Shown in pieces: positions 1-64,000 of a DNA stretch of 64,000 bases (positions are counted from its first letter, which is position 1; each line of letters starts with the position of its first letter). The translations under genes and the position numbers were made by a program. Source of the DNA: Escallonia rubra (Eukaryota > Streptophyta > Magnoliopsida > Escalloniales > Escalloniaceae); NCBI GenBank assembly GCA_033065855.1, contig JAVXUO010002880.1, positions 52,201-116,200 on the forward strand. The letters are read 5' to 3'. The notes below the pieces were generated by a model. It had not been told where the DNA came from and did not search any database. It saw nothing but the letters and a program-made list of their open reading frames with translations.

Positions 1-480
1 CTCCCAACCGCCACTAAGTGTAGCGGTTGCTTTGTACTTTTTTTAGGACTTTTTTAATGAAAAAGTGGGGCCACTTAGGATTTTTTTAATGAAATTTTTT
101 TTTACGGATTCCTACCACTACAAGTGTAGCGGTTGGGTGGTGCGGCCAAAGGATGTGACAAAGTCCTTTGGTGTCACAAAAGAAGGCTTAAAAAAAAATT
201 TTGCAATGATGCCAACCGCTGCAAAGTGTAGCGATTGGGTGTCTCCCAATTGCTACACTTTGTAGCGGTTGGGAGGAAATTCGTAGGCCCCCAACCGCTA
301 GTTTTTCCAGTGGCTGGGGTTTTTTCTGCTTCTCGGGGCATTTTTGTCTATTTTTGTAACCGCTTGAAAGAGTGGCAGTTGCTACTTTTTCAAAAAAAAA
401 AAAAAAAAAACAGATCTGGGCCATTCACGAGTACACGTGGACGGCCAGATTTTCGGTGGAGAAATTGTTATTTCTTCACC
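1..480. repeat. Inverted-repeat-rich DNA, possible CACTA-type transposon end
   Basis: A motif close to tgtagcggttggg and its complement recurs in both orientations, for example near 17-30, 125-137, 217-240 and 248-272. Around 210-275 the two orientations face each other and could fold into a hairpin. One copy sits next to cactacaagtg, which resembles CACTA (En/Spm) termini, and those elements carry short subterminal repeats in both orientations. The left end lies outside the window, so neither terminal repeats nor a target duplication can be checked. No gene is supported here; short open frames are frame accidents. A poly-A run lies near 392-410. Confidence 0.35.
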
Positions 481-500
481 GATAGATAGTGATCGGCTCC

Positions 501-522
501 CTATATATATATATATATATAT
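501..522. repeat. TA dinucleotide microsatellite at the truncation point of a sulfotransferase copy
   Basis: A run of alternating t and a immediately precedes the point where homology to the other sulfotransferase copies begins (about 523). The breakpoint of the truncated copy therefore lies at a simple repeat. Confidence 0.8.
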
Positions 523-927
523 ACACTGTAAGAGAGTGAGCGCGTATGGACCCTTTGGGATCATATTATGGGTTACCGGAACGAAAGCTTGAGAAATCCT
601 GAAAAGATATTGTTCTTGAAGTACGAGGATATGAAAGAACAGCCTCGGCTTCACTTAAGGAGACTAGCTGACTTCATGCGTTGCCCATTTTCAGCGAAGG
701 AAGAGACAGAAGGGGTGGTGGATGAAATCTTGGCCTTGTGCAGTTTTGATAATCTGATAAACTTGGAAGAGAACAAGGATGGAAAACTTTCGTCTGGCAT
801 TGAAAATAGTGCATTCTTTCGACGAGGTGAGGTTGGAGACTGGAAGAATTATCTGACAGCTGATATGGGAGATCCACTAGACAAGATAATTGAGGAAAAT
901 TTATATGGGTCTGGATTAAGTTTTTGA
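523..927 (+). pseudogene. 5'-truncated cytosolic sulfotransferase relic
   Basis: This is the C-terminal third of a plant cytosolic sulfotransferase (PAPS-dependent sulfonation of small molecules). From 568 it reads the family C-terminus, including LFLKYEDMKEQPRLHLRRLA, the region IV PAPS-binding motif RRGEVGDWKN and the terminal YGSGLSF, very close to the copies at 15838 and 28363. Homology starts at about 523, at the codons for KGVS. The catalytic core, including the PKSGTTW loop and the RDPKD motif, is missing. Near 550-560 one T is absent compared with the intact copies (ccctttggg against cccttttggg), so the frame is also broken. It has no promoter of its own; a TA microsatellite abuts the break. 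It cannot encode an active enzyme. Confidence 0.85.
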
Positions 928-1170
928 TTGATTAAGCATAGTATGTGTGTGTTCCACGTAATGTTTAATTCAGCATATTATGCATTGCTTCTTGTCTGTT
1001 TGTTTTCTATGTTGTTTGAAGTCTTTAGTAGGTCGGAATGGTCATCTTACGTTCTTCTTACTGTTGTTGTTCCTATTCAAACCATGATTCTTAAAATTAG
1101 TCGAGCTAGGTTTACGAAGACTTTCAAGAAAGTGAGCCTTCGCCCTAAAATCAGAATTTAAAATTTCTTT
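928..1170 (+). other. Sulfotransferase 3' flank shared with the other copies
   Basis: The DNA after the stop codon matches the 3' flank of the copies at 16816-16985 and, inverted, 2142-2360. Shared stretches include the region around the sequence attgcttcttgtctg and the part following tttgaagtc. No coding function is inferred although short open frames cross it. Confidence 0.6.
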
Positions 1171-1600
1171 TTGTTTTTCACGACGTTTTTCTTCAATCGT
1201 TAGAGACACTAACAATTCATCCAAAGAAAAAACATCCGGTTTCTGTCTCAACACTTTTTAATCAGGGAAGCAACTACAAAAGAATTACTCAACTCCATTC
1301 CTTTTCCTTTTAGATGATAAAGAATGTTTTCTAAAACATGATCCTGGTCTTGCACAGATTTTCTATCAACCATTTGAAAAATCTAAAAACTGCTCGACAT
1401 AGTATCTATTTACATCTTCAAACCAATATTTTAATTCTAATGTTTCCCATAATTCAACGGCAGATTTAGTAGTGCAAAAAACACTATAAATAACAGGAGA
1501 TAATGCATTTAAAATTCTACCATGACATAAGTAATCTCTTTTATCAAAATCATCATCAAATTTTGACACACTAGTACCATCTCTCACCACTGGAACACTT
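1040..1600 (-). mobile_element. Ty1/copia gag (UBN2-like) fragment
   Basis: Read on the minus strand in pieces, this gives a copia Gag-like sequence: residues FDKRDYLCHGRILNALSP, then AVELWETLELKY, then VVASLIKK-like residues, ending in SLTIEEKRREKQKE. The pattern W/D...A...I...AxELWxxLxxxY is that of UBN2-type copia gag domains. The frame is broken between 1260 and 1366, and no protease, integrase or reverse transcriptase is adjacent, so it is a dead fragment. It lies between the two leftmost sulfotransferase relics. Confidence 0.7.
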
Positions 1601-1840
1601 TTTTTAGAAATTTTTTATTTTCCCTTTTTAACTAAGGTATTGTGAATAATCGAGTAAAGACCTAAAGTAGTAAGCTAAAATTTCATTTGTTGTTGCCAAC
1701 ATTTGAAATTCTTGCTATTAAACTTTTCAGGTTTACAAGAACTAGAATAATCAAATGCTCAAATCTGACTGGCGAGTGGCGACGGCGAGAAGACGTGGTT
1801 TGAGCATTTGAGATTCTACTATATAGATTACAATTAAACT
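1601..1840. other. Spacer with no recognisable feature
   Basis: AT-rich DNA between the copia gag fragment and the inverted spacer. No credible open frame or RNA gene was seen. Confidence 0.4.
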
Positions 1841-2125
1841 AAAGGAGAGCATATTCTACATTTTATCCTACCTTGAAATAACTTGTCAAACTTAAAGTAA
1901 ATAGTACTGGAAAAATCTTAAAGTTTTAGGCCAAAAGAATTATGAGGATATTCTTAATTCCACATAGATCATTTGAAAGAAGTTAGATTAGGCACAATTC
2001 TCCAAACTCCAGACCATTTAATTATTTATTTAGAAATTATGTTTTACACGTGGTAGTCGTCAGCTCAGCACCATGAAATATTCATTTTCACACAAGGGCG
2101 CGTAACTGCGCATTTACAAAGTGAA
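1841..2125 (-). repeat. Inverted copy of the spacer at 8700-9030
   Basis: The reverse complement of this stretch matches 8700-9030 over most of its length, with shared blocks such as tttggcctaaaattttaa and ctgacgactac. Related DNA also lies at 23030-23220 and 30770-30980. In the plus-strand units this spacer follows a sulfotransferase. Here it follows the minus-strand sulfotransferase relic, so the relic and its 3' spacer were inverted together. Confidence 0.75.
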
Positions 2126-2360
2126 CACCCATATGAACTACTTATTTGTAATAAGCGTAGAAAAACAAGAATGGCAAAACAAAAGATAAATTAAACAACC
2201 ACCTTATACAACGCCTGGAATCGGACTCAAACAAGAAGATTATTTGACATGACCATTTCGAGCGACTAATGACTTCAAACAAAATAGAATGCAAACAGAC
2301 TGCAAGCAATGCATGATATGCTGCATTAATTACTATGAAGCACACGCCAATGATGCTTAA

Positions 2361-3475
2361 TTAAAAACTTAATCCAGACCCATAGAACTTTTCTTCAATG
2401 ATCTTGTCTAGCCGATCTCCTATCTCAGCTGTCAGATAATTCTTCCAGTCTCCAACCTCACCTTTTCGAAAGAATGCACTATTTTCAATGCCAAATACAA
2501 TTTTCCATCCTGTTCACTGTGAACAAGGATGGAAAATTGTATTTGGCATTGAAAATAGTGCATTCTTTCGAAAAGGTGAGGTTGGAGACTGGAAGAATTA
2601 TCTGACAGCTGAGATGGAAGATCGGTTAGACAAGTTCACTTCCAAGTTCCTCAGATTACCAAAGCTGCACAACCCCAAGATTTCATCCACTACCCCTTCT
2701 GTCTCTTCCTTCGCTGAAAATGGGCAATGCATGAACTCAGCTAGTTTCCTTAAGTGAAGCTGAGGCTGTTCTTTCATATCCTCGTACTTCAAGAACAATA
2801 TATTTTCAGGATTTCTCAAGCTCTCGTTCCAGTAACCCAGAATATGATCCCAAAAGGGTCCACATGCATATGTTCACTCCCTTACAGTACTTATTGAAGG
2901 CCTCTTCAAAAGAGATTATTTCGAGGTTTTGTGGTCTTAACGTGTTTGTGAAGTGCCAAAGGGAAACAAAAGCATCCTTAGGATCCCAACACAGATAGAC
3001 AAGTTTGCAAGCAGACTCGTGTACGGATTTTGGAAGCGATACGAATGGTAAATGAGTTGAAAAGAGCCTTGGAGACACGAAGGAAGCAAGATCAGGGACC
3101 TTATTATTCGCATAGAGATTAAGTTCCAAGAAAGGTACGAGATCTTGAGGATTAGTTCCGACTAACGGGTGGTCCTTGGTGATAGGACAATGCTTCCTGT
3201 TAACTAAGGTGAACATGAGTGCCTTCAACCAGGTGATGCCTGACTTGGGAGTGGTGACAAGGAGGATATCGGTATCTTGGGCTTGAAAGTGTTGTTGACA
3301 TGCAGACTCCCCCCAACTGCCAAGCACTATGCCAGAAACCTTGGTATTTGTATATAGGGGCAAGCAATTCTTTTTCTTTGGGGAGGGTGGACAGCAACGG
3401 ATTTCCTTCTTGGGTCAGTTCATCTTCTTTTAAGAACTTATGAAGATCAGAAAGAGGTGGTTGAGATGTAGGCAT
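2361..3475 (-). pseudogene. Cytosolic sulfotransferase pseudogene with frameshifts and internal palindrome
   Basis: An intronless sulfotransferase copy in reverse orientation. The start at 3475 (MPTSQPPLSDL) corresponds to the starts of the two intact copies. Reading to the stop at 2361-2363 gives the family order: KYQGFW, PKSGITW (PAPS 5'-phosphosulfate loop, Thr replaced by Ile), STHLPF with the probable catalytic His, CWDPKD (Arg of RDPKD replaced by Trp), YEDMKEQP and the region IV GDWKN motif. The frame breaks near 3310, again near 2865, and is destroyed at 2403-2634 by an inverted duplication of its own 3' coding region. A degraded TATA-like sequence lies upstream near 3549-3556. It is clearly non-functional but preserves the whole gene length and its 5' flank. 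Confidence 0.9.
2403..2634. repeat. Near-perfect 115-bp-arm palindrome inside the sulfotransferase pseudogene
   Basis: The left arm (2403-2517) and right arm (2519-2634) are reverse complements around a single central base at 2518, with about one indel and a few mismatches. Both arms encode the same C-terminal sulfotransferase segment, from the NKDGK region through GEVGDWKNYLTAEM to RLDK, in opposite orientations. On the minus strand the gene therefore runs into an inverted copy of its own next 115 bp before the normal copy follows. Confidence 0.93.
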
Positions 3476-3654
3476 AGAGGTGAGAGAGGTTTTGAAGCCC
3501 AAATGTTGCTTTTGGATGTTCAAGATGTCTTGATAGGGGTATTATAGCTTAATGATCCAGGGCATTTAGCAATATAATGAAGCACTGAAACTGGACCATT
3601 TATATATATATCATGTAAATAGGTGGGTGTAATAAATCTATATATATTTGCAAG

Positions 3655-4123
3655 GCTTCGTTTGATAAAAAAATTGGTTTTCAGTTTCTAAAAAAAAAAA
3701 AAATTAAAGAGCAGTTTAAATTTTTATTTTTTTTACAAAAACAAGTGGGTGTTTGATAACCTAATTTTATTTTGAGTTTTTTTTTTTTTTTTTGGTGTTT
3801 GATAATTTAGTTTTTTTTTTTGTGGTGGTTTGCGATGGCGGTGGCCGGAGGTGGCTGTCGGCCGCCGGGCAGCCAGAGATGGTTGTCGGCCGCCAGTGGT
3901 CGCCGAAGGTGGCTGCCAGCAGTGGGAGGGTGGTGGTGGGGGTCTCAAAAAAAAAACCAAAAGTGAAAGAAAAAAAAAACTCATTTTTGGAGTTTCTTTT
4001 TTCTTTAGTTTAAAAACTGATTTTTTAAATTAGAGAAGGAAAAAAAATGGTTACCAAACTCGCTTTTTTTTTTTTTTCCAATTTCCAAAACAGAAAAAAA
4101 AAATTGAGTGTCAAACGGGGTCT
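3655..4123. mobile_element. PIF/Harbinger-like nonautonomous element with GC-rich core
   Basis: The stretch begins ggcttcgtttga and ends tcaaacggggtc, imperfect terminal inverted repeats of the same type as the element at 11673-12557. It has A- and T-rich arms and a GC-rich core at 3825-3945 built of ggtggctg/ccgg-type units, as in that element. A clean 3-bp target duplication is not visible. Open frames across it are low complexity (Pro/Arg/Gly rich) and are not genes. Confidence 0.5.
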
Positions 4124-5130
4124 TAGTTGCCCGAATCGATTCCAAATAATTCAAGCTTAACCGATGAGCAAGTTGCCTAAAGATTTTGAGATTATTCATT
4201 TCTAACCATGAGATTCGTCTCTAATTGTAAACAGGTGGATGCGGTGGCGGAGGTAGCTCGGGTCACAAGGGGGCACCTACCAACCCACCTGTTGTCCTCC
4301 AAACTGAGTCTTTTATATATGTATTATGTGTGTAACTTTATGGACGAATGTACCAAATGAAGATGTGACTTAAGCAAGCTTAACTCTATTTGGTCGTTTC
4401 ATCGCAGGACACAAAAAAAGAGAATGACTATTAAAGTGAATACATATAGAGGGGAAGAGCATGTTATGTCCTTGTCTCTTCCGTAGAATTATGGCTTCCA
4501 ATTCTTTCTCCTCGAGTTCTCCTTCTTAGTTTTTCCATCTTCTTAATAAAGAAAAGGCCTTATTCTTGTTAACACGTCTCTTCATTGCTTCATTACCCCC
4601 AATTATATCTTGTCTCTCTCTTACAGAGTTGGCTATCTTGCACGAAAGCTTCAAGTATTAAAAAGCAAAGTTTGATGCGTAAAAACTCTCTACTGATTCA
4701 CCAAATCAATTTTTTAATACTAAGGTACTATTTTTTTTTTTCAATATTTTTGTAAATTTAAGGTTTAATTTCTAGGAGTGACAGATTTTGTGATTTCGTA
4801 AATAGACCCCTTTTTATTTTTTTGCCCACTTTACTAAATGTTTATTTGTTTTGTTTCTAGTACATAGTTCTATGCATTTTTTTTAGGAAGAAACGCATTA
4901 CTTTTACTAAATATTGTAAAACAACCGGCTTTGCTTTGTATTTTTGTAGTTAATTGATTGCTGAATTTTTTAATCCTTTTCGTGCCCACTTCAAACAATT
5001 TATCTGGCTCCACCACTGGGTGTATGTTTTACATGTTTCTTTGCACGTACGTGGTTCAATTAAGCCCAAGATCATTTGCACAAGTAATTGTGAGATTGAC
5101 TTCTAATTGTCAACAACACGCATGAAGCAC
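4124..5130. other. Intergenic DNA, no gene seen
   Basis: AT-rich DNA that separates the inverted sulfotransferase copy from its own 5' flank (see 5140-6036). It is therefore probably inserted material. No long frame, terminal repeat or RNA gene could be supported. Confidence 0.4.
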
Positions 5131-5139
5131 GTTGCAGCA

Positions 5140-6036
5140 AACAAAAGAAAATTGAAAAGCGGGACAGTAAAGTAAGCGTTGCATGTGAGGCTCCAGGTCT
5201 CCGATCCATACCAGATACATGCTTCTATAAAAACTAGGCTTAAAGGCTTCCATGTGTTTGTACATATAAGCTCCTTGGAGTTTATGTCGATCGCTTTGAG
5301 TTGTCCGAATACGCGTATGGGTTATGGTTTTCTTAGTGCATGGGTTATGGTTTTCTTAGTGCTTATAGTCGTAGGCGATCAAATATATATTATGTTAATG
5401 AAGTTCTTAAAGTTAAAGAAAAGTGTCATCCAAGTCCAATAATTTGGAGAAAGACATTGTCTTCGAGGGTCAGAAATAATGCTCGAGGACAATGCCATGC
5501 ACGCCTCTTCCAATTCAACAACTCCGTCTCTGCTTGAATTTTACAACATGAACTAGTTCTAATCTCGCGTGTCGCCTAAGGTACCGATGTGTGCTAAGTA
5601 TGAAAATACTCATTAAGTTACATCTAATCAATTCTAACAAAGTAAATAACAGCAATAACAATTAAAATCTCCATAATAAGTTTATTTCTACCTCTCCACC
5701 ATAATTATTCTTGTCTACTGCTTATATTTTTGTTAAAGTTTAGTAAATAGTATCATTAGTGGAATAATGTAAGCAAAAAGGATATCCAAAGAATTCCAAA
5801 GTTGGTCAAAACATTACCTAATTCTTTTTATAACAAATAGCGACCAATAAAAAATCCTAAAAAAATTGGAGTGTAGAACTATTCAACTCAAAAAGAAAAT
5901 CGCTGAAGTTCTTGGATTCAAAAAGAAGGGGAAAACATGATAATATCACATGAACAAAGGGAAGAAAGAATTATACTACAATCCGATAACATAAGTGAAA
6001 CCATCCAAAAGTCAGGAAATTATCAAAGATCCATGT
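5140..6036 (-). repeat. Inverted copy of the sulfotransferase 5' flank
   Basis: The reverse complement matches the sequences upstream of the two intact sulfotransferase genes (about 15000-15730 and 27440-28260). Shared blocks include ttcatgtgatattatcatg, gagtattttcatactta and the stretch around gaagaggcgtgcat. It belongs with the pseudogene at 2361-3475 and shows that promoter-proximal DNA was inverted along with it. Confidence 0.75.
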
Positions 6037-6275
6037 ATCAAAATTTGGTGTGTTTGAAACAGATTTTAGATTTTAGATTTCAATTTTTGTTTTTGTTTTC
6101 AGAAAAACCAAAACCTCTTTCAATTTTCTATTTTTACAAAACTTATGGGTTATTTGATAATAGTTTTGTATAACTGCTTTTTACTTTTGTTTTTCTTTTC
6201 AATTTTTCCTCTCTTCTCTCTTCTATTTTCCTCTTTTCTTTCTTTCACTTTCAGATTGTTACATTGAGTATTTGA

Positions 6276-6372
6276 GATTGCTGATTGAGATATGTGACCT
6301 AATTGGATTGTTGATGGAGATATGTGATCAACTTAGATTGTTGATCGAGATATGTGACCTAATTGGATTGAG
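6276..6372 (+). repeat. Three-copy minisatellite, unit about 33 bp
   Basis: Three tandem units share the core gagatatgtga followed by cctaattggattgttgat-like sequence. The open frame across it has a matching residue repeat (LLIEICDLIG) and is not interpreted as a gene. Confidence 0.75.
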
Positions 6373-6939
6373 ATTGTCTTGTGAACCAATCAATTTGAGA
6401 GTAAATTCATTTTTGATTGCTGAACAATATCCAAAAACTTTGCAATTTAAAATCTACAACAAAAACAAGGTAACCACCTTGGAGCACGTACACTAAGAAG
6501 ACAAAATTCATTCGGTCCAAATGAGGATAACCAGATTAAGTGGTTTTTAAGAAACTCGTCTGAAATACAAGTGTCTATATCACTGGTCTAGCTTACATCT
6601 AGATACTGAAAATAAACTCTTGCTATAGTAAGTATAATGTAGGGCTTTGTTAGTGTTTTGGGGTGAATTTTAGATACTAGCGAGTACAGATTCAACTCCT
6701 AATATTGTTGGGTTACATAGGGTATCTCTGTTTAAAAGCAAGAGTCACAAAGCAAGGTACACCAAAAGAACCAAATGGTACAGCTCCTTAAAACATGAGA
6801 TTACTTTGACAGAAGCCGCCCCTAGACTTTATCTTTAACACGAAATGCAATTGAACATGTAGTAAGATAAAAAAAAAAAACATTGATAATTTTACTTTAG
6901 ATCTGAACTAAAAAACTTTATTGAAACAATCAAATTTAC

Positions 6940-7372
6940 AGTGCGTTTGGATGAAGAATTTCAAATTATTTTGTATTTCAAAATCTATTCATTTTGAAAT
7001 TCGTTGATTTACAAATTTATGGAATTACAAATATTGTGTTTAGGTAATTTTGTAGATTGAATATTTTATATGTGGATTTATATTTGAAAATTTGAAACTA
7101 GATAATTTAATAGTGTATAGGTACAAATTAGTGAGAGAGAGCATCTCTTTTTTTTATATGGAAGAAATTACCTAAAATAATGGAAACTCTTTTCATGGAA
7201 GGGATTTGACAAATAACTTTTAGCACACCAAATTTCCTTTCCAAATCCCTCCTAGAATTTGATAAATCCATCTTATCAGTATCCAAATGAAAAATTTTAA
7301 ACAATGTATTTCAAAATCCTCTATGAAAGTGAAATCTCCAGTTCAATTACCTCATCCAAACACACTGCTCTT
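6940..7372. mobile_element. MITE-like element with inverted termini
   Basis: The left end reads cagtgcgtttggatga and the right end tcatccaaacacactg, which are inverted repeats. The interior is AT-rich and non-coding. Both ends lie next to tta, the target usually chosen by PIF/Harbinger elements, but the exact boundary is eroded. Confidence 0.5.
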
Positions 7373-7668
7373 AGTGTAAATTTCTTTTTCAATTACAAAG
7401 AAAAAAAAGAAGGCGCATTAGGTCTTTACTAATAAGAAAAGTAACTATGTCTTACAAATATTACCCGCTCAGAATAAAAGAAAACAGTTCAAATAAACAG
7501 TAACTTTAAACATCAATATGTCACGTAATGTGTATCTTTCTCAAGTAAACCTAAATTAACTAATTGCACATCACATTAGGTAATTAAAAATTTGATATAG
7601 TTGTTTACGAGTTAGGTAACCGTTCAAACTTGCCCATTTACTTGAGCTGGAGCTTGTTTGGTCATTTA

Positions 7669-8507
7669 GGGTGTGTTTGATAACACAATTAAGCACTTAA
7701 AACTTAAATTTTTTAATGATTTTCAATTAAGTGCGTTTGATAATGCTAAATCTTCTATCACTTTAAAAATTAATTCCTACTAAAAATAGACTAAAATTTT
7801 AAGTCAGTGTGGACTTACTTAATGCTGATCACATAATTCTAAGTGAAATAGTTAAAATTTATTTAACATATTTTTACTTAAAAAATAATTATCACCACGA
7901 TGTCACCTCAATTAATTTGCTGGCAACACCGCCTCCACCAGAATACAACCACCACCACAACCATTATTTTCTTTTGCTACCACCACCACAATTGCCACGA
8001 CCTAGCCACTATACCACTACCGACACCACCACAAGGACACCGCCACCTCTACCATACCGTCGCTGTTGTCACCACGTCCATTTCCCCAAAAATCATCTAA
8101 AGATTCATCACACTACAACCACTGACTGTCATGTTGCCACCTATCGTTATCATCACAATTACCAACACCACGTCTTCACGCTTCATTACTGCCACCATTG
8201 ACACATTTTTGCCGCCTCCGCCACCACCACCACAATTACTACTCCATCGTCACTGCCACCACCACTACCAACACATTTTAGCGCCCCCCCCCCCCCCCCC
8301 CCCAAACGTTATAAAGTATATAAACAAATGCATAATTTTGGTAAAAAAGGATAAATTTGTAAATAAATAATTTTCAGACATATGCTTTTGGTTTACCAAA
8401 CATGTTAACTTATTTTTCAGTAAAAATTTAGTCGCTTAAAGTTTTCAGTTTTATAAATTCAATGCTTAACTTTCTCATCACTTGAATTTCAGTTTTATCA
8501 AACAGCC
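7669..8507. mobile_element. Nonautonomous inverted-repeat element carrying CCA-rich simple repeat
   Basis: The ends, gggtgtgtttgataac on the left and gttttatcaaacagcc on the right, are inverted and resemble the PIF/Harbinger-like families elsewhere in the window. The interior (about 7925-8310) is a degenerate cca/cac repeat ending in a run of about 19 C. This produces long Thr/His/Pro frames that are not genes. No matching target duplication was found. Confidence 0.45.
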
Positions 8508-8699
8508 TCGACTTGATTGTTCAACTATGACAGTACAATAGAGTATTATCTTATTCAATAGTTTAGTTGCTCTGACTGGCTTGTGGTACAAAATTGGTTG
8601 ATTTTGAGGGCTTTATTGCCTTAGTATATATGATCGAGTGAATGTTAACGTTCCAAAAATTTCGAGATGTTTTAAAAAATTCTGGGATGTTACAAGTTC

Positions 8700-10790
8700 A
8701 TATGGGCGTTCATTTTGTAAACGCTCAGGTGCGTGCCCTTATGTGAAAATGAATATTTTATGGTGCACGGGCGTGTCATGTTCTGACGACTACGACGTGT
8801 GAAAACATATATAGTTTCTAAATAATTAAATGGTCTAGAGTTTGGAGAATTGTGCTTAATCTAACTTCTTTCAAATGATATATATATATATGATGACTTA
8901 AGAATCTACTCATTATTCTTTTGGCCTAAAATTTTAAGATTTTTTGGGTACTGTTTACTTCAAGTTTGACAAGTTACTTTAAGTTAAGATAAAATGTAAA
9001 ATACACCCTCTTTTAGTTTAATTGTAATATGTGCGGGACCTATTAGGTTGTTAGGTAGCTCGTCATTACTTTGACCTTAGCGGTCATATATAATAAAGTT
9101 TACGGAAATTTCGTGACTTTCTGTCTGTTAGTTTTGTCCTTGGACAGCTGGAAAACTCTATAATTTTTATTATCAATGCAATTTCCCTACTTAGTAATGA
9201 AAAAATTTGCATGTGCTATCACTGGACCGTTGCTTATGACCTACGAAATGAAAGGTAAAACAAGTGAAGGTGATTAAGAAACGTACTTCTCTTTATCGTC
9301 GCGCTTACTTTATCTCTCCACTCTAAGAGTTAAGGTCCACTTGGTTAGAAAATTCGGAAGTTAAATTCTTATCAAACATGGTTGAACCAAACTGGCATCC
9401 TTTGGAGATAAAATTCAATTGCCAAGAAAAAATCAGTGTTAGCATAGAATACCTTATGTACTTTTTTTCTTCGTAGAAAAATGTTGGTTGCAACCTAAAT
9501 TGTAGGAAGAGCCTTACAACCAAGTACAACGGCGAATGATAAAGAGTTACTAAGTACTAACACAGCCCCAACGTTTAACTCACGTTCCTCGCAAATAGGT
9601 ATTCTCGAGAACTTGATTTTGACCGTTGCATCAGTTTGTTACAGAATTACGATACCAGCTAACGCTGGTAGGCAAACGCGGGGACATAGAAAGCAAGGTA
9701 TGCCCCTCTTTTCTAACGATAGATTCGTAATAGGATGAAGCCAATTTTGGGTCTCATGGTATCATCGATTGCCCGTCAAGATGATGGACATTCTAATTTC
9801 TGAAGCTATATATGTTAGTTAAACAAAACTGGAAAAAACACGTACCTTGCATTCTCCATTAGCGCAATTCGCTGATTTTAAGAGAAGATAAACAGATTCT
9901 CTTTGGATTGTAGACCTAAACCAGAGAAAACAATTGCAATATTTTCAATCGCTTTTTTGTAATTTCATTAAAGCCATTGGCATGCCAATTTCTAGTCGTT
10001 CATAATTATATATAGATTACATGGTTACGGAAAGGAAAAAAAAGTTAGGTAAAAGGGCGTAAAAGAATCAGTGTCTGAACAGATGACCTTCGTTATCACA
10101 TCTGTATCGACTTGTAGAGTAGAGTATTATACTGTCACATATTTGGCTAGGAAGCGGTGAATAGAACCAAGTGCCACCACAAACGGGCTGTTCCTCCCTT
10201 TCTGCATGTAAAGATGGTTGAGCACCACATGCTGAGGTCTTGAAGAAGGTGCGGAATCTCCATGTGGGATGCTGGAACGTTTAGTAGTGTCATTTGTAGA
10301 TGTGGAGGAACAAATGGTGGCTCCTTTGCATAGTCCTCGGCCCCAAGTTGCAAGAAGTTGTAGCTCGAGTCCGGGGACTGGGGAGGTTCGAAGCCAGAAA
10401 TGCTTTTGACATCTTCTGGAACATATTCCTGCTACATTGGTGCAACAATTAGAGACTGTGACCATCAAGTGGTTATTTGTCTAGATTATACATTCTCAGA
10501 ATGCAGTCCGATCCATCCGCATCCCCATCCCCACCCCACCCCCCTTACCCCCACGTGCATCTCGCCCCACCAAAAAAAAAAAAATCATAAAGAAAGCAGC
10601 AAAAATAACAAAAACGGACAGCCACGGAATAAGTTACATCGATGAAATATACAAGAGGGGCGAAAGGGCGCGGGCGATGAGCATTTTTTTTTTATCTTTC
10701 GCCAAATAAACTCTAAGTTGAAATATACAGCAAAAAGGAACGACGATATTTAGTACGATCAAACTAATTCAGCTGTGAATTCAGAAGTGT
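8700..10790. repeat. Segmental duplication unit 1: spacer plus beta-subunit exon
   Basis: Matches 23030-24790 (unit 2) and 30780-33330 (unit 3) in the same order and orientation, with many substitutions. Shared landmarks are the cctacgaaatgaaag block, the cacgttcctcgcaaat block, the gatagattcgtaataggatgaagcc block and the beta-subunit last exon. Unit 1 lacks the copia fragment present in the other two at the corresponding point. It also lacks the tandem duplication at the exon's 3' end, so it appears to have diverged earliest. Confidence 0.85.
10131..10457 (-). pseudogene. SnRK1/AMPK beta-subunit last-exon copy (ASC domain), frameshifted
   Basis: On the minus strand this reads [20 protein letters not shown], then [20 protein letters not shown], matching the last exon of the gene ending at 32691. 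A splice acceptor (gtagcag) is still present just upstream. One base is missing near 10248 (gaaggtgcgg against gaaggtggcgg in unit 3), so the ASC domain (the segment that binds the kinase and gamma subunits) shifts frame before LNHLYMQKG, and the normal end is lost. The exons encoding the glycogen-binding-like domain are absent from the neighbourhood. It is an orphan exon copied with the unit. Confidence 0.85.
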
Positions 10791-11072
10791 CCTGATAGAA
10801 CCAAATGTGCATACACTAATTTCTTGACCTGAATGGCTTTTTTTTCTTTGCTTATGGATTAAAGCAAGAGCCTGTCCAGCGGCCTTCAACGGGCTCAAGA
10901 GAAGGAAATGCACCAACCTTTACCCCATTATTAGCAATTGAATACTCTTTTCCCAAGAAACCGCCAATCCTTCACCTATTTGTATCCCTGATATAGTATC
11001 ATTATTAAGACCATGTGATTAAACATCAACGGTGCCATATGAAAGGAGTAGTGTCAAATGCTGGAAAACTAA

Positions 11073-11543
11073 GGTTCTGTTTGAAAACTATTTGGTTGTC
11101 AGTTTTTTCTCAAATTTTGTAAACTAGAGAAAAAAAATGCGTTTGGCACACAGTTTTCGTTTTTTTTTTTCCTTCAGTTTTGAAAACTAATTTCTAAAAT
11201 ATGGTTGTTTTTTAAAACTCTTATTTTTGAGTTTTGGGTTTCCAGTTTTGAGACCTCCCCCCCCCCCCCCCCCCCCCAACCGCCACAGCCACGGCCCGCC
11301 ACCGGCTGCAGGCCACCGTCACAGGTCACCGCCACGCCCCACCTCCGCGATCGCAACCACCACTAAAGAAAAAACTTAAAATAAAAATTGGGTAATCAAA
11401 CACCCAAAAGAAAAAAAACTCAAAATAAAAATTAAGTTATCAAACACCTATTTATTTTTGTGAAAAGTAAAAACTAAACTAATTTTGGTTTTTATTTTTT
11501 TGAAAATAAAAAATCAAAAATAAAAATGATTTCAAAGAGATCC
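11073..11543 (-). mobile_element. PIF/Harbinger-like element, inverted relative to its neighbour
   Basis: Starts ggttctgtttgaaaac and ends tttcaaagagatcc, imperfect inverted termini, next to taa. The interior has a C run at 11259-11277, then GC-rich DNA and A-rich tracts that are the reverse complement of parts of the 11673-12557 element, so it is the same family in the opposite orientation. The paralogous position in unit 3 carries a different insertion (33631-34842). Confidence 0.6.
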
Positions 11544-11672
11544 TCATTTTTTTGTCATTAATCCTATGTATACTCAAGGTGGGCAGAGGTATCAGCTTAG
11601 AAGCCAAATAAGGACCATCATCAACGCTTGTGCTCAGATTTTGGTATCTCAAGCCTGCATTTAAAACACTTA

Positions 11673-12557
11673 GGCTCTGTTTGACAGAGTTTTTTTTTTT
11701 TTGTCTTCAGTTTTTAAAGAGCAATTTTTAAAAAGCAGTTTAATTTTTTTTTTTACAAAAACAAGTAGGTGTTTGATAACCCTTTTTTTTTAGTTTTTTT
11801 TTTTGGTGTTTGGTAACCCTTTTTATTTTGACTTTTTTTTTGTGGTGGTTTGCGGTGGCGATGGTGTGGCGTAGCGGTGGTCGACGGTGGTGGTGGCCGG
11901 CGGTGGCCGCCGGAGTGGTGGCCGGAGGTGGCTGCCGGCGGCCGGAGATGGTGGATGCTGACGGTGGTGTTTGTCGGCGGGCGACGGTGACTGTCGGGCG
12001 GCGGTTTTTTTTGGTGTTTGGTAACCCTTTTTATTTTGAATTTTTTTTTGTGGTGGTTTGCGGTGGCGATGGTGGGGCGTAGCGGTGGTCGACGGTGGTG
12101 GCCGCCGACGGTGGTGGCCGGAGATGGTGGATGCCGACGGTGGTGGTTGTCGGCGGGCGACGGTGGCTGTCAGGCGGCGGTGGTGGCCGGAGGCCACCTG
12201 CCGCCCGATGGTGGTTGCCGGCGGCCAGAGGTGGCTGTCGGAGGTGACTGCCGGCGGTGGTGGTTGCCGGCGGCCGGATGTGGCTGTCGGGTGGCGGTGG
12301 CGGCCGGAGGTGGCTGTCGGGCGGCGATGGGCGGTGGCTACCGGCGGTGGGTGAGTTGTGGTGGAGGTCTCAAAAAAAAAATTTAAGTGAAAACGAAAAG
12401 AGTTTTTTCCTCTTTTATTTTACTCTACAATTTTAAAAGCCTTTTTTAAAATTGAAAAAAAAAAGTGGTACCAAACACTCCTATTTTTTCAATTTTCAAA
12501 ACTAAAACAAAAAAAAAAAACAAAAAAAAAACAAAAAAAACCCTGTCAAACGGCCCC
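11673..12557 (+). mobile_element. PIF/Harbinger-like nonautonomous element with GC-rich tandem core, TTA target
   Basis: The termini ggctctgtttgacag and ctgtcaaacggcccc are inverted repeats, flanked on both sides by tta (11670-11672 and 12558-12560). The paralogous site in unit 3 (about 34955-34975) lacks the insertion. The interior contains an internal repeat, each copy starting tggtaacccttttta (about 11811 and 12019), and a GC-rich array of ggtggctgtcggg/ggtggccgg units (11850-12360). Frames across the array are Arg/Gly/Trp or Pro/His rich and are not genes. No transposase is encoded. Confidence 0.75.
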
Positions 12558-12560
12558 TTA

Positions 12561-13434
12561 GAAGCTTGCCTCCTTGTATTAAGTTGCCACATCAGTTTCT
12601 ATGCATCATGTGATGGATAGCAAAGACAGGATGAAGTGACAAACTGATTTGCATGCCTTAAATAAAGTTTTTAACCTTTATATTTCTCATTTCAACCTGG
12701 ATCAGCAATGTCAAAGCAGCCTACTCAACCCATAGTATCTTGTCAATTCCCAGTAACAAATAAACATCACTGCAAATCGTGTTCCTTTGCATTATTAAAA
12801 TAGAGAAACAAATGCAATGTTAAAAGATACCCTCAAAGGCCATATGCTTCGAATTGTTAACGCAGATGGGGCAAAGCTGCCGAGATTATACATGTTAGAC
12901 TTCTGGTTGCTTTATTGGTAAGTTGGGTACAAGCCGTACAACAACGATTACTTAAATTGCACAAGCAAACTTGTCAAATTAATTTATGCGGCCTTTTGTG
13001 GCATTTCGGCGACTAGTTAAGAGGCATTAACATTCATTAAATGCTTAGGCAAATTAAACAACGACATGACTAAAATTATGTTTAAATTTCCAATAATAGT
13101 GTAATAGTTAGATATCATCAAAGGCTTATCATATGACAGCATGACCCCTATGTCTTTCCTATCTTACCAAAAAGGGAAAAAAAAACTTGGTGGTTTTGTT
13201 TTTTTTTTTTTTTTTTTCTAGTAGAACTGCATTTTATCAAAGAGCTAATTTACAGGAGAAATATTTACCTACTAAGATTAACGTAAGACAAAAGAATCTC
13301 AGTCGCATAAGAAACCCCATACTGTTACCGATGTGTATCACAGGATTATTGCTATATGAAATTTTTTATGCAAAACACGAGGAAGAACAATGGTCTAGAA
13401 CCTCCATTGAGTTGATGCCCTGACTTATCTGTAC
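12561..13434. other. Unit spacer, no gene
   Basis: The start (12565-12770) matches 34973-35060 in pieces, including the block ttgtattaagttgccacatcag. The remainder is AT-rich and carries no supported gene. A T run lies near 13199-13217. Confidence 0.5.
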
Positions 13435-14150
13435 ATAGGGCTGCAACTTGGGCGGACTGGACGGGCCCAAGGGTCAAACCATGCTCAACTCGCTCTCAAA
13501 AACTCATCCATGTGCCCAGTTCAGCCTATCCACGAGCCGAATAATATATGTTCATGCTTAATCGCATGAAATTTTCGGTGGGTACGGGCTGCCCACAAGT
13601 TATCTATGCCTTACAAATTATTTTTTGTTTACTTAATTTTTAAGCATCTCAATTATCATCCAAATCTACTAATTAATCAAATTTCTTGTTAACTGAAATT
13701 TTTAAGCACGCCATCAAAGTCTACTAAATAGTCATGATAATATGAAGTTTCAAAAGGGTTTTAGATATAAGCATGAATACAAAGTTTTAAGACAAAATAA
13801 AAGAGAAAAAAAGACAAGAGTTTTGAAGCAATCTTAAGAAGTCTAATCTTATAACAAGAAACAAAGCAGTCAAAAGAAGTTTTTAAAGATCTCCAAACTA
13901 ATACGGTTAGAGGATTTTAAAGACTAGAGAAAAAAAAATACATATATTGTACACATAATATCATATATATAATATATATTATATAAAAGTTAGATGAGCT
14001 GAGTTTCTCACGGGCTGAATGGACCTTTAAAAACCTTTATCCATGTCCATGTCCATGTCCGATCCATATTTTTTACGGACTCAAAAAAAAATTTGTTCAT
14101 GTTCATCGCGATCTTTATAAAAGTAAGTTCATGCCCACGCTGTATATCTT
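13435..14150. mobile_element. Probable degenerate hAT-like element, shared by units 1 and 2
   Basis: Begins tagggctgcaacttgggc, a hAT-type terminus, and is related to 24828-25400 in unit 2, where a truncated copy survives. The right terminus and target duplication could not be fixed. Because both units carry it, the insertion predates their duplication. No transposase frame is visible. Confidence 0.4.
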
Positions 14151-14284
14151 TTGCTTGACGTGCAAAGGTTTGGGCCGCCCGGGAGTGTTCTGTTGTTCCA
14201 CTCCTGAAGTAACAACTACTGGGATGTGGGGCCCTTGAGTTTGCCTTGTTGTGTTCCTTTAATCATCATATGCATTGTTTTACT

Positions 14285-14466
14285 GGATCATGATCTCCTG
14301 CTGTAACCCATGGTTACAGTTGGGTGCTGTGATCCCAAATGAGAGAGGGGGAAGAGAGAGAGCAACCCCCTCTCTCTCTTCCCCCTTCTCTCTCTCTTCC
14401 CCCTTTCTCATTTGGGATCACAGCAGCCTGCTGTAACCCATGGTTACAGCAAGGCAATCATAATCC
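14285..14466. mobile_element. Fold-back element (182 bp) with 9-bp target duplication
   Basis: Almost the whole element is one hairpin. The ends ggatcatgat and atcataatcc, the inner ctgtaacccatggttacag (14301-14319, again at 14429-14447) and gctgtgatcccaaatgaga against its complement are inverted, with purine/pyrimidine-rich arms meeting near 14375. It is flanked by tgttttact (14276-14284) and tgttttatt (14467-14475), a 9-bp duplication with one mismatch. Unit 2 has no such insertion at the corresponding position (about 27095-27105). The 9-bp duplication suggests mobilisation by a MULE-type transposase. Confidence 0.8.
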
Positions 14467-14476
14467 TGTTTTATTA

Positions 14477-15063
14477 GAGCAACACCTTCTCTTCTTTATT
14501 CAGAAAAAGTAATGCTTTAAAAGTTGCAACGCTGCTTTATAAAGTGTCTGTTTCTCTACTTTTTCATAATTATCTTTTTATTTGGACTATAGTCATAATT
14601 TCTTGCATGGATCATTGAGGGCGGAGTGACTTTTGGATGGTTTTAGTTATATTATTTATTGGACTGTAGTACAACTTTCTCTTCCCTTTATTTATTGGAC
14701 TAAAGCAACACCTTCTCTTCTTTATTCAGAGAAGTATTGCTTTAAAAGTTGCACGCTGCTTTAAATGGTGTCTGTTTCTCTGCTTTTTCATAATTATTTT
14801 TATATGGACTACAACTATAATTTCGGATTTGTCTCTTTGGTTATCATCTATAAAGTTGAATTCATGGGTGTCTCTACTTCGTATAGGTTTATTCCTGCTT
14901 GTTAATGTACTTCCGTTGAATTTAAATTGTAAGAACATAAATAGTATGACATAGAAATCCGTTTCAAACATCAATTGACGTGTTTCAAACATCTTGCATG
15001 TATCTTTGAGGACGGAGTGACTTTTGGATGGTTTTAGTTATATTATTGGACTGTAGTACAGTT
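14477..15063 (+). repeat. Imperfect tandem duplication upstream of the sulfotransferase gene
   Basis: The block beginning gcaacaccttctcttc at about 14480 and again at 14704 is repeated, each copy continuing through ttaaaagttgca and ending near ggatggttttagttatatta. Unit 2 has only one copy of this block (about 27100-27490). Confidence 0.7.
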
Positions 15064-15765
15064 TTCTCTTTCCTTAATTTGTTCATGTGATATTATCATG
15101 TTTTTCTCTTCTTTTTGGATCAAAGAACTTCAGCAATTTTCTTTTTGAGGTTTAATAATTTTGCACTTCAATTTTATTGGTTGCACTAATGATACTATTT
15201 GGCAATCTTTAGCAAAAATATAAGTTGCCGACAAGTATAACTATAGCGTAAAAGTAAAACAGACTTATAGTGGAAACTTCCATTGTTATTGATGTTGTTT
15301 TACGTTATGATTATAATAAGACGTAACTTAATGAGTATTTTCATACTTATCGAACGTCAGGTTAACACTAGTTAATGTTGTAAAATCCAAGTAGACAGGG
15401 AGTTAACTTAAATTGAAGAGGCGTGCATACATTGTATTTGAACGTCATTCCCGACCCTCGAAAATAATGTCTTTCTGCATGTCATTGGCTTGAGTAAAAA
15501 TAAAATAAAATTGTTTGAGGTAAATTTTGAGAGCTTCATTAAAAAATATTTCTAACATAACACATATTTGATCGCCAATGACTATAAGTACTAAGAAAAC
15601 CGCAACCCTATTCAACTCAAAGCTGGATAATTAGACAACTCCATATGTTGACCAGCTACAAACATGGAAGCCTTTAAGTCTGGTTCCTAAATAAGCATAC
15701 ATCTGGTTGGAGGCCTTTAAGCATTTAGGGCTTCAATGGGTTGCTAAATGCCTGGATCATTAAGC

Positions 15766-15773
15766 TATAAATA
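15766..15773 (+). promoter_or_regulatory. TATA box of the intact sulfotransferase gene
   Basis: TATAAATA 72 bp upstream of the chosen start at 15838; transcription would start near 15797. The same box is conserved at 28291-28298 and degraded in the inverted copy. It lies inside the longest open frame, so the upstream ATG at 15748 is unlikely to be used. Confidence 0.75.
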
Positions 15774-15837
15774 CCCCCATGAAGACATCTTGAACATCAC
15801 AAAGCAAATTCTAGGCTTCAAAACCTTTCCAACCTCC

Positions 15838-16815
15838 ATGTCTACATCTCAACCTCCTCATTTTTTAAGAGATGATGAAGCGACCCAAGAATGTCAAGCC
15901 TTGCTGTCCACCCTCCCGAAAGAAAAAACAAGGCTTATCACTCTGCACAAGTACCAAGATTTCTGGTATAGTGCTCGGCAGTTGGGGGGAGTCCTTGCAT
16001 GTCAGCAACACTTTCAAGCTCAAGATACAGATATCCACCTTGCCACCGCTCCCAAGTCGGGCACCACCTGGTTGAAGGCACTCGTGTTCACCTTACTTAA
16101 CAGGAAGAATTGTCCCATCACCAAAGACCACCCGTTAGTCACAACTAATCCTCATGATCTCGTACCTTTCTTGGAATTTGATCTCTATGCGAATAATCAG
16201 GTCCCCGATCTTGCTTCCTTCGCGTCTCCAAGGCTCTTTTCAATTCATTTACCATTCACATCGCTTCCAAAATCCGTACACGAGTCTGCATGCAAACTTG
16301 TCTATCTGTGTAGGGATCCTAAGGATGTTTTTGTTTCCCTTTGGCACTTCTCAAACAAGTTAAGACCACAAAACATCGAAACTATCTCATTCGAAGAGAC
16401 CTTCCACAAGTACTGTAAGGGAGTGAGCTTCTTTGGACCCTTTTGGGACCATATTCTGGGTTACTGGAAAGAAAGCTTGAGAAATCCTGAAAAGATATTG
16501 TTCTTAAAGTACGAGGATTTGAAAGAACAGCCTCGGCTTCACTTAAGGAGACTGGCTCAGTTCATGCATTGCCCATTTTCAGCGAAGGAAGAGACAGAAG
16601 GGGTGGTGGATGAAATCTTGGAGTTGTGCAGCTTTGGTAATCTGAGGAACTTGGAAGTGAACAAGGATGGAAAATTGTCGTCTGGCGTTGAAAATACTGC
16701 ATTCTTTCGACGAGGTGAGGTTGGAGACTGGAAGAATTATCTGACAGCTGAGATGGGAGATCAACTGGACGAGATAATTGAAGAAAAGTTCTATGGGTCT
16801 GGATTAAGTTTTTAA
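15838..16815 (+). CDS. Cytosolic sulfotransferase (plant SOT family), intact copy
   Basis: Predicted PAPS-dependent cytosolic sulfotransferase that transfers sulfonate to a hydroxylated small molecule (flavonoids, steroids or hydroxy acids in this family; the substrate cannot be read from the sequence). The 325 residues are normal for the family and intronless, as is usual for plant SOTs. Visible motifs: PKSGTTW at residues 72-78 (5'-phosphosulfate loop), IHLPF with the likely catalytic His at 137 (the preceding Thr found in the sister copy is Ile here), RDPKD at 159-163 (3'-phosphate binding), RRGEVGDWKN at 291-300 (region IV) and the C-terminal FYGSGLSF. An ATG at 15748 opens the same frame but precedes the TATA box, so 15838 is preferred. 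The 5' flank is shared with the copy at 28363. The family call is firm. Confidence 0.92.
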   Translation: MSTSQPPHFLRDDEATQECQALLSTLPKEKTRLITLHKYQDFWYSARQLGGVLACQQHFQAQDTDIHLATAPKSGTTWLKALVFTLLNRKNCPITKDHPLVTTNPHDLVPFLEFDLYANNQVPDLASFASPRLFSIHLPFTSLPKSVHESACKLVYLCRDPKDVFVSLWHFSNKLRPQNIETISFEETFHKYCKGVSFFGPFWDHILGYWKESLRNPEKILFLKYEDLKEQPRLHLRRLAQFMHCPFSAKEETEGVVDEILELCSFGNLRNLEVNKDGKLSSGVENTAFFRRGEVGDWKNYLTAEMGDQLDEIIEEKFYGSGLSF

Positions 16816-17554
16816 TTAAGCATCATAGGCGTGTGCTCCAAAGTTTACTGCAGCATATCTTGCATTACTTGCTTTCTATTTTGTTTGAAGTCATTAGTCG
16901 GTCGGAATGGTCATGTCAAATAATCCTGTTGTTTCATTCCGATTCCAAGCGTTGTATAAGGTGGTTGTTTAATTTCTCTTTTGTTTGGCCATTGGTGCTC
17001 CCCTCCTCCCGAAAGAAAGAATTCAGTCCTCATCCCGGAGGGGATGGATAGAAGATTCCAGTGTTGGGCCAAAGTGAGGACCGGCTAATCAAAAGGTCAA
17101 AAAAAAAAATGCACGGAGTGGGCCAAAGGGAGCCTGCTCTCATGCCAGTTGAGCCAGAACCGAACCACAAACCCAACCAGAAGCTGATCCAGAAGATGAA
17201 GATGAAGTAGTAGCCGTAGCCATAGCCATGTTGGTTATAGGGGCTTAATTACGTCCTGATATAATGTTTGGGAAATGGAATTCCATTTGAGTGTACGTTT
17301 TCAAGCTCTGCTGTATGAAGACCCCGAGATTGAATAATCTCTTTCATCTGTGGGGCTTTCATGCTTCTACTCAATCCTTGATGAACAATAAATAAGGGTG
17401 AGTGCAACTCTTTGAATAGGTAGCTAATGTCGTTCTCGAGCATATCTTATGATGCAAGCTCTTGGGCAGTACTCCCCACTTGGGCTTTGAAAAGGAACTT
17501 GGCAGGAATAGTTCCAGCCTTTCTTGGGATTCAATACAACAATTGGGATTGGAA
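16816..17554 (+). other. Sulfotransferase 3' flank
   Basis: Non-coding flank. The part at 17106-17210 is the sequence that became coding in the sister copy after a deletion (29335-29439). The stretch 17220-17410 matches 29450-29640. Confidence 0.6.
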
Positions 17555-17808
17555 CGTTGACGCAAATAACTAAAACTTCATCCCCCCCCCCGGTCTCAAT
17601 TCAATTGTCACAGTAAATGAAGTATCAAAATAATAATATATTATTATGCAAAGTATGTCAAACCCAGATAATAATATGATGCAATCCCAAATAACAACAA
17701 GCATCCACAAGAGACAAAGAGTTAACGTGGAAACTCTCCAATGGGAAGGAAAAACCCACCCACGGGCCAAACTCCAAACCAAATCCACTATATCAACGAC
17801 TTGCAATA

Positions 17809-19015
17809 ATCAGACTTTTGAAAGAAAACTTAATCATAAAAAAAGAACTCCCCCACTCTTTCTCTAAAAATCCTTTGCCTTCTCACTAAAACCTAGCTCC
17901 GCAGAAAAACCACCATGGCCGCCCCACCGTGCTTCCGCGCGCGTGGGGCGGCAGCCACTACGGCGATTAGTTTGTAGGTCTCCTTTTCAGTCTCGTGTGG
18001 TGGTACCTTTACGGCGTGAGCGTAGACGATCGAACAAATGGTGGGAGGACAGTGACGACGCGCGGCTATCCAAATCTGATCGGAGACGACGACCTCAAGG
18101 TAAGTCTCCTATCTCGATAGATCTAGGCAGATCTAAGTAGATCTGCCCGATCATTTTCTTTTCCACCGGCGGTGACCAGAACTTTACCGCTGACTTGACA
18201 GTATTTTTTAACGCATCCTTCAGCTTTTTACATTCCATTCTTATCCGTTTTTTATTGCAAATTGGTGGAAGATGGGTTAGTGGTTGGTTGTGGTGGTTCT
18301 AGTAGCTTCAGGGGCTCGTTGTTGAGGGATTTAGCCTAGTTTATGGGTTTGTTCTTGGAACCCGTTGAGTTTAGGGAGGGAGGGGTGGGGGGTGAATTTT
18401 GTAGGGAAGAAAAGGGGGATCCGGGGCCCCTGGAAGGGGGGAGGGGGGATGGGCAGAGTCCTGTACCGTGGGGTTTTAGGGGCACCCTGTTATTGGGGGT
18501 GTTGGTTTAGGGCTCTTCTCTTGGTTTTGAGCGTCCTGAGTTGCTATTTTGGTATGTTGTGAGTCAGTAGTGGTCCTCCGTTCGATATAACGCTAATTTG
18601 GTTCGGATTTGATACGTGAAAGTAGGAGGATGTACATAGCGATGTTGAACAATCAATGTTTGGGTGTCGCGACTTCTTAAACGACGTGCTCACCTTTGGC
18701 TTGTTCAGTCCCGATTGTCCGCTGTATTTTTACTACCTTGTGTTTGTATTGCATTTGCTTAGTTTTCGTTCTTTTGGTTTTTAAACCGGTAGCCTTTGCA
18801 TGTTTCTTTAAGTTGAGTTAGAGTGTAGGATATGCTCTACTTTAATTCAATTTGAACATGTATAAGTTTATTAGGTTTTTCGTTACGTTTCGACCTTTGT
18901 GATCATGTATACTGAGTCACGGGATTGTCGTGACCTATAATGTTTGTAAGCTCTATAACAGAGCGTCTGTAAAACTTTCATTTTCAATGCAATTCGCATA
19001 TTATAAAAAATAAAA
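17809..19015 (+). mobile_element. LINE-like retroposon with 13-bp target duplication
   Basis: The interruption is bounded by acgacttgcaata (17796-17808) and acaacttgcaata (19016-19028), a 13-bp duplication with one mismatch; the sister LTR at 29645-30191 has a single copy. The right end is A-rich (attataaaaaataaaa), preceded by a 3'-UTR-like sequence with ttcaatgcaattcg, typical of plant L1 ends. The left part is GC-rich, like an L1 5' leader. No reverse transcriptase or endonuclease is present, so it is internally deleted or nonautonomous. Confidence 0.6.
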
Positions 19016-19097
19016 ACAACTTGCAATACAATGGTTCTTCTCAAATTTACACACCAAATTTAAGGAATCACAATAAATAAAGAGTTCAAAAAGATTA

Positions 19098-20335
19098 GGG
19101 TCAAATACACGTAGGAACCCTGAAACTACCACTAAGTCTCACTTGAGGGTCCCAAAGTTTAATTTTTACACATAGGAGCCTGTAACTCCAAATTTGCAAC
19201 AAGTAAGGGCATCCGTCTAAATTCCTAACGGTTCAGCCCTTTCCATCAGGGGCATTTTCGGGAACTCATTTGAAAAATCTCTTTAGGGATGAAAAAATAA
19301 TAATAATAAAATTCAAGAGAACATAGGGCTGTCCGACCCGCGCGTGACCCGCCTGCGCATTTCTTCCTTTAACAACCCAGTATCCATCCTAGACCCATAA
19401 CCCGTAACCCGTTACCCGACCCATCCACCCGACCCGCACACTGCCTCTATCTCTCTCTCTCAACCCTAATCCCAAAAAACCCTAATATCTCTTCTCCGCG
19501 CCGCACCCCTTGCCGCCACCACAGCCCCTATAGCCTCACTGTCGTGCCTCCCCATCGCCGGTCCCAAGCCCCATCGCCGTTCTCGCTCTCTTCCCTCCTC
19601 CATCATCCCTCGCCTTCCATGCCGGAAGCCCCGCGCCACCCATCGCCTGTCACAAGCCCCGTCGCCGTTCTCCCTCTCTTCCCTCCTCCATCATCCCTCG
19701 CCTTTCCTACCGGAAGCGCCGCGCCACCCATCGCCTGTACCAAGCCCCGTCGCCGTTCTCCCTCTCTTCCCTCCTCCATCATCCCTCGCCTTCCCTGCCG
19801 GAAGCCCCGCGCCACCACCCATCGCCTGTCCCAAGCCCCCTCGCCGTTCTCCCTCTTTTCCCTCATCCATCATCCCTCGCCCTCCCCTCCGGCAACCCCA
19901 CGCCGCCCTCCCAAACTACCCTCACCACACTGAAAATTCTTTCGCTGCCACAAGAATGGCTATGGTGCGAGCCACGGTACAAATCACAAGAATGGCTTTG
20001 GACTAAAAATCACATTCGAGCTTTGCGGATTGAGGTTTTGGTGGTTGAACTGAAATCTGTTGTCTTCATATTTGGTATGAGTGAAACAATGCCAATTTTA
20101 GGGTTCCAAATATTAATAGATTAGGGTTCTAAAAATCAAGGGAATTTACAATAAAAAAAATAAATATAAGTTTCCAACCCCTGACGGAAAGGGCTGGACC
20201 GTTAGGAATTTGGATGGATGCCCTAATTACTTGTTGCAAATTTGTAGTGTCAGACCCTTATGCGTAAAAATTAAACTTTAAGACCCTCAAGCGAGACTTA
20301 GTGGTAGTTTCAGGGTACCTACGTGTATTTGACCC
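19098..20335. mobile_element. MULE (Mutator-like) element, nonautonomous
   Basis: Terminal inverted repeats of about 158 bp (19098-19255 and 20178-20335) start gggtcaaatacacgtagg and are about 90% identical. The flanks are aaaagatta (19089-19097) and aaaggatta (20336-20344), a 9-bp target duplication with one mismatch, as expected of MULEs. The interior has a GC-rich segment (about 19335-19930) with an 87-91 bp tandem repeat and no transposase. It is absent from the sister LTR at 29645-30191. Confidence 0.9.
19562..19900 (+). repeat. 87-91 bp GC-rich tandem repeat inside the MULE
   Basis: About four units, each starting near aagccc(c)(c/g)tcgcc, at about 19565, 19652, 19740 and 19832, each with the stretch ctccatcatccctcgcc. 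The array reads open in several frames on both strands because the unit is GC-rich. Protein-level meaning is doubtful. Confidence 0.8.
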
Positions 20336-20581
20336 AAAGGATTACCTATTTGAGTTGACAAACCCAACAAAAATCTCCCAAAATGGTTGCTCTCCCTCAA
20401 TTTTCTTTCTAGCTTTTCTGCTGAAAATTTAGAGAAGATGATAGAGTTCCATTTGTTTTATAAGACTTCAATAAATAACCAATTACTCACTCAAACTAGG
20501 TAACTCTCCCCATGCCACTTAAATAGACCCAATTCAAATGGATTACCTCATGGGTACGTGAGGACACCCGAATACCCAACA

Positions 20582-22990
20582 ATCTCCCCCCTCAAAACCC
20601 ATGAGAGGAAGGAACCCCAAACACGACCACTCACTTGGAGTCCATTCCGGCAAGTTCCTTGCAAAGCTTAAGCTTCTCTAGGAACCACCTTTGTCATCAT
20701 GTCAGCTGAATTCTTGTCTGTGTGGATTTTCTCTAGTTTCGATCAACAATTGATTTTCTACCACCTCGCGTATCCAATGATAGCGAATATCAATGTGCTT
20801 CGTGCGAAAATGATATGTAGCATTCTTGCTCAAGTCAATAGCTGTTAGACCCCTCATATTTAAATGCTTAAAAAAAATTTAGAGAGTTTGGGACGTAATG
20901 GGTATTTTGAAATTCTATTTGTTTTAGGAATATAAATATATATCTTTTAGGTGTCTGATAGTTACGTACATTCATAGGAGCACACTAAAGTTTAGAAAAG
21001 TCTCCAGAAAATTCCTAGGAAGAGCCTTTTGAGAGTTTGATCATTATTCGAGGTAAGAATTTATTTTTGGGTATCGAATTGAGGTTTGTAGTTGGAATCC
21101 TTACGAATTTTTGTTATTGTTGGAACCCTAATTATAACTTTTGGGTATATTAATTTTTAGGGATTTTGATATAATTGATTCAGAAGATCAAAGTTTTGTG
21201 ATTGAATTGCACAATTGGAGGTAAGGATTTACTGTTTTTGATATTCGAATCAGCGTTGGACCAATTATCAGTGTTTAATTGAAGTGTTCACCGTGCCAAT
21301 TATTAGCATTGGATTTATCGTGAAAATCTTTTTCCCCGTCGGTTGATACAAAGCGTCAAATTTCGTTTATGATGGCTTTGGTTTCCGTTCCGTTTAGTCA
21401 CGGCGGCGTTTGAAGTTGTCAGCGTCGTTGGTTTGTCAGATCCGTGCCTGACTGTTGCTGATCTTTTTCTTTTTCTTTGTTGAGCCGCATAAACCAGCCC
21501 TTGTTTGACTTTGTGATGCGTGAGAATTACCTTGGATATGTTTTCTATCGTTTCGTCAGCCGTGTGGGTTAATTGCATCTTTTATTCTGCTCTTCATATT
21601 CCAAATGTTTCAATCAGTCTAGTGCCTTTAGTACCCATCATTTTCAGATACAGTACCTGTCTTATAGTTCTTTGCTTTTCACCTGGAGAGAAGCAATTCA
21701 GCTCCTTAATTACCATTAGTTTCATGCATTTACACTCGTGTGACAGCATGGCATATGTCACGGTTCTGCACACTTTCATCCTTTTTCTTGTCGTTCATTT
21801 TTCTTGTTTGCACCTTAATTGGCTTTCGGTATTCTTTCTCATTGTTGAGATTTTTTTTGAGATACCCTTTGATTTGCTTAGAATTTATCGTCGCGTTTAT
21901 GTCACATGACTTTGTGTAATCGATGGCGATATTCTAGCTTAAGTCATAGACCGTGAAGGGTAGACAACCATTCTTTATGTATGTATACGTAACCTTATGA
22001 GCCATGTCACAGTGTATGTGATTTTATATTTCTGACTTACCCACGTGGATTGGAACGTGGGCTAGCTCAGTGGGATGAGCTAGAGATCGCGATCTTATTT
22101 TTCTGAACCTGGTTTCATGTGTCAGTGATGGCATGTGTGACCTTATTCTGAATGGCTCTCTAGCGTCTGTCTTTGTACAAGGATGTACTTTTGACATTCT
22201 GTCTTTTTACGAAAGTATATTTTGGCACTTTAAAATTCTGTCTCGTATCTGTTCCGTTAGAGTTTTGTACCTCCAAAATTTCATTCTTCAGACATATTTT
22301 TTTGTATCCCTTTTGGTTGGTCCGTTGAGCGACCTTACTGGGCATTTGGCTCACTTCCTTACTGTTTTTCTCTCAGGTGATCAGTAAAAAGGGGACTGAA
22401 TTGCAGGGCTAGCTGTGTGACTGAGAGCTAGCGGTTTAATCTCATAGCTACTTTGATTATTTTTAGAAATTATAATAAGAGGAAATATTTGGATTTCGAT
22501 GTTTAATTTGGAACTCCTGGTAGGAGTAAATTTGGGATTAAATTACTGTTTAAGGCCTATTTGACATTTAATTGTGTAAATTGGAGATTTTCTGTTTAGA
22601 TGCTCTGAATAACCTGTTTGGGAGACTTTTGAAAATTTAGGTTTTCTGACTTTGTTTATTTGATATTAACGCTCCGAAAATTCGGGGCGTTACAATAGCA
22701 CTCTGACTATCACAATGAACTGCATACTCCTCTTGGTTCAAACCCAACACTCGGAGAAAGCGTTTTAACAACATCATTTCTTTACTAGTTTCAGTAACGG
22801 CAATGTATTCAGCCTCTGTTGTAGACAAGGAAACACATTTATGCCGTTTGGACTGCCATGATACAGCTCCCCCTGCAAAAGTAAATAATAAACCTGATGT
22901 AGATTTCCTACCATCAAGGTCACCTACCATATCTAAATGTGTAAAGCCTTCCAAAACTGGAGTAGAACCCTAAAACACAAGCACAAACTT
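20582..22990 (-). mobile_element. Copia RNase H fragment (unit 2), split by a solo LTR
   Basis: Minus-strand coding DNA of a Ty1/copia polyprotein C-terminus. 22637-22970 reads DGRKSTSGLLFTFAGGAVSW, then SLSTTEAEYIAVTETSKE and HCDSQSAI, the copia RNase H signature. The remainder, 20582-20837, matches 30192-30446. It is 5'-truncated (no reverse transcriptase, integrase or gag attached) and interrupted by the element at 20843-22694. Confidence 0.85.
20843..22694 (+). mobile_element. Solo LTR (1852 bp) in the copia fragment
   Basis: Begins tgttagacccctcatattta and ends ttcggggcgttaca (TG..CA), flanked by the 5-bp duplication atagc (20838-20842 and 22695-22699). The unit 3 copia fragment has the uninterrupted sequence at about 30446. 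No internal retrotransposon genes are present, so this is a solo LTR left by LTR-LTR recombination. It is homologous to 36467-38518. Terminal sequence resembles Ty3/gypsy LTRs, but the family is not settled. Frames within it are not treated as genes. Confidence 0.88.
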
Positions 22991-23029
22991 GAAGTACCTT
23001 TTAAGTATGGAGTTTGGAGAACTTTGCCA

Positions 23030-24790
23030 AATGTAACTTCTTTTAAACGATTTATGAGGAATTAAGAATATCCTCATAATTCTTTTAGCCTAAAATTTTA
23101 GAATATTTCCAGTATTATTTACTTTAAGTTAGGATAAAGTGTAAAATATGTTCTCTTTTAGTGTAATTGTAATCTGTACAGGACCTATTATGTTGTTAAG
23201 TAGCTCGTTATTTACTAAATTAAAATTTGCGTGTGCAGCTTATGACCTACGAAATGAAAGGTAAAATAAGTGAAGGTAATTAAGAAACGCACTTCTCTTT
23301 ATCGTCTCCCTTACTTTACCTCCACTCCCAGAGTTAAGGTCCTCTTGGTTAGAAAATTCAGAAGCTAAATTCTAATCAAATATGGTTGAACCAAATTGGC
23401 ATCCTTTAGAGATAAAAATCAATTGCGAGGGAAAAATCAGTGTTAGCATAAAATACGTTCTGTGCTATTTCTTCACGGAAAAACTTTGGTTGCAACCTAA
23501 ATTGTAGTAAGAGCCTTACAACCCCCATACAATGACGAATGGTGAAGATGTAGTAAGTACTACCACAGCCCCAACGCTTAACTCACGTTCCTCGCAAATG
23601 GATATTCTCGAAAACTTGATTTTGATCGTTGCATCAGTTCGTTACAGAATTACGATACCAGCTAACACTGGTAGGCAACTGCGGGAATAGAGAAAGCAAG
23701 GTATGCCCCTCTTTGCTAACAATAGATTCGTAATAGGATGAAGCCAATTTTGGGTCTCACTATATCATAGATTGCCCGTCGAGATGATGCACATTCTAAT
23801 TTATGAAACTATATATGTTAGTTAAACAAACTGGAAAAAAAAAACGTACCTTGCATTCTCCATTAGCACAATTCGCTAATTTTAAGAAGAGAAAAACAGA
23901 TTCTCTTTGGATTGTAGACCTAAACCAGAGAAAACAATTGCAATATTTTCAACGGCTTTTATGTAATTTCGTAAAAGCCATTGGCATGCCAATTTCTAGT
24001 CGTTCATAATTATATGTTGATCACATGGTTACGGAAAGGAAAATAAAAGTTAGGTAAAAGGGCGTAAAAGAATCAGTGTCCAAATGGATGACCTGCATTA
24101 TCCCCTCTGGATCGATTTGTAGAGTACTACTGGCACATAATTGGCTACGAACCGGTGAGTAGAACCAAGTGCCACCACAAACAGGCTGCTCCTCCCTTTC
24201 TGCATGTAAAGATGGTTGAGCACCACATGCTGATGTTCGAACAGATGACCTGCATTATCACCTTTGTATCGACTTGAAGCACCACATGCTGAGGTCTTGA
24301 AGAAGGTGGTGGAATCTCCATGTGGGACGCTGGAACGTTTAGTAGTGTCATTTGTAGATGTGGAGGAACTAATGGTGGCTCCTTTGCATAGTCCTCGGCC
24401 CCAGGATGCAAGTTGTTGAAGATCGAGTCTGGGGACTGGGGAGGTTCGAAGCCAGAAATGCTTTTGACATCTTCTGGAACATATTCATGCAGCATTGGTG
24501 CAACAATTAGAGATTGTGACCATCAAGTGGTTATTTTTCAAGATTATACATTCTCAAATGCAGCCCGATCTCCCCACCCAAAAAAAAAAAATTCCATAAT
24601 AAAAAGCAACAAAAATAACAAAAGCGGACAACCACATAATAAGTTACTTACATCGATGAAATATACAAGAGGAGCGGTGGGGGGCAGGCGATGAGCATTT
24701 TTTATCTTTCACCAAAAAAATCTAAGTTGAAATATACAGCCAAAAAGAACAACGATATTTAGTACGACCACATTAATTCAGCTGTGACTG
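23030..24790. repeat. Segmental duplication unit 2: spacer plus beta-subunit exon
   Basis: Closely similar to 30780-33330 and more distantly to 8830-10790. It carries the orphan beta-subunit exon and then the AT-rich spacer leading to the sulfotransferase at 28363. Compared with unit 1 it lacks most of 10800-13610. Confidence 0.85.
24139..24486 (-). pseudogene. SnRK1/AMPK beta-subunit last-exon copy, rearranged and without splice acceptor
   Basis: The minus strand reads [20 protein letters not shown], then [20 protein letters not shown] and SSRPQHVVL, nearly identical to the functional exon at 32691-33017. It then diverges: the segment coding for LNHLYMQKG onward is displaced by about 60 bp containing sequence from a tandem copy (see 24077-24300). 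The acceptor that reads ctgcag in unit 3 is ctgcat here, so the exon could not be spliced at the normal site. No upstream exons lie nearby. Confidence 0.88.
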
Positions 24791-24827
24791 CAGCTGTAAA
24801 TTCAGTTCCTATGCATCATGTGATGGT

Positions 24828-25495
24828 TACAAATTATTTTTTGTTTATCTAAGCGTAACAATTACCATCCTAATCTACTAATTAATCATGATTTTTTGTT
24901 AACTGAAAATTTTAAGCACGTCAATTAATATCCAAGTCTACTAAATAGTCATGATAATATGAAGTTTCAAATGGTTTTAGATAAAAGCATGAATACAAAG
25001 TTTTAAGACAAAATAAAAGAGAAAAAAAAGACAAGAGTCTTGAAACAATCTTAAGAAATCTAATCCTAAAATAAGAAAGAAACCAGTAAAAAGAAGTCTT
25101 CAAAGATCTTCAAACCAATATGGTTAGAGGATTTTAAAGACTAAAGAAAAAATACACATATCTTGTACACATAATATCATACATACAATATTTATTATAT
25201 AAAAGTTGGACGGGCTGAGTTTTCCACATGCTGGATGGGCCTTTAAAAACCTTTACCCATGCCCAGCTTATATATTTTTACGGGCTCAAAATTTTTTGTT
25301 CATGTCCGCCACGGTCTGTATAATAGTAAATCTTTGTTCATATTTCTTCAGGTTCGCACAAGTTGCCCAGTCCAAATTACATATATCATTCTGATCCATA
25401 ATTGTTATCTTTTGCTAGACGTGCGAAGGTTTGGGCCGCCTGAAAGTGTTTAGTTGTTCCACTGCTAAAGTAACAACTGTGAAGAAGACTACTAG
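24828..25495. other. AT-rich spacer, related to 13613-14215
   Basis: Matches the right part of the hAT-like region of unit 1 and the sequence following it. Nothing coding is visible. Confidence 0.5.
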
Positions 25496-26942
25496 TCTAT
25501 CTATATTACTTCTAAAAGTGTCAATGAGTGTAAATCATTTTTTGGACATAAATGCCCTTACAAACTTTGTTCATGACGTAAATACCCTTTTAGTCCTTTG
25601 ATCTTATTCTTCTTCAATGCAAAAGTTCCTTAAAACACTTTCACTTCCGATTCCTCCCCTCCAATACATTTCAAAGCGTCTCCCTCTATCTCTCCAAGAC
25701 ATTAATTGCGGGATTAACTCTCGCAACACTTCCTCTTAAAGTTTTCTCTCCTCCACATTGATTGATACTCTCCGCATACGCATAGATATCTAACTCAACA
25801 ACCTATTATTTGACAAAAGCTCTCAGATTTTGGGCTTTGCAAGCCTCTTGACTATAAAATCTATCTGCGGTAAATGAAAGTGAACGATGGACGATAAGAA
25901 TTTGAGAGCATTAGTGAATCTCAATGGAGGCTTCGCAGATAATGGAAAAAAATAGTTGGAATATAGTCCTCTAGAATAGCTACAGAGCACTGCTAGATGA
26001 ATAGGAGGACACGGTATGCAATCATTTCCGCATTCTTAAAAAATATATTTTTCTTACATAATCTAAAGGTTACCATACAAGTGCATGCAGTTACAAAAGT
26101 GGAATTATGGTCGGCTGATTAAAATGTGGAGCTGAGATGAGATAGTTTTAGGGGTTACATTTCTGGTCTAATGTGTAAGTGTTACAGTTTTTATGCCATA
26201 ATGTAATCATGTGGTTCCTGCATGTTCATCCCATGAGCATGTATCTCAGCAAAGTTCTTTTTCTTTTATACCGACGCCAATGAGGTATGCAAGTGTATTC
26301 TACCATTAACAATCGTTGGTTTAGCAGCGGCTAAGTTAGCCATCTTGGAGCGATAGCTAGAACGATATTTTTACGATGTAATTTTGGTTTCTCTTTATAG
26401 AAGGTGGGCATAAGTCATGACACGAACTTGCCCATTTGAAAAAAATGGAAGAAGATGACCTGATATAATTTCATGAAATGTTATAAAATCTTTTTTAGTA
26501 CTAGAGGTTTCTTTTGCTTGTATCTCTTTCATTACGGATATGTTAATACACATTAAGCATGTTTACTGTCAAGGTCACTCGAATTACGAGGTTCTAGCAA
26601 CCGTACCATTGGTGTAGCTTCGTGTATGTGAAGAAACTTCACCTTATATATGTTTATGGATCATAGCATCTTATAAACAATGTCATAACCCATTTCACAT
26701 AAATAATTTACAACTTGCAAACATTTTATGAATGAGGATCATTTGTTGTACTAAAAAAATAGTTGCTAAATGCTTTTTAACGACAAAAAATTGCCATTAC
26801 AAATTTCAATAATAACGACAAAACAATTTCAGTAACAATCTTGTATCGCTAAATGCTATATAGCACCTGTGCTGTACAGTAGAAGATCATGATTCATATT
26901 TTATCATGGGCACTTACATGTAAAGCACGTGTTTTCATCTAG
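25496..26942 (+). mobile_element. Candidate Helitron, nonautonomous
   Basis: Begins tctatctatattacttctaa followed by aaagtg and then a stretch with ttttggacataaatgccctt, which is typical of plant Helitron 5' ends. It ends tttcatctag with a T after it, preceded by a weak stem (cttacatgtaaag). The preferred A before the 5' end is not present (g). The DNA is missing from unit 1 (about 14207-14215), although another 100 bp next to it is also extra. No Rep/helicase gene is present. Confidence 0.5.
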
Positions 26943-28290
26943 TATGATAAATATAAAAAAAGATGAGTTGCATCTGTCGCTTTATAAAGATTTGTAAATC
27001 TTTGCAATGGTACCTAAAATATTTTCGAGAGCTTTATTTAGGATGTGGGGCCCGTGAGTTTGCTTTGTTGTGTTCCTTTGATCATCACATGGATTGTTTT
27101 ATTCAGAAAAGTATTGCTTTAAAAGTTGCACGCTGCTTTATTAAAAGGGGTCCGTTTCTCTACTTTTTCATAATTATCTTTTTATAAAGACTAACCATAA
27201 TTTCGGTTTTCTCTTTGGTTATCATCTATGAAGTGGAATTCATGGGTGTCTCTACGTACTTTGTTAGGTTTATTCCTACACGTTAATGTACTTTGGTAGA
27301 ATTTAAATTGTAAGAACATAGTATGAAATAGAAATCCGTTTCAAATATTAATTGACATGTTTCTATTTGCAGCATAGTATGTTTAAGAACAAATTTTCTT
27401 GTATGGATCTATGACGAGGACGGAGTTTCTTGTATGGATCTATGACGAGGACGGAGTGGCTTTGGATGGTTTTAGTTATATTATTGCACTGTAGTACTAC
27501 TTTCTCTTTCCTTTGTTCATGTGATATTATCATGTTTTTCTCTTCTTTTTGGATCAAAGAACTTCAGCAATTTTCTTTTTGAGGCTTAAGAATTTTGCAC
27601 TTCAATTTTGTGGGTTGTTTTATTGGTTGCACTGATGATACTATTTGGCAATCTTTAGCAAAAATATAAGTTGAAGACAAGTATATATAACTTTGGTGTA
27701 AAAGTAAAACAGACTTCTAATGGAAATTTTCATTGTTATTGATGTTGTTTTACGTTATGATTATATATAAGACGTAACTTAATTAATAAGTATTTTCATA
27801 CTTAGCAGATGTCGGGTTACACACTAGTTAATGTTGTAAAATCCATGCAGAGAGGGAGTTAAGTTAAATTGAAGAGTCGACTCGTGCATGCATTGTACTT
27901 GAGCGTTATTCCCAACCCTCGAAAATAATGCCTTTCTGCAGGTCATTGACTTGAGTAATTTTTTTTGGGATAAATTTTAAGAGCTTCATTAAAAAAAATA
28001 TTTCTAACGTACATAATACATATTTGATCGCCAATGACTGCAAGTACTAAGAAAACCACCACGACCCTCTTCAACTCAAAGTTGGATAATTAGACAACTC
28101 AAAGCGACAAAAACTCTGAGGAGCTTAAATGATTTGCTACCTTATTGGTTCCCAGTAACCTCCATATGTTGGCCAGCTACAAACATGCATGGAAGCCTTT
28201 AAGCCTGGTTCCTAAATAAGCATATATCTGGTTGGAGGCCTTTAAGCATATAGGGCTTCAATGGGTTGCTAAATGCCTGGATCATTAAGC
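26943..28290 (+). repeat. Sulfotransferase 5' flank, unit 2
   Basis: Matches 14220-14280 and 14490-15765, without the fold-back insertion or the tandem duplication seen there. A 31-bp direct repeat (ttcttgtatggatctatgac..., at about 27398-27459) is private to this copy. Confidence 0.75.
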
Positions 28291-28298
28291 TATAAATA
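28291..28298 (+). promoter_or_regulatory. TATA box of the second sulfotransferase gene
   Basis: TATAAATA, identical in sequence and spacing (72 bp to the ATG at 28363) to the box at 15766. Confidence 0.75.
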
Positions 28299-28362
28299 CC
28301 CCCATGAAGACATCTTGAACATTCCAAAGCAAATTTTAGGCTTCGAAACCTTTCCGACCTCC

Positions 28363-29439
28363 ATGTCTACATCTCGACCCCCTCATTCTAATCTTCCTAA
28401 GTTTTTAAGAAATGATGAAGTGACCCAAGAATGTCAAGCCTTGCTGTCCACCCTCCCGAAAGAAAAAACAAGGCTTATGACTCTGTACAAGTACCAAGGT
28501 TTCTGGTATAATGCTCTGTGGTTAGAGGGAGTCCTTGAGTGCCAGCCACATTTTCAAGCTCAAGATACAGATATCCTCCTTGCCACCACTCCCAAGTCAG
28601 GCACCACCTGGTTGAAGGCACTCATGTTCACTTTAGTTAACAGGAAGGATTGTCCCATCATCACCGAAGACCACCCCTTAGTCACAACTAATCCTCAAGA
28701 TCTCGTACCTAACTTAGAATTTGATCTCTATGCGAATAATCAGGTCCCCGATCTTGCTTCCTTCGCGTCTCCAAGGCTCTTTTCAACTCATTTACCATTC
28801 ACATCGCTTCCAAAATCCGTACACGAGTCTGCATGCAAACTTGTCTATCTGTGTAGGGATCCTAAGGATGTTTTTGTTTCCCTTTGGCACTTCTCAAACA
28901 AGTTGAGGCCACAAAACCTCGATATTATCGCATTCGAAGAGACCTTCCACAAGTACTGTAAGGGAGTGAGCTTCTATGGACCCTTTTGGGATCATATTCT
29001 GGGTTACTGGAATGAAAGCTTGAGAAATCCTGAAAAGATGTTGTTCTTAAAGTACGAGGATATGAAAGAACAGCCTCGGCTTCACTTAAGGAGACTGGCT
29101 CAGTTCATGCATTGCCCATTTTCAGCGAAGGAAGAGACAGAAGGGGTGGTGGATGAAATCTTGAGGTTGTGCAGCTTTGGTAATCTGAGGAACTTGGAAG
29201 TGAACAAGGACGGAAAATTGTCGTCTGGCTTTGAAAATAGTGCATTCTTTCGACGAGGTGAGGTTGGAGACTGGAAGAATTATCTGACAGCTGAGATGGG
29301 AGATCAACTGGACGAGATAATTGAAGAAAAAAAAAAAAGGCACGGAGTGGGCCAAAGGGAGCCTGCTCTCATGCCAGTTGAGCCAGACCCGAACCACAGA
29401 CCCAACCAGAAGTTGATCCAGAAGATGAAGATGAAGTAG
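28363..29439 (+). CDS. Cytosolic sulfotransferase with replaced C-terminus
   Basis: Second open sulfotransferase frame, 358 residues from the ATG after the TATA box (an upstream ATG at 28273 precedes the box). The core is complete: PKSGTTW, STHLPF with the probable catalytic His, RDPKD, KYEDMKEQP and RRGEVGDWKN. The family's normal end, FYGSGLSF, is missing. After EIIEE the frame runs through an A tract into about 37 residues (KKKRHGVGQREPALMPVEPD, then an MKMK end) that correspond to non-coding 3' flank in the sister gene (17100-17210). About 315 bp has been lost between two A-rich tracts. The enzyme may still be active, as PAPS-binding residues precede the change, but stability or substrate binding could differ. 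It may also be in early decay. Confidence 0.85.
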   Translation: MSTSRPPHSNLPKFLRNDEVTQECQALLSTLPKEKTRLMTLYKYQGFWYNALWLEGVLECQPHFQAQDTDILLATTPKSGTTWLKALMFTLVNRKDCPIITEDHPLVTTNPQDLVPNLEFDLYANNQVPDLASFASPRLFSTHLPFTSLPKSVHESACKLVYLCRDPKDVFVSLWHFSNKLRPQNLDIIAFEETFHKYCKGVSFYGPFWDHILGYWNESLRNPEKMLFLKYEDMKEQPRLHLRRLAQFMHCPFSAKEETEGVVDEILRLCSFGNLRNLEVNKDGKLSSGFENSAFFRRGEVGDWKNYLTAEMGDQLDEIIEEKKKRHGVGQREPALMPVEPDPNHRPNQKLIQKMKMK

Positions 29440-29644
29440 TAGCCGTAGCCATGATGGTTATAGGGGCTTACTTACGTCCTGATATAATGTTTGGGAAATG
29501 GAATTCCATTTGAGTGTACGTTTTCAAGCTCTGCTGAATGAAAACCCCGAGATTGAATATTCTCTTTGATATGTGGGGCTTTCATGCTTCTACTCAATCA
29601 TTGCTGAACAATAAATAAGGGTGAGTGCAACTCTTTGAATAGAT

Positions 29645-30191
29645 TGTTGACGCAAATAACGAAAACTTATTTTTCCTGTTGTCTCAATTCAATTGTCACA
29701 GTGAATGAAGTATTAGCAATAATAATATATTATACAAAGTAAGCCACAAACCCAAATAATAATATGATGCAATCCCAAATAACAACAAGCAACCACAAGA
29801 GACAGAGAGTTAACGTGAAAACCCTCCAATGGGAAGGGAAAAACCACGGGCCAAACTCCAAACCAAATTTAATATATCAACAACTTGCAATACAATGATT
29901 CTTCTCAAATTTACACACCAAATTTGAAGAATCACAATAAATAGATAGTGCAAACAGGTTACCTATTTGAGTTGACAAACCCAACAAAAATCTCCCAAAA
30001 TGGTCACTCTCCCTCAATTTTCTTTCTAGCTCTTCTACTGAAAAATTAAAGAAGATGATAGAGTTGTATTTGTTTTATAAAACTTTAATAAAGAACGAAT
30101 TACTCACTTAAACTAGATAACTCCCATGCCACTTAAAGAGACCCAATTCAAATGGATTACTTCATGGGTAAGGACACCCGTATACCCAACA
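29645..30191 (-). mobile_element. Copia LTR (547 bp), uninterrupted
   Basis: TG..CA-bounded: plus strand tgttgacgc at the left and tacccaaca at the right. On the minus strand it starts tgttgggta directly after a purine-rich tract (30192-30202, gaggggga type), as a 3' LTR does. It is the sister of the split LTR at 17555-20581. Confidence 0.75.
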
Positions 30192-30780
30192 ATCTCCCCC
30201 TCAGAACCCATGAGAGGAAGGAACCCCAAACACGACCACTCACTTGGAGTCCATTCCGACAAGTTCCTTGCAAAGCTTAAGCTTCTCTCTAGGAACCACC
30301 TTTGTCATCATGTCAGCTAGATTCTTGTCTGTGTGGATTTTCTCTAGTTTTCAACAATTGATTTTCTACCACGTCGCGTATCCAATGATAGCGAATATCA
30401 ATGTGTTTCGTGCAAAAATGATATGTAACATTCTTGCTTAAGTCAATAGCACTCTGACTATCATAATGAACTACACACTCCTCTTGGTTCAAATTCAACT
30501 CTCGGAGAAAGCGTTTTAACAGCAACATTTATTTACTAGTTTCAGTAATGACAATGTATTCAGCGTCTGTCGTAAACAAGGTAACACGTTTCTGCAGTTC
30601 GGACTGCCATGACACAGCTCCCCCTGCAAATGTAAATAATAAATCTGATGTAGATTTCCTACCATCAAGGTCACCTGTCATATCTAAATCTGTAAAGCCT
30701 TTCAAAACTGGCGTAGAACCCCAAAACACAAGCACAAACTTGAAGTACCGTTTAAGTATGGAGTTTGGAGAACTGTGCCA
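30192..30780 (-). mobile_element. Copia RNase H fragment, unit 3
   Basis: The minus strand reads SILKRYFKFVLVFWGSTPVL, then DLDGRKSTSDLLFTFAGGAV, EAEY-like residues (changed to DAEYI here) and HYDSQSAIDLSKN, the copia RNase H end. A frame break lies near 30528. The 5' portion of the element is missing. Confidence 0.85.
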
Positions 30781-31332
30781 AATGTAACTTCTTTTAAATG
30801 ATTTATGAGGAATCAAGAATATCCTCATAATTCTTTTAGCCTAAAATTTTAGGATATTTCCAGTGTTATTTACTTTAAATTTGACAAGTTACTTTAAGTT
30901 AGGATAAAATGTAAAATATATTCTCTTTTAGTGTAATTGTAATCTGTACATGACCTATTAGGTTGTTAAGTAGCTCGTTATTTACTAAATTAAAATTTAC
31001 ATGTGCAGAATATGACCTACGAAATGAAAGACAAAACAAGTGAAGGTGATTAAGAAACGCACTTCTCTTTATCGTCTCTCTTGCTTTACCTCTCCACTCC
31101 AGAGTTAAGGTCCACTTGGTTAGAAAATTCAGAAGCTAAATTCTAATCAAATATGGTTGAACCAAATTGGCATCCTTTAGAAATAAAAATCAATTGCCAG
31201 GGAAAAATCGGTGTTAGCATAGAATACGTTCTGTGCTATTTCTTCATGGAAAAACTTTGATTTACAACCTAAATTGTAGGAAGAGCCTTACAACCCCCGT
31301 ACAATGACGAATGGTGGAGAGGTAGTAAGTAC

Positions 31333-31987
31333 TAGGGGTGAGCACGGTTCGGTTTGGTTCGGTTTGAGGGTCAAACCGCAAACCAAACCGTTACCCCTCG
31401 GTTTGAAAAATTGTAAACCGAACCAAACCAAACACCATCGGTTTGGACGGTTCGGTTTGGTCGGTTTAAACGGTTCGGTTTGATCGGTTTGGATCGGTTT
31501 GCGTCCATTTAAAGACGTTGTTTACTTGCAAACTACTATTGGATCTAACAGTGATTAAAAATTCAAGTTATATGTTTTTTAAATTGCATATAACCTTGTT
31601 AAATTCGATATATAAGTGATCCTCGATGTATGAGAAAGAATGAGAAAATATTAAACATTTATTGGTCACAAAAATTTTGTGTTATAAGTGTTCTCATTAT
31701 TATTTTTTCTTATAACTTTCAAGATTTGTATATATGGACTTCCTTACTACCGTATATGTGAAATTGTCAATGAATGTTACTAAAAGTAGAGTAACATATC
31801 ATAGATCGGTTCAGTTCGGTTTATAATTGGTTTAGAAAATGTGAACCGTGAACCAAACCGAACCAATGTCGGTTTGAGAAATGTGAAACCAAACCATTAA
31901 AATCTTTGGACGGTTCGGATTGGATTGGTTCGGTTTGGTCGGTTTGAGCGGTTCAGATCGGTTTGAACGGTTTGATGCTCACCCCTA
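31333..31987. mobile_element. hAT-type nonautonomous element, 655 bp
   Basis: 12-bp inverted termini taggggtgagca/tgctcaccccta with an exact 8-bp target duplication gtaagtac (31325-31332 and 31988-31995). The paralogous position in unit 2 (about 23550) has one gtaagtac and no insertion. Both subterminal regions are packed with ggttcggtttgg-like repeats. No transposase is encoded. Confidence 0.95.
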
Positions 31988-32510
31988 GTAAGTACTACCA
32001 CAGCCCCAACGCTTAACTCACGTTCCTCACAAATGGGTATTCTCGAAAACTTGATTTTGATCGTTGCATCAGTTCGTTACAGAATTACGATACCAGCTAA
32101 CACTGGTAGGCAAATGCGGGAATAGAGAAAGCAAGGTATGCCCCTCTTTGCTAACAATAGATTCGTAATAGGATGAAGCCAATTTTGGGTCTCACTATAT
32201 CATAGATTGCCCGTCGAGATGATGCACATTCTAATTTCTGAAGCTATATATGTTAGTTAAACAAACTGGAAAAAAAAAACACGTACCTTGCATTCTCCAT
32301 TAGCACAATTCGCTAATTTTAAGAAGAGAAAAACAGATTCTCTTTGGATTGTAGACCTAAACCAGAGAAAACAATTGCAATATTTTCAACGGCTTTTCTG
32401 TAATTTCGTTAAAGCCATTGGCATGCCAATTTCTAGTCGTTCATAATTATATGTTGATCACTTGGTTACGGAAAAGAAAATAAAAGTTAGGTAAAAGGGC
32501 GTAGAAGAAT

Positions 32511-32825
32511 CAGTGTCCGAACAGATGACCTGCATTATCACCTCTGTATCGACTTGTAGAGTACTTCTGTCACATACTTGGCTAGGAACCGGTGAGTAGA
32601 ACCAAGTGCCACCACAGACGGGCCCTCCCTTTCTGCATGTAAAGATGGTAGAGCACCACATGCTGATGTCCGAACAGATGACCTGCATTATCACCTCTGT
32701 ATCGACTTATAGAGTACTACTGTCACATATTTGGCTAGGAACCGGTGAGTAGAACCAAGTGCCACCACAGACGGGCTGCTCCTCCCTTTCTGCATGTAAA
32801 GATGGTTGAGCACCACATGCTGAGG
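32511..32825 (-). repeat. Tandem duplication of the beta-subunit gene's 3' coding end
   Basis: The block gatgacctgcattatcacct to caccacatgctgatg (32524-32675) is repeated at 32685-32820. The right copy includes the functional stop at 32691-32693 and the last 45 or so codons; the left copy lies downstream of the stop, in what would be 3' UTR. Unit 2 shows traces of the same duplication and unit 1 does not. Confidence 0.85.
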
Positions 32826-35800
32826 TCTTGAAGAAGGTGGCGGAATTTCCATGTGGGATGCCGGAACGTTTAGTAGTGTCATTTGCAGATGTGCAGGAAC
32901 TAATGGTGGCTCCTTTGCATAGTCCTCGGCCCCAAGTTGCAAGTTGTTGTAGCTCGAGTCCGGGGACTGGGGAGGTTCGAAGCCAGAAATGCTTTTGATA
33001 TCTTCTGGAACATATTCCTGCAGCATTGGTGCAACAATTAGAGATTGTGACCATCAAGTAGTTATTTTTCAATATTATACATTCTCAAATGGAGTCTGAT
33101 CCTCCCCCACCCCCACAAAAAAAAAAAACCTCCATAAAGAAAGCAACAAAAATAACAAAAACAGACAGCCATGGAATAAGTTACTTACGTCGATGAAATA
33201 TACAAGAGGGGCGGAGGGGCACGGGCAATGAGCATTTTTTTATCTTTCACCAAAAAAAATCTAAGTTGAAATATACAACAAAGATATTCAGTACGACCAA
33301 ACTAATTCAGCTGTGAATTCAGAAGTGTCCCGATAGAACCAAATGCAAAATGTGCATAAACTAATTTCTTGACCTGTATGGCTTTTTATCTTTCCTTATT
33401 GACTAAAGCAAGAGCCTGTCCAGCAGCCTTCAACGGGCTCAAGACAAGGAGATGAACCAACCTTTACCCCATTATTAGCAACTGAACCCTCTTTTTCCAA
33501 GAAATCACTAATCCCTCACCTATTTGTATATCCCCGATACAGTATCATTATTAGCAAGGTAAACAAAACCATGTGATTTAATATCAACGAAGCGATATGA
33601 AAGGAGTGGGTCAAATGCTGGAAAACTCTAGGGCCTATATGTCTACTATTTTTGTTTTCTATTTTTATTTTATGTTTTTATTTTCATCATTTTCATATCC
33701 AGTTATCATTTTCACCACCTTTTTTCTAGCTACATTTTTAGCCGGTTTGTATACTTGTATCATTTTCATTTCCATTTTCACTTACTTTTGGACCGATACC
33801 TTTATGTTTACCATTTTTGGTCTCCCATTTCTAGTGGAGTAGTACTACGTGCATTCCTCTGCATTACTACCCAAGCAGGGTTGCTTCTGCAAATAACCAA
33901 TATACTCTTGCACCCTACTGCTGAAGAGAAGCTTTGTAACGGGGTGTGGAACTTCGGTGACGTCCCCAGCAATGCCATCTCCACCCTACTGCTGTTCTTC
34001 CAAGCACCGCTGCCTCTCCTCCTTGAATCAAACCCTAATTACTACCCCGACAAACCCCACGATTCAATTCTTTTCCTTCACAATCTACCAATACAACCCA
34101 AGTACCCAACCACATTGCAATCCCAATCAACCCCTACAGTTTTCTTTCACAAAATTCTTGATACAATTCACACACACAAAAAACACTTTTACTGTGTGTT
34201 ATTGCAGCAGCACCATCAACCTGCCCCACCTCCTCCCGCTCCAAACACCCAGTTCGCAACAATCAGTTACGGTGGGGGGCGACGATTGGAGCGCACACGT
34301 ACACACACACCTCTTCTGTGTATAATTGGATCATTAATCAACCTACCCAACTTCTCCCGCTCCAAGCACCCAGTTCGTAACCAGCCCTATCTAGTTTGTA
34401 TCAATCAGTCATAGTGAGAGGGCGACGATCGGATCAAGCAGGGGAGCTTCGTGCTTTTGGAGGTGTGGGGCAACAGATTTATGGAGCTGGGGAGGAAAAG
34501 GGGTTGAAGACTGAAGAGTGGAATGAGATAGTGGAGAAAGTGTGGAGATGGATCGATGCGGAGCGTCCGCCGGCGCAGTGCAGTGGATTTTGAGAGAGAG
34601 AGAGGGGGGGATTATGTTTCTCTGACAGAGGGTGAGCAGAGGAGTGAAAGAAAAAGTGAGGGGGGTAGTGTTTCTCTGACAGAGGGTGAGACTCTGTCGA
34701 GAAAAGCTGAAAACACCTTTAAGGTGTTTTAAGTTTTTTATTCCAAAATGAATACAGAAAATGGTAAAAAGTACACTCTAAAATGAATCTTTTTTGCCAT
34801 CATTGCAAAAACGGGATATAAAAATGGTAAGCATATGGCCCCTAAGTTTTTCTCATTAACCCTATGCTCAAGGTGGCCAGAGCCATCACCTTAGAAGCCA
34901 AGTAAGGACCATCATCAACACTCGCGTTCACATTTCTGTGTCTCAAGCCTGCATTGAGAAAACTTCAAAGCCTGCCTCCTTGTATTAAGTTGCCACATCA
35001 GTTCCTAAGCAGCCTAGTCAACCCAGAGTATCTTGTCAATTCCCAGTAACAAACAAAACTTACTTATGATACAATCAGGACCTGGAATCATACTACATCT
35101 ACGAAAGATGGTCTTTCAGGATTACATTAGAATTCCAGAGACTTAAGTGGAAGGCTGCTTCCAGCCTGAGATTATAGTTATCCTGACCAAGCATAAAGTT
35201 ATATTGTTGTATAGGTGCTTACAAAGGGTAATGCGAAAGCCTATGAGAAATGAAGAAGCTAAATTTAAAGATTCTGAATATATAAACGAGAAAAAAAAGA
35301 ACGAGAGGTAATAACAGGGCAATAAAAGGATAATAGGCCCTTTTTGTGATTGTTCTGTTCTGTTTGGATCAAGAGAAGAAGTTGATGGGGAGGAGAAGAA
35401 AGACAGAAAGAAAAATGGAATCTTTTTTGCGACACAGGCGAATTTTCCTGTTCTTGAACCTTCTTGGCTCCACAATCTGCGATGGTCCAAATCTAACTTT
35501 ACTAACTCTATTCAAACAAATTTTTCCGTCTCTTCCTTTTATCATTACAAGGATAAGCTCCCAATAAGCCTTTTAGCAAGAAGCTATATTGATAGTTCCA
35601 GAGGTAGGCGTAGGACAAGATAGGGTACTTTATGCTTGTGCCATTCCTCTTAGACAATTCATTTCATTCCGTGTTGCGTTTTTTGTTGATTTTCAGAGAA
35701 TACGAAATGAAAACAAGGCTAGCCCTGATGCCGACGCACTTACGGCTTTTGCCAAAGCAGTGTACAGTTTCTGAAGCAAGTGGTACAACACTACAACCCC

Positions 35801-38800
35801 TCTGAAGCAAGCATTGCTTTGGCAAAAGCCTAAACTGCTTTGGTAATAGGGCTAGCCGAAAATAAAAGCAATAAATTTGATATTTTAACTGGGACGCAAT
35901 CGTGAATATATTGCCAAATTGGTTTCTGTTGTTTGATGTGAAACTACCCTCAACTCAACTATCGAAGCCAAAGCATGCTCTCTCTATGATATTCAGCTGA
36001 AAAAAGATTTTGTACCCAAAATGAGCCCTTTGTCTTATAATACTTGTTGGGTTGGCCACAATAATCCTTATTTCCACTCCCTCCTATCCAAAGATTAAAT
36101 TATACATATGTTAGCAATCAAACCCTATCTCAACACTCCCAATTTGATGCAAAATGTGCCTACATTTTCTTCCTTCAGTTTCTTGTCCCCATTGTTATTG
36201 TCATACAGTTTCAAGCCAATATGAGACGTGCCAACAAATATGAAGTACCTGCATACAACTACTTGTAACATAGTATGAAGGTTCGGAAACCTTACTTAAA
36301 ATAGTGGGATGCAAGCCCTAAATTTTCCGTCACACTTTGACTAAGAAATAAAATGACATGTTCGTGCGAATTCAGTTATATCATCGTGCGAATTCCGTCA
36401 CACTTTGTTCCCCCTGTTTTAGATATAATCTACATGCTATTTTTGAGTAAGGGAGACAGCTGTCAGTGTTAGACCCCGCATATTTAAATGCTTATATAAA
36501 AATTTTAAAAATAAAATAAAATTAGAGAGCTTGGGGACGTAATGGGTATTTTGAAATTCTTATTGTTTTAGGAATATAAGTATAAATCTATTAGGTATCT
36601 GAAAGTTACGTACAATATATATTTCATAGGAATACAAGGAAGTTCAGAAAAGTCTCCAGAGAATCCCTAGGAAATGCCATCTTGAGATTTTGGAATTACT
36701 TTGAGGTAAGAATTTAATTTGATTATTGAATTGAGATTCATAGTAGGAATCTTACGAATTTTCTTTGTTTTAGAACCTAATTGAGATCTTTGAGTATATT
36801 AAATTTTAGGGCTTTTGATACAATTGAATTGAGAAGATCAATATTTTGGGTTTAATTGTGCAATTCAAGGTAAGGGTTAACTTTTAAAATCTGATTCAGT
36901 GTTGGACTAATCATTCGTGTAAGGAATTCTTTTGAAAATCTGAATCGGCGTTGGATTGATCATCCGTTTAATGATTTAATTCTTCAATTTAGCTGTCTCG
37001 ATTTTTGTTCCGTCACTGTGTGTTTTCGGTTAAGATTTTTAATGTTTTCTTTCTGCCTCGATTTCTGTTCTAGCAGAGTCTAATTTCGTCTAAAAATTTC
37101 TGAATGTTTTGCTATTTTGGTTTTCATGCCATACAATAGAGCTGTCCACTTGGTTTCGACTGCCGATCGTCACCATGGCTGCTTACCTCCGGTCTTCTTT
37201 ATGTTATCTCGTTTTTCGTGTCAATTAACCCACCGTCTAATAATCTCGTAGTGCATGCAATTGAGTGCCAGTGCTGCATCATCACAGCCGTGTACTTGGT
37301 GTGATGTTTCTGTCATTCTAATTCACTTGATTCCACATTTCTCCAGCCTCCATGCATGGTGTTGGCTTCTTGCATGTCATGATCATGCGTGATCTTTTGT
37401 TATTTACTTTTTTGTATCATTCATGTGTCATCATTATTCACTCTTACATTAGCATGTGTTGCGATTTTTACTCATGTTTCTTCAGCTTAAAGAGAGACAG
37501 CTATCTGCCTTGGTATTGCACTTTAGGTGTAATTACTGTTTCTATTCCAGTTGTATCGTTCTCTTTTCGAATGGATTATAATTCGTGTAAGTAAATTACG
37601 ATTCGGTCGGTTCAATTCCTCTTTAATCCGTGATTTTATTCTTTCAACATAAGAATACTTCTGAGTAAGTTCTAAAATTACTTGAATACCACACTTGGAT
37701 TGCTTGTAAGTATCCGTTAAGTTTCTGGCGCACCAGACTTCGCGTAACTTATAGGTAATATATATATATTTTTTTTGTGAGTCATGTTACAATGTATGTG
37801 ACGCTTCAACTTCTGATTTACCCACGTGGATTAGAACGTGGGCTAGATCAGTGGAATGAGCTAGAGATCGCGATCTTATTTTCTGAACCTTGTCTCACGT
37901 GTCAGTGATGGCATGTGTGACCTTATTCTAAATGGCTCTCTAGTGTCTGTCTCTGTGCAAGGATAAATTTTTGACATTTTGAAATTCTGTCTTTGTACAA
38001 AAATATATTTTAGCATTTTAAAATTATGTCTCGTATCTGTTCCGTTAAAGTTTTGTACCTCCGAAACTTCGTTCTTCAGACATTTTTTGTATCCCTTCTG
38101 GTTGGTCCGTTGAGCGACCTTACTGGGCATTTGGCTCACTCTCTTATTGTTTTTCTCTCAGTAATCAGTAAAAAGGGGACTGAATTACAGGGCTAGCTGT
38201 GTGATTGAGAGCTAACAATTTTATATCAGAGTCAGCATTAGTAGTATAGTTTTGCATTTAGTTTGGTTATTTTTAGAAAGTACAATAGGAGGACTTATGT
38301 GGATTTGAATGATTAATTTGAAACTTCGTGTAGAAGTAATTTGGGGACTTAATTACTGTTTTAGGTCTATTTGACACGTAATTATGTGACTTGGAGATTT
38401 TATTTTTATTTTTTATTTTTAGACGCTCTGAATAACCAGTTTGAGAGACTTGTGAATATTTGGGGTTTTCTGTCTTTATTGATTTGAATTTAACGCTTCG
38501 AAGATTCGGGGCATTACAGTCAGGGTAACAGTGGATAGAGATCTTGAGTTTGAATCAAGAGGGGTTCCATGCATGAGCTATATATGACCTTGAATTACTT
38601 GTTCAGGTTCCGTTTCTTGATAAATAAATTCCATAACAAGAAAAGGCGACAAGGGGGCACAACATGAACATGAAAGTTAGTTAAGCACTAACTAGCTATA
38701 CATCTCACATAATTCCTCAAGAAAGACAAGGGTATTCCAGAACCTATGCCACTCCTACTCTGTTTTCAGGAGAAGTGTGTTCACAACATGTGATACCGCC

Positions 38801-41586
38801 TGAATGCCCTGTCATTCCTATCCTACCATAAGTAGTTGGATCCTGAATCTTGTTTTGGTGTCAGTTACGTAACTATGAAGCACGGACATTTCTAGAAAAG
38901 CACAAGATGTCATGCCCGCACCTGGAAAAGATACGAAACAGGCGTTCTAAAATATTCGTATAGATATGACTTCCTTTGAGTACTCCAAAGTAGTGGAATT
39001 GCCACAACCTACAGTATTAGGACTCGGGTAGGCGATTAACTGCGAAAGATACGAGGTGTACGCTTTCTCACCCCCGCACGACTCACGCCCAGCGACTTCT
39101 ACCATTTTGTACAGCTAAGTGAAGAATACTGTGTGGAAAACTCTTTGGTGTAGATAGAGATACAAGCTCAAGAGGAAGGTAACACGCATATAGTGGGTAG
39201 CAAAACAAAACTATAATGATTTAAAAATATATATATGGCCCTTATTCTCTTAACAAATGGCCCCAGGTAAAGCAAACAGGCAGGAAAGGTCAGCCTTTTG
39301 CCAAGAAATTCCTTATAAGCTATCAAAAACAGAAGTGTGATATACCTCATCAGAAATGGGAAAATCTGTGATTGGCCATATAAGAGACAGCCTAGGAAGT
39401 CAAGGGTACCTACTTTGGCTAGCCTTTTTGACGAAGGGATTGCCCTTTGGTCAGGCCGTGGACAGGTCATCACAAAAAAGAACATAAAAGTAAATTAGGA
39501 CTCTATTACTTAAGCTTTCAAGGGGATGTCCTCATCACATCCGTCCTCCACAACACCCGAGTGCTGCAAAAAATTTCCCGAAGAATTTTAAGGTCTGTAC
39601 ATGTAGGTACCAGTGCACATTTTGGATGCATGGATGCGTGCCATTTTGGATAGACGGATGTAAAACGAACCCATAAACATGATACCCTCTCAGAAACGAT
39701 ATAACACCAGCCCACAACCTCAAAGCATGAGCTAAGACTTTGGAATGCTCATGTCCCTCTTCTCTCCAACCCTCTATGCCAGTTTGTGATGAGGAACTGA
39801 GCAGCAATGTAACTGGTGTGCCTCTGCCACTTTTCTTCTTACTAATAGAGTTTAGGTTAAAATGCAAAAGAAAACAAACAAATGTGTCTAAAAGCCACAA
39901 TTCTGTAAAAAATGGTGCCTATGTTGGATTCAAGGGGTATTTATAATCGATTAAGTACCCTAAACTAAACACTTAATGCAGTAACAAGAACTAGTAAGTT
40001 TGACAAGCATACCAACTCTCTCTTAAAACTAAAAAATCCAATGGAGAATAACAGCAACAATGGCTTGACAACTCACTTTGTCAAAACTCCAATTTACCTC
40101 GCTAGATTGTAATATAGTAGCATAAAGTATTCAGTAATACTAACTCATTACAACAAAATTCTCAGTTTCATTAAAAAGACCCCACTGCAGAACATATTAA
40201 CCATGCCCATCAAGTATATATGCCTAACTATAGGCAGAGAGAGTAAATAATTACCTGCAAGTCTAAAGTGTTGTAAGCATTTCCTTCTTCATCTTGGGTC
40301 AATGGCATGTCAGGGGCATACCTCCATTGTCCATCAACAATGAACCTATACTGGTAAACACCTGAAGGAAGCACTTTCATAATGGTGAAGTCTTTCCCCG
40401 ATCTCTGCAAGGGCTTCCTGATGAAGACAGTACAGAGTTCTTACATTAGACTGCAATTTGAAACCCGAAAGTTAACATTAAAAACGATTAGGGGGAAAAG
40501 GCATTTAATTCCACCTTGTTTTCCAATTATCCCATGATCCCTCCACAGCAACTTCGTTGCCATCGTAACTCCATGTTATCATCACCGGAATTCCGTGTTC
40601 GCTGCCCATGTCTTCATATCCAGACGAAGTTTGCATCCATGAATGGCTTGGAATCTGCATCTCGTCAGGTCTTTGTAAAGGAACCACCGGGACCTGGAAA
40701 TTCACAACAGAACCAATAGATGAGAACGCATATTTCCATGTGTATTTCCATGGGAACATAAATCATAACCAACAAGAGCTAAGAACTTTGTCATGTCTCA
40801 TACAACAGCAACTCCATATACGAATTAAATTAGCTTCTACTTTAGTACCAACTGACAAAGTATAAACTAATCTTCGTAGCAAGTGCTTCCTTACACAAAG
40901 ACAAGTATCGTACTCTGTATCAAAGTTTGTATCATACAGTGTTCAAAATATTGTGTATACGAGTCAACTGGGCAGCAACCTTTTCCTTTTTGTCACGAAG
41001 GAATTCCAACCCCCATGAGACTCGAACCTTTATACAAGACCACCTTACGTTTCCAATTCAATTGCGTCAATCTTCCAATTATAGCAACTGCTTTCTTTGC
41101 AACTTTTTTCTTAGATTTCACATAACAAAGAATTTTTTTCCTTTCACCAAGCAACTACTAGTAAGCATCCACCAGAAGCATATATACCCAATACAACTAG
41201 CTAGTGACATGTCCAAGAAAATCTAGGGTTCCAACGAAAAAAAATTTAAGATCAAAGGTGCAATCTTTTTCCAGATCTACTGATTTCCTGCATATCAAAA
41301 TTTACTTAACTGACAAATCTTAAAGTTACCCATACCAAGAATCAATATAGTAACACTAAATTATTCGAGAAAAATCAACAATAGCCAAAAAGACGAGAAC
41401 TTTGACCTGAGGAGTGAACATCAATGGTGACCCAGATGCCCTAGGGCTAGCAGGAGGAGACTGGCCCATGAATTCACCATGCAGACCATCCTCAGCCGCC
41501 ATGTCAGCACCACCACCGCCAGATGGGCTGTCGCCACCACCACCACCACTGCCACCTCCCTCTTCTCTACCATTTACATTACCCAT
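32691..41586 (-). CDS. SnRK1/AMPK beta subunit (AKINbeta1/2 type)
   Basis: Regulatory beta subunit of the plant SnRK1 energy-sensing kinase, scaffolding catalytic and gamma subunits. Exons on the minus strand: 41407-41586, 40515-40693, 40255-40417 and 32691-33017. All introns are GT..AG, and joining them gives 282 residues, the usual size of this class. The N-terminus MGNVNG can be N-myristoylated at Gly2. Residues about 95-176 form the AMPK glycogen-binding-like (KIS) domain, with [20 protein letters not shown] and [16 protein letters not shown]. Residues about 205-282 form the ASC domain, from [18 protein letters not shown] to [19 protein letters not shown] at the end of exon 3 joins in phase to EYVPED. 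The third intron is 7237 bp and contains a solo LTR and other insertions. Orphan copies of exon 4 lie at 10.1 and 24.1 kb. The linkage of exons 3 and 4 is inferred. Confidence 0.85.
33631..34842 (+). mobile_element. PIF/Harbinger-like element with non-mobile-looking cargo
   Basis: Starts gggcctatatg and ends catatggcccc with ta-containing flanks (cta/taa). The terminal 120-150 bp resemble the small element at 57210-57506 (gaaaatggtaaaa, catcattgcaaaa). Between about 33840 and 34720 lies C-rich then G-rich DNA not found in that element, with an open frame of about 220 residues starting in the AT-rich left part. No domain was recognised in that frame and its composition is biased, so it is not called as a gene. 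Confidence 0.6.
34843..35716. other. Intron DNA: end of unit 3 homology, then unique sequence
   Basis: 34855-35060 still matches unit 1 (11545-11672 and 12565-12770), marking the right limit of the segmental duplication. From about 35060 the sequence is unique to the beta-subunit intron. No gene is supported. Confidence 0.6.
35717..35857. mobile_element. hAT-like MITE, 141 bp
   Basis: Inverted termini ggctagccct/agggctagcc, inner inverted gcttttgccaaagca/tgctttggcaaaagc, and an 8-bp flank duplication gaaaacaa (35709-35716) / gaaaataa (35858-35865) with one mismatch. It is non-coding. Confidence 0.75.
35858..36466. other. Intron DNA, nothing recognised
   Basis: AT-rich sequence within the large beta-subunit intron. 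A short direct repeat (gtgcgaattc, 36364 and 36383) is the only structure noted. Confidence 0.4.
36467..38518 (+). mobile_element. Solo LTR (2052 bp) in the beta-subunit intron
   Basis: Begins tgttagaccccgcatattta and ends gattcggggcattaca, flanked by the 5-bp duplication gtcag (36462-36466 and 38519-38523). It is homologous along its length to 20843-22694 (shared blocks: gagctagagatcgcgatctt, tggttggtccgttgagcgac). It carries no retrotransposon genes. It lies in the same plus orientation as the other copy, antisense to the host gene. Confidence 0.9.
38519..40254. other. Intron DNA between the solo LTR and exon 3
   Basis: No conserved coding segment was found on either strand. The longer frames at 39168-39485 and 39535-39900 show no recognisable domain or splice pairing. 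Confidence 0.5.
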
Positions 41587-43260
41587 TTGGGTTTTTTATT
41601 GTTATTTCACCAAAGAACCAAAAGCACCCACTAAGATTCTATAAGTAAGATTCCACAGCAAAATAAATAAATACCATACCCACCTTTATCAATTTTGTGT
41701 AAAATGTGTATAAATTACTCAGATGGGAACAAATTGAGAAGCAAAAGTGTCATTAAATGAGGGAAGGGGAATATTGCTTGTTGATTGTGATTAAGAAGAT
41801 GCACTGAGGTAACATAATGGAATAAGGTGGTGATATGATGCAATGCAGTCCAATGAGTTTGGAACTATGTCGTAAATCATCAAATGGGTGGGCCAATCAT
41901 GTGGGGTTAATCATTTCATGGGGGAAGATGAAGCCTACTTGGCGTTTGACAAAACTCAAAAGTCACTAATTTTACCCCAAAAAAAAAAAAAGGTCACAAA
42001 TTTGAAGTAGTATATATATTTTCTTATGGCAATTTTCAATAATCTCATAACTTTTGATTAAAGCATTATGTTATATTGCTGTAATATAAGTGGTATAATC
42101 AAATTGTTTTGACAAACGTTTTATTTTATAATATAAGACTAACCTTTTTATATTTATCAGTATCAGAAAATATCACTTGAATGCTAATATATTTACAGCT
42201 TTTAAATGTTTAGTTTGGCGTGCTATTATGCCTTTTAATAAAAATTCTCGAAAAATAAGGTATGCAGAATTCAACTTGTGAGCAAAAGTATTGACAAATC
42301 TTAGAAAAATGAGTTCTATCTATGTCATGAGATCATGCCTTGTGCAACAGAATCCTGATGCTCGAATGGGTGGTTACATGTCTTCATCAGCTGAAAAGTT
42401 TGAGTAAAGAAATGGGCACAAAACCATGGGAAGTTTTGGCCTGCTCATTTTCTTGTGAACAAGTGGGGGCTCCAAAGCAAAAGGTGCATTTGAGCTTAGA
42501 TCCACTTGTTGTTTTTGTGATTTGCAATGACTAATCCGCACATTCTTAACCTTTTTGCTCTTTTATTTAGTGCATCTCTCGAGATCACATGAATGTTATG
42601 TACTCGTGGAGTTGCGAATAGAAAAACAAAAGAAACGAGGTATTAATTTCTTTCTTTTAGTTAAAGGGATAGAGTTTTCTTCAATCACGCATCTCATTAT
42701 GTAACATTCCGCAAGAGAAACAAAAGCCATTTATCTTGGTCTCTATAAATCTTGTTATACTAAGTGACGACTAATTATGCTATTTCATTTTTTTTATGAT
42801 AAAATTTTATACCTCACCAATCAGACTCTCCCTAGTATACAAATATGTGACCTTCTATAGGAAAAGAAGAACCCGAGTTTGACCTTAATTTTTGTGGCTA
42901 GTTTTGCTAAGAAGCGGCGATTACTTGACTTCTAAAGTCATAAATCTTTCAATCGAAAAAATTTGTGACACATTAACAGTTTACAAATTGATAAAAATCA
43001 ATACTATGTGGAGTTAACTGAATAATCACCACATATAATTTTTTTCGTTAGTTCTGAAGTGAAATTATGTTTCTCAATATACAAACTTTACAAAGTGATG
43101 TCGCTAGAACATTTTTATCAAAGGAATAGGCAAAAATGCACTAAAATCAACAAAGGCAATGCAATCCATCTCCTTATCTATCGGCCATCATATCAACCAT
43201 CAACAGGGATCAACCAAACATTCTACAAACGGGCACGAGCACGTACCCAAACCCAAAAAA
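41587..43260. other. Region upstream of the beta-subunit gene
   Basis: The 5' part (41587-42000) should hold the promoter and leader of the minus-strand gene; no convincing TATA box was seen. The rest is AT-rich with no supported gene. Confidence 0.45.
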
Positions 43261-43264
43261 CACT

Positions 43265-43917
43265 AAGAGCCCGTTTGGTTTTTTATTTAAAAAAATAGAT
43301 TTCAAAGTAAATTTTAATTAGTTTTTAAAATCATATTTAATCCATTTTAAGCGGAATCAGTTTACTGTTTGACAAAAGTAGTTGTAACTAAAAGTTACAA
43401 AAAGTGTTTCGATAAAAAGTTTTAAATCAGTTCTATTATGACAAAATGACCGTAGAGAATACTTAATAAATAAAATTTTAGTATCCATTTAAAAAAGTAA
43501 TGTTAACATAACTATCATTTCTAAATAATTATAATATACACATAAATTGTTGAAAATCTATTTTCACCTAGCGGCAAAAGCTGTTTATTTTTTATTTTAT
43601 ATTAAAAAAGCCCAGAATGTAATATTAGTGCTTATAGAACAATAAATTCTTCAAATGAGTTAAAGGGTATGAGATGTCTTTTTGTGAGAAATACGAGGAT
43701 AGTATGGTAATTTAGAAGGTCAAACCTGATTATGAAAAATGTGATATTTCATAATTCTTAATGTCCATGATCATGAATATAATCAATTTTGAGGTAGATT
43801 AATTAAATATCTTAATTTTTTTTGCCAAATACTCAGATATTTTGATTTAATCTAAATTAAATTAGGTTTTACCATCCTAAAATCAATTCTAAATGCTCTC
43901 TAAGAGCGCCAAACAAC
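43265..43917. mobile_element. Possible degenerate MITE
   Basis: The left end reads gagcccgtttggtt, a frequent MITE terminus, and the right part contains gccaaacaacatgggg in roughly inverted sense. The boundaries are eroded, the interior is AT-rich and no target duplication was verified. Confidence 0.3.
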
Positions 43918-43955
43918 ATGGGGTGCAGAAATGCATTTGTTAGTACCAGCCCATG

Positions 43956-45589
43956 TAGAGATGTCAAAACCGTTTTTTGGCCCGGGTTGGCCCGGCCCGT
44001 TTTGGGCCCGGACTGGCCCTAACCCTTAGGGCTTGGGCCAGGGCCAGGCCGAATTATTTGAGACGGCCCTAAAATGGCCCGTTTTTTACCCGGCCCACTT
44101 TTGGCCCTAAAACTGGCCCCCTTTTGGCCCTAAGGTTGGCCCTACACACAGGTAGACCTGGCAAACGTATAACCCGGCCGAGTACGGGTAAAATCCGGCC
44201 GGATGCGGGTAAATTCGGGTCGGGTAATCTTTTTAGGAATTCGTACCCTACCCACACGGGTAGGGTATTACCCACGGGTAAATGACCTATTTTTTATTAA
44301 TTTTTCTTTTTTTATAAACAAATTTTCATTACCTTATTTTGCTAATTAATTATTACCGTTAGCCATATTCTTTTTCCTTTTGTTTCTTTTCCCTTTTTTT
44401 GCCAACACATTTCATATTTTTGGTCAATTGCAATTTGCAAGCATCAACTCTCGGTCCCCAAACCCTAACCACAATTCAAAATAATACAATCAAACGTAAA
44501 CACATACATAATCACAAGCATAAAGTTCTCCATCGGCAGACCCAAACCCTACCCACGATCCAAAATAAGACAATTAAAAATTAACAAAAATACATGATCA
44601 CATTCACATGCATAAACTAGAAGATTGACGGCTGTCTGTAGTCGATCTGAGACTGAGAGAGAAGACATCAAAGCGGCGGCAGCAGCGCAGGAAGGTCGCG
44701 CCGGCAGCAGAGTAGGAAGGTCAGAGTGGGAGATCGGCGGTCGCGTTGAAGAATGAGGGGTCCGAGAAGGTTGATGCCTAGGCTGTCGGAGGTAGATCTC
44801 GGTGAGGGGGCTCACAGTCGACGGTCGATCTCGATCTTTACGGTGAATATGTGATTACTGATTGACTGAGGGAAGAGGGTAGAGAGAAAGGGGCGGTTGC
44901 GGCGGAGAAGAATGGGGTGGTGGCGCAGAGCTGGGGCGACGGCAGAGAAGAATGGGGAAAATGTGAAGAGACCAAATGAGAAATGAGAGAGGTTAGGGGA
45001 TTAGGGCATAAAGAGGATATATATAGTAGGAAAAGACGGGTAATCGACACAGGCTCTCTTTTAGCCTAGTATTATTGTATACACACATTATTATATAAGT
45101 GTGCGTGTCCAACGATTATCGAATGAGTAATGAATCTGATCATGAATTATAATGATCGTTCTTCCTTGGTGCAATAATCAAAGATATGTTTGACGTAAAA
45201 TAAGAATTAGATTACACCAAATTAAACTAATATTATATATTTGAAATAAACTGATTAGAATTGAAACTTTCGAAAAATGCTACTTATAAATTATAATGTT
45301 AGTAGACCAAAAAAGGCTTTGTTAATATTACACCAAATTAACATGTATCAATCTCAACCAATTAATTTGATGTATTCTTGTTGGCCATCGATGCAAATAA
45401 ATAACAAAGAGTTGGGAACCAACAAAAAATTTGGGCCTGGGCCCTGCCCAAGCCCGGCCCTAAATATTGGGCCTAGGGCCAGGGCTTGGACTGAGCCATA
45501 TATCTAGATTTCCGGTCCCGGCCCGTTTTTGTTGGAGGCCCGTTGGGCTTGGGCTGGGCCGACCCAAGCCCGGCCCATTGACATCTCTA
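43956..45589. mobile_element. hAT-type element, 1634 bp
   Basis: 12-bp inverted termini tagagatgtcaa/ttgacatctcta, with target duplication agcccatg (43948-43955) / agcccacg (45590-45597), 7 of 8 matching. Subterminal regions are rich in ggcccgg/ggccctaa repeats on both sides. The interior includes a stretch beginning tagacctggcaaac (44153), another hAT-like terminus, so a second element may be nested. A gene-derived GC-rich segment at 44620-44990 shows no recognisable domain. No transposase was recognised. Confidence 0.88.
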
Positions 45590-45597
45590 AGCCCACG

Positions 45598-47976
45598 TAC
45601 CAGTTCTATAAACAGCCCATCATGAAAGGAAATTCGGGCTCAAGCAAAACGAGTAAAGCAACCATTCTTGAGCCATTTCTTCTTTGCGGCAAAGAAGCAA
45701 ACATATAGCGTACATACAGAGAACACCGGGTAACTGATATCTGCTTTCAGCATTTCTTTTCGCAGTTGTTATTGCCATTCGTTATATAATACTGGAGCTA
45801 GCTCCTGTATTTTTTTTGGAACTCGTGTTAGTATAAGTTATGCGTAGACTACGATTTTTGATATTGGACTTCTTTTCTTGGTTATGTTTGTTAAGTCTAT
45901 GTTTTTACTTAGATGTATGATAGAGATTGCAAATTTAACGTTTCGAAGTTCATATATGACAATCGGAACGAGGTGGGTCTCTAGCAACTTTGGCGCAATG
46001 TGAAATCTTGAATTGAAATGCAATGGTTTGAAATATCATATGCTCATTGCTAACGCATTCTCAATGAACCCAGATTGGAAATTGTTGCTATTGTTAGTTG
46101 ATTCGGCTGGTTTATGCACGTATAGTAGTAATGTTTAGTGTGTTGGAGTCTGTAAGTGATTAGCAGTGTAAGAAACAAAAAACGAGCGGCCACATGCACT
46201 GTGCAGCCTTACCCTTATCAATGCTGGAGAGACTGTTCCTGTCTTTTTAACCTTGCGCCAAGGCTCTTCCTTGACCATACCTACAAATGCTGCCTTTCAA
46301 AAGAAGCTTCTCTTGTCCGGATAACGGTTTTAGTAACTTTAAGCTACATTTTGGAGTAGACCTCGAGTTATTTACTTGCATTTGAAAAACGAGTCCGAGT
46401 CAAGTTGACCACTATTGTCATAAGCATAATATCAGCAATATATGCATGTAGTCGTTAATTAAGATTTATGGACACAGACATCTCCCACTGCTTACACTGG
46501 CTGCCTGGGCTGGGATAGACCGCACACAGGCCTAACCTTTGGCATATTTGTACAAAGTGGATGTTTGGTAGATAAAATCTCTTATGACTCTCTTGGTGTT
46601 ACTCGTTTCTTATGGAATTGGATTCCCTGCAGTTCGCCAGTGGCCACATTAGTGAATTTCGCCCCTAAACTTACTGTTTGTCAGATGAGTGTGAACTACC
46701 TTTTAGCATCATGTGACTACCTTTATAGTTTCTTTAAGGACCGAAATGATCGCTTCTTTATTTCAAACTAGTTCAATACTGCCACTCCTCTTTCTGGGCG
46801 AAACTAGTTTCCTAACTGTGAGCCAGTGTCTATTCCATTAAGCATTAAGTTCTTTATATAGTAGAATTTAACTACTTTACCTCTTTATTATACTTTTTAT
46901 GCATGTTAGCAAACAAATTGTTGACTTTACCGTTGGCTTCTGTAAGCAGTATCAGAAACTTAAATTCTAATATTGTAATTCCCAAAAGAGCTGAAGGAAA
47001 TGTACAGTAAGTTGAAGAGTTAAATTATGCACTTGGATGACTTTGGATATGAATCAGTTGTTGGCGTTAACAGCCGACCATTTTTCATTTGTTTATTCTA
47101 CCGTGACGGTGAATGTTTCTTCGGTATATCTTACAGGCAAGCAGCCAAAATCCATGTTTAAAAAAAATTGCCATACCTATTTCATGCATTTCATTCAGTT
47201 GGGTAAAAACTCAAATGCTCACCAGTAGCAAGCTTGTGGCCTGAAATTGTTCTTAGAAAGACCACTGACATGCTTACTTATTGAGTTCTCAGGCGGGAGA
47301 AGCTCCATAGAACCTGTTCAAACTGGGAATTCTGTATGGAGTGGTGATTGCCTATAACTACTATGATGGTGTTATTCATTTTGTTTTATTTCCTTTCGTG
47401 GGATGGGTATGCCCTATGATTACTTGTCTTGCTTTTAATGAAATCTAGGAAGTTCAACCCTCACTTCCTTCTTCCCCACAAAATAGAGTTGTTACTTACG
47501 GGAAATAGATTAAAATAAAGTTCTTCAAGATTTCAAATTTTGCCTGTGAGAGTAATTCTTGTTGTCTTGGTAATTAGAAGTTTTGATATCTGGATTTAGT
47601 AACTTCAGCTGTACTTGAGAGTATACCTTAAGTACTTTCAATTGAGGCATGAAGCGGAGTTTGGCACTTCTATTGTGTACATATGTCCGTATATGCTAAT
47701 AGTCACTGTGAAGGTTTGATATAATTGCATAAGTGGATATCCTAAACACCCCCACCCCCCCCCCCCCAACCCCCACCAACCCCCTTACCCCTTACCCCAT
47801 TCCCACTCACACATAGGAGCACGCAACACCCCACAAAGCAAAAAAGGAGTGTAGAAGAGGATGACTTGGTGTGCTATCATATCATGTCCCGTGAACCTAA
47901 AAACCAAACAATTTTTCATGCATTTGCTTTGCTTGCTGACTTGTCTTGATTTGTGTGATTAGCAGCTCGTTGAAAC
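45598..47976 (+). other. Upstream region and probable 5' UTR intron of the acyl carrier protein gene
   Basis: A leader exon may end near 45730 (caccgg before gtaactgat), and a strong acceptor (gattagcag, to 47967) lies just before the ATG at 47977. A long 5' UTR intron is therefore plausible but unproven. A C-rich run lies at 47750-47800. No other gene was seen. Confidence 0.35.
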
Positions 47977-48569
47977 ATGCAAGGCCTAAGAACCTCTATC
48001 TTGCGCCATGTGAGGATTGGGGTCTCTATGCAAGGAAAGTTTCTTGTTAAAGATGTGAACTCGCTCAAAGTCTGCCACCAACTTTGCACATCTGTTGGCA
48101 CCAGCTCTGATGAAATAATGTCTCGGGTGATTGGGCTAGTTAAGAAATTTGACAAGATTGAGGGCACAAAGGTAACTTACCTATCATTTTGACTCTTTTT
48201 GTAAACGTCTTTCCTTCATTTAGTTTACTTCATACATCAGTTGAAAGAAATTTTTGGGAAAATTGTGTGGTTGAAATATTGTTCAATGATGTCCATTTCA
48301 TGCAACTTGAGAATTGATTCACCGAGCTAGGCCCAATGCAGAACAAATTGATACGTACTTATCTTAAACCTTGACAGGTTACCGAAACTGCTGATTTCCA
48401 GAAGGACTTGAGCCTTGACAGCTTGGACAGAGTGGAGCTTGTAATGGCTTTTGAAGAAGAATTCTCAGTTGAGATCCCAGAGGAGGAAGCAGATAAGCTT
48501 AGATGTTGTGCTGACGTTGCTAAATACATCAGTTCTGGAGCTGAGCAGAAAAGCGCAGAGAATATATGA
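47977..48569 (+). CDS. Mitochondrial-type acyl carrier protein
   Basis: Small acidic carrier that holds acyl chains on a 4'-phosphopantetheine arm. In plants the mitochondrial form supports octanoate/lipoate synthesis. Two exons, 47977-48171 and 48378-48569, join in phase (donor aag/gtaact, acceptor ttgacag) into 128 residues. The first about 35 residues are basic and hydroxylated with few acidic residues ([20 protein letters not shown]), consistent with a mitochondrial presequence. The carrier domain follows: [20 protein letters not shown], then [20 protein letters not shown], with Ser80 in DSLD as the phosphopantetheine site, then [20 protein letters not shown]. It converges with the Ole e 1-type gene, 291 bp between stop codons. 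The exact mitochondrial paralogue is not resolved. Confidence 0.92.
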
Positions 48570-48860
48570 GTGGTTGAACAGAAACTTCTTGTGGTGCCAT
48601 TGTTTGTCTACGCGTCTTAATACTTGTTCAAACTGCTCAAAACCTCTACTTTTGCTGATTGTAGTAATCATTACAAAGTGGATCAAAATGATTTCAATTA
48701 CATATACCCACTCCTCTCTCACACTCTCGGATCTCTCCATCTATAATTATGTACGTGTATGTATCTCATATATACATGACTAATTGAAATAGACAGGAGG
48801 AGTTCACCCTAAAACTCAATGTCGTGACAGAAGCGCCATCCAAATGAGCCATTTTCTTAG

Positions 48861-50543
48861 TCAGTATAGAAACACCATTTTTTCATTGCTTTGTTTCGTC
48901 ATGCACGGTGCTGAAGGTTTAGGTGTCAAATGTATACTTTGGGCTGTGTAGGTGCGGATGCCATTTCCAACTGATGACAGCTTTATTCGTTTGTGTTTGA
49001 CGGTGAAAGCGGGGCGGCAGAGGGAGTTCTTTGGTAGCTGAAGAACTTTGAGCAGGCAAAGTTTTTCCAAGTTTGGAATTGCATGGAGGTGGGAAGGGAG
49101 ATCAATGAGGAAGTCTCCAAACTCATCTGTGCTGCCTCGTACTATCTTTGACTTCCTTTTCCTCCCACCAGTATGACACGAAACTGCCACTTGAGCACCT
49201 GCATATCCAAAGAAACTTTTTGTAGAATCCTCCCTTACCGAAAGGAAGAGCAACAAAGAATTCTCAAAGAAAAGCCAACAAGAGCAAGATGCTCAAACGA
49301 TATCTGGAGCAGGACCTACCAACCAAAACAAGCCTTCCTACTATACGTAGAAATAAGGCTGAACAACACGACAATCTCATTTCTCAGCCTACCAACTGTA
49401 CATCAGATTTATTCAACACTGGTTTTACAGAAGTAAAACCAAAACTCCTTCGTGGGTTCTCGCAGACTCTGTTCCCCTTTCTTACACAACTGCTACAAGC
49501 GTCTTTTGGCGCTAATTGCCAGCTTCTAGTTATTGTGATTCTGAAGTTTGTGCGTGGTCACTCCGTGAAATCTATTAGAAGTTACAGATAGGAACCGACT
49601 TCTCATGGCGAGCGAGCTTCAGAGTGAAGTTACAACATTGAAATAATGTAGAAGAAGAATATGATGATGATCAAGTGAAATTAACCCAGAAGATTAGCTC
49701 GGAGTTTCCAGCCTTATGGATAAAAGTCTGATTATAGAAGTGATTAGAGGAGGACACTATCTACTGAAGACATGAACATAAGCCCAAAATTCGGTTGGTC
49801 CCAACTTGCTAGAAGTCACTTGATCCTCGTTAAGGCTTTCATTCTACCCCTAAAACTCAAAGACGTTCATTGACGATGATCTCAGTGACCATTCTAATGA
49901 TCAGTGACAGTTGCTGATAGATTTCAAACACCCACCCCCCCCCCCCCCCCCCAACACACACGCACAAACACAAAAACCCACAAGTTTAGATTGCCACTTG
50001 ATCTAAAACCAAGTTGTGTTGGGTATCTTGCCAACGTAATCTGAATCTCTACACAAGAGACATATAAGTATGCCAAGATGTTATTAGCAACTTGGCAGCT
50101 GGAGGAACATGCTTTTACAACAGAGAAAAGGTTGTGGATTCTGTCGTTAAGCTTTCCTTTAGAACTCCAACAAGTTTACTCCCTCCACACCCACACCTTT
50201 AGGACTATAACCATGAAAGGACCATTGTAAATACTGGTGTTAATTGGAGGTACAAACCTGAAACGGGACGTGGAGGAAGTCGAGCTTTTTCGTCCAAACA
50301 AGCTTCACATAAAATCGTGCCACTAACGAGGACGGTAGAGAGCTTCTCCTCACCATACCCAGCAACCTCTGTCAAGTCCTCCGCGCTAGACAGTTCAACC
50401 AACGGATTCTCACGCCCGGCAGCGACCACCGGTGCCTCGAGGAAAAACAAGGAGAAGAAGAGGAAAATCAAGGACATGGTCATAACAAGATTGTTGCACC
50501 CGCTAAAGTGGCTCATCATCTTTTTGTGTTTGTTTGGCCACAA
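48861..50543 (-). CDS. Pollen Ole e 1 / extensin-domain secreted protein
   Basis: Predicted secreted, cysteine-containing Ole e 1-domain protein; the domain occurs in pollen allergens and in many cell-wall proteins not limited to pollen, and the biochemical role is unknown. Exons 50258-50543 and 48861-49198 join through a phase-1 intron (gtttgt..tatgcag) into 207 residues. A hydrophobic segment (MSLIFLFFSLFFLEAPVVAA, about residues 23-42) is a signal peptide. The domain starts at VSGTILCEACLDEKARLP and continues over the splice into GAQVAVSCHTGGRKRKSK and DEFGDFLIDLPSHLHAIPN, with later LCLLK and SLCRP cysteines. The ATG at 50543 lies about 60 bp below a TATA box; Met10 is an alternative start. 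Family membership is solid, while specific function is not. Confidence 0.85.
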
Positions 50544-50603
50544 AAAAACTTGGCACTAACGCAATACAGAATGGTGAGAAAATGAAAAGCTACCATCATT
50601 GGT

Positions 50604-50611
50604 TTTATATA
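50604..50611 (-). promoter_or_regulatory. TATA box of the Ole e 1-domain gene
   Basis: Minus-strand TATATAAA, placing transcription start near 50575, about 30 bp before the first ATG at 50543. Confidence 0.65.
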
Positions 50612-52331
50612 CAAGGTGGTGCATGGTTCGTATGCCCTTTTCAACGCTTCCAATTACGTTAATAGCCTTCATCTTCTTAAACTCATATTTCTCCAATGAA
50701 GTTGTTTTGCAACTGCTAGCCTTTTTGACAAAACCCATGTACCCAATTGACAGAGAGATGATACTCAATTTTATATGGAGAAAAGCAAAAAATGGGTGAT
50801 CAAAGATTGTGATCAGTTTATAATTTTAAGTGAGAAAATGGGAGAAAACTGCTTAAGAGAACTTAATCTTTTCATACAAGTATAAGATGATGTGATAGGG
50901 GTATCGAGCATTTCCTTGTTATTTATTTTTATTTTTTTGGCAAACATTAGTATCATTCTAAAATGGTGCTTTTTTTGCTAAGATTAGTCATTAAAGATTT
51001 TACGCAAGTAAAGCCAGAAGTCATCATCGTCTACCGATAACGATATAAGATTAAACGTGAAAGCATGCAAACAAACGTTGATATACTCTTCTTTTTAAGC
51101 CTTTCTTTTGGGCGAGGTTGGTCACGAGATATTTCGGTCATTTTGCAAAGAAACCTTGTATATCAGGTAAAGTCTAAGACTATATAACAGGAAAAATGAA
51201 CGCAAATATGAATTAAAGAGAGGGGTAGTGTAGGTTTTGGCATTGACCAGTAGTGCAAGGAATGAAGAAGAAGATGGAAGTTAGAAGGGAAGGCTAACTG
51301 TAGAAAAAGTTGGTAGCCTACTACTATCTTCAAATCCTCTTCTTTTTTGCACTAAAAATCCACGTTTACAAAGCTTAAAGCACTGACTTGTCATTAGATG
51401 GTCAGGCGGAGAAGCAATACAGACTCCTTTCTGTTCTTGTCAAGCCTTCCCCAACTATAATTTCGTTTTCATAATCATATCTTACAAGCTGTGAAGCAAG
51501 CACAAACTTATACAAAGTGGGTAGGTTGGACCAACTAAACAAACTGGAAAACAGGACAAAATTATACAGTTGACCCCCCTCAAATGTTTGGGTTAAACAA
51601 ACTGCCCCGCTAGATTACTATATTTTACGGACCGCTTCCTTTAATCTATTGATGCGCTGCAAAATCACCCCTGATGTTGAGATCTTGGTATCAAACTTGG
51701 TCACATGCTGGCACATAGGTGCCTGAATGCCCGTAGTTTAGGGGGCAATTTGCAACTTACCGTCTTGTTAACGGACGCTGAGATTTCAATTATAGTATCC
51801 TCATCAATCGTTCTAAGAGGCAAATAATTCGTTCAAATTGCATCACGATATGTTATGGCATTTCCAATTATTATTATTATTATTTTTTTTTTTGGGATAC
51901 TTTGAAGGTTTAATACCGTCTTACGGTCTTAACCAAAGGCAGGTTGTAATTACTGATACGTGAACGGGTGGGACGTGTTACCCCAAACTTTCAGGTCTCA
52001 GTTTAAATGAAATGCCTTTAACCACAGATCAGTGATGGTTTGAACCATGGTGAATTTGTGCACTTTCCTTAACCAATTTATTCATTACAAAGTACTTGGG
52101 TCCTTTTGTTATAACTTTTAGCAACAAGTTTTTGTCGCTTAAAATATGTTTAGCGACACTTGTCAGTTGCAGGACGTGTGCTGGACATGTACAAGATATC
52201 ACTACCAACAAGACAAAAAAGGATCAGAAAGAAAAGGAGACAGCTGCTTATTGAAATTTCTCAAAGGCTATCATCGATGTACATAATCAATCTAATAGAT
52301 ATTTTACGGTGCGATTTCCTGGCAAAGAGAG
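50612..52331. other. Intergenic DNA between the Ole e 1 and Nudix genes
   Basis: AT-rich, no supported gene. The left part should hold upstream regulatory DNA of the Ole e 1-domain gene, and the right end the Nudix 3' UTR. Confidence 0.45.
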
Positions 52332-55300
52332 CTAAATTTTAGGGTGGTTCAAGCCCCTCATATTTAAGTACAAATTGCTCTTGTTATTAGAGAAACTTGT
52401 TACAGTAGGCACAGGAGTGAATCCAGTGTACTCTCCAGATTCCTTTGCTAAGCAAATGTCGATAAGATACTTTAGAAGCTCATTTGTCCGGATAAAAGGT
52501 TGAGCTGCATAATCGTCGAACGGCATCCACTGCAGGGTCAATATAATACTCAAAAACTTTTTTGCTAGATGTCTAAAAAAAAGAAATGAGCCTGGAATAA
52601 TATAGAAGCAGGACCGCCTGCATAAGCGAACAATGACTACAAGTACAGAAGACAAGAAGAATCCAGCCATATTCAACCAGAAGAGGATCAGGAAGAAGTT
52701 CATTTAAAGAACTGTCTAAATTTGCCTAGAATGTCTGAACCGGAACCTACAACCTTATGGACCTAAGTCTGAAGAAACGAGCTTCTTCACGCAGTACCTT
52801 ATCTAGTTTATATCTTTTTGCTTACTTCATTTGTTATGAGCTGAAAATCAAAACCTAAAGCAAGTATTAGAATCTGAAAATGCAGCTAAAAACATGTAGA
52901 CAGTGCGGGTATGGTCTAATGATCGAGAAAAGAAAGAAGCCGCAAGTGATTTGGCAGAAGGAGGGTTTATCATACAGATCTACAATGCCACAAGATCTTT
53001 TTTTTTTTCTTTCTTTAGGAAAAATTTCAGTAACAAACTTTCTAGGCAAGCGATATTTTTGTTAACAACTCACCTCGGCTGCCTCTATTTCTGATTCCTG
53101 CTTCTGGATGTCAAAAGAGAGGGGCTGCAACATGCACATAAAGAACAAATCTGACTTCTCAAAGAATGACTTGTGGCTTTGTCTGCATAAGGCAAGGAAC
53201 ACAAGAAGCATTAAGAACCTGAAAAGAGCGCGTGAGCGGTAAACATGCATGCGAACATGAACCCAGCTCCAAGAAACTTTGAAACATAAAATCTAACAGT
53301 TGGCATGTATATGAAATGTGTTAACTTGATAAATTTCGTACCTAAATGCTAGAATTTCTACAAATTTTGCGTCAATCTGCAACAGCAGATAATCCCGTAA
53401 GTATAACAAATATATCACTAAAAGCATTTATCCCATGTTTGAATCGACAAAAATGACAATCCTGTCACTTACTCCCGTCTCTTCTTTTACTTCTCTCACA
53501 GCCGCATCACAAATGTCTTCTCCCTTCAAATAAATGGCTCTGTAAGTATACTACATACACAAAGCACTTTTGATTTCTACAATGAACGTCTTGCTGGATG
53601 AACATACCTCATCAACCACTCCTGTGGGAAACTTCCATACACCAGTTCCGCGGAAAAGTCCACTCTTTTCTTGGACTACCAGCACCTACAAAGAGTTTCC
53701 CAACCCAACAGTCGACGCATTACTACGTAGTCCTTATAATTACACACATCACTACGCACGTAACCCTTACAGCAAGTGCACGAAGCAAAAGTGCATTCAC
53801 TATGTTTGAATCAGAAGAGAACTGCTGATCAAAATCCTGAATCACAAATGTGTGCACACAAGCTTATACAAATGCATACTTGATAACTTAAGTAACACTT
53901 CCAACTGTCGGATTTAGTCAGGATTATTCAACAGTAATGTCAAAATATGTGGTCCTCATGCAGATGATGCGTTCAGCACTATGTCTCAGCTCTGAATCTG
54001 TCTATTGGATCGGCACAGATAAGTTGGAATGTCACACCGTTTGGCATGATCAGTGCAATTTGGCACTTTGTCCAGCGCGACCTATATATGCGCGCGACCT
54101 ATATATGCCTACAGTCTTGGCCTTATTAATGTACCACTCTATATGAAGTCTATTGTGCCTATTTTCAGTATGAATCCGTGCTGCTAGGTGAGTGGTTCAT
54201 TGTACTGAGTTCTTGGGTTGTGTGAATGTGTGCCAAACATCTTGTAATCTCCAAGTTGATAGTGAAATTCTGTCTTCCTTCACCCATGGACGTATGCAAT
54301 TGCTGAACCACGTCAAGTCTGGTCTGCGCGTGCGACTGATCTACTGAATTCATTGTTGATTTGCAAATTACGAACTTTACCGATTAGGGTCGTGAATCTC
54401 ATGATTGTAAACGGTAAAGTAGTTTTCAGGCAGTCGTACTTGAACACACACGCGCGCGCGTCTATCTGTCACATCCAGTATTAATGACAGACTTGGAGTT
54501 GAATTAGTAGAAGGCCAAAGCAAAGGCATGTAGAACTTGGGTAATGTTTAATCAAAGAGTGAATGTTTAATCAAATAGTGTATAGAATCGACTTCGCATG
54601 AAAGGAAAGTCTAGAAGAGAAAATAGGGCAGTGGTTGAAGCAAAAGTTGCACCGGAGCTCGGGCGAAATCTTGCGGAGCTAAGAGACCTTAACGGGTTCA
54701 GAAGATTTAAAACTACTGGAGGCAACTGCCCTGTTACAAGATATGTTGGATATAGGGGTGGTACAACCTATACATATGGTAATATACATCTAGTGCCAAA
54801 ATTTTGAAGCAAAGGTGACCTTCAAACTTCAAAGGTAACTGATGTATTAGTGCCTAGCTGACAAGCTCCATACTTTGTCGGCTATATTATTTTCTTTTTC
54901 TTTATTTTTTTTTTCGTTATTTTATTTTATTTATTTATTATTATTTTTTATGAAGAGGGGTGGGGGGATGATAGCGAGGAAACGGTTCGAGTCCGAAACA
55001 AAAATCGGAAAAAACTTTTTTGAAGCAACATTTGGAAAGCATCTTCAAGCATAAGCTAGCAATATCCCCTTCCCCATGTACAAGTTTCTACCAGGGACAT
55101 ATTAACTCACAGCCTTACCAGATAAATGAACCATACAGGCAGGGTTTTCTTAACCTGAATTCTTATGCTATATGAAGGCGCCAGACTGTGGATGGATTGA
55201 TTGCAAAAATTACCTCTCTCTTTTCGTTCATCACGAAAGCACCAATACCCACTCGGTGACTGGCGTTTGCTGGTAGAGTATTTGCAGTTTCAGGAATCCA

Positions 55301-56736
55301 GTGTACAAGCATTAAGTATTTTGCCTCTGCATGATGATAGAAAAATCCTTCCTGCAAAGCAGTATGTCACATCATGAAATTATAGTCAACTGCGAAAGAG
55401 AAGTTGATGGACAAACTTTTCCAAATAATATATTTTGTAGAACTTGAGATTAAAAGACAGTGATAGATTGGAAGGCAAATGCGAGTTCATTTCTGAGTAA
55501 ACATAAGAAGTCAGTTTTCGAGGATGTAGTTATCGAAACAAGTGAAGGGGCAGTGTGGAAGTAGGAAGATAAATCCAACTTCTGCAAGTAGAAAGCTTCA
55601 TATATGGATCAGAATCAAGGTGGATAAACTTCTTATCGAGGTAAATTCTATAAACACCACAAACATACCTTAACAGCCGACTCAACAAGATTTACGAGCT
55701 CTATGGGCATTTTAATCCAAACACCCTTCTTACCCTGCAAAAACGATGGTAAAGTGGTTCAACAAAAACAAACTACACTGACTGATATGACTGATAGATA
55801 GACTGATACACATATCCGAAGAGGAACTTGCACTGATAAGCAAGTCAGATTACATGGTCATGCTTCACGAGTAGAGGCCAGCTCCTATCTTATAACCCAA
55901 GCCCAAAGTAACAACATCAAACCTCAAACAGATACAGTCTTGTAAAACACATAAAATTGCTTCCTGAGATGCATTATTAGGCCTCTCGGCATTCAATCAT
56001 GCGTCCAATGTACACTAAACAACATCATATCAGGCTCACAAAAAAAACTTGCTTTTTTAAGCTACAAAATTTCACGTATGCCCTATGTTGCAGAAATTTT
56101 CTCCGCCTTTAGCAAATTTGAGCCTCTTTTCATTTGGATACAACTTGATCATCTAAAAATCGATTCAAACTCAAATCCTCCCTCCGTTGAATTGAATTCC
56201 CCCCTTTGACTTTTGGCAAAGCGATATGATAGATATTGGTACATGTAAACATTGGACTCAACACAACTAGCAATCAAAGATTCAACAGGAAAAAATCCAA
56301 TGAAACAGAAGTAGTAATTATATACTCCGCATCAAATAAGCTAAATGAGTATGTAGTAATTTGCAAAAAGTCAAAATACACATCGAGAAAGGATACTTCT
56401 TAGAGTGCAATATATATATATATATATATAAGTACTAATTGACAAGACAAACGAGCGCTTACACGATGAGCAATAATACTCGAACCCCGTCCTGGAAATC
56501 AGTCAAAAAGTCAAAAGGAATTTAAATCTGGAACATAACAAAACTTGAAATCAAAATACCTGTTGTTTCCAATGTAGCAATGAAGCTCTGAGCAAAGAAG
56601 TAAATACAGTAGGGGCGATGGGCTCACTGGCCATTTCCACTATCACACCCCCATGTACATCATCTTTACCAGTTAGCAACCTTTCAAACTGCTGCACCTG
56701 GCTCTCGGACACCACATTCGACGACGTGGTACTCAT
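52332..56736 (-). CDS. Nudix hydrolase (plant ADP-ribose/NADH pyrophosphatase type)
   Basis: Hydrolyses nucleoside diphosphates linked to another moiety; relatives of this plant group use ADP-ribose, NADH or similar substrates, and the exact one is not readable. Eight exons on the minus strand: 56560-56736, 55669-55734, 55214-55351, 53608-53685, 53473-53523, 53342-53376, 53074-53182 and 52332-52529. All have GT..AG borders and consistent phase, giving 283 residues. The Nudix box is complete (residues 149-171): Gly149, Glu155, then REVKEETGI at 163-171. Upstream is the group's conserved N-terminal block with GKKGVWIKMPIELVNLVESA, EGFFYHHAEAKYLMLVHWIP and PANASHRVGIGAFVMNE; downstream are RQSHKSFFEKSDLFF and WMPFDDYAAQPF. 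An upstream in-frame ATG at 56808 would add 24 residues; 56736 fits relatives better. Confidence 0.92.
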
Positions 56737-57206
56737 CGAAGATCTGACCCTAAGCTGCCTCCCAAATCTAACCTTAAACTTGCCTGGACGAACAAACCAT
56801 AAAATCAAATTAAGCCCTCCAAATTAAAGGGTTTCTTTGAAGATACCAATCAAGAAGATTTGGGTTATGGCTTATGACCTATAAGGGGTTGTTTGATTTG
56901 GAGGGTGGAAAGAAGATTTCTGGTTGTGAAACAGAGGAGTGAAGAAGGCCTGCAGAGAGATCTGATGGTGATGATCATTTCCTGCCTTGGAAAGTTTTGT
57001 TGACATTTATATACTAGTGGAGACACACATGTGGACATGATATAAACAATATGGTACGCAGCTTTCTGTCGACATTCAAGGAAAGATTTTGATTCTTCAA
57101 TGCCGCAAAAAGTTTGGCACTTGGTTAGTTAAAATAGTCTCGTCTGGTGAGGCTACGGAGCGAGCAACAGCTAAGAACTGAGATCAGAACATTAGGCGCC
57201 GTAACA
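56737..57206. other. Promoter side of the Nudix gene
   Basis: The shared upstream region of two divergent genes begins here (Nudix on minus, trihelix on plus). No clear TATA box was identified for the Nudix gene. No coding feature was seen. Confidence 0.4.
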
Positions 57207-57209
57207 TTA

Positions 57210-57506
57210 GGCTCCGTACGTTTACGATATTTATTTTTTATTTTTATTTTCATAACTTTCATATTTAGTTTGAAAATACGTTTACGTACTTTTATCATTT
57301 TTATCAAAAAAAAATTTAGTTATTTTTTCTTATATTGAGTTAAGTTTTGGTGAAAAAATTAAAAACACATCGGAAGTGTTTTCAATTTTTTATCACTATT
57401 TGAGTAATTTTATCTAAAATAAAAATAGAAAATGGTAAAAGTACGCAAATTTTTTTTTATCATCATTGCAAAAAACAAAAAACGAATATCGTAAACGTGC
57501 GGGGCC
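57210..57506. mobile_element. Tourist/PIF-Harbinger-like MITE, TTA target
   Basis: The inverted termini ggctccgtacgtttacgata and the complement of tatcgtaaacgtgcggggcc are flanked by tta on each side (57207-57209 and 57507-57509). The AT-rich interior contains gaaaatggtaaaagtac and catcattgcaaaa, shared with the larger element at 33631-34842. Confidence 0.8.
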
Positions 57507-58186
57507 TTAAGAACTTAATGATAGGAGCTATCTATTTTTTTAAAATTCATCTTTTCTATAAGAACAAAAAATCACTTATTGGCATGTGTGACACATAGTA
57601 ATATTCCAAATTTCTCATTGAATTATAAATTAACAATTAACTCATTGCAAAAATTACAAAAATAGATCTCATCGCTAACACATAGTAATACTCCAAATTT
57701 CTCATTGATGGGGGGTATATTAGCTGTTAAGACATTATAAAATCTCGTCGCTAAAGAGTAGATTGACGCTGAGTTTTGAAATATTGATCTTTACGAGAGT
57801 CTCTGATGCATCTTAATTACAGTGAATATAGATCGCTCTAACATATGCTTATTTGTCACTAAATCAAGTACTTTTAAAATTTATGTATGCTTACCACCCG
57901 TTTTCAAGCGAACCAAACTTTATTTTTGTCAAACCTATCAAAATCAAAGCGTAAATCATTAGAATCTTTGGGAGGCTGTGGATAGGACACGTCAAATCAA
58001 CGGATAATAAAGTCAATCTGAAGAATTACAAGGGCAATATCCCTAAAAACCAAACAATTCCATTTTACCACCTTCCATTTTACTTGGTTTAACTCTGGTT
58101 TTACCAGGCCCCTCCATTTCACCGGATCTCTCAAACCCAGCCCGCCGCCTTTTTACCTATAAATTCCTCGGCCCCAACGCGCGCTG
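57507..58186. other. Upstream region of the trihelix gene
   Basis: Contains a short direct repeat (cacatagtaatattccaaat type, 57592 and 57679). A TATAAAT at 58158-58164 is only 29 bp from the predicted start codon, so the leader would be almost absent unless another promoter is used. Confidence 0.5.
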
Positions 58187-60638
58187 ATGGAAGTATTTGC
58201 CGGCCAAAACGACGCCGTCTTCCTCCCGACTACCCTGACCGGCGATGCACCGTCCGATGACCGGATCCCTCCGCCGGCTGCCGAGCGGCAGTCCCTGCGT
58301 CCCCCGCAGAAGCTCCGCCCCATCAGGTGCAACGGCAGGGGCCCGGCGGACGGCCTCGACGCGGGACTGTCCGGCGCCGCCTCGGCGGAGTTAGGGTTCC
58401 TGACTCAGCTCTCGTCTCAGAAGCAGGGTCCGGTTTTTGGTGCAAATGTTAGTCAGCCGGACCTCGGAAATGGCGGCGGCGAAGTTGCGGGAAATGTTTG
58501 TTCGGCGGCAGAGCCGCCACCGGTGAGCCTAGATAAGGCCGGAATGGGTGCCGAGTGTATGAAGTTAGTCTCTGAGGGACTTTTCTCGGAGACTGACTTG
58601 AGGTAATCCTTTATTGACTCCTTCTTTAGTATTTGTCACTAAAGCTGAAGTCTTGACGCTTTTAGGCAAGAGGGCCAAAGTGGCAAAATTGACACTTATT
58701 TGGTGAATGCGCGAAAGCGAGCGAGTAAGGAGTGATATCGGGAGCTTTGGCAGCTTTAGAAAGATCCGGGGACCTAGGAAAGTACATAATTATTGTTCTG
58801 TACTAGTGAACTTGCCTAGTTTGGTTGGTTTTTTGTTCGACTACTCTTTTTGAGATGCTTGTCCGTCATCTGTTTTTTTTGGGGTTCTTAGCTAATAAGA
58901 AAAAGATTTTCTTGCCAAGTTGGTCCAGTTGACCATGTTTCCCAGTTTTTAATTGCCATGGGTAAGATTCTAATAACAGGGCACGAAAGAATTTGTCACA
59001 AAAGGGTGACAATTGAATGAGATTAGAGTACCCTATGCTAAATTTTGCAACAGAAAGTTTTGAATTTTGTACTTGTAGTAGTCGGAACTGTGGTTGACAA
59101 AGGTAATGCTATGAGATGCTAGCACATATATCTGGGAAATTTTTTTCCTTTCTGAGACACTGTTCTCATTTGAAAGTTTTTGGTATTTAGAAATTGCTTG
59201 TGTTTCTATTTGTTCTATGTTTGGTTGTGTGAGATTCAGCGTATCTGAGACGAGGTTACGGATATTAGTATATGAGGACTTTAGAAATGCGACAGGCCAG
59301 TCGGCCTTTTCACTGATTTAAATCATGTCCTTTTTTTTTTTGGTCTCGGGTATGTTCAATGTTGGCAGTGTGGGTAGTGGAGGCGGTGTCTTGCACTGGC
59401 TGTCACATGTAGTGTATTGGGTAGCGGTTGCAAAACCGAGCAAGTGGTCTTTTTGGCTTCTTTTTATGCTTTATATCGTTCAATATCGTCGTAATAATGC
59501 AGACGGAATCTGTGTGGAGGGTGGGGGACTGGGGGTTAGAGTTTAAATTATGGATTCTACTTGCAATATTTCAAAATCGATTAGTCAGTAAGTCTGCGTT
59601 CTCCTTTTGGTATTGAGATAGTGCACCAACATATTAATGGATCTTGTTGACGTGAGAGATTTGAGAATTGCAGCAGTAATGTTTATCAGGAGAACCATAA
59701 TAACAATGTCCCCAATTAAATATGGGATGCCCTATATTTTGGGACTGAGAACAAGAAGTGGCATGTAATAAGTAAAGTCCATGATAGTGCTAGAATTGGA
59801 AAGCTAAAGCAAGTTTGGGACATGACGCTAGTCACAATTTAAATATCGATGTTACAGTAAACTGAAATGATGTTTCTCTGGTTTCAGCTCATCTTCAGAT
59901 GACGGCATTGAATCATCAGAAGCAATGAAAGAACCTTTGAGTCGGAAGAGGAAGAGGAAAACAATGAAAAAACTTGAGTTGTGTATGGAAAGTATGATAA
60001 GGAAAGTGATGCAAAGGCAAGATCAGTTGCATAAACAGTTGATAGAGACGTTAGAGGAGAAGGAAAAGGAAAGAATCATCAGGGAAGAAGCTTGGAAGCA
60101 GAGGGAGATTGAAAGAGCAAGGAGGGAGGAGGAGGTAAGAGCGCAAGAGACATCACGAAGCCTTGCCCTTATTTCCTTAATTCAGAATTTGTCAGGTCAT
60201 GACATTCAACTTCCCAAATCATTAGAAACCTCGTGGTTAGAGAAGTATGAAGGTGAAATACACAATCAAGAAGATTTCAGGTGTGATCAAAGTAATAGGA
60301 GATGGCCAAAATCTGAAGTGCAAGCTCTGATAACAGTTCGAACTGCTTTAAATCATAAGTTCCTTAATGGCCCTAAAAGCTCTGTATGGGAAGAGGTAGC
60401 TGTTGGATTGTCTAAAATGGGCTATAGCCGGAGTGCAAAAAAGTGTAAAGAGAAGTGGGAAAACATCAAGAAGTACTATAAAAGAACAATAGATAGTGGA
60501 AAGAAGCGTCCTGAAAATAGCAAAGCCTGCCCCTATTTTCACGAATTAGACATCCTATATAGCAGCGGGCTGATTTCATCTGGAAGTCCCCTCGACAATA
60601 TAAAGAAAGAGTTCGAGGAAAAGGGTGTGACAGAGTAA
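58187..60638 (+). CDS. GT-2-like trihelix transcription factor, single C-terminal trihelix domain
   Basis: Predicted nuclear DNA-binding protein. Exons 58187-58602 and 59888-60638 join in phase 2 (acttgag/gtaatc, gtttcag/ctcatc) into 388 residues. Exon 1 is GC-rich and encodes a Pro/Ala/Gly-rich, probably disordered N-terminus. Exon 2 opens with an acidic serine run, a basic cluster RKRKRK (158-163, likely nuclear localisation signal) and a long charged helix (about 165-235, the coiled-coil central region of GT-2 factors, KERIIREEAWKQREIERARR). The trihelix lies at about 276-365, with three tryptophans (RRWPKSEV, SVWEEVAVGL, KEKWENIKKYY) and CPYFHELDILY. Classical GT-2 proteins have a second, N-terminal trihelix, which is missing here. 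The start is uncertain because a TATA-like box lies only 29 bp upstream. Confidence 0.87.
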
Positions 60639-62453
60639 AGTCTGCCAAACGCAGAACTTTTGGATTTCTCTTTAGGTTTAGTGTCTAAGCTTGTGGAGCT
60701 TAACAAAATACTTGATAGGCATCTTGCATCTATAATGTTTTACCTTGTGCCTTGATTCTTCTTCTGTATTCTTGTATCATTTTGGTGCTTTTTGCTATTG
60801 TCATTTGTATTAGGAGCTGTTTATGTACTAGGTCGTTCAGTTGACAGAAAGTACTGCTACATCTTCCGCTCATCTAAATTGGTTATTCTTTGAACAACGT
60901 TCTTCATCAAGTATTCGGTATTCTGCTTATGTTTTTACCTTGTAAATCAAACTATCGACATAATAATGGCGTCTGTAGGGATCCTTAATCAACGTTTACC
61001 TTCAAAGCTCTTTCTATTACCAACTTATTTAATTCTACTCATTCTTTGAATAAACTTTTGCACCTTAACAGAGAAGGAAACCGTGTGAAAGATAAACAAC
61101 CTAGAGTTGGGTTGTTTACGATGAATAAAGTAAACGTAATTCTCATGGTCATCCACTCTCCACTTGTCATCGCTCAACGGGGCATTTGGACCCGCCTGAG
61201 AAGGGTCCCTGCATGCAGCCTAATATTTGCAGGGCTTCTCTGTAAAAAAATTGATTTCTCAATGTAAATGTGATACCAAAGAGGAAAGAGCGCGGATTTT
61301 CTGAGAATGTTTAGTTCGTACCATTTCCTCCTTGCCGTTTCTAAATTCTGTGATTGCATTGGAAATACGGAGTAGTTTGAACTTTAAAGTACAATAAGTG
61401 AATAACATATTCGTGGTTCTTGCAACATGATGTTTGGCAGCTGGGTGAGATGCATGCAATCCTGGGCCTAATATATGAGATAACACGTGCCTTTCCTTCT
61501 AGTCTTCTTCTGCATTACTTATCCAGCCTGATGAACTGTAGTAATATGTGATCGAGGCACGGAATTTCTTTTTCCGGTCAAGAGGGTTCTTTGTGGCTTA
61601 AATATTTATAGGGGATTTCAGCAGGTTTTGTGACTCTTAATATTAGAGTTGAAGATTCCTTATGTCTAAATTCATGTTTGTGTTGCATTTTGGCCCCTTG
61701 CACATCATTGCTGCATTTCCTGATTTAGGTTTATCGTTCAAGTGTAGAAGGCTCTGTTAATGGAATGTGTAGATTCATACTTGTGATGCCGTTTGACCCC
61801 TTACACAGCGACTATGGATTGGCAACTATTGCAATTGGAACTTCTAAGGGCTCATAGTCTTCTTCATCAAGATCACTGCTGCATTTCCTGTTTCCTTCTA
61901 CTTGGTCCATTTTCCGCCTTCCAACTCCAAGCAGCCGCTCTCCTCTCCGTGCACACACTTATGAGGTAAGGATAAAGTAAGAACTCTTGGGCAATACATC
62001 CTCGAGCATGCACGCCCACGCCCACGCCCACGCACCCAATACTTTATTCTTGAAATGACAGCACTTCCCTTGTTAGGCAACTCTACAAGTTCAATACACA
62101 GCGGTTCCCTTTCTGGTAATCTACACCCTCGACTTTGCTGGTTAGCTTGTGTGCTTTCTGCTTTCTTTCATAACAATCAGAAGCATTTTGAAATTTAGCG
62201 TGGGTTTTGCCAAGAATTATCGGCACTTGCTGGTCTATATTGCCTAGCATGTTTCTTTTTCATCGAAATGCATCAATTTTGTATCAGAATCACATAAATC
62301 TGCATTATCACATTCAGTAAATGTCATGCATCTCTTGATGTTTCTTAATTAGTCATTAATGCCAACCATTAAATGTAGTCCCAGGCTTTGCTCAAATATA
62401 TAAGCTGGTTTAATCCCCCAACCACACTGTATCACACATTTTCTTATCTGCAA
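60639..62453. other. Intergenic DNA after the trihelix gene
   Basis: The trihelix 3' UTR and spacer. A cgccca(c) hexamer repeat at 62010-62033 is the only repeat noted. No supported gene. Confidence 0.45.
62392..62400 (+). promoter_or_regulatory. TATA-like box before the small membrane-peptide frame
   Basis: The sequence around aaatatataagc gives a TATATAA about 55 bp before the ATG at 62454, so a leader of about 25-30 nt is expected. Confidence 0.4.
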
Positions 62454-62651
62454 ATGGAAAGAAAAAGAGGTCATGTGGGTGGTTTCCAGTTTCTTTCTAT
62501 CGTCTTAATGGTTGTCCTCGTAGGAATTGCTATAGCGATATTTCCTATGTATGTGCAGCATGATCCGAATCCTACGTTAGCCCTTTTATTTTCTTCCATA
62601 CCTCTGTCCATTCTAGTGCTCTATTTTGTCCTGGCCTCTTGTGTGTGGTGA
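62454..62651 (+). CDS. Small predicted two-span membrane protein
   Basis: A 65-residue frame starting MERKRGHVGG. The basic N-terminus is followed by a hydrophobic segment (FQFLSIVLMVVLVGIAIAIF, residues about 11-31), a short polar loop (VQHDPNPT) and a second hydrophobic segment (LALLFSSIPLSILVLYFVLA). The compact two-helix layout and a correctly placed TATA box argue for a real short gene, but no homologue is recognised. An ATG at 62388 opens the same frame but lies upstream of the TATA-like box. Function unknown. Confidence 0.5.
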   Translation: MERKRGHVGGFQFLSIVLMVVLVGIAIAIFPMYVQHDPNPTLALLFSSIPLSILVLYFVLASCVW

Positions 62652-64000
62652 ACTGCGGCAACACATCATGCTATTGCTCCTAAGCTAGGAATCAGAGATG
62701 TTTACTTGTGACTTGATAATAGGCTTGTTACCTCCATGAGTTGGTAATGAACATGTTAAACTAATGAGGATTGATTAAGTTTTGGACTTTCAGAAAGCTG
62801 AAGTTGTGCTTCCTGTTTTTGTTTCCAACTATGTCGTTCAATTTTAGATTATGTTGCTAGCCTAATTTGGCTACTCACTTTCGACCACCCTTAGGTTCCA
62901 CTTTTTGAGACACGTCAGTAAATCTTCAACGGTCAAACTTTAATGCTCTTGTCCCTGTCAACTCGGAGCGTGTCATGTGCGCAAATTTGTAAAAATGCCG
63001 AAAGATATTTTTTTTATTACGCGAGAAAAATCAAAATGTAGTGCAACTTATTCTTGGGGGCCGCGGACCCAGGGACCCTCCTTGGGTAGGCTGCCTGGTG
63101 GCACCCCTTTATAGTCGTTGAACGTTGTCCTCCTTAGGGAGCCATCCACCCAAGGGCACACCCCCTTGTGTAGCCATCGGGTTAGGGGCACTTCGTTTTC
63201 TCCAACATCTTAGTCCTTCATGACCCTTGCACACGTCTCTTAATTGCCCACTGGACTACCCCCTGTATTTGGAGCCGCTGAGTAAAGTCTACACTCCCAA
63301 CCGGCCAACTCGCCATGCCATGCTTTCACTCTCCTACATACCCATATACCAACTTCCAGCTCTCCAATCTCAAACCAAAACCCTTTCATCATTCAACTCA
63401 CCTCCTTACACCATGACAAGCTTCTAACTATCCAATTTGTACCCTTGCATCACTTGGTGATATTCAGGCCACCCACCATAACAGCAAAACCACATGCACC
63501 CTTGCCAACCAACTCATACTCTATCTATTCACATTTGGGTACTTTCAACACAGCCAATTCATAAATCCTTGGGGACTCCGTGTTCCATGACAACCTTTTG
63601 TCGAAACCCCCATTTCGCGACGTCTGAACCACCCAAGCGTTATCTCTATGCGACATGTCCTGGCGTTACGTCCATCGGCCTCCCCCGGGCAGCCCTCCAT
63701 GTTACGTGCCCCCGCACGACACTTAGTAATCGCGCCCCTGCGCCATTTTCATTTATCGTGCCTTCGGCACCGCATACATCCTGTTGGGCCCATGCACCGC
63801 ACCACTTATACAGTTGTGCCCCCAAGCTCTGTCACACTGTCATGCCCCCAGCGTTGATCTATCCCTTCACCAAACCATGCACATTTTGCATTGGTCATTG
63901 GACATGCTTCGACTCACTCTCAGACAACATCTATCAGGGTAGTCAAACTCATTCGGACACTACCTCAAGGAGCTCTAAGTGATCCGGCATGAAGACTCCC
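62652..64000. other. GC-richer block of unknown origin at the right edge
   Basis: From about 63055 base composition shifts toward C and G and several frames stay open (up to about 160 residues at 63494-63982). Those frames are Pro/Thr/His/Cys rich and match no family I recognise. A block cut by the window edge, such as part of a retrotransposon, is possible but unproven. Confidence 0.3.

Follow-up and report, generated by a model that had tools for sequence, protein, structure and literature searches.

One sulfotransferase gene in the window, the 64,000 nucleotides of Escallonia rubra DNA that were analysed, appears to have exchanged its C-terminal end for residues read from its former 3' flank. 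Relative to its sister gene (copy C), this gene (copy D) is without a net 314 bp, made up of the codons for KFYGSGLSF, the stop codon and about 286 bp of 3' flank, and nine residues are replaced by 36. The reading that fits best, with a probability of roughly 0.7, is that a duplicated gene underwent an ordinary deletion between short homologies, which left a sulfotransferase whose activity is uncertain and whose tail is incidental and probably disordered. The difference between the two copies, its direction relative to the paralogues, the motifs of the core and the open frame can all be read in this assembly.

The sulfotransferase cluster

Four sulfotransferase copies are present in the window.

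532..927, + strand: copy A, a 5'-truncated sulfotransferase fragment with a native-type end, LYGSGLSF (last stop base 927)
2361..3475, - strand: copy B, a sulfotransferase pseudogene interrupted by frameshifts, with an inverted repeat inside it, native end KFYGSGLSF kept (last stop base 2361)
15838..16815, + strand: copy C, the sister sulfotransferase, 325 residues in an intact single open frame, native end KFYGSGLSF (tblastn, Pfam)
28363..29439, + strand: copy D, a sulfotransferase reading frame with a replaced C-terminus, 358 residues (Pfam, structure-sequence match, single open frame)

A tblastn search of copy D against the window gave eight rows: copy D itself, copy C, three pieces of copy B, copy A, a stretch of the 3' flank of copy C that corresponds to the copy D tail, and an inverted piece within copy B. 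The inverted piece reflects an inverted repeat of copy B's own coding sequence at 2399-2638, with 113-nt arms that are 96% complementary and 14 nt apart; it is possibly the product of a foldback or template-switch event and would possibly give hairpin RNA if transcribed. Among the changes on its own branch, copy C has T to I beside the catalytic His (RLFSIHLPF).

The frame of copy D starts with the ATG at 28363 and ends with an in-frame TAG at 29439, directly followed by a second TAG, and there are zero internal stops across its 358 codons. Two coding indels separate it from copy C, of 15 and 3 bp, both multiples of three. Pfam finds Sulfotransfer_1 in both copies. In copy D the match to this family (PF00685) has an E-value of 1.2e-76 and 257.9 bits against a cut-off of 22, and it covers profile positions 1-253 of 255, compared with 1-255 of 255 in copy C. 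The best solved-structure match by sequence is 1q44 (2.4e-103), followed by chains named cytosolic sulfotransferase 16 (SOT16) and 18 (SOT18), all of which we take to be Arabidopsis proteins. Judged by these matches, copy D is a plant-type cytosolic sulfotransferase (SULT/SOT), where "plant" comes from the nearest sulfotransferases. The regions set out in the available part of one study are region I for the 5' phosphate, the catalytic His, the Arg/Ser of the 3' phosphate and region IV with GxxGxxK (PMC4199319). All four are found in copy D by string match, the motifs being PKSGTTW at 77, THLPF at 142, CRDPKDVFVS at 164 and RRGEVGDWKN at 297. A preliminary description of this DNA had called the catalytic core untouched. 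The four catalytic and PAPS-binding motifs are indeed present, but an unharmed enzyme does not follow from them.

Two further elements lie outside the frame of copy D.

28291..28296, + strand: TATA-box-like site, 72 bp upstream of the copy D ATG, with a matching place in copy C at 15766 (pattern match in both copies)
29610..29615, + strand: AATAAA, a polyadenylation-like signal beyond the new stop of copy D, with a copy C counterpart at 17387 (pattern match only)

Since both remain in copy D where copy C has them, these pattern matches suggest that a transcript could still start and end.

Copies C and D sit in duplicated blocks (from about 9232 and from 23238 onward). BLAST diagonals outline units repeated head to tail, of about 14 kb and about 8 kb, and the start of a third (9232-23237, 23238-31010 and from 31011). 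Two of the length differences between the blocks look like insertions in the first (copy C) unit, one at 19098-20341, which has terminal inverted repeats, and one at 20843-22692, which has a CAATAGC repeat on its flanks. The other length differences, 17420-17555 and 17809-19006, may include further losses in copy D.

Other features of the window were observed alongside. A fragment that matches AMPKBI, the AMPK/SNF1 beta-subunit interaction domain, lies at 24148-24522 on the - strand (9.9e-07); a frame that opens with the same sequence is present at 32694-33053 (-), and 10130-10480 (-) holds a related stretch read in a different frame. A frame at 59925-60638 matches Myb_DNA-bind_4, a Myb/SANT-like DNA-binding domain (6.8e-23), and is presumably a trihelix-type transcription factor. 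The window contains 37 homopolymer runs of at least 10 bases, and there are poly-C runs of 20, 21, 13 and 18 bases at 8284, 11257, 47755 and 49935. The long poly-C runs may be real or may be a sign on homopolymer consensus quality.

The deletion junction

The features at the junction are as follows.

16788..17101, + strand: 314 bp of copy C missing from copy D, the exact limits being ambiguous within the A tracts (alignment of C and D)
29327..29338, + strand: A12 tract at the deletion junction, which sets the tail frame (AAA three times and then AGG); in copy C the tracts are AAAA at the left and A11 at the right
29329..29436, + strand: 36 new residues (KKKRHGVGQREPALMPVEPDPNHRPNQKLIQKMKMK), homologous to the copy C 3' flank at about 17102-17207 (alignment; 3 differences in 97 bp after the A tract)
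29437..29442, + strand: tandem TAG TAG stop of copy D (sequence)

The preliminary description stated that a deletion joins the frame of copy D to former 3' flank, and this was confirmed with the coordinates right and the tail within one residue. It gave a loss of about 315 bp and about 37 flank-derived residues, and the measured values are a net 314 bp and 36. As it described, EIIEE runs into an A run, and the order in copy D is EIIEE, the 12-A tract, the new residues and TAG TAG. The sister end that it reported, FYGSGLSF and a stop, is seen in copy C as EEKFYGSGLSF and a stop, and the A run that it placed 300 bp downstream is an A11 tract that starts at the 284th base after the stop.

In copy C the A11 tract occupies 17099-17109 and is followed by TGCACGGAGTGGGCC. 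In copy D, GAAG is followed by A12 and then by GGCACGGAGTGGGCC. The anchors common to both copies, GAGATAATTGAAG and GCACGGAGTGGGCC, are separated by 13 bp in copy D compared with 327 bp in copy C, and the junction strings are GAAGAAAAG...GGTCA11TGCACGG in copy C and GAAGA12GGCACGG in copy D. Taking 16788-17101 out of copy C reproduces the copy D junction, including the exact A12, save for one T-to-G change, and this join has 3 bp of microhomology. Removing 315 bp would use 4 bp of microhomology, yet one A must then be gained later. Among 57,600 breakpoint pairs at the end of copy C, at least 3 bp of microhomology was found in 5.5% and at least 4 bp in 1.7%. An A-mediated join is favoured by these sequences, although a single event cannot establish a mechanism and the microhomology is short.

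The homology of copies C and D is not due to chance, since the 5' flank, core and 3' flank all align at about 95% identity. The differences number 9 in 197 bp of the 5' flank, 48 in 946 bp of the core coding sequence, 3 in 97 bp of the tail region after the A tract and 10 in 206 bp of the flank beyond.

The direction of the change is given by the other copies. Copies A, B and C all finish with YGSGLSF and keep the native stop, so that the preliminary description was correct that the loss between A-rich tracts removed an end conserved in the sisters; the loss of an ancestral stop is also what characterizes a de novo C-terminal extension. Copy C aligns through and past its stop with copy B (16751-16993, 86%) and with copy A (16753-16914, 77%). 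The loss is derived in copy D, as the native end and some of the deleted flank survive in copies A and B. By this comparison the copy C state is ancestral for about two thirds of the segment including the stop; 16994-17098 has no other match in the window, so that this third has no outgroup. The outgroups are paralogues (A and B) and not orthologues, from one assembly. An insertion in copy C rather than a deletion in copy D was considered and ruled out, as the copy C stop and flank align with copy B to 16993 and with copy A to 16914. On the same alignments the deletion is younger than the duplication of the C and D blocks.

We infer the following sequence of events, from the repair mechanism to expression, disorder and the effect on activity. 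Copy D, one of several duplicated plant-type cytosolic sulfotransferase genes, would first have separated from copy C. Some 314 bp would then have been deleted, bringing the AAAA at the coding end together with the A11 tract of the 3' flank; replication slippage or microhomology-mediated end joining would account for this most simply. Nine terminal residues would have been lost in this way, along with the stop and about 286 bp of 3' flank. If copy D is expressed, translation would pass through the A tract into 36 residues open by happenstance and would stop at TAG TAG, upstream of the surviving AATAAA. The likeliest outcome would be neutral, or else a less stable enzyme with lower output, given the loss of a shared C-terminal segment and the gain of a poly-A track.

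The new tail and the fate of the enzyme

The tail of copy D is predicted to contain the peptide EPALMPVEPDPNHRPNQK. It has a net charge of +7 and five prolines, it is basic partly because the A tract reads as lysine, and it is probably disordered. Its length depends on the A run: A12 gives 36 residues, A11 gives 28, A10 gives 16 and A13 gives 17, and each of the three frames of the flank stays open for some distance. A frame open for at least 33 codons was found at 17% of 20,000 random places at window positions 4000-60000 (either strand, coding stretches not excluded). When 57,600 deletions were simulated in copy C, 11% gave at least 36 new residues and the median was 13. The openness of the tail frame is thus ordinary. 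The preliminary description spoke of coding DNA born from non-coding sequence. The frame does enter former 3' flank; birth of coding DNA is possible, but the claim outruns the evidence given these chance frequencies. The divergence of the tail (3%) is somewhat below that of the flank beyond and of the core coding sequence, with numbers too small to read as constraint. There is no clear sign of separate constraint on the tail, and with nothing found in the sequence that marks it as selected, it appears incidental. An origin of the tail from a different gene was considered as well. Read in another frame, the flank gives PEDEDEVVAVA..., acidic and then hydrophobic; this stretch is short and stop-bounded and was treated as chance. 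Among the literature matches listed, no report of this tail was recognized by title or the start of the abstract, which does not prove absence.

Counts of substitutions give a hint of past constraint on copy D. Unpolarised, copies D and C differ by 35 nonsynonymous and 13 synonymous changes over 316 codons (dN/dS 0.71, not different from neutrality, p = 0.28). When the codon-based count was polarised with copies A and B, the D branch had 17 nonsynonymous and 10 synonymous changes (ratio 0.46, p = 0.053), the C branch had 13 and 2 (ratio 1.74, p = 0.75, not significant), and 5 and 1 were left unpolarised. These counts are weak, as copy B is a pseudogene and copy A covers only about the last third. 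They hint at some constraint on copy D over at least a portion of its history, which would be compatible with a working protein, and all of this constraint may predate the deletion.

The lost end aligns with FKGSGLKF in 1q44 and GSGLTF in 22ga, and the ends of the SOT16 and SOT18 chains are less alike (FKDTGL and FKGTGL). Copy D lacks an FxGSGLxF-like end, which copies A, B and C share with 1q44 and, in part, with 22ga. It is common among the sequences compared, yet it is not treated as a defining feature of plant sulfotransferases. Narrow literature searches found no mutational study of the C-terminal end of sulfotransferases among the matches listed. In the available passages of a molecular dynamics study, ten terminal residues of SULT1B1 were excluded as their movements were highly unpredictable (PMC4492763). 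Together with the less exact ends of SOT16 and SOT18, this suggests that the extreme end may tolerate change. An AlphaFold model of copy D from a 4-row alignment had a mean pLDDT of 36.5 and a pTM of 0.24, and was set aside. The A12 tract is similar to polyA tracks that have been studied in reporters, and in the passages available such tracks within open reading frames lead to stalling and frameshifting (PMC5263891). In E. coli, 9-12 A lowered fluorescence by 15-35%, and in N. benthamiana 18 A, the shortest plant track in those passages, brought protein to about 70% (PMC5263891). By analogy, copy D would plausibly have a modestly reduced output and give some product in a shifted frame.

Several other explanations have to be weighed against an ordinary deletion with an incidental tail. 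Copy D may be effectively a pseudogene that gives little stable enzyme, its open frame having merely yet to decay. This shares the deletion with the preferred reading and differs only in its consequence, so that the two probabilities overlap; it is held tentatively, at somewhat less than an even chance. The likeness of the lost end to 1q44 and 22ga, the effect of polyA tracks on output in reporters (PMC5263891, as far as available) and the decay of copies A and B in the same cluster argue for it, while copy D has no frameshift or stop, its branch ratio is 0.46, the SOT16 and SOT18 ends match less exactly, and the terminal ten residues of SULT1B1 were excluded from the molecular dynamics study for their unpredictable movements. 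It is unlikely that the junction is an error of assembly or consensus, in which case copy D would keep its native end, or its A tract would differ in length, and the 36-residue tail would be absent as read. The 3-4 bp common to the break sites are judged too little for the usual overlap-based misjoin, the divergence of about 5% between copies C and D to either side of the join does not fit a simple collapse of their reads, and the native end is missing at every A-run length tried (9 to 15). The tail frame nevertheless hangs on A12, and there is a close parallel in the available passages on yeast, where a 288-bp deletion in two genomes, covering nine C-terminal residues, the stop and 3' UTR with short poly-A flanks, was an assembly error (PMC4494051).

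It has also been considered that copy D is neofunctionalised and that the tail has a role, for example through altered dimer contacts or through KKKR at the junction as a nuclear-import signal. The basic KKKR presumably resembles such a signal; basic residues are, however, expected from a translated A tract, and a frame of this length is open by chance at ordinary frequency. A role for the tail is therefore improbable, even though the four core motifs are intact, the D-branch ratio is 0.46, the TATA-like and AATAAA patterns are kept, and 1q1q (cytosolic sulfotransferase 2B1 isoform a), with 350 residues and a match that ends at 286-288, indicates that SULTs can carry C-terminal extensions. More improbable still is a fuller version of events, in which a poly-A-mediated deletion in a tandem array gave a working sulfotransferase with a basic, flexible KKKR tail, slippage on A12 gave tails of 36, 28 and 16-17 residues, and selection kept the copy.

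Known systems and meaning

Recent de novo C-termini that arose by stop-codon loss have been catalogued by Andreatta et al. (2015), with 54 Saccharomyces and 28 Drosophila cases (PMC4494051). In the passages available, 9 of the yeast cases, which are polymorphic alleles, go back to a point mutation and 45 to a frameshift, and the evidence for their translation is graded (PMC4494051). Copy D is like these cases in that a stop was lost and C-terminal residues come from former non-coding 3' sequence, and the new stretches there include lengths of 1 to 56 residues. In copy D, unlike the yeast cases described in those passages, the stop of a plant-type paralogue was lost through a 314-bp deletion, read from one assembly. 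It resembles plant cytosolic sulfotransferases (SOT/SULT) in its whole domain, PAPS motifs, catalytic His, single open frame and clustered duplicates, and differs from them in that its last nine residues are replaced by a 36-residue tail. Like SULT2B1 it has a SULT core with extra C-terminal residues; unlike SULT2B1, the tail replaces the last residues of the domain, and the likeness lies in the presence of an extension.

The phenomenon is thus already catalogued, and copy D is a new example of it in a plant-type sulfotransferase cluster. Copy D alone changes no view of gene birth. If real, it is a clean case from nature in which a deletion within a duplicated gene exchanged, in a single step, the end of an enzyme for former 3' flank; the intact sister copy C, about 12.5 kb away, would serve as a control. 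The pair would allow a test of whether the FxGSGLxF end is needed for plant sulfotransferase activity.
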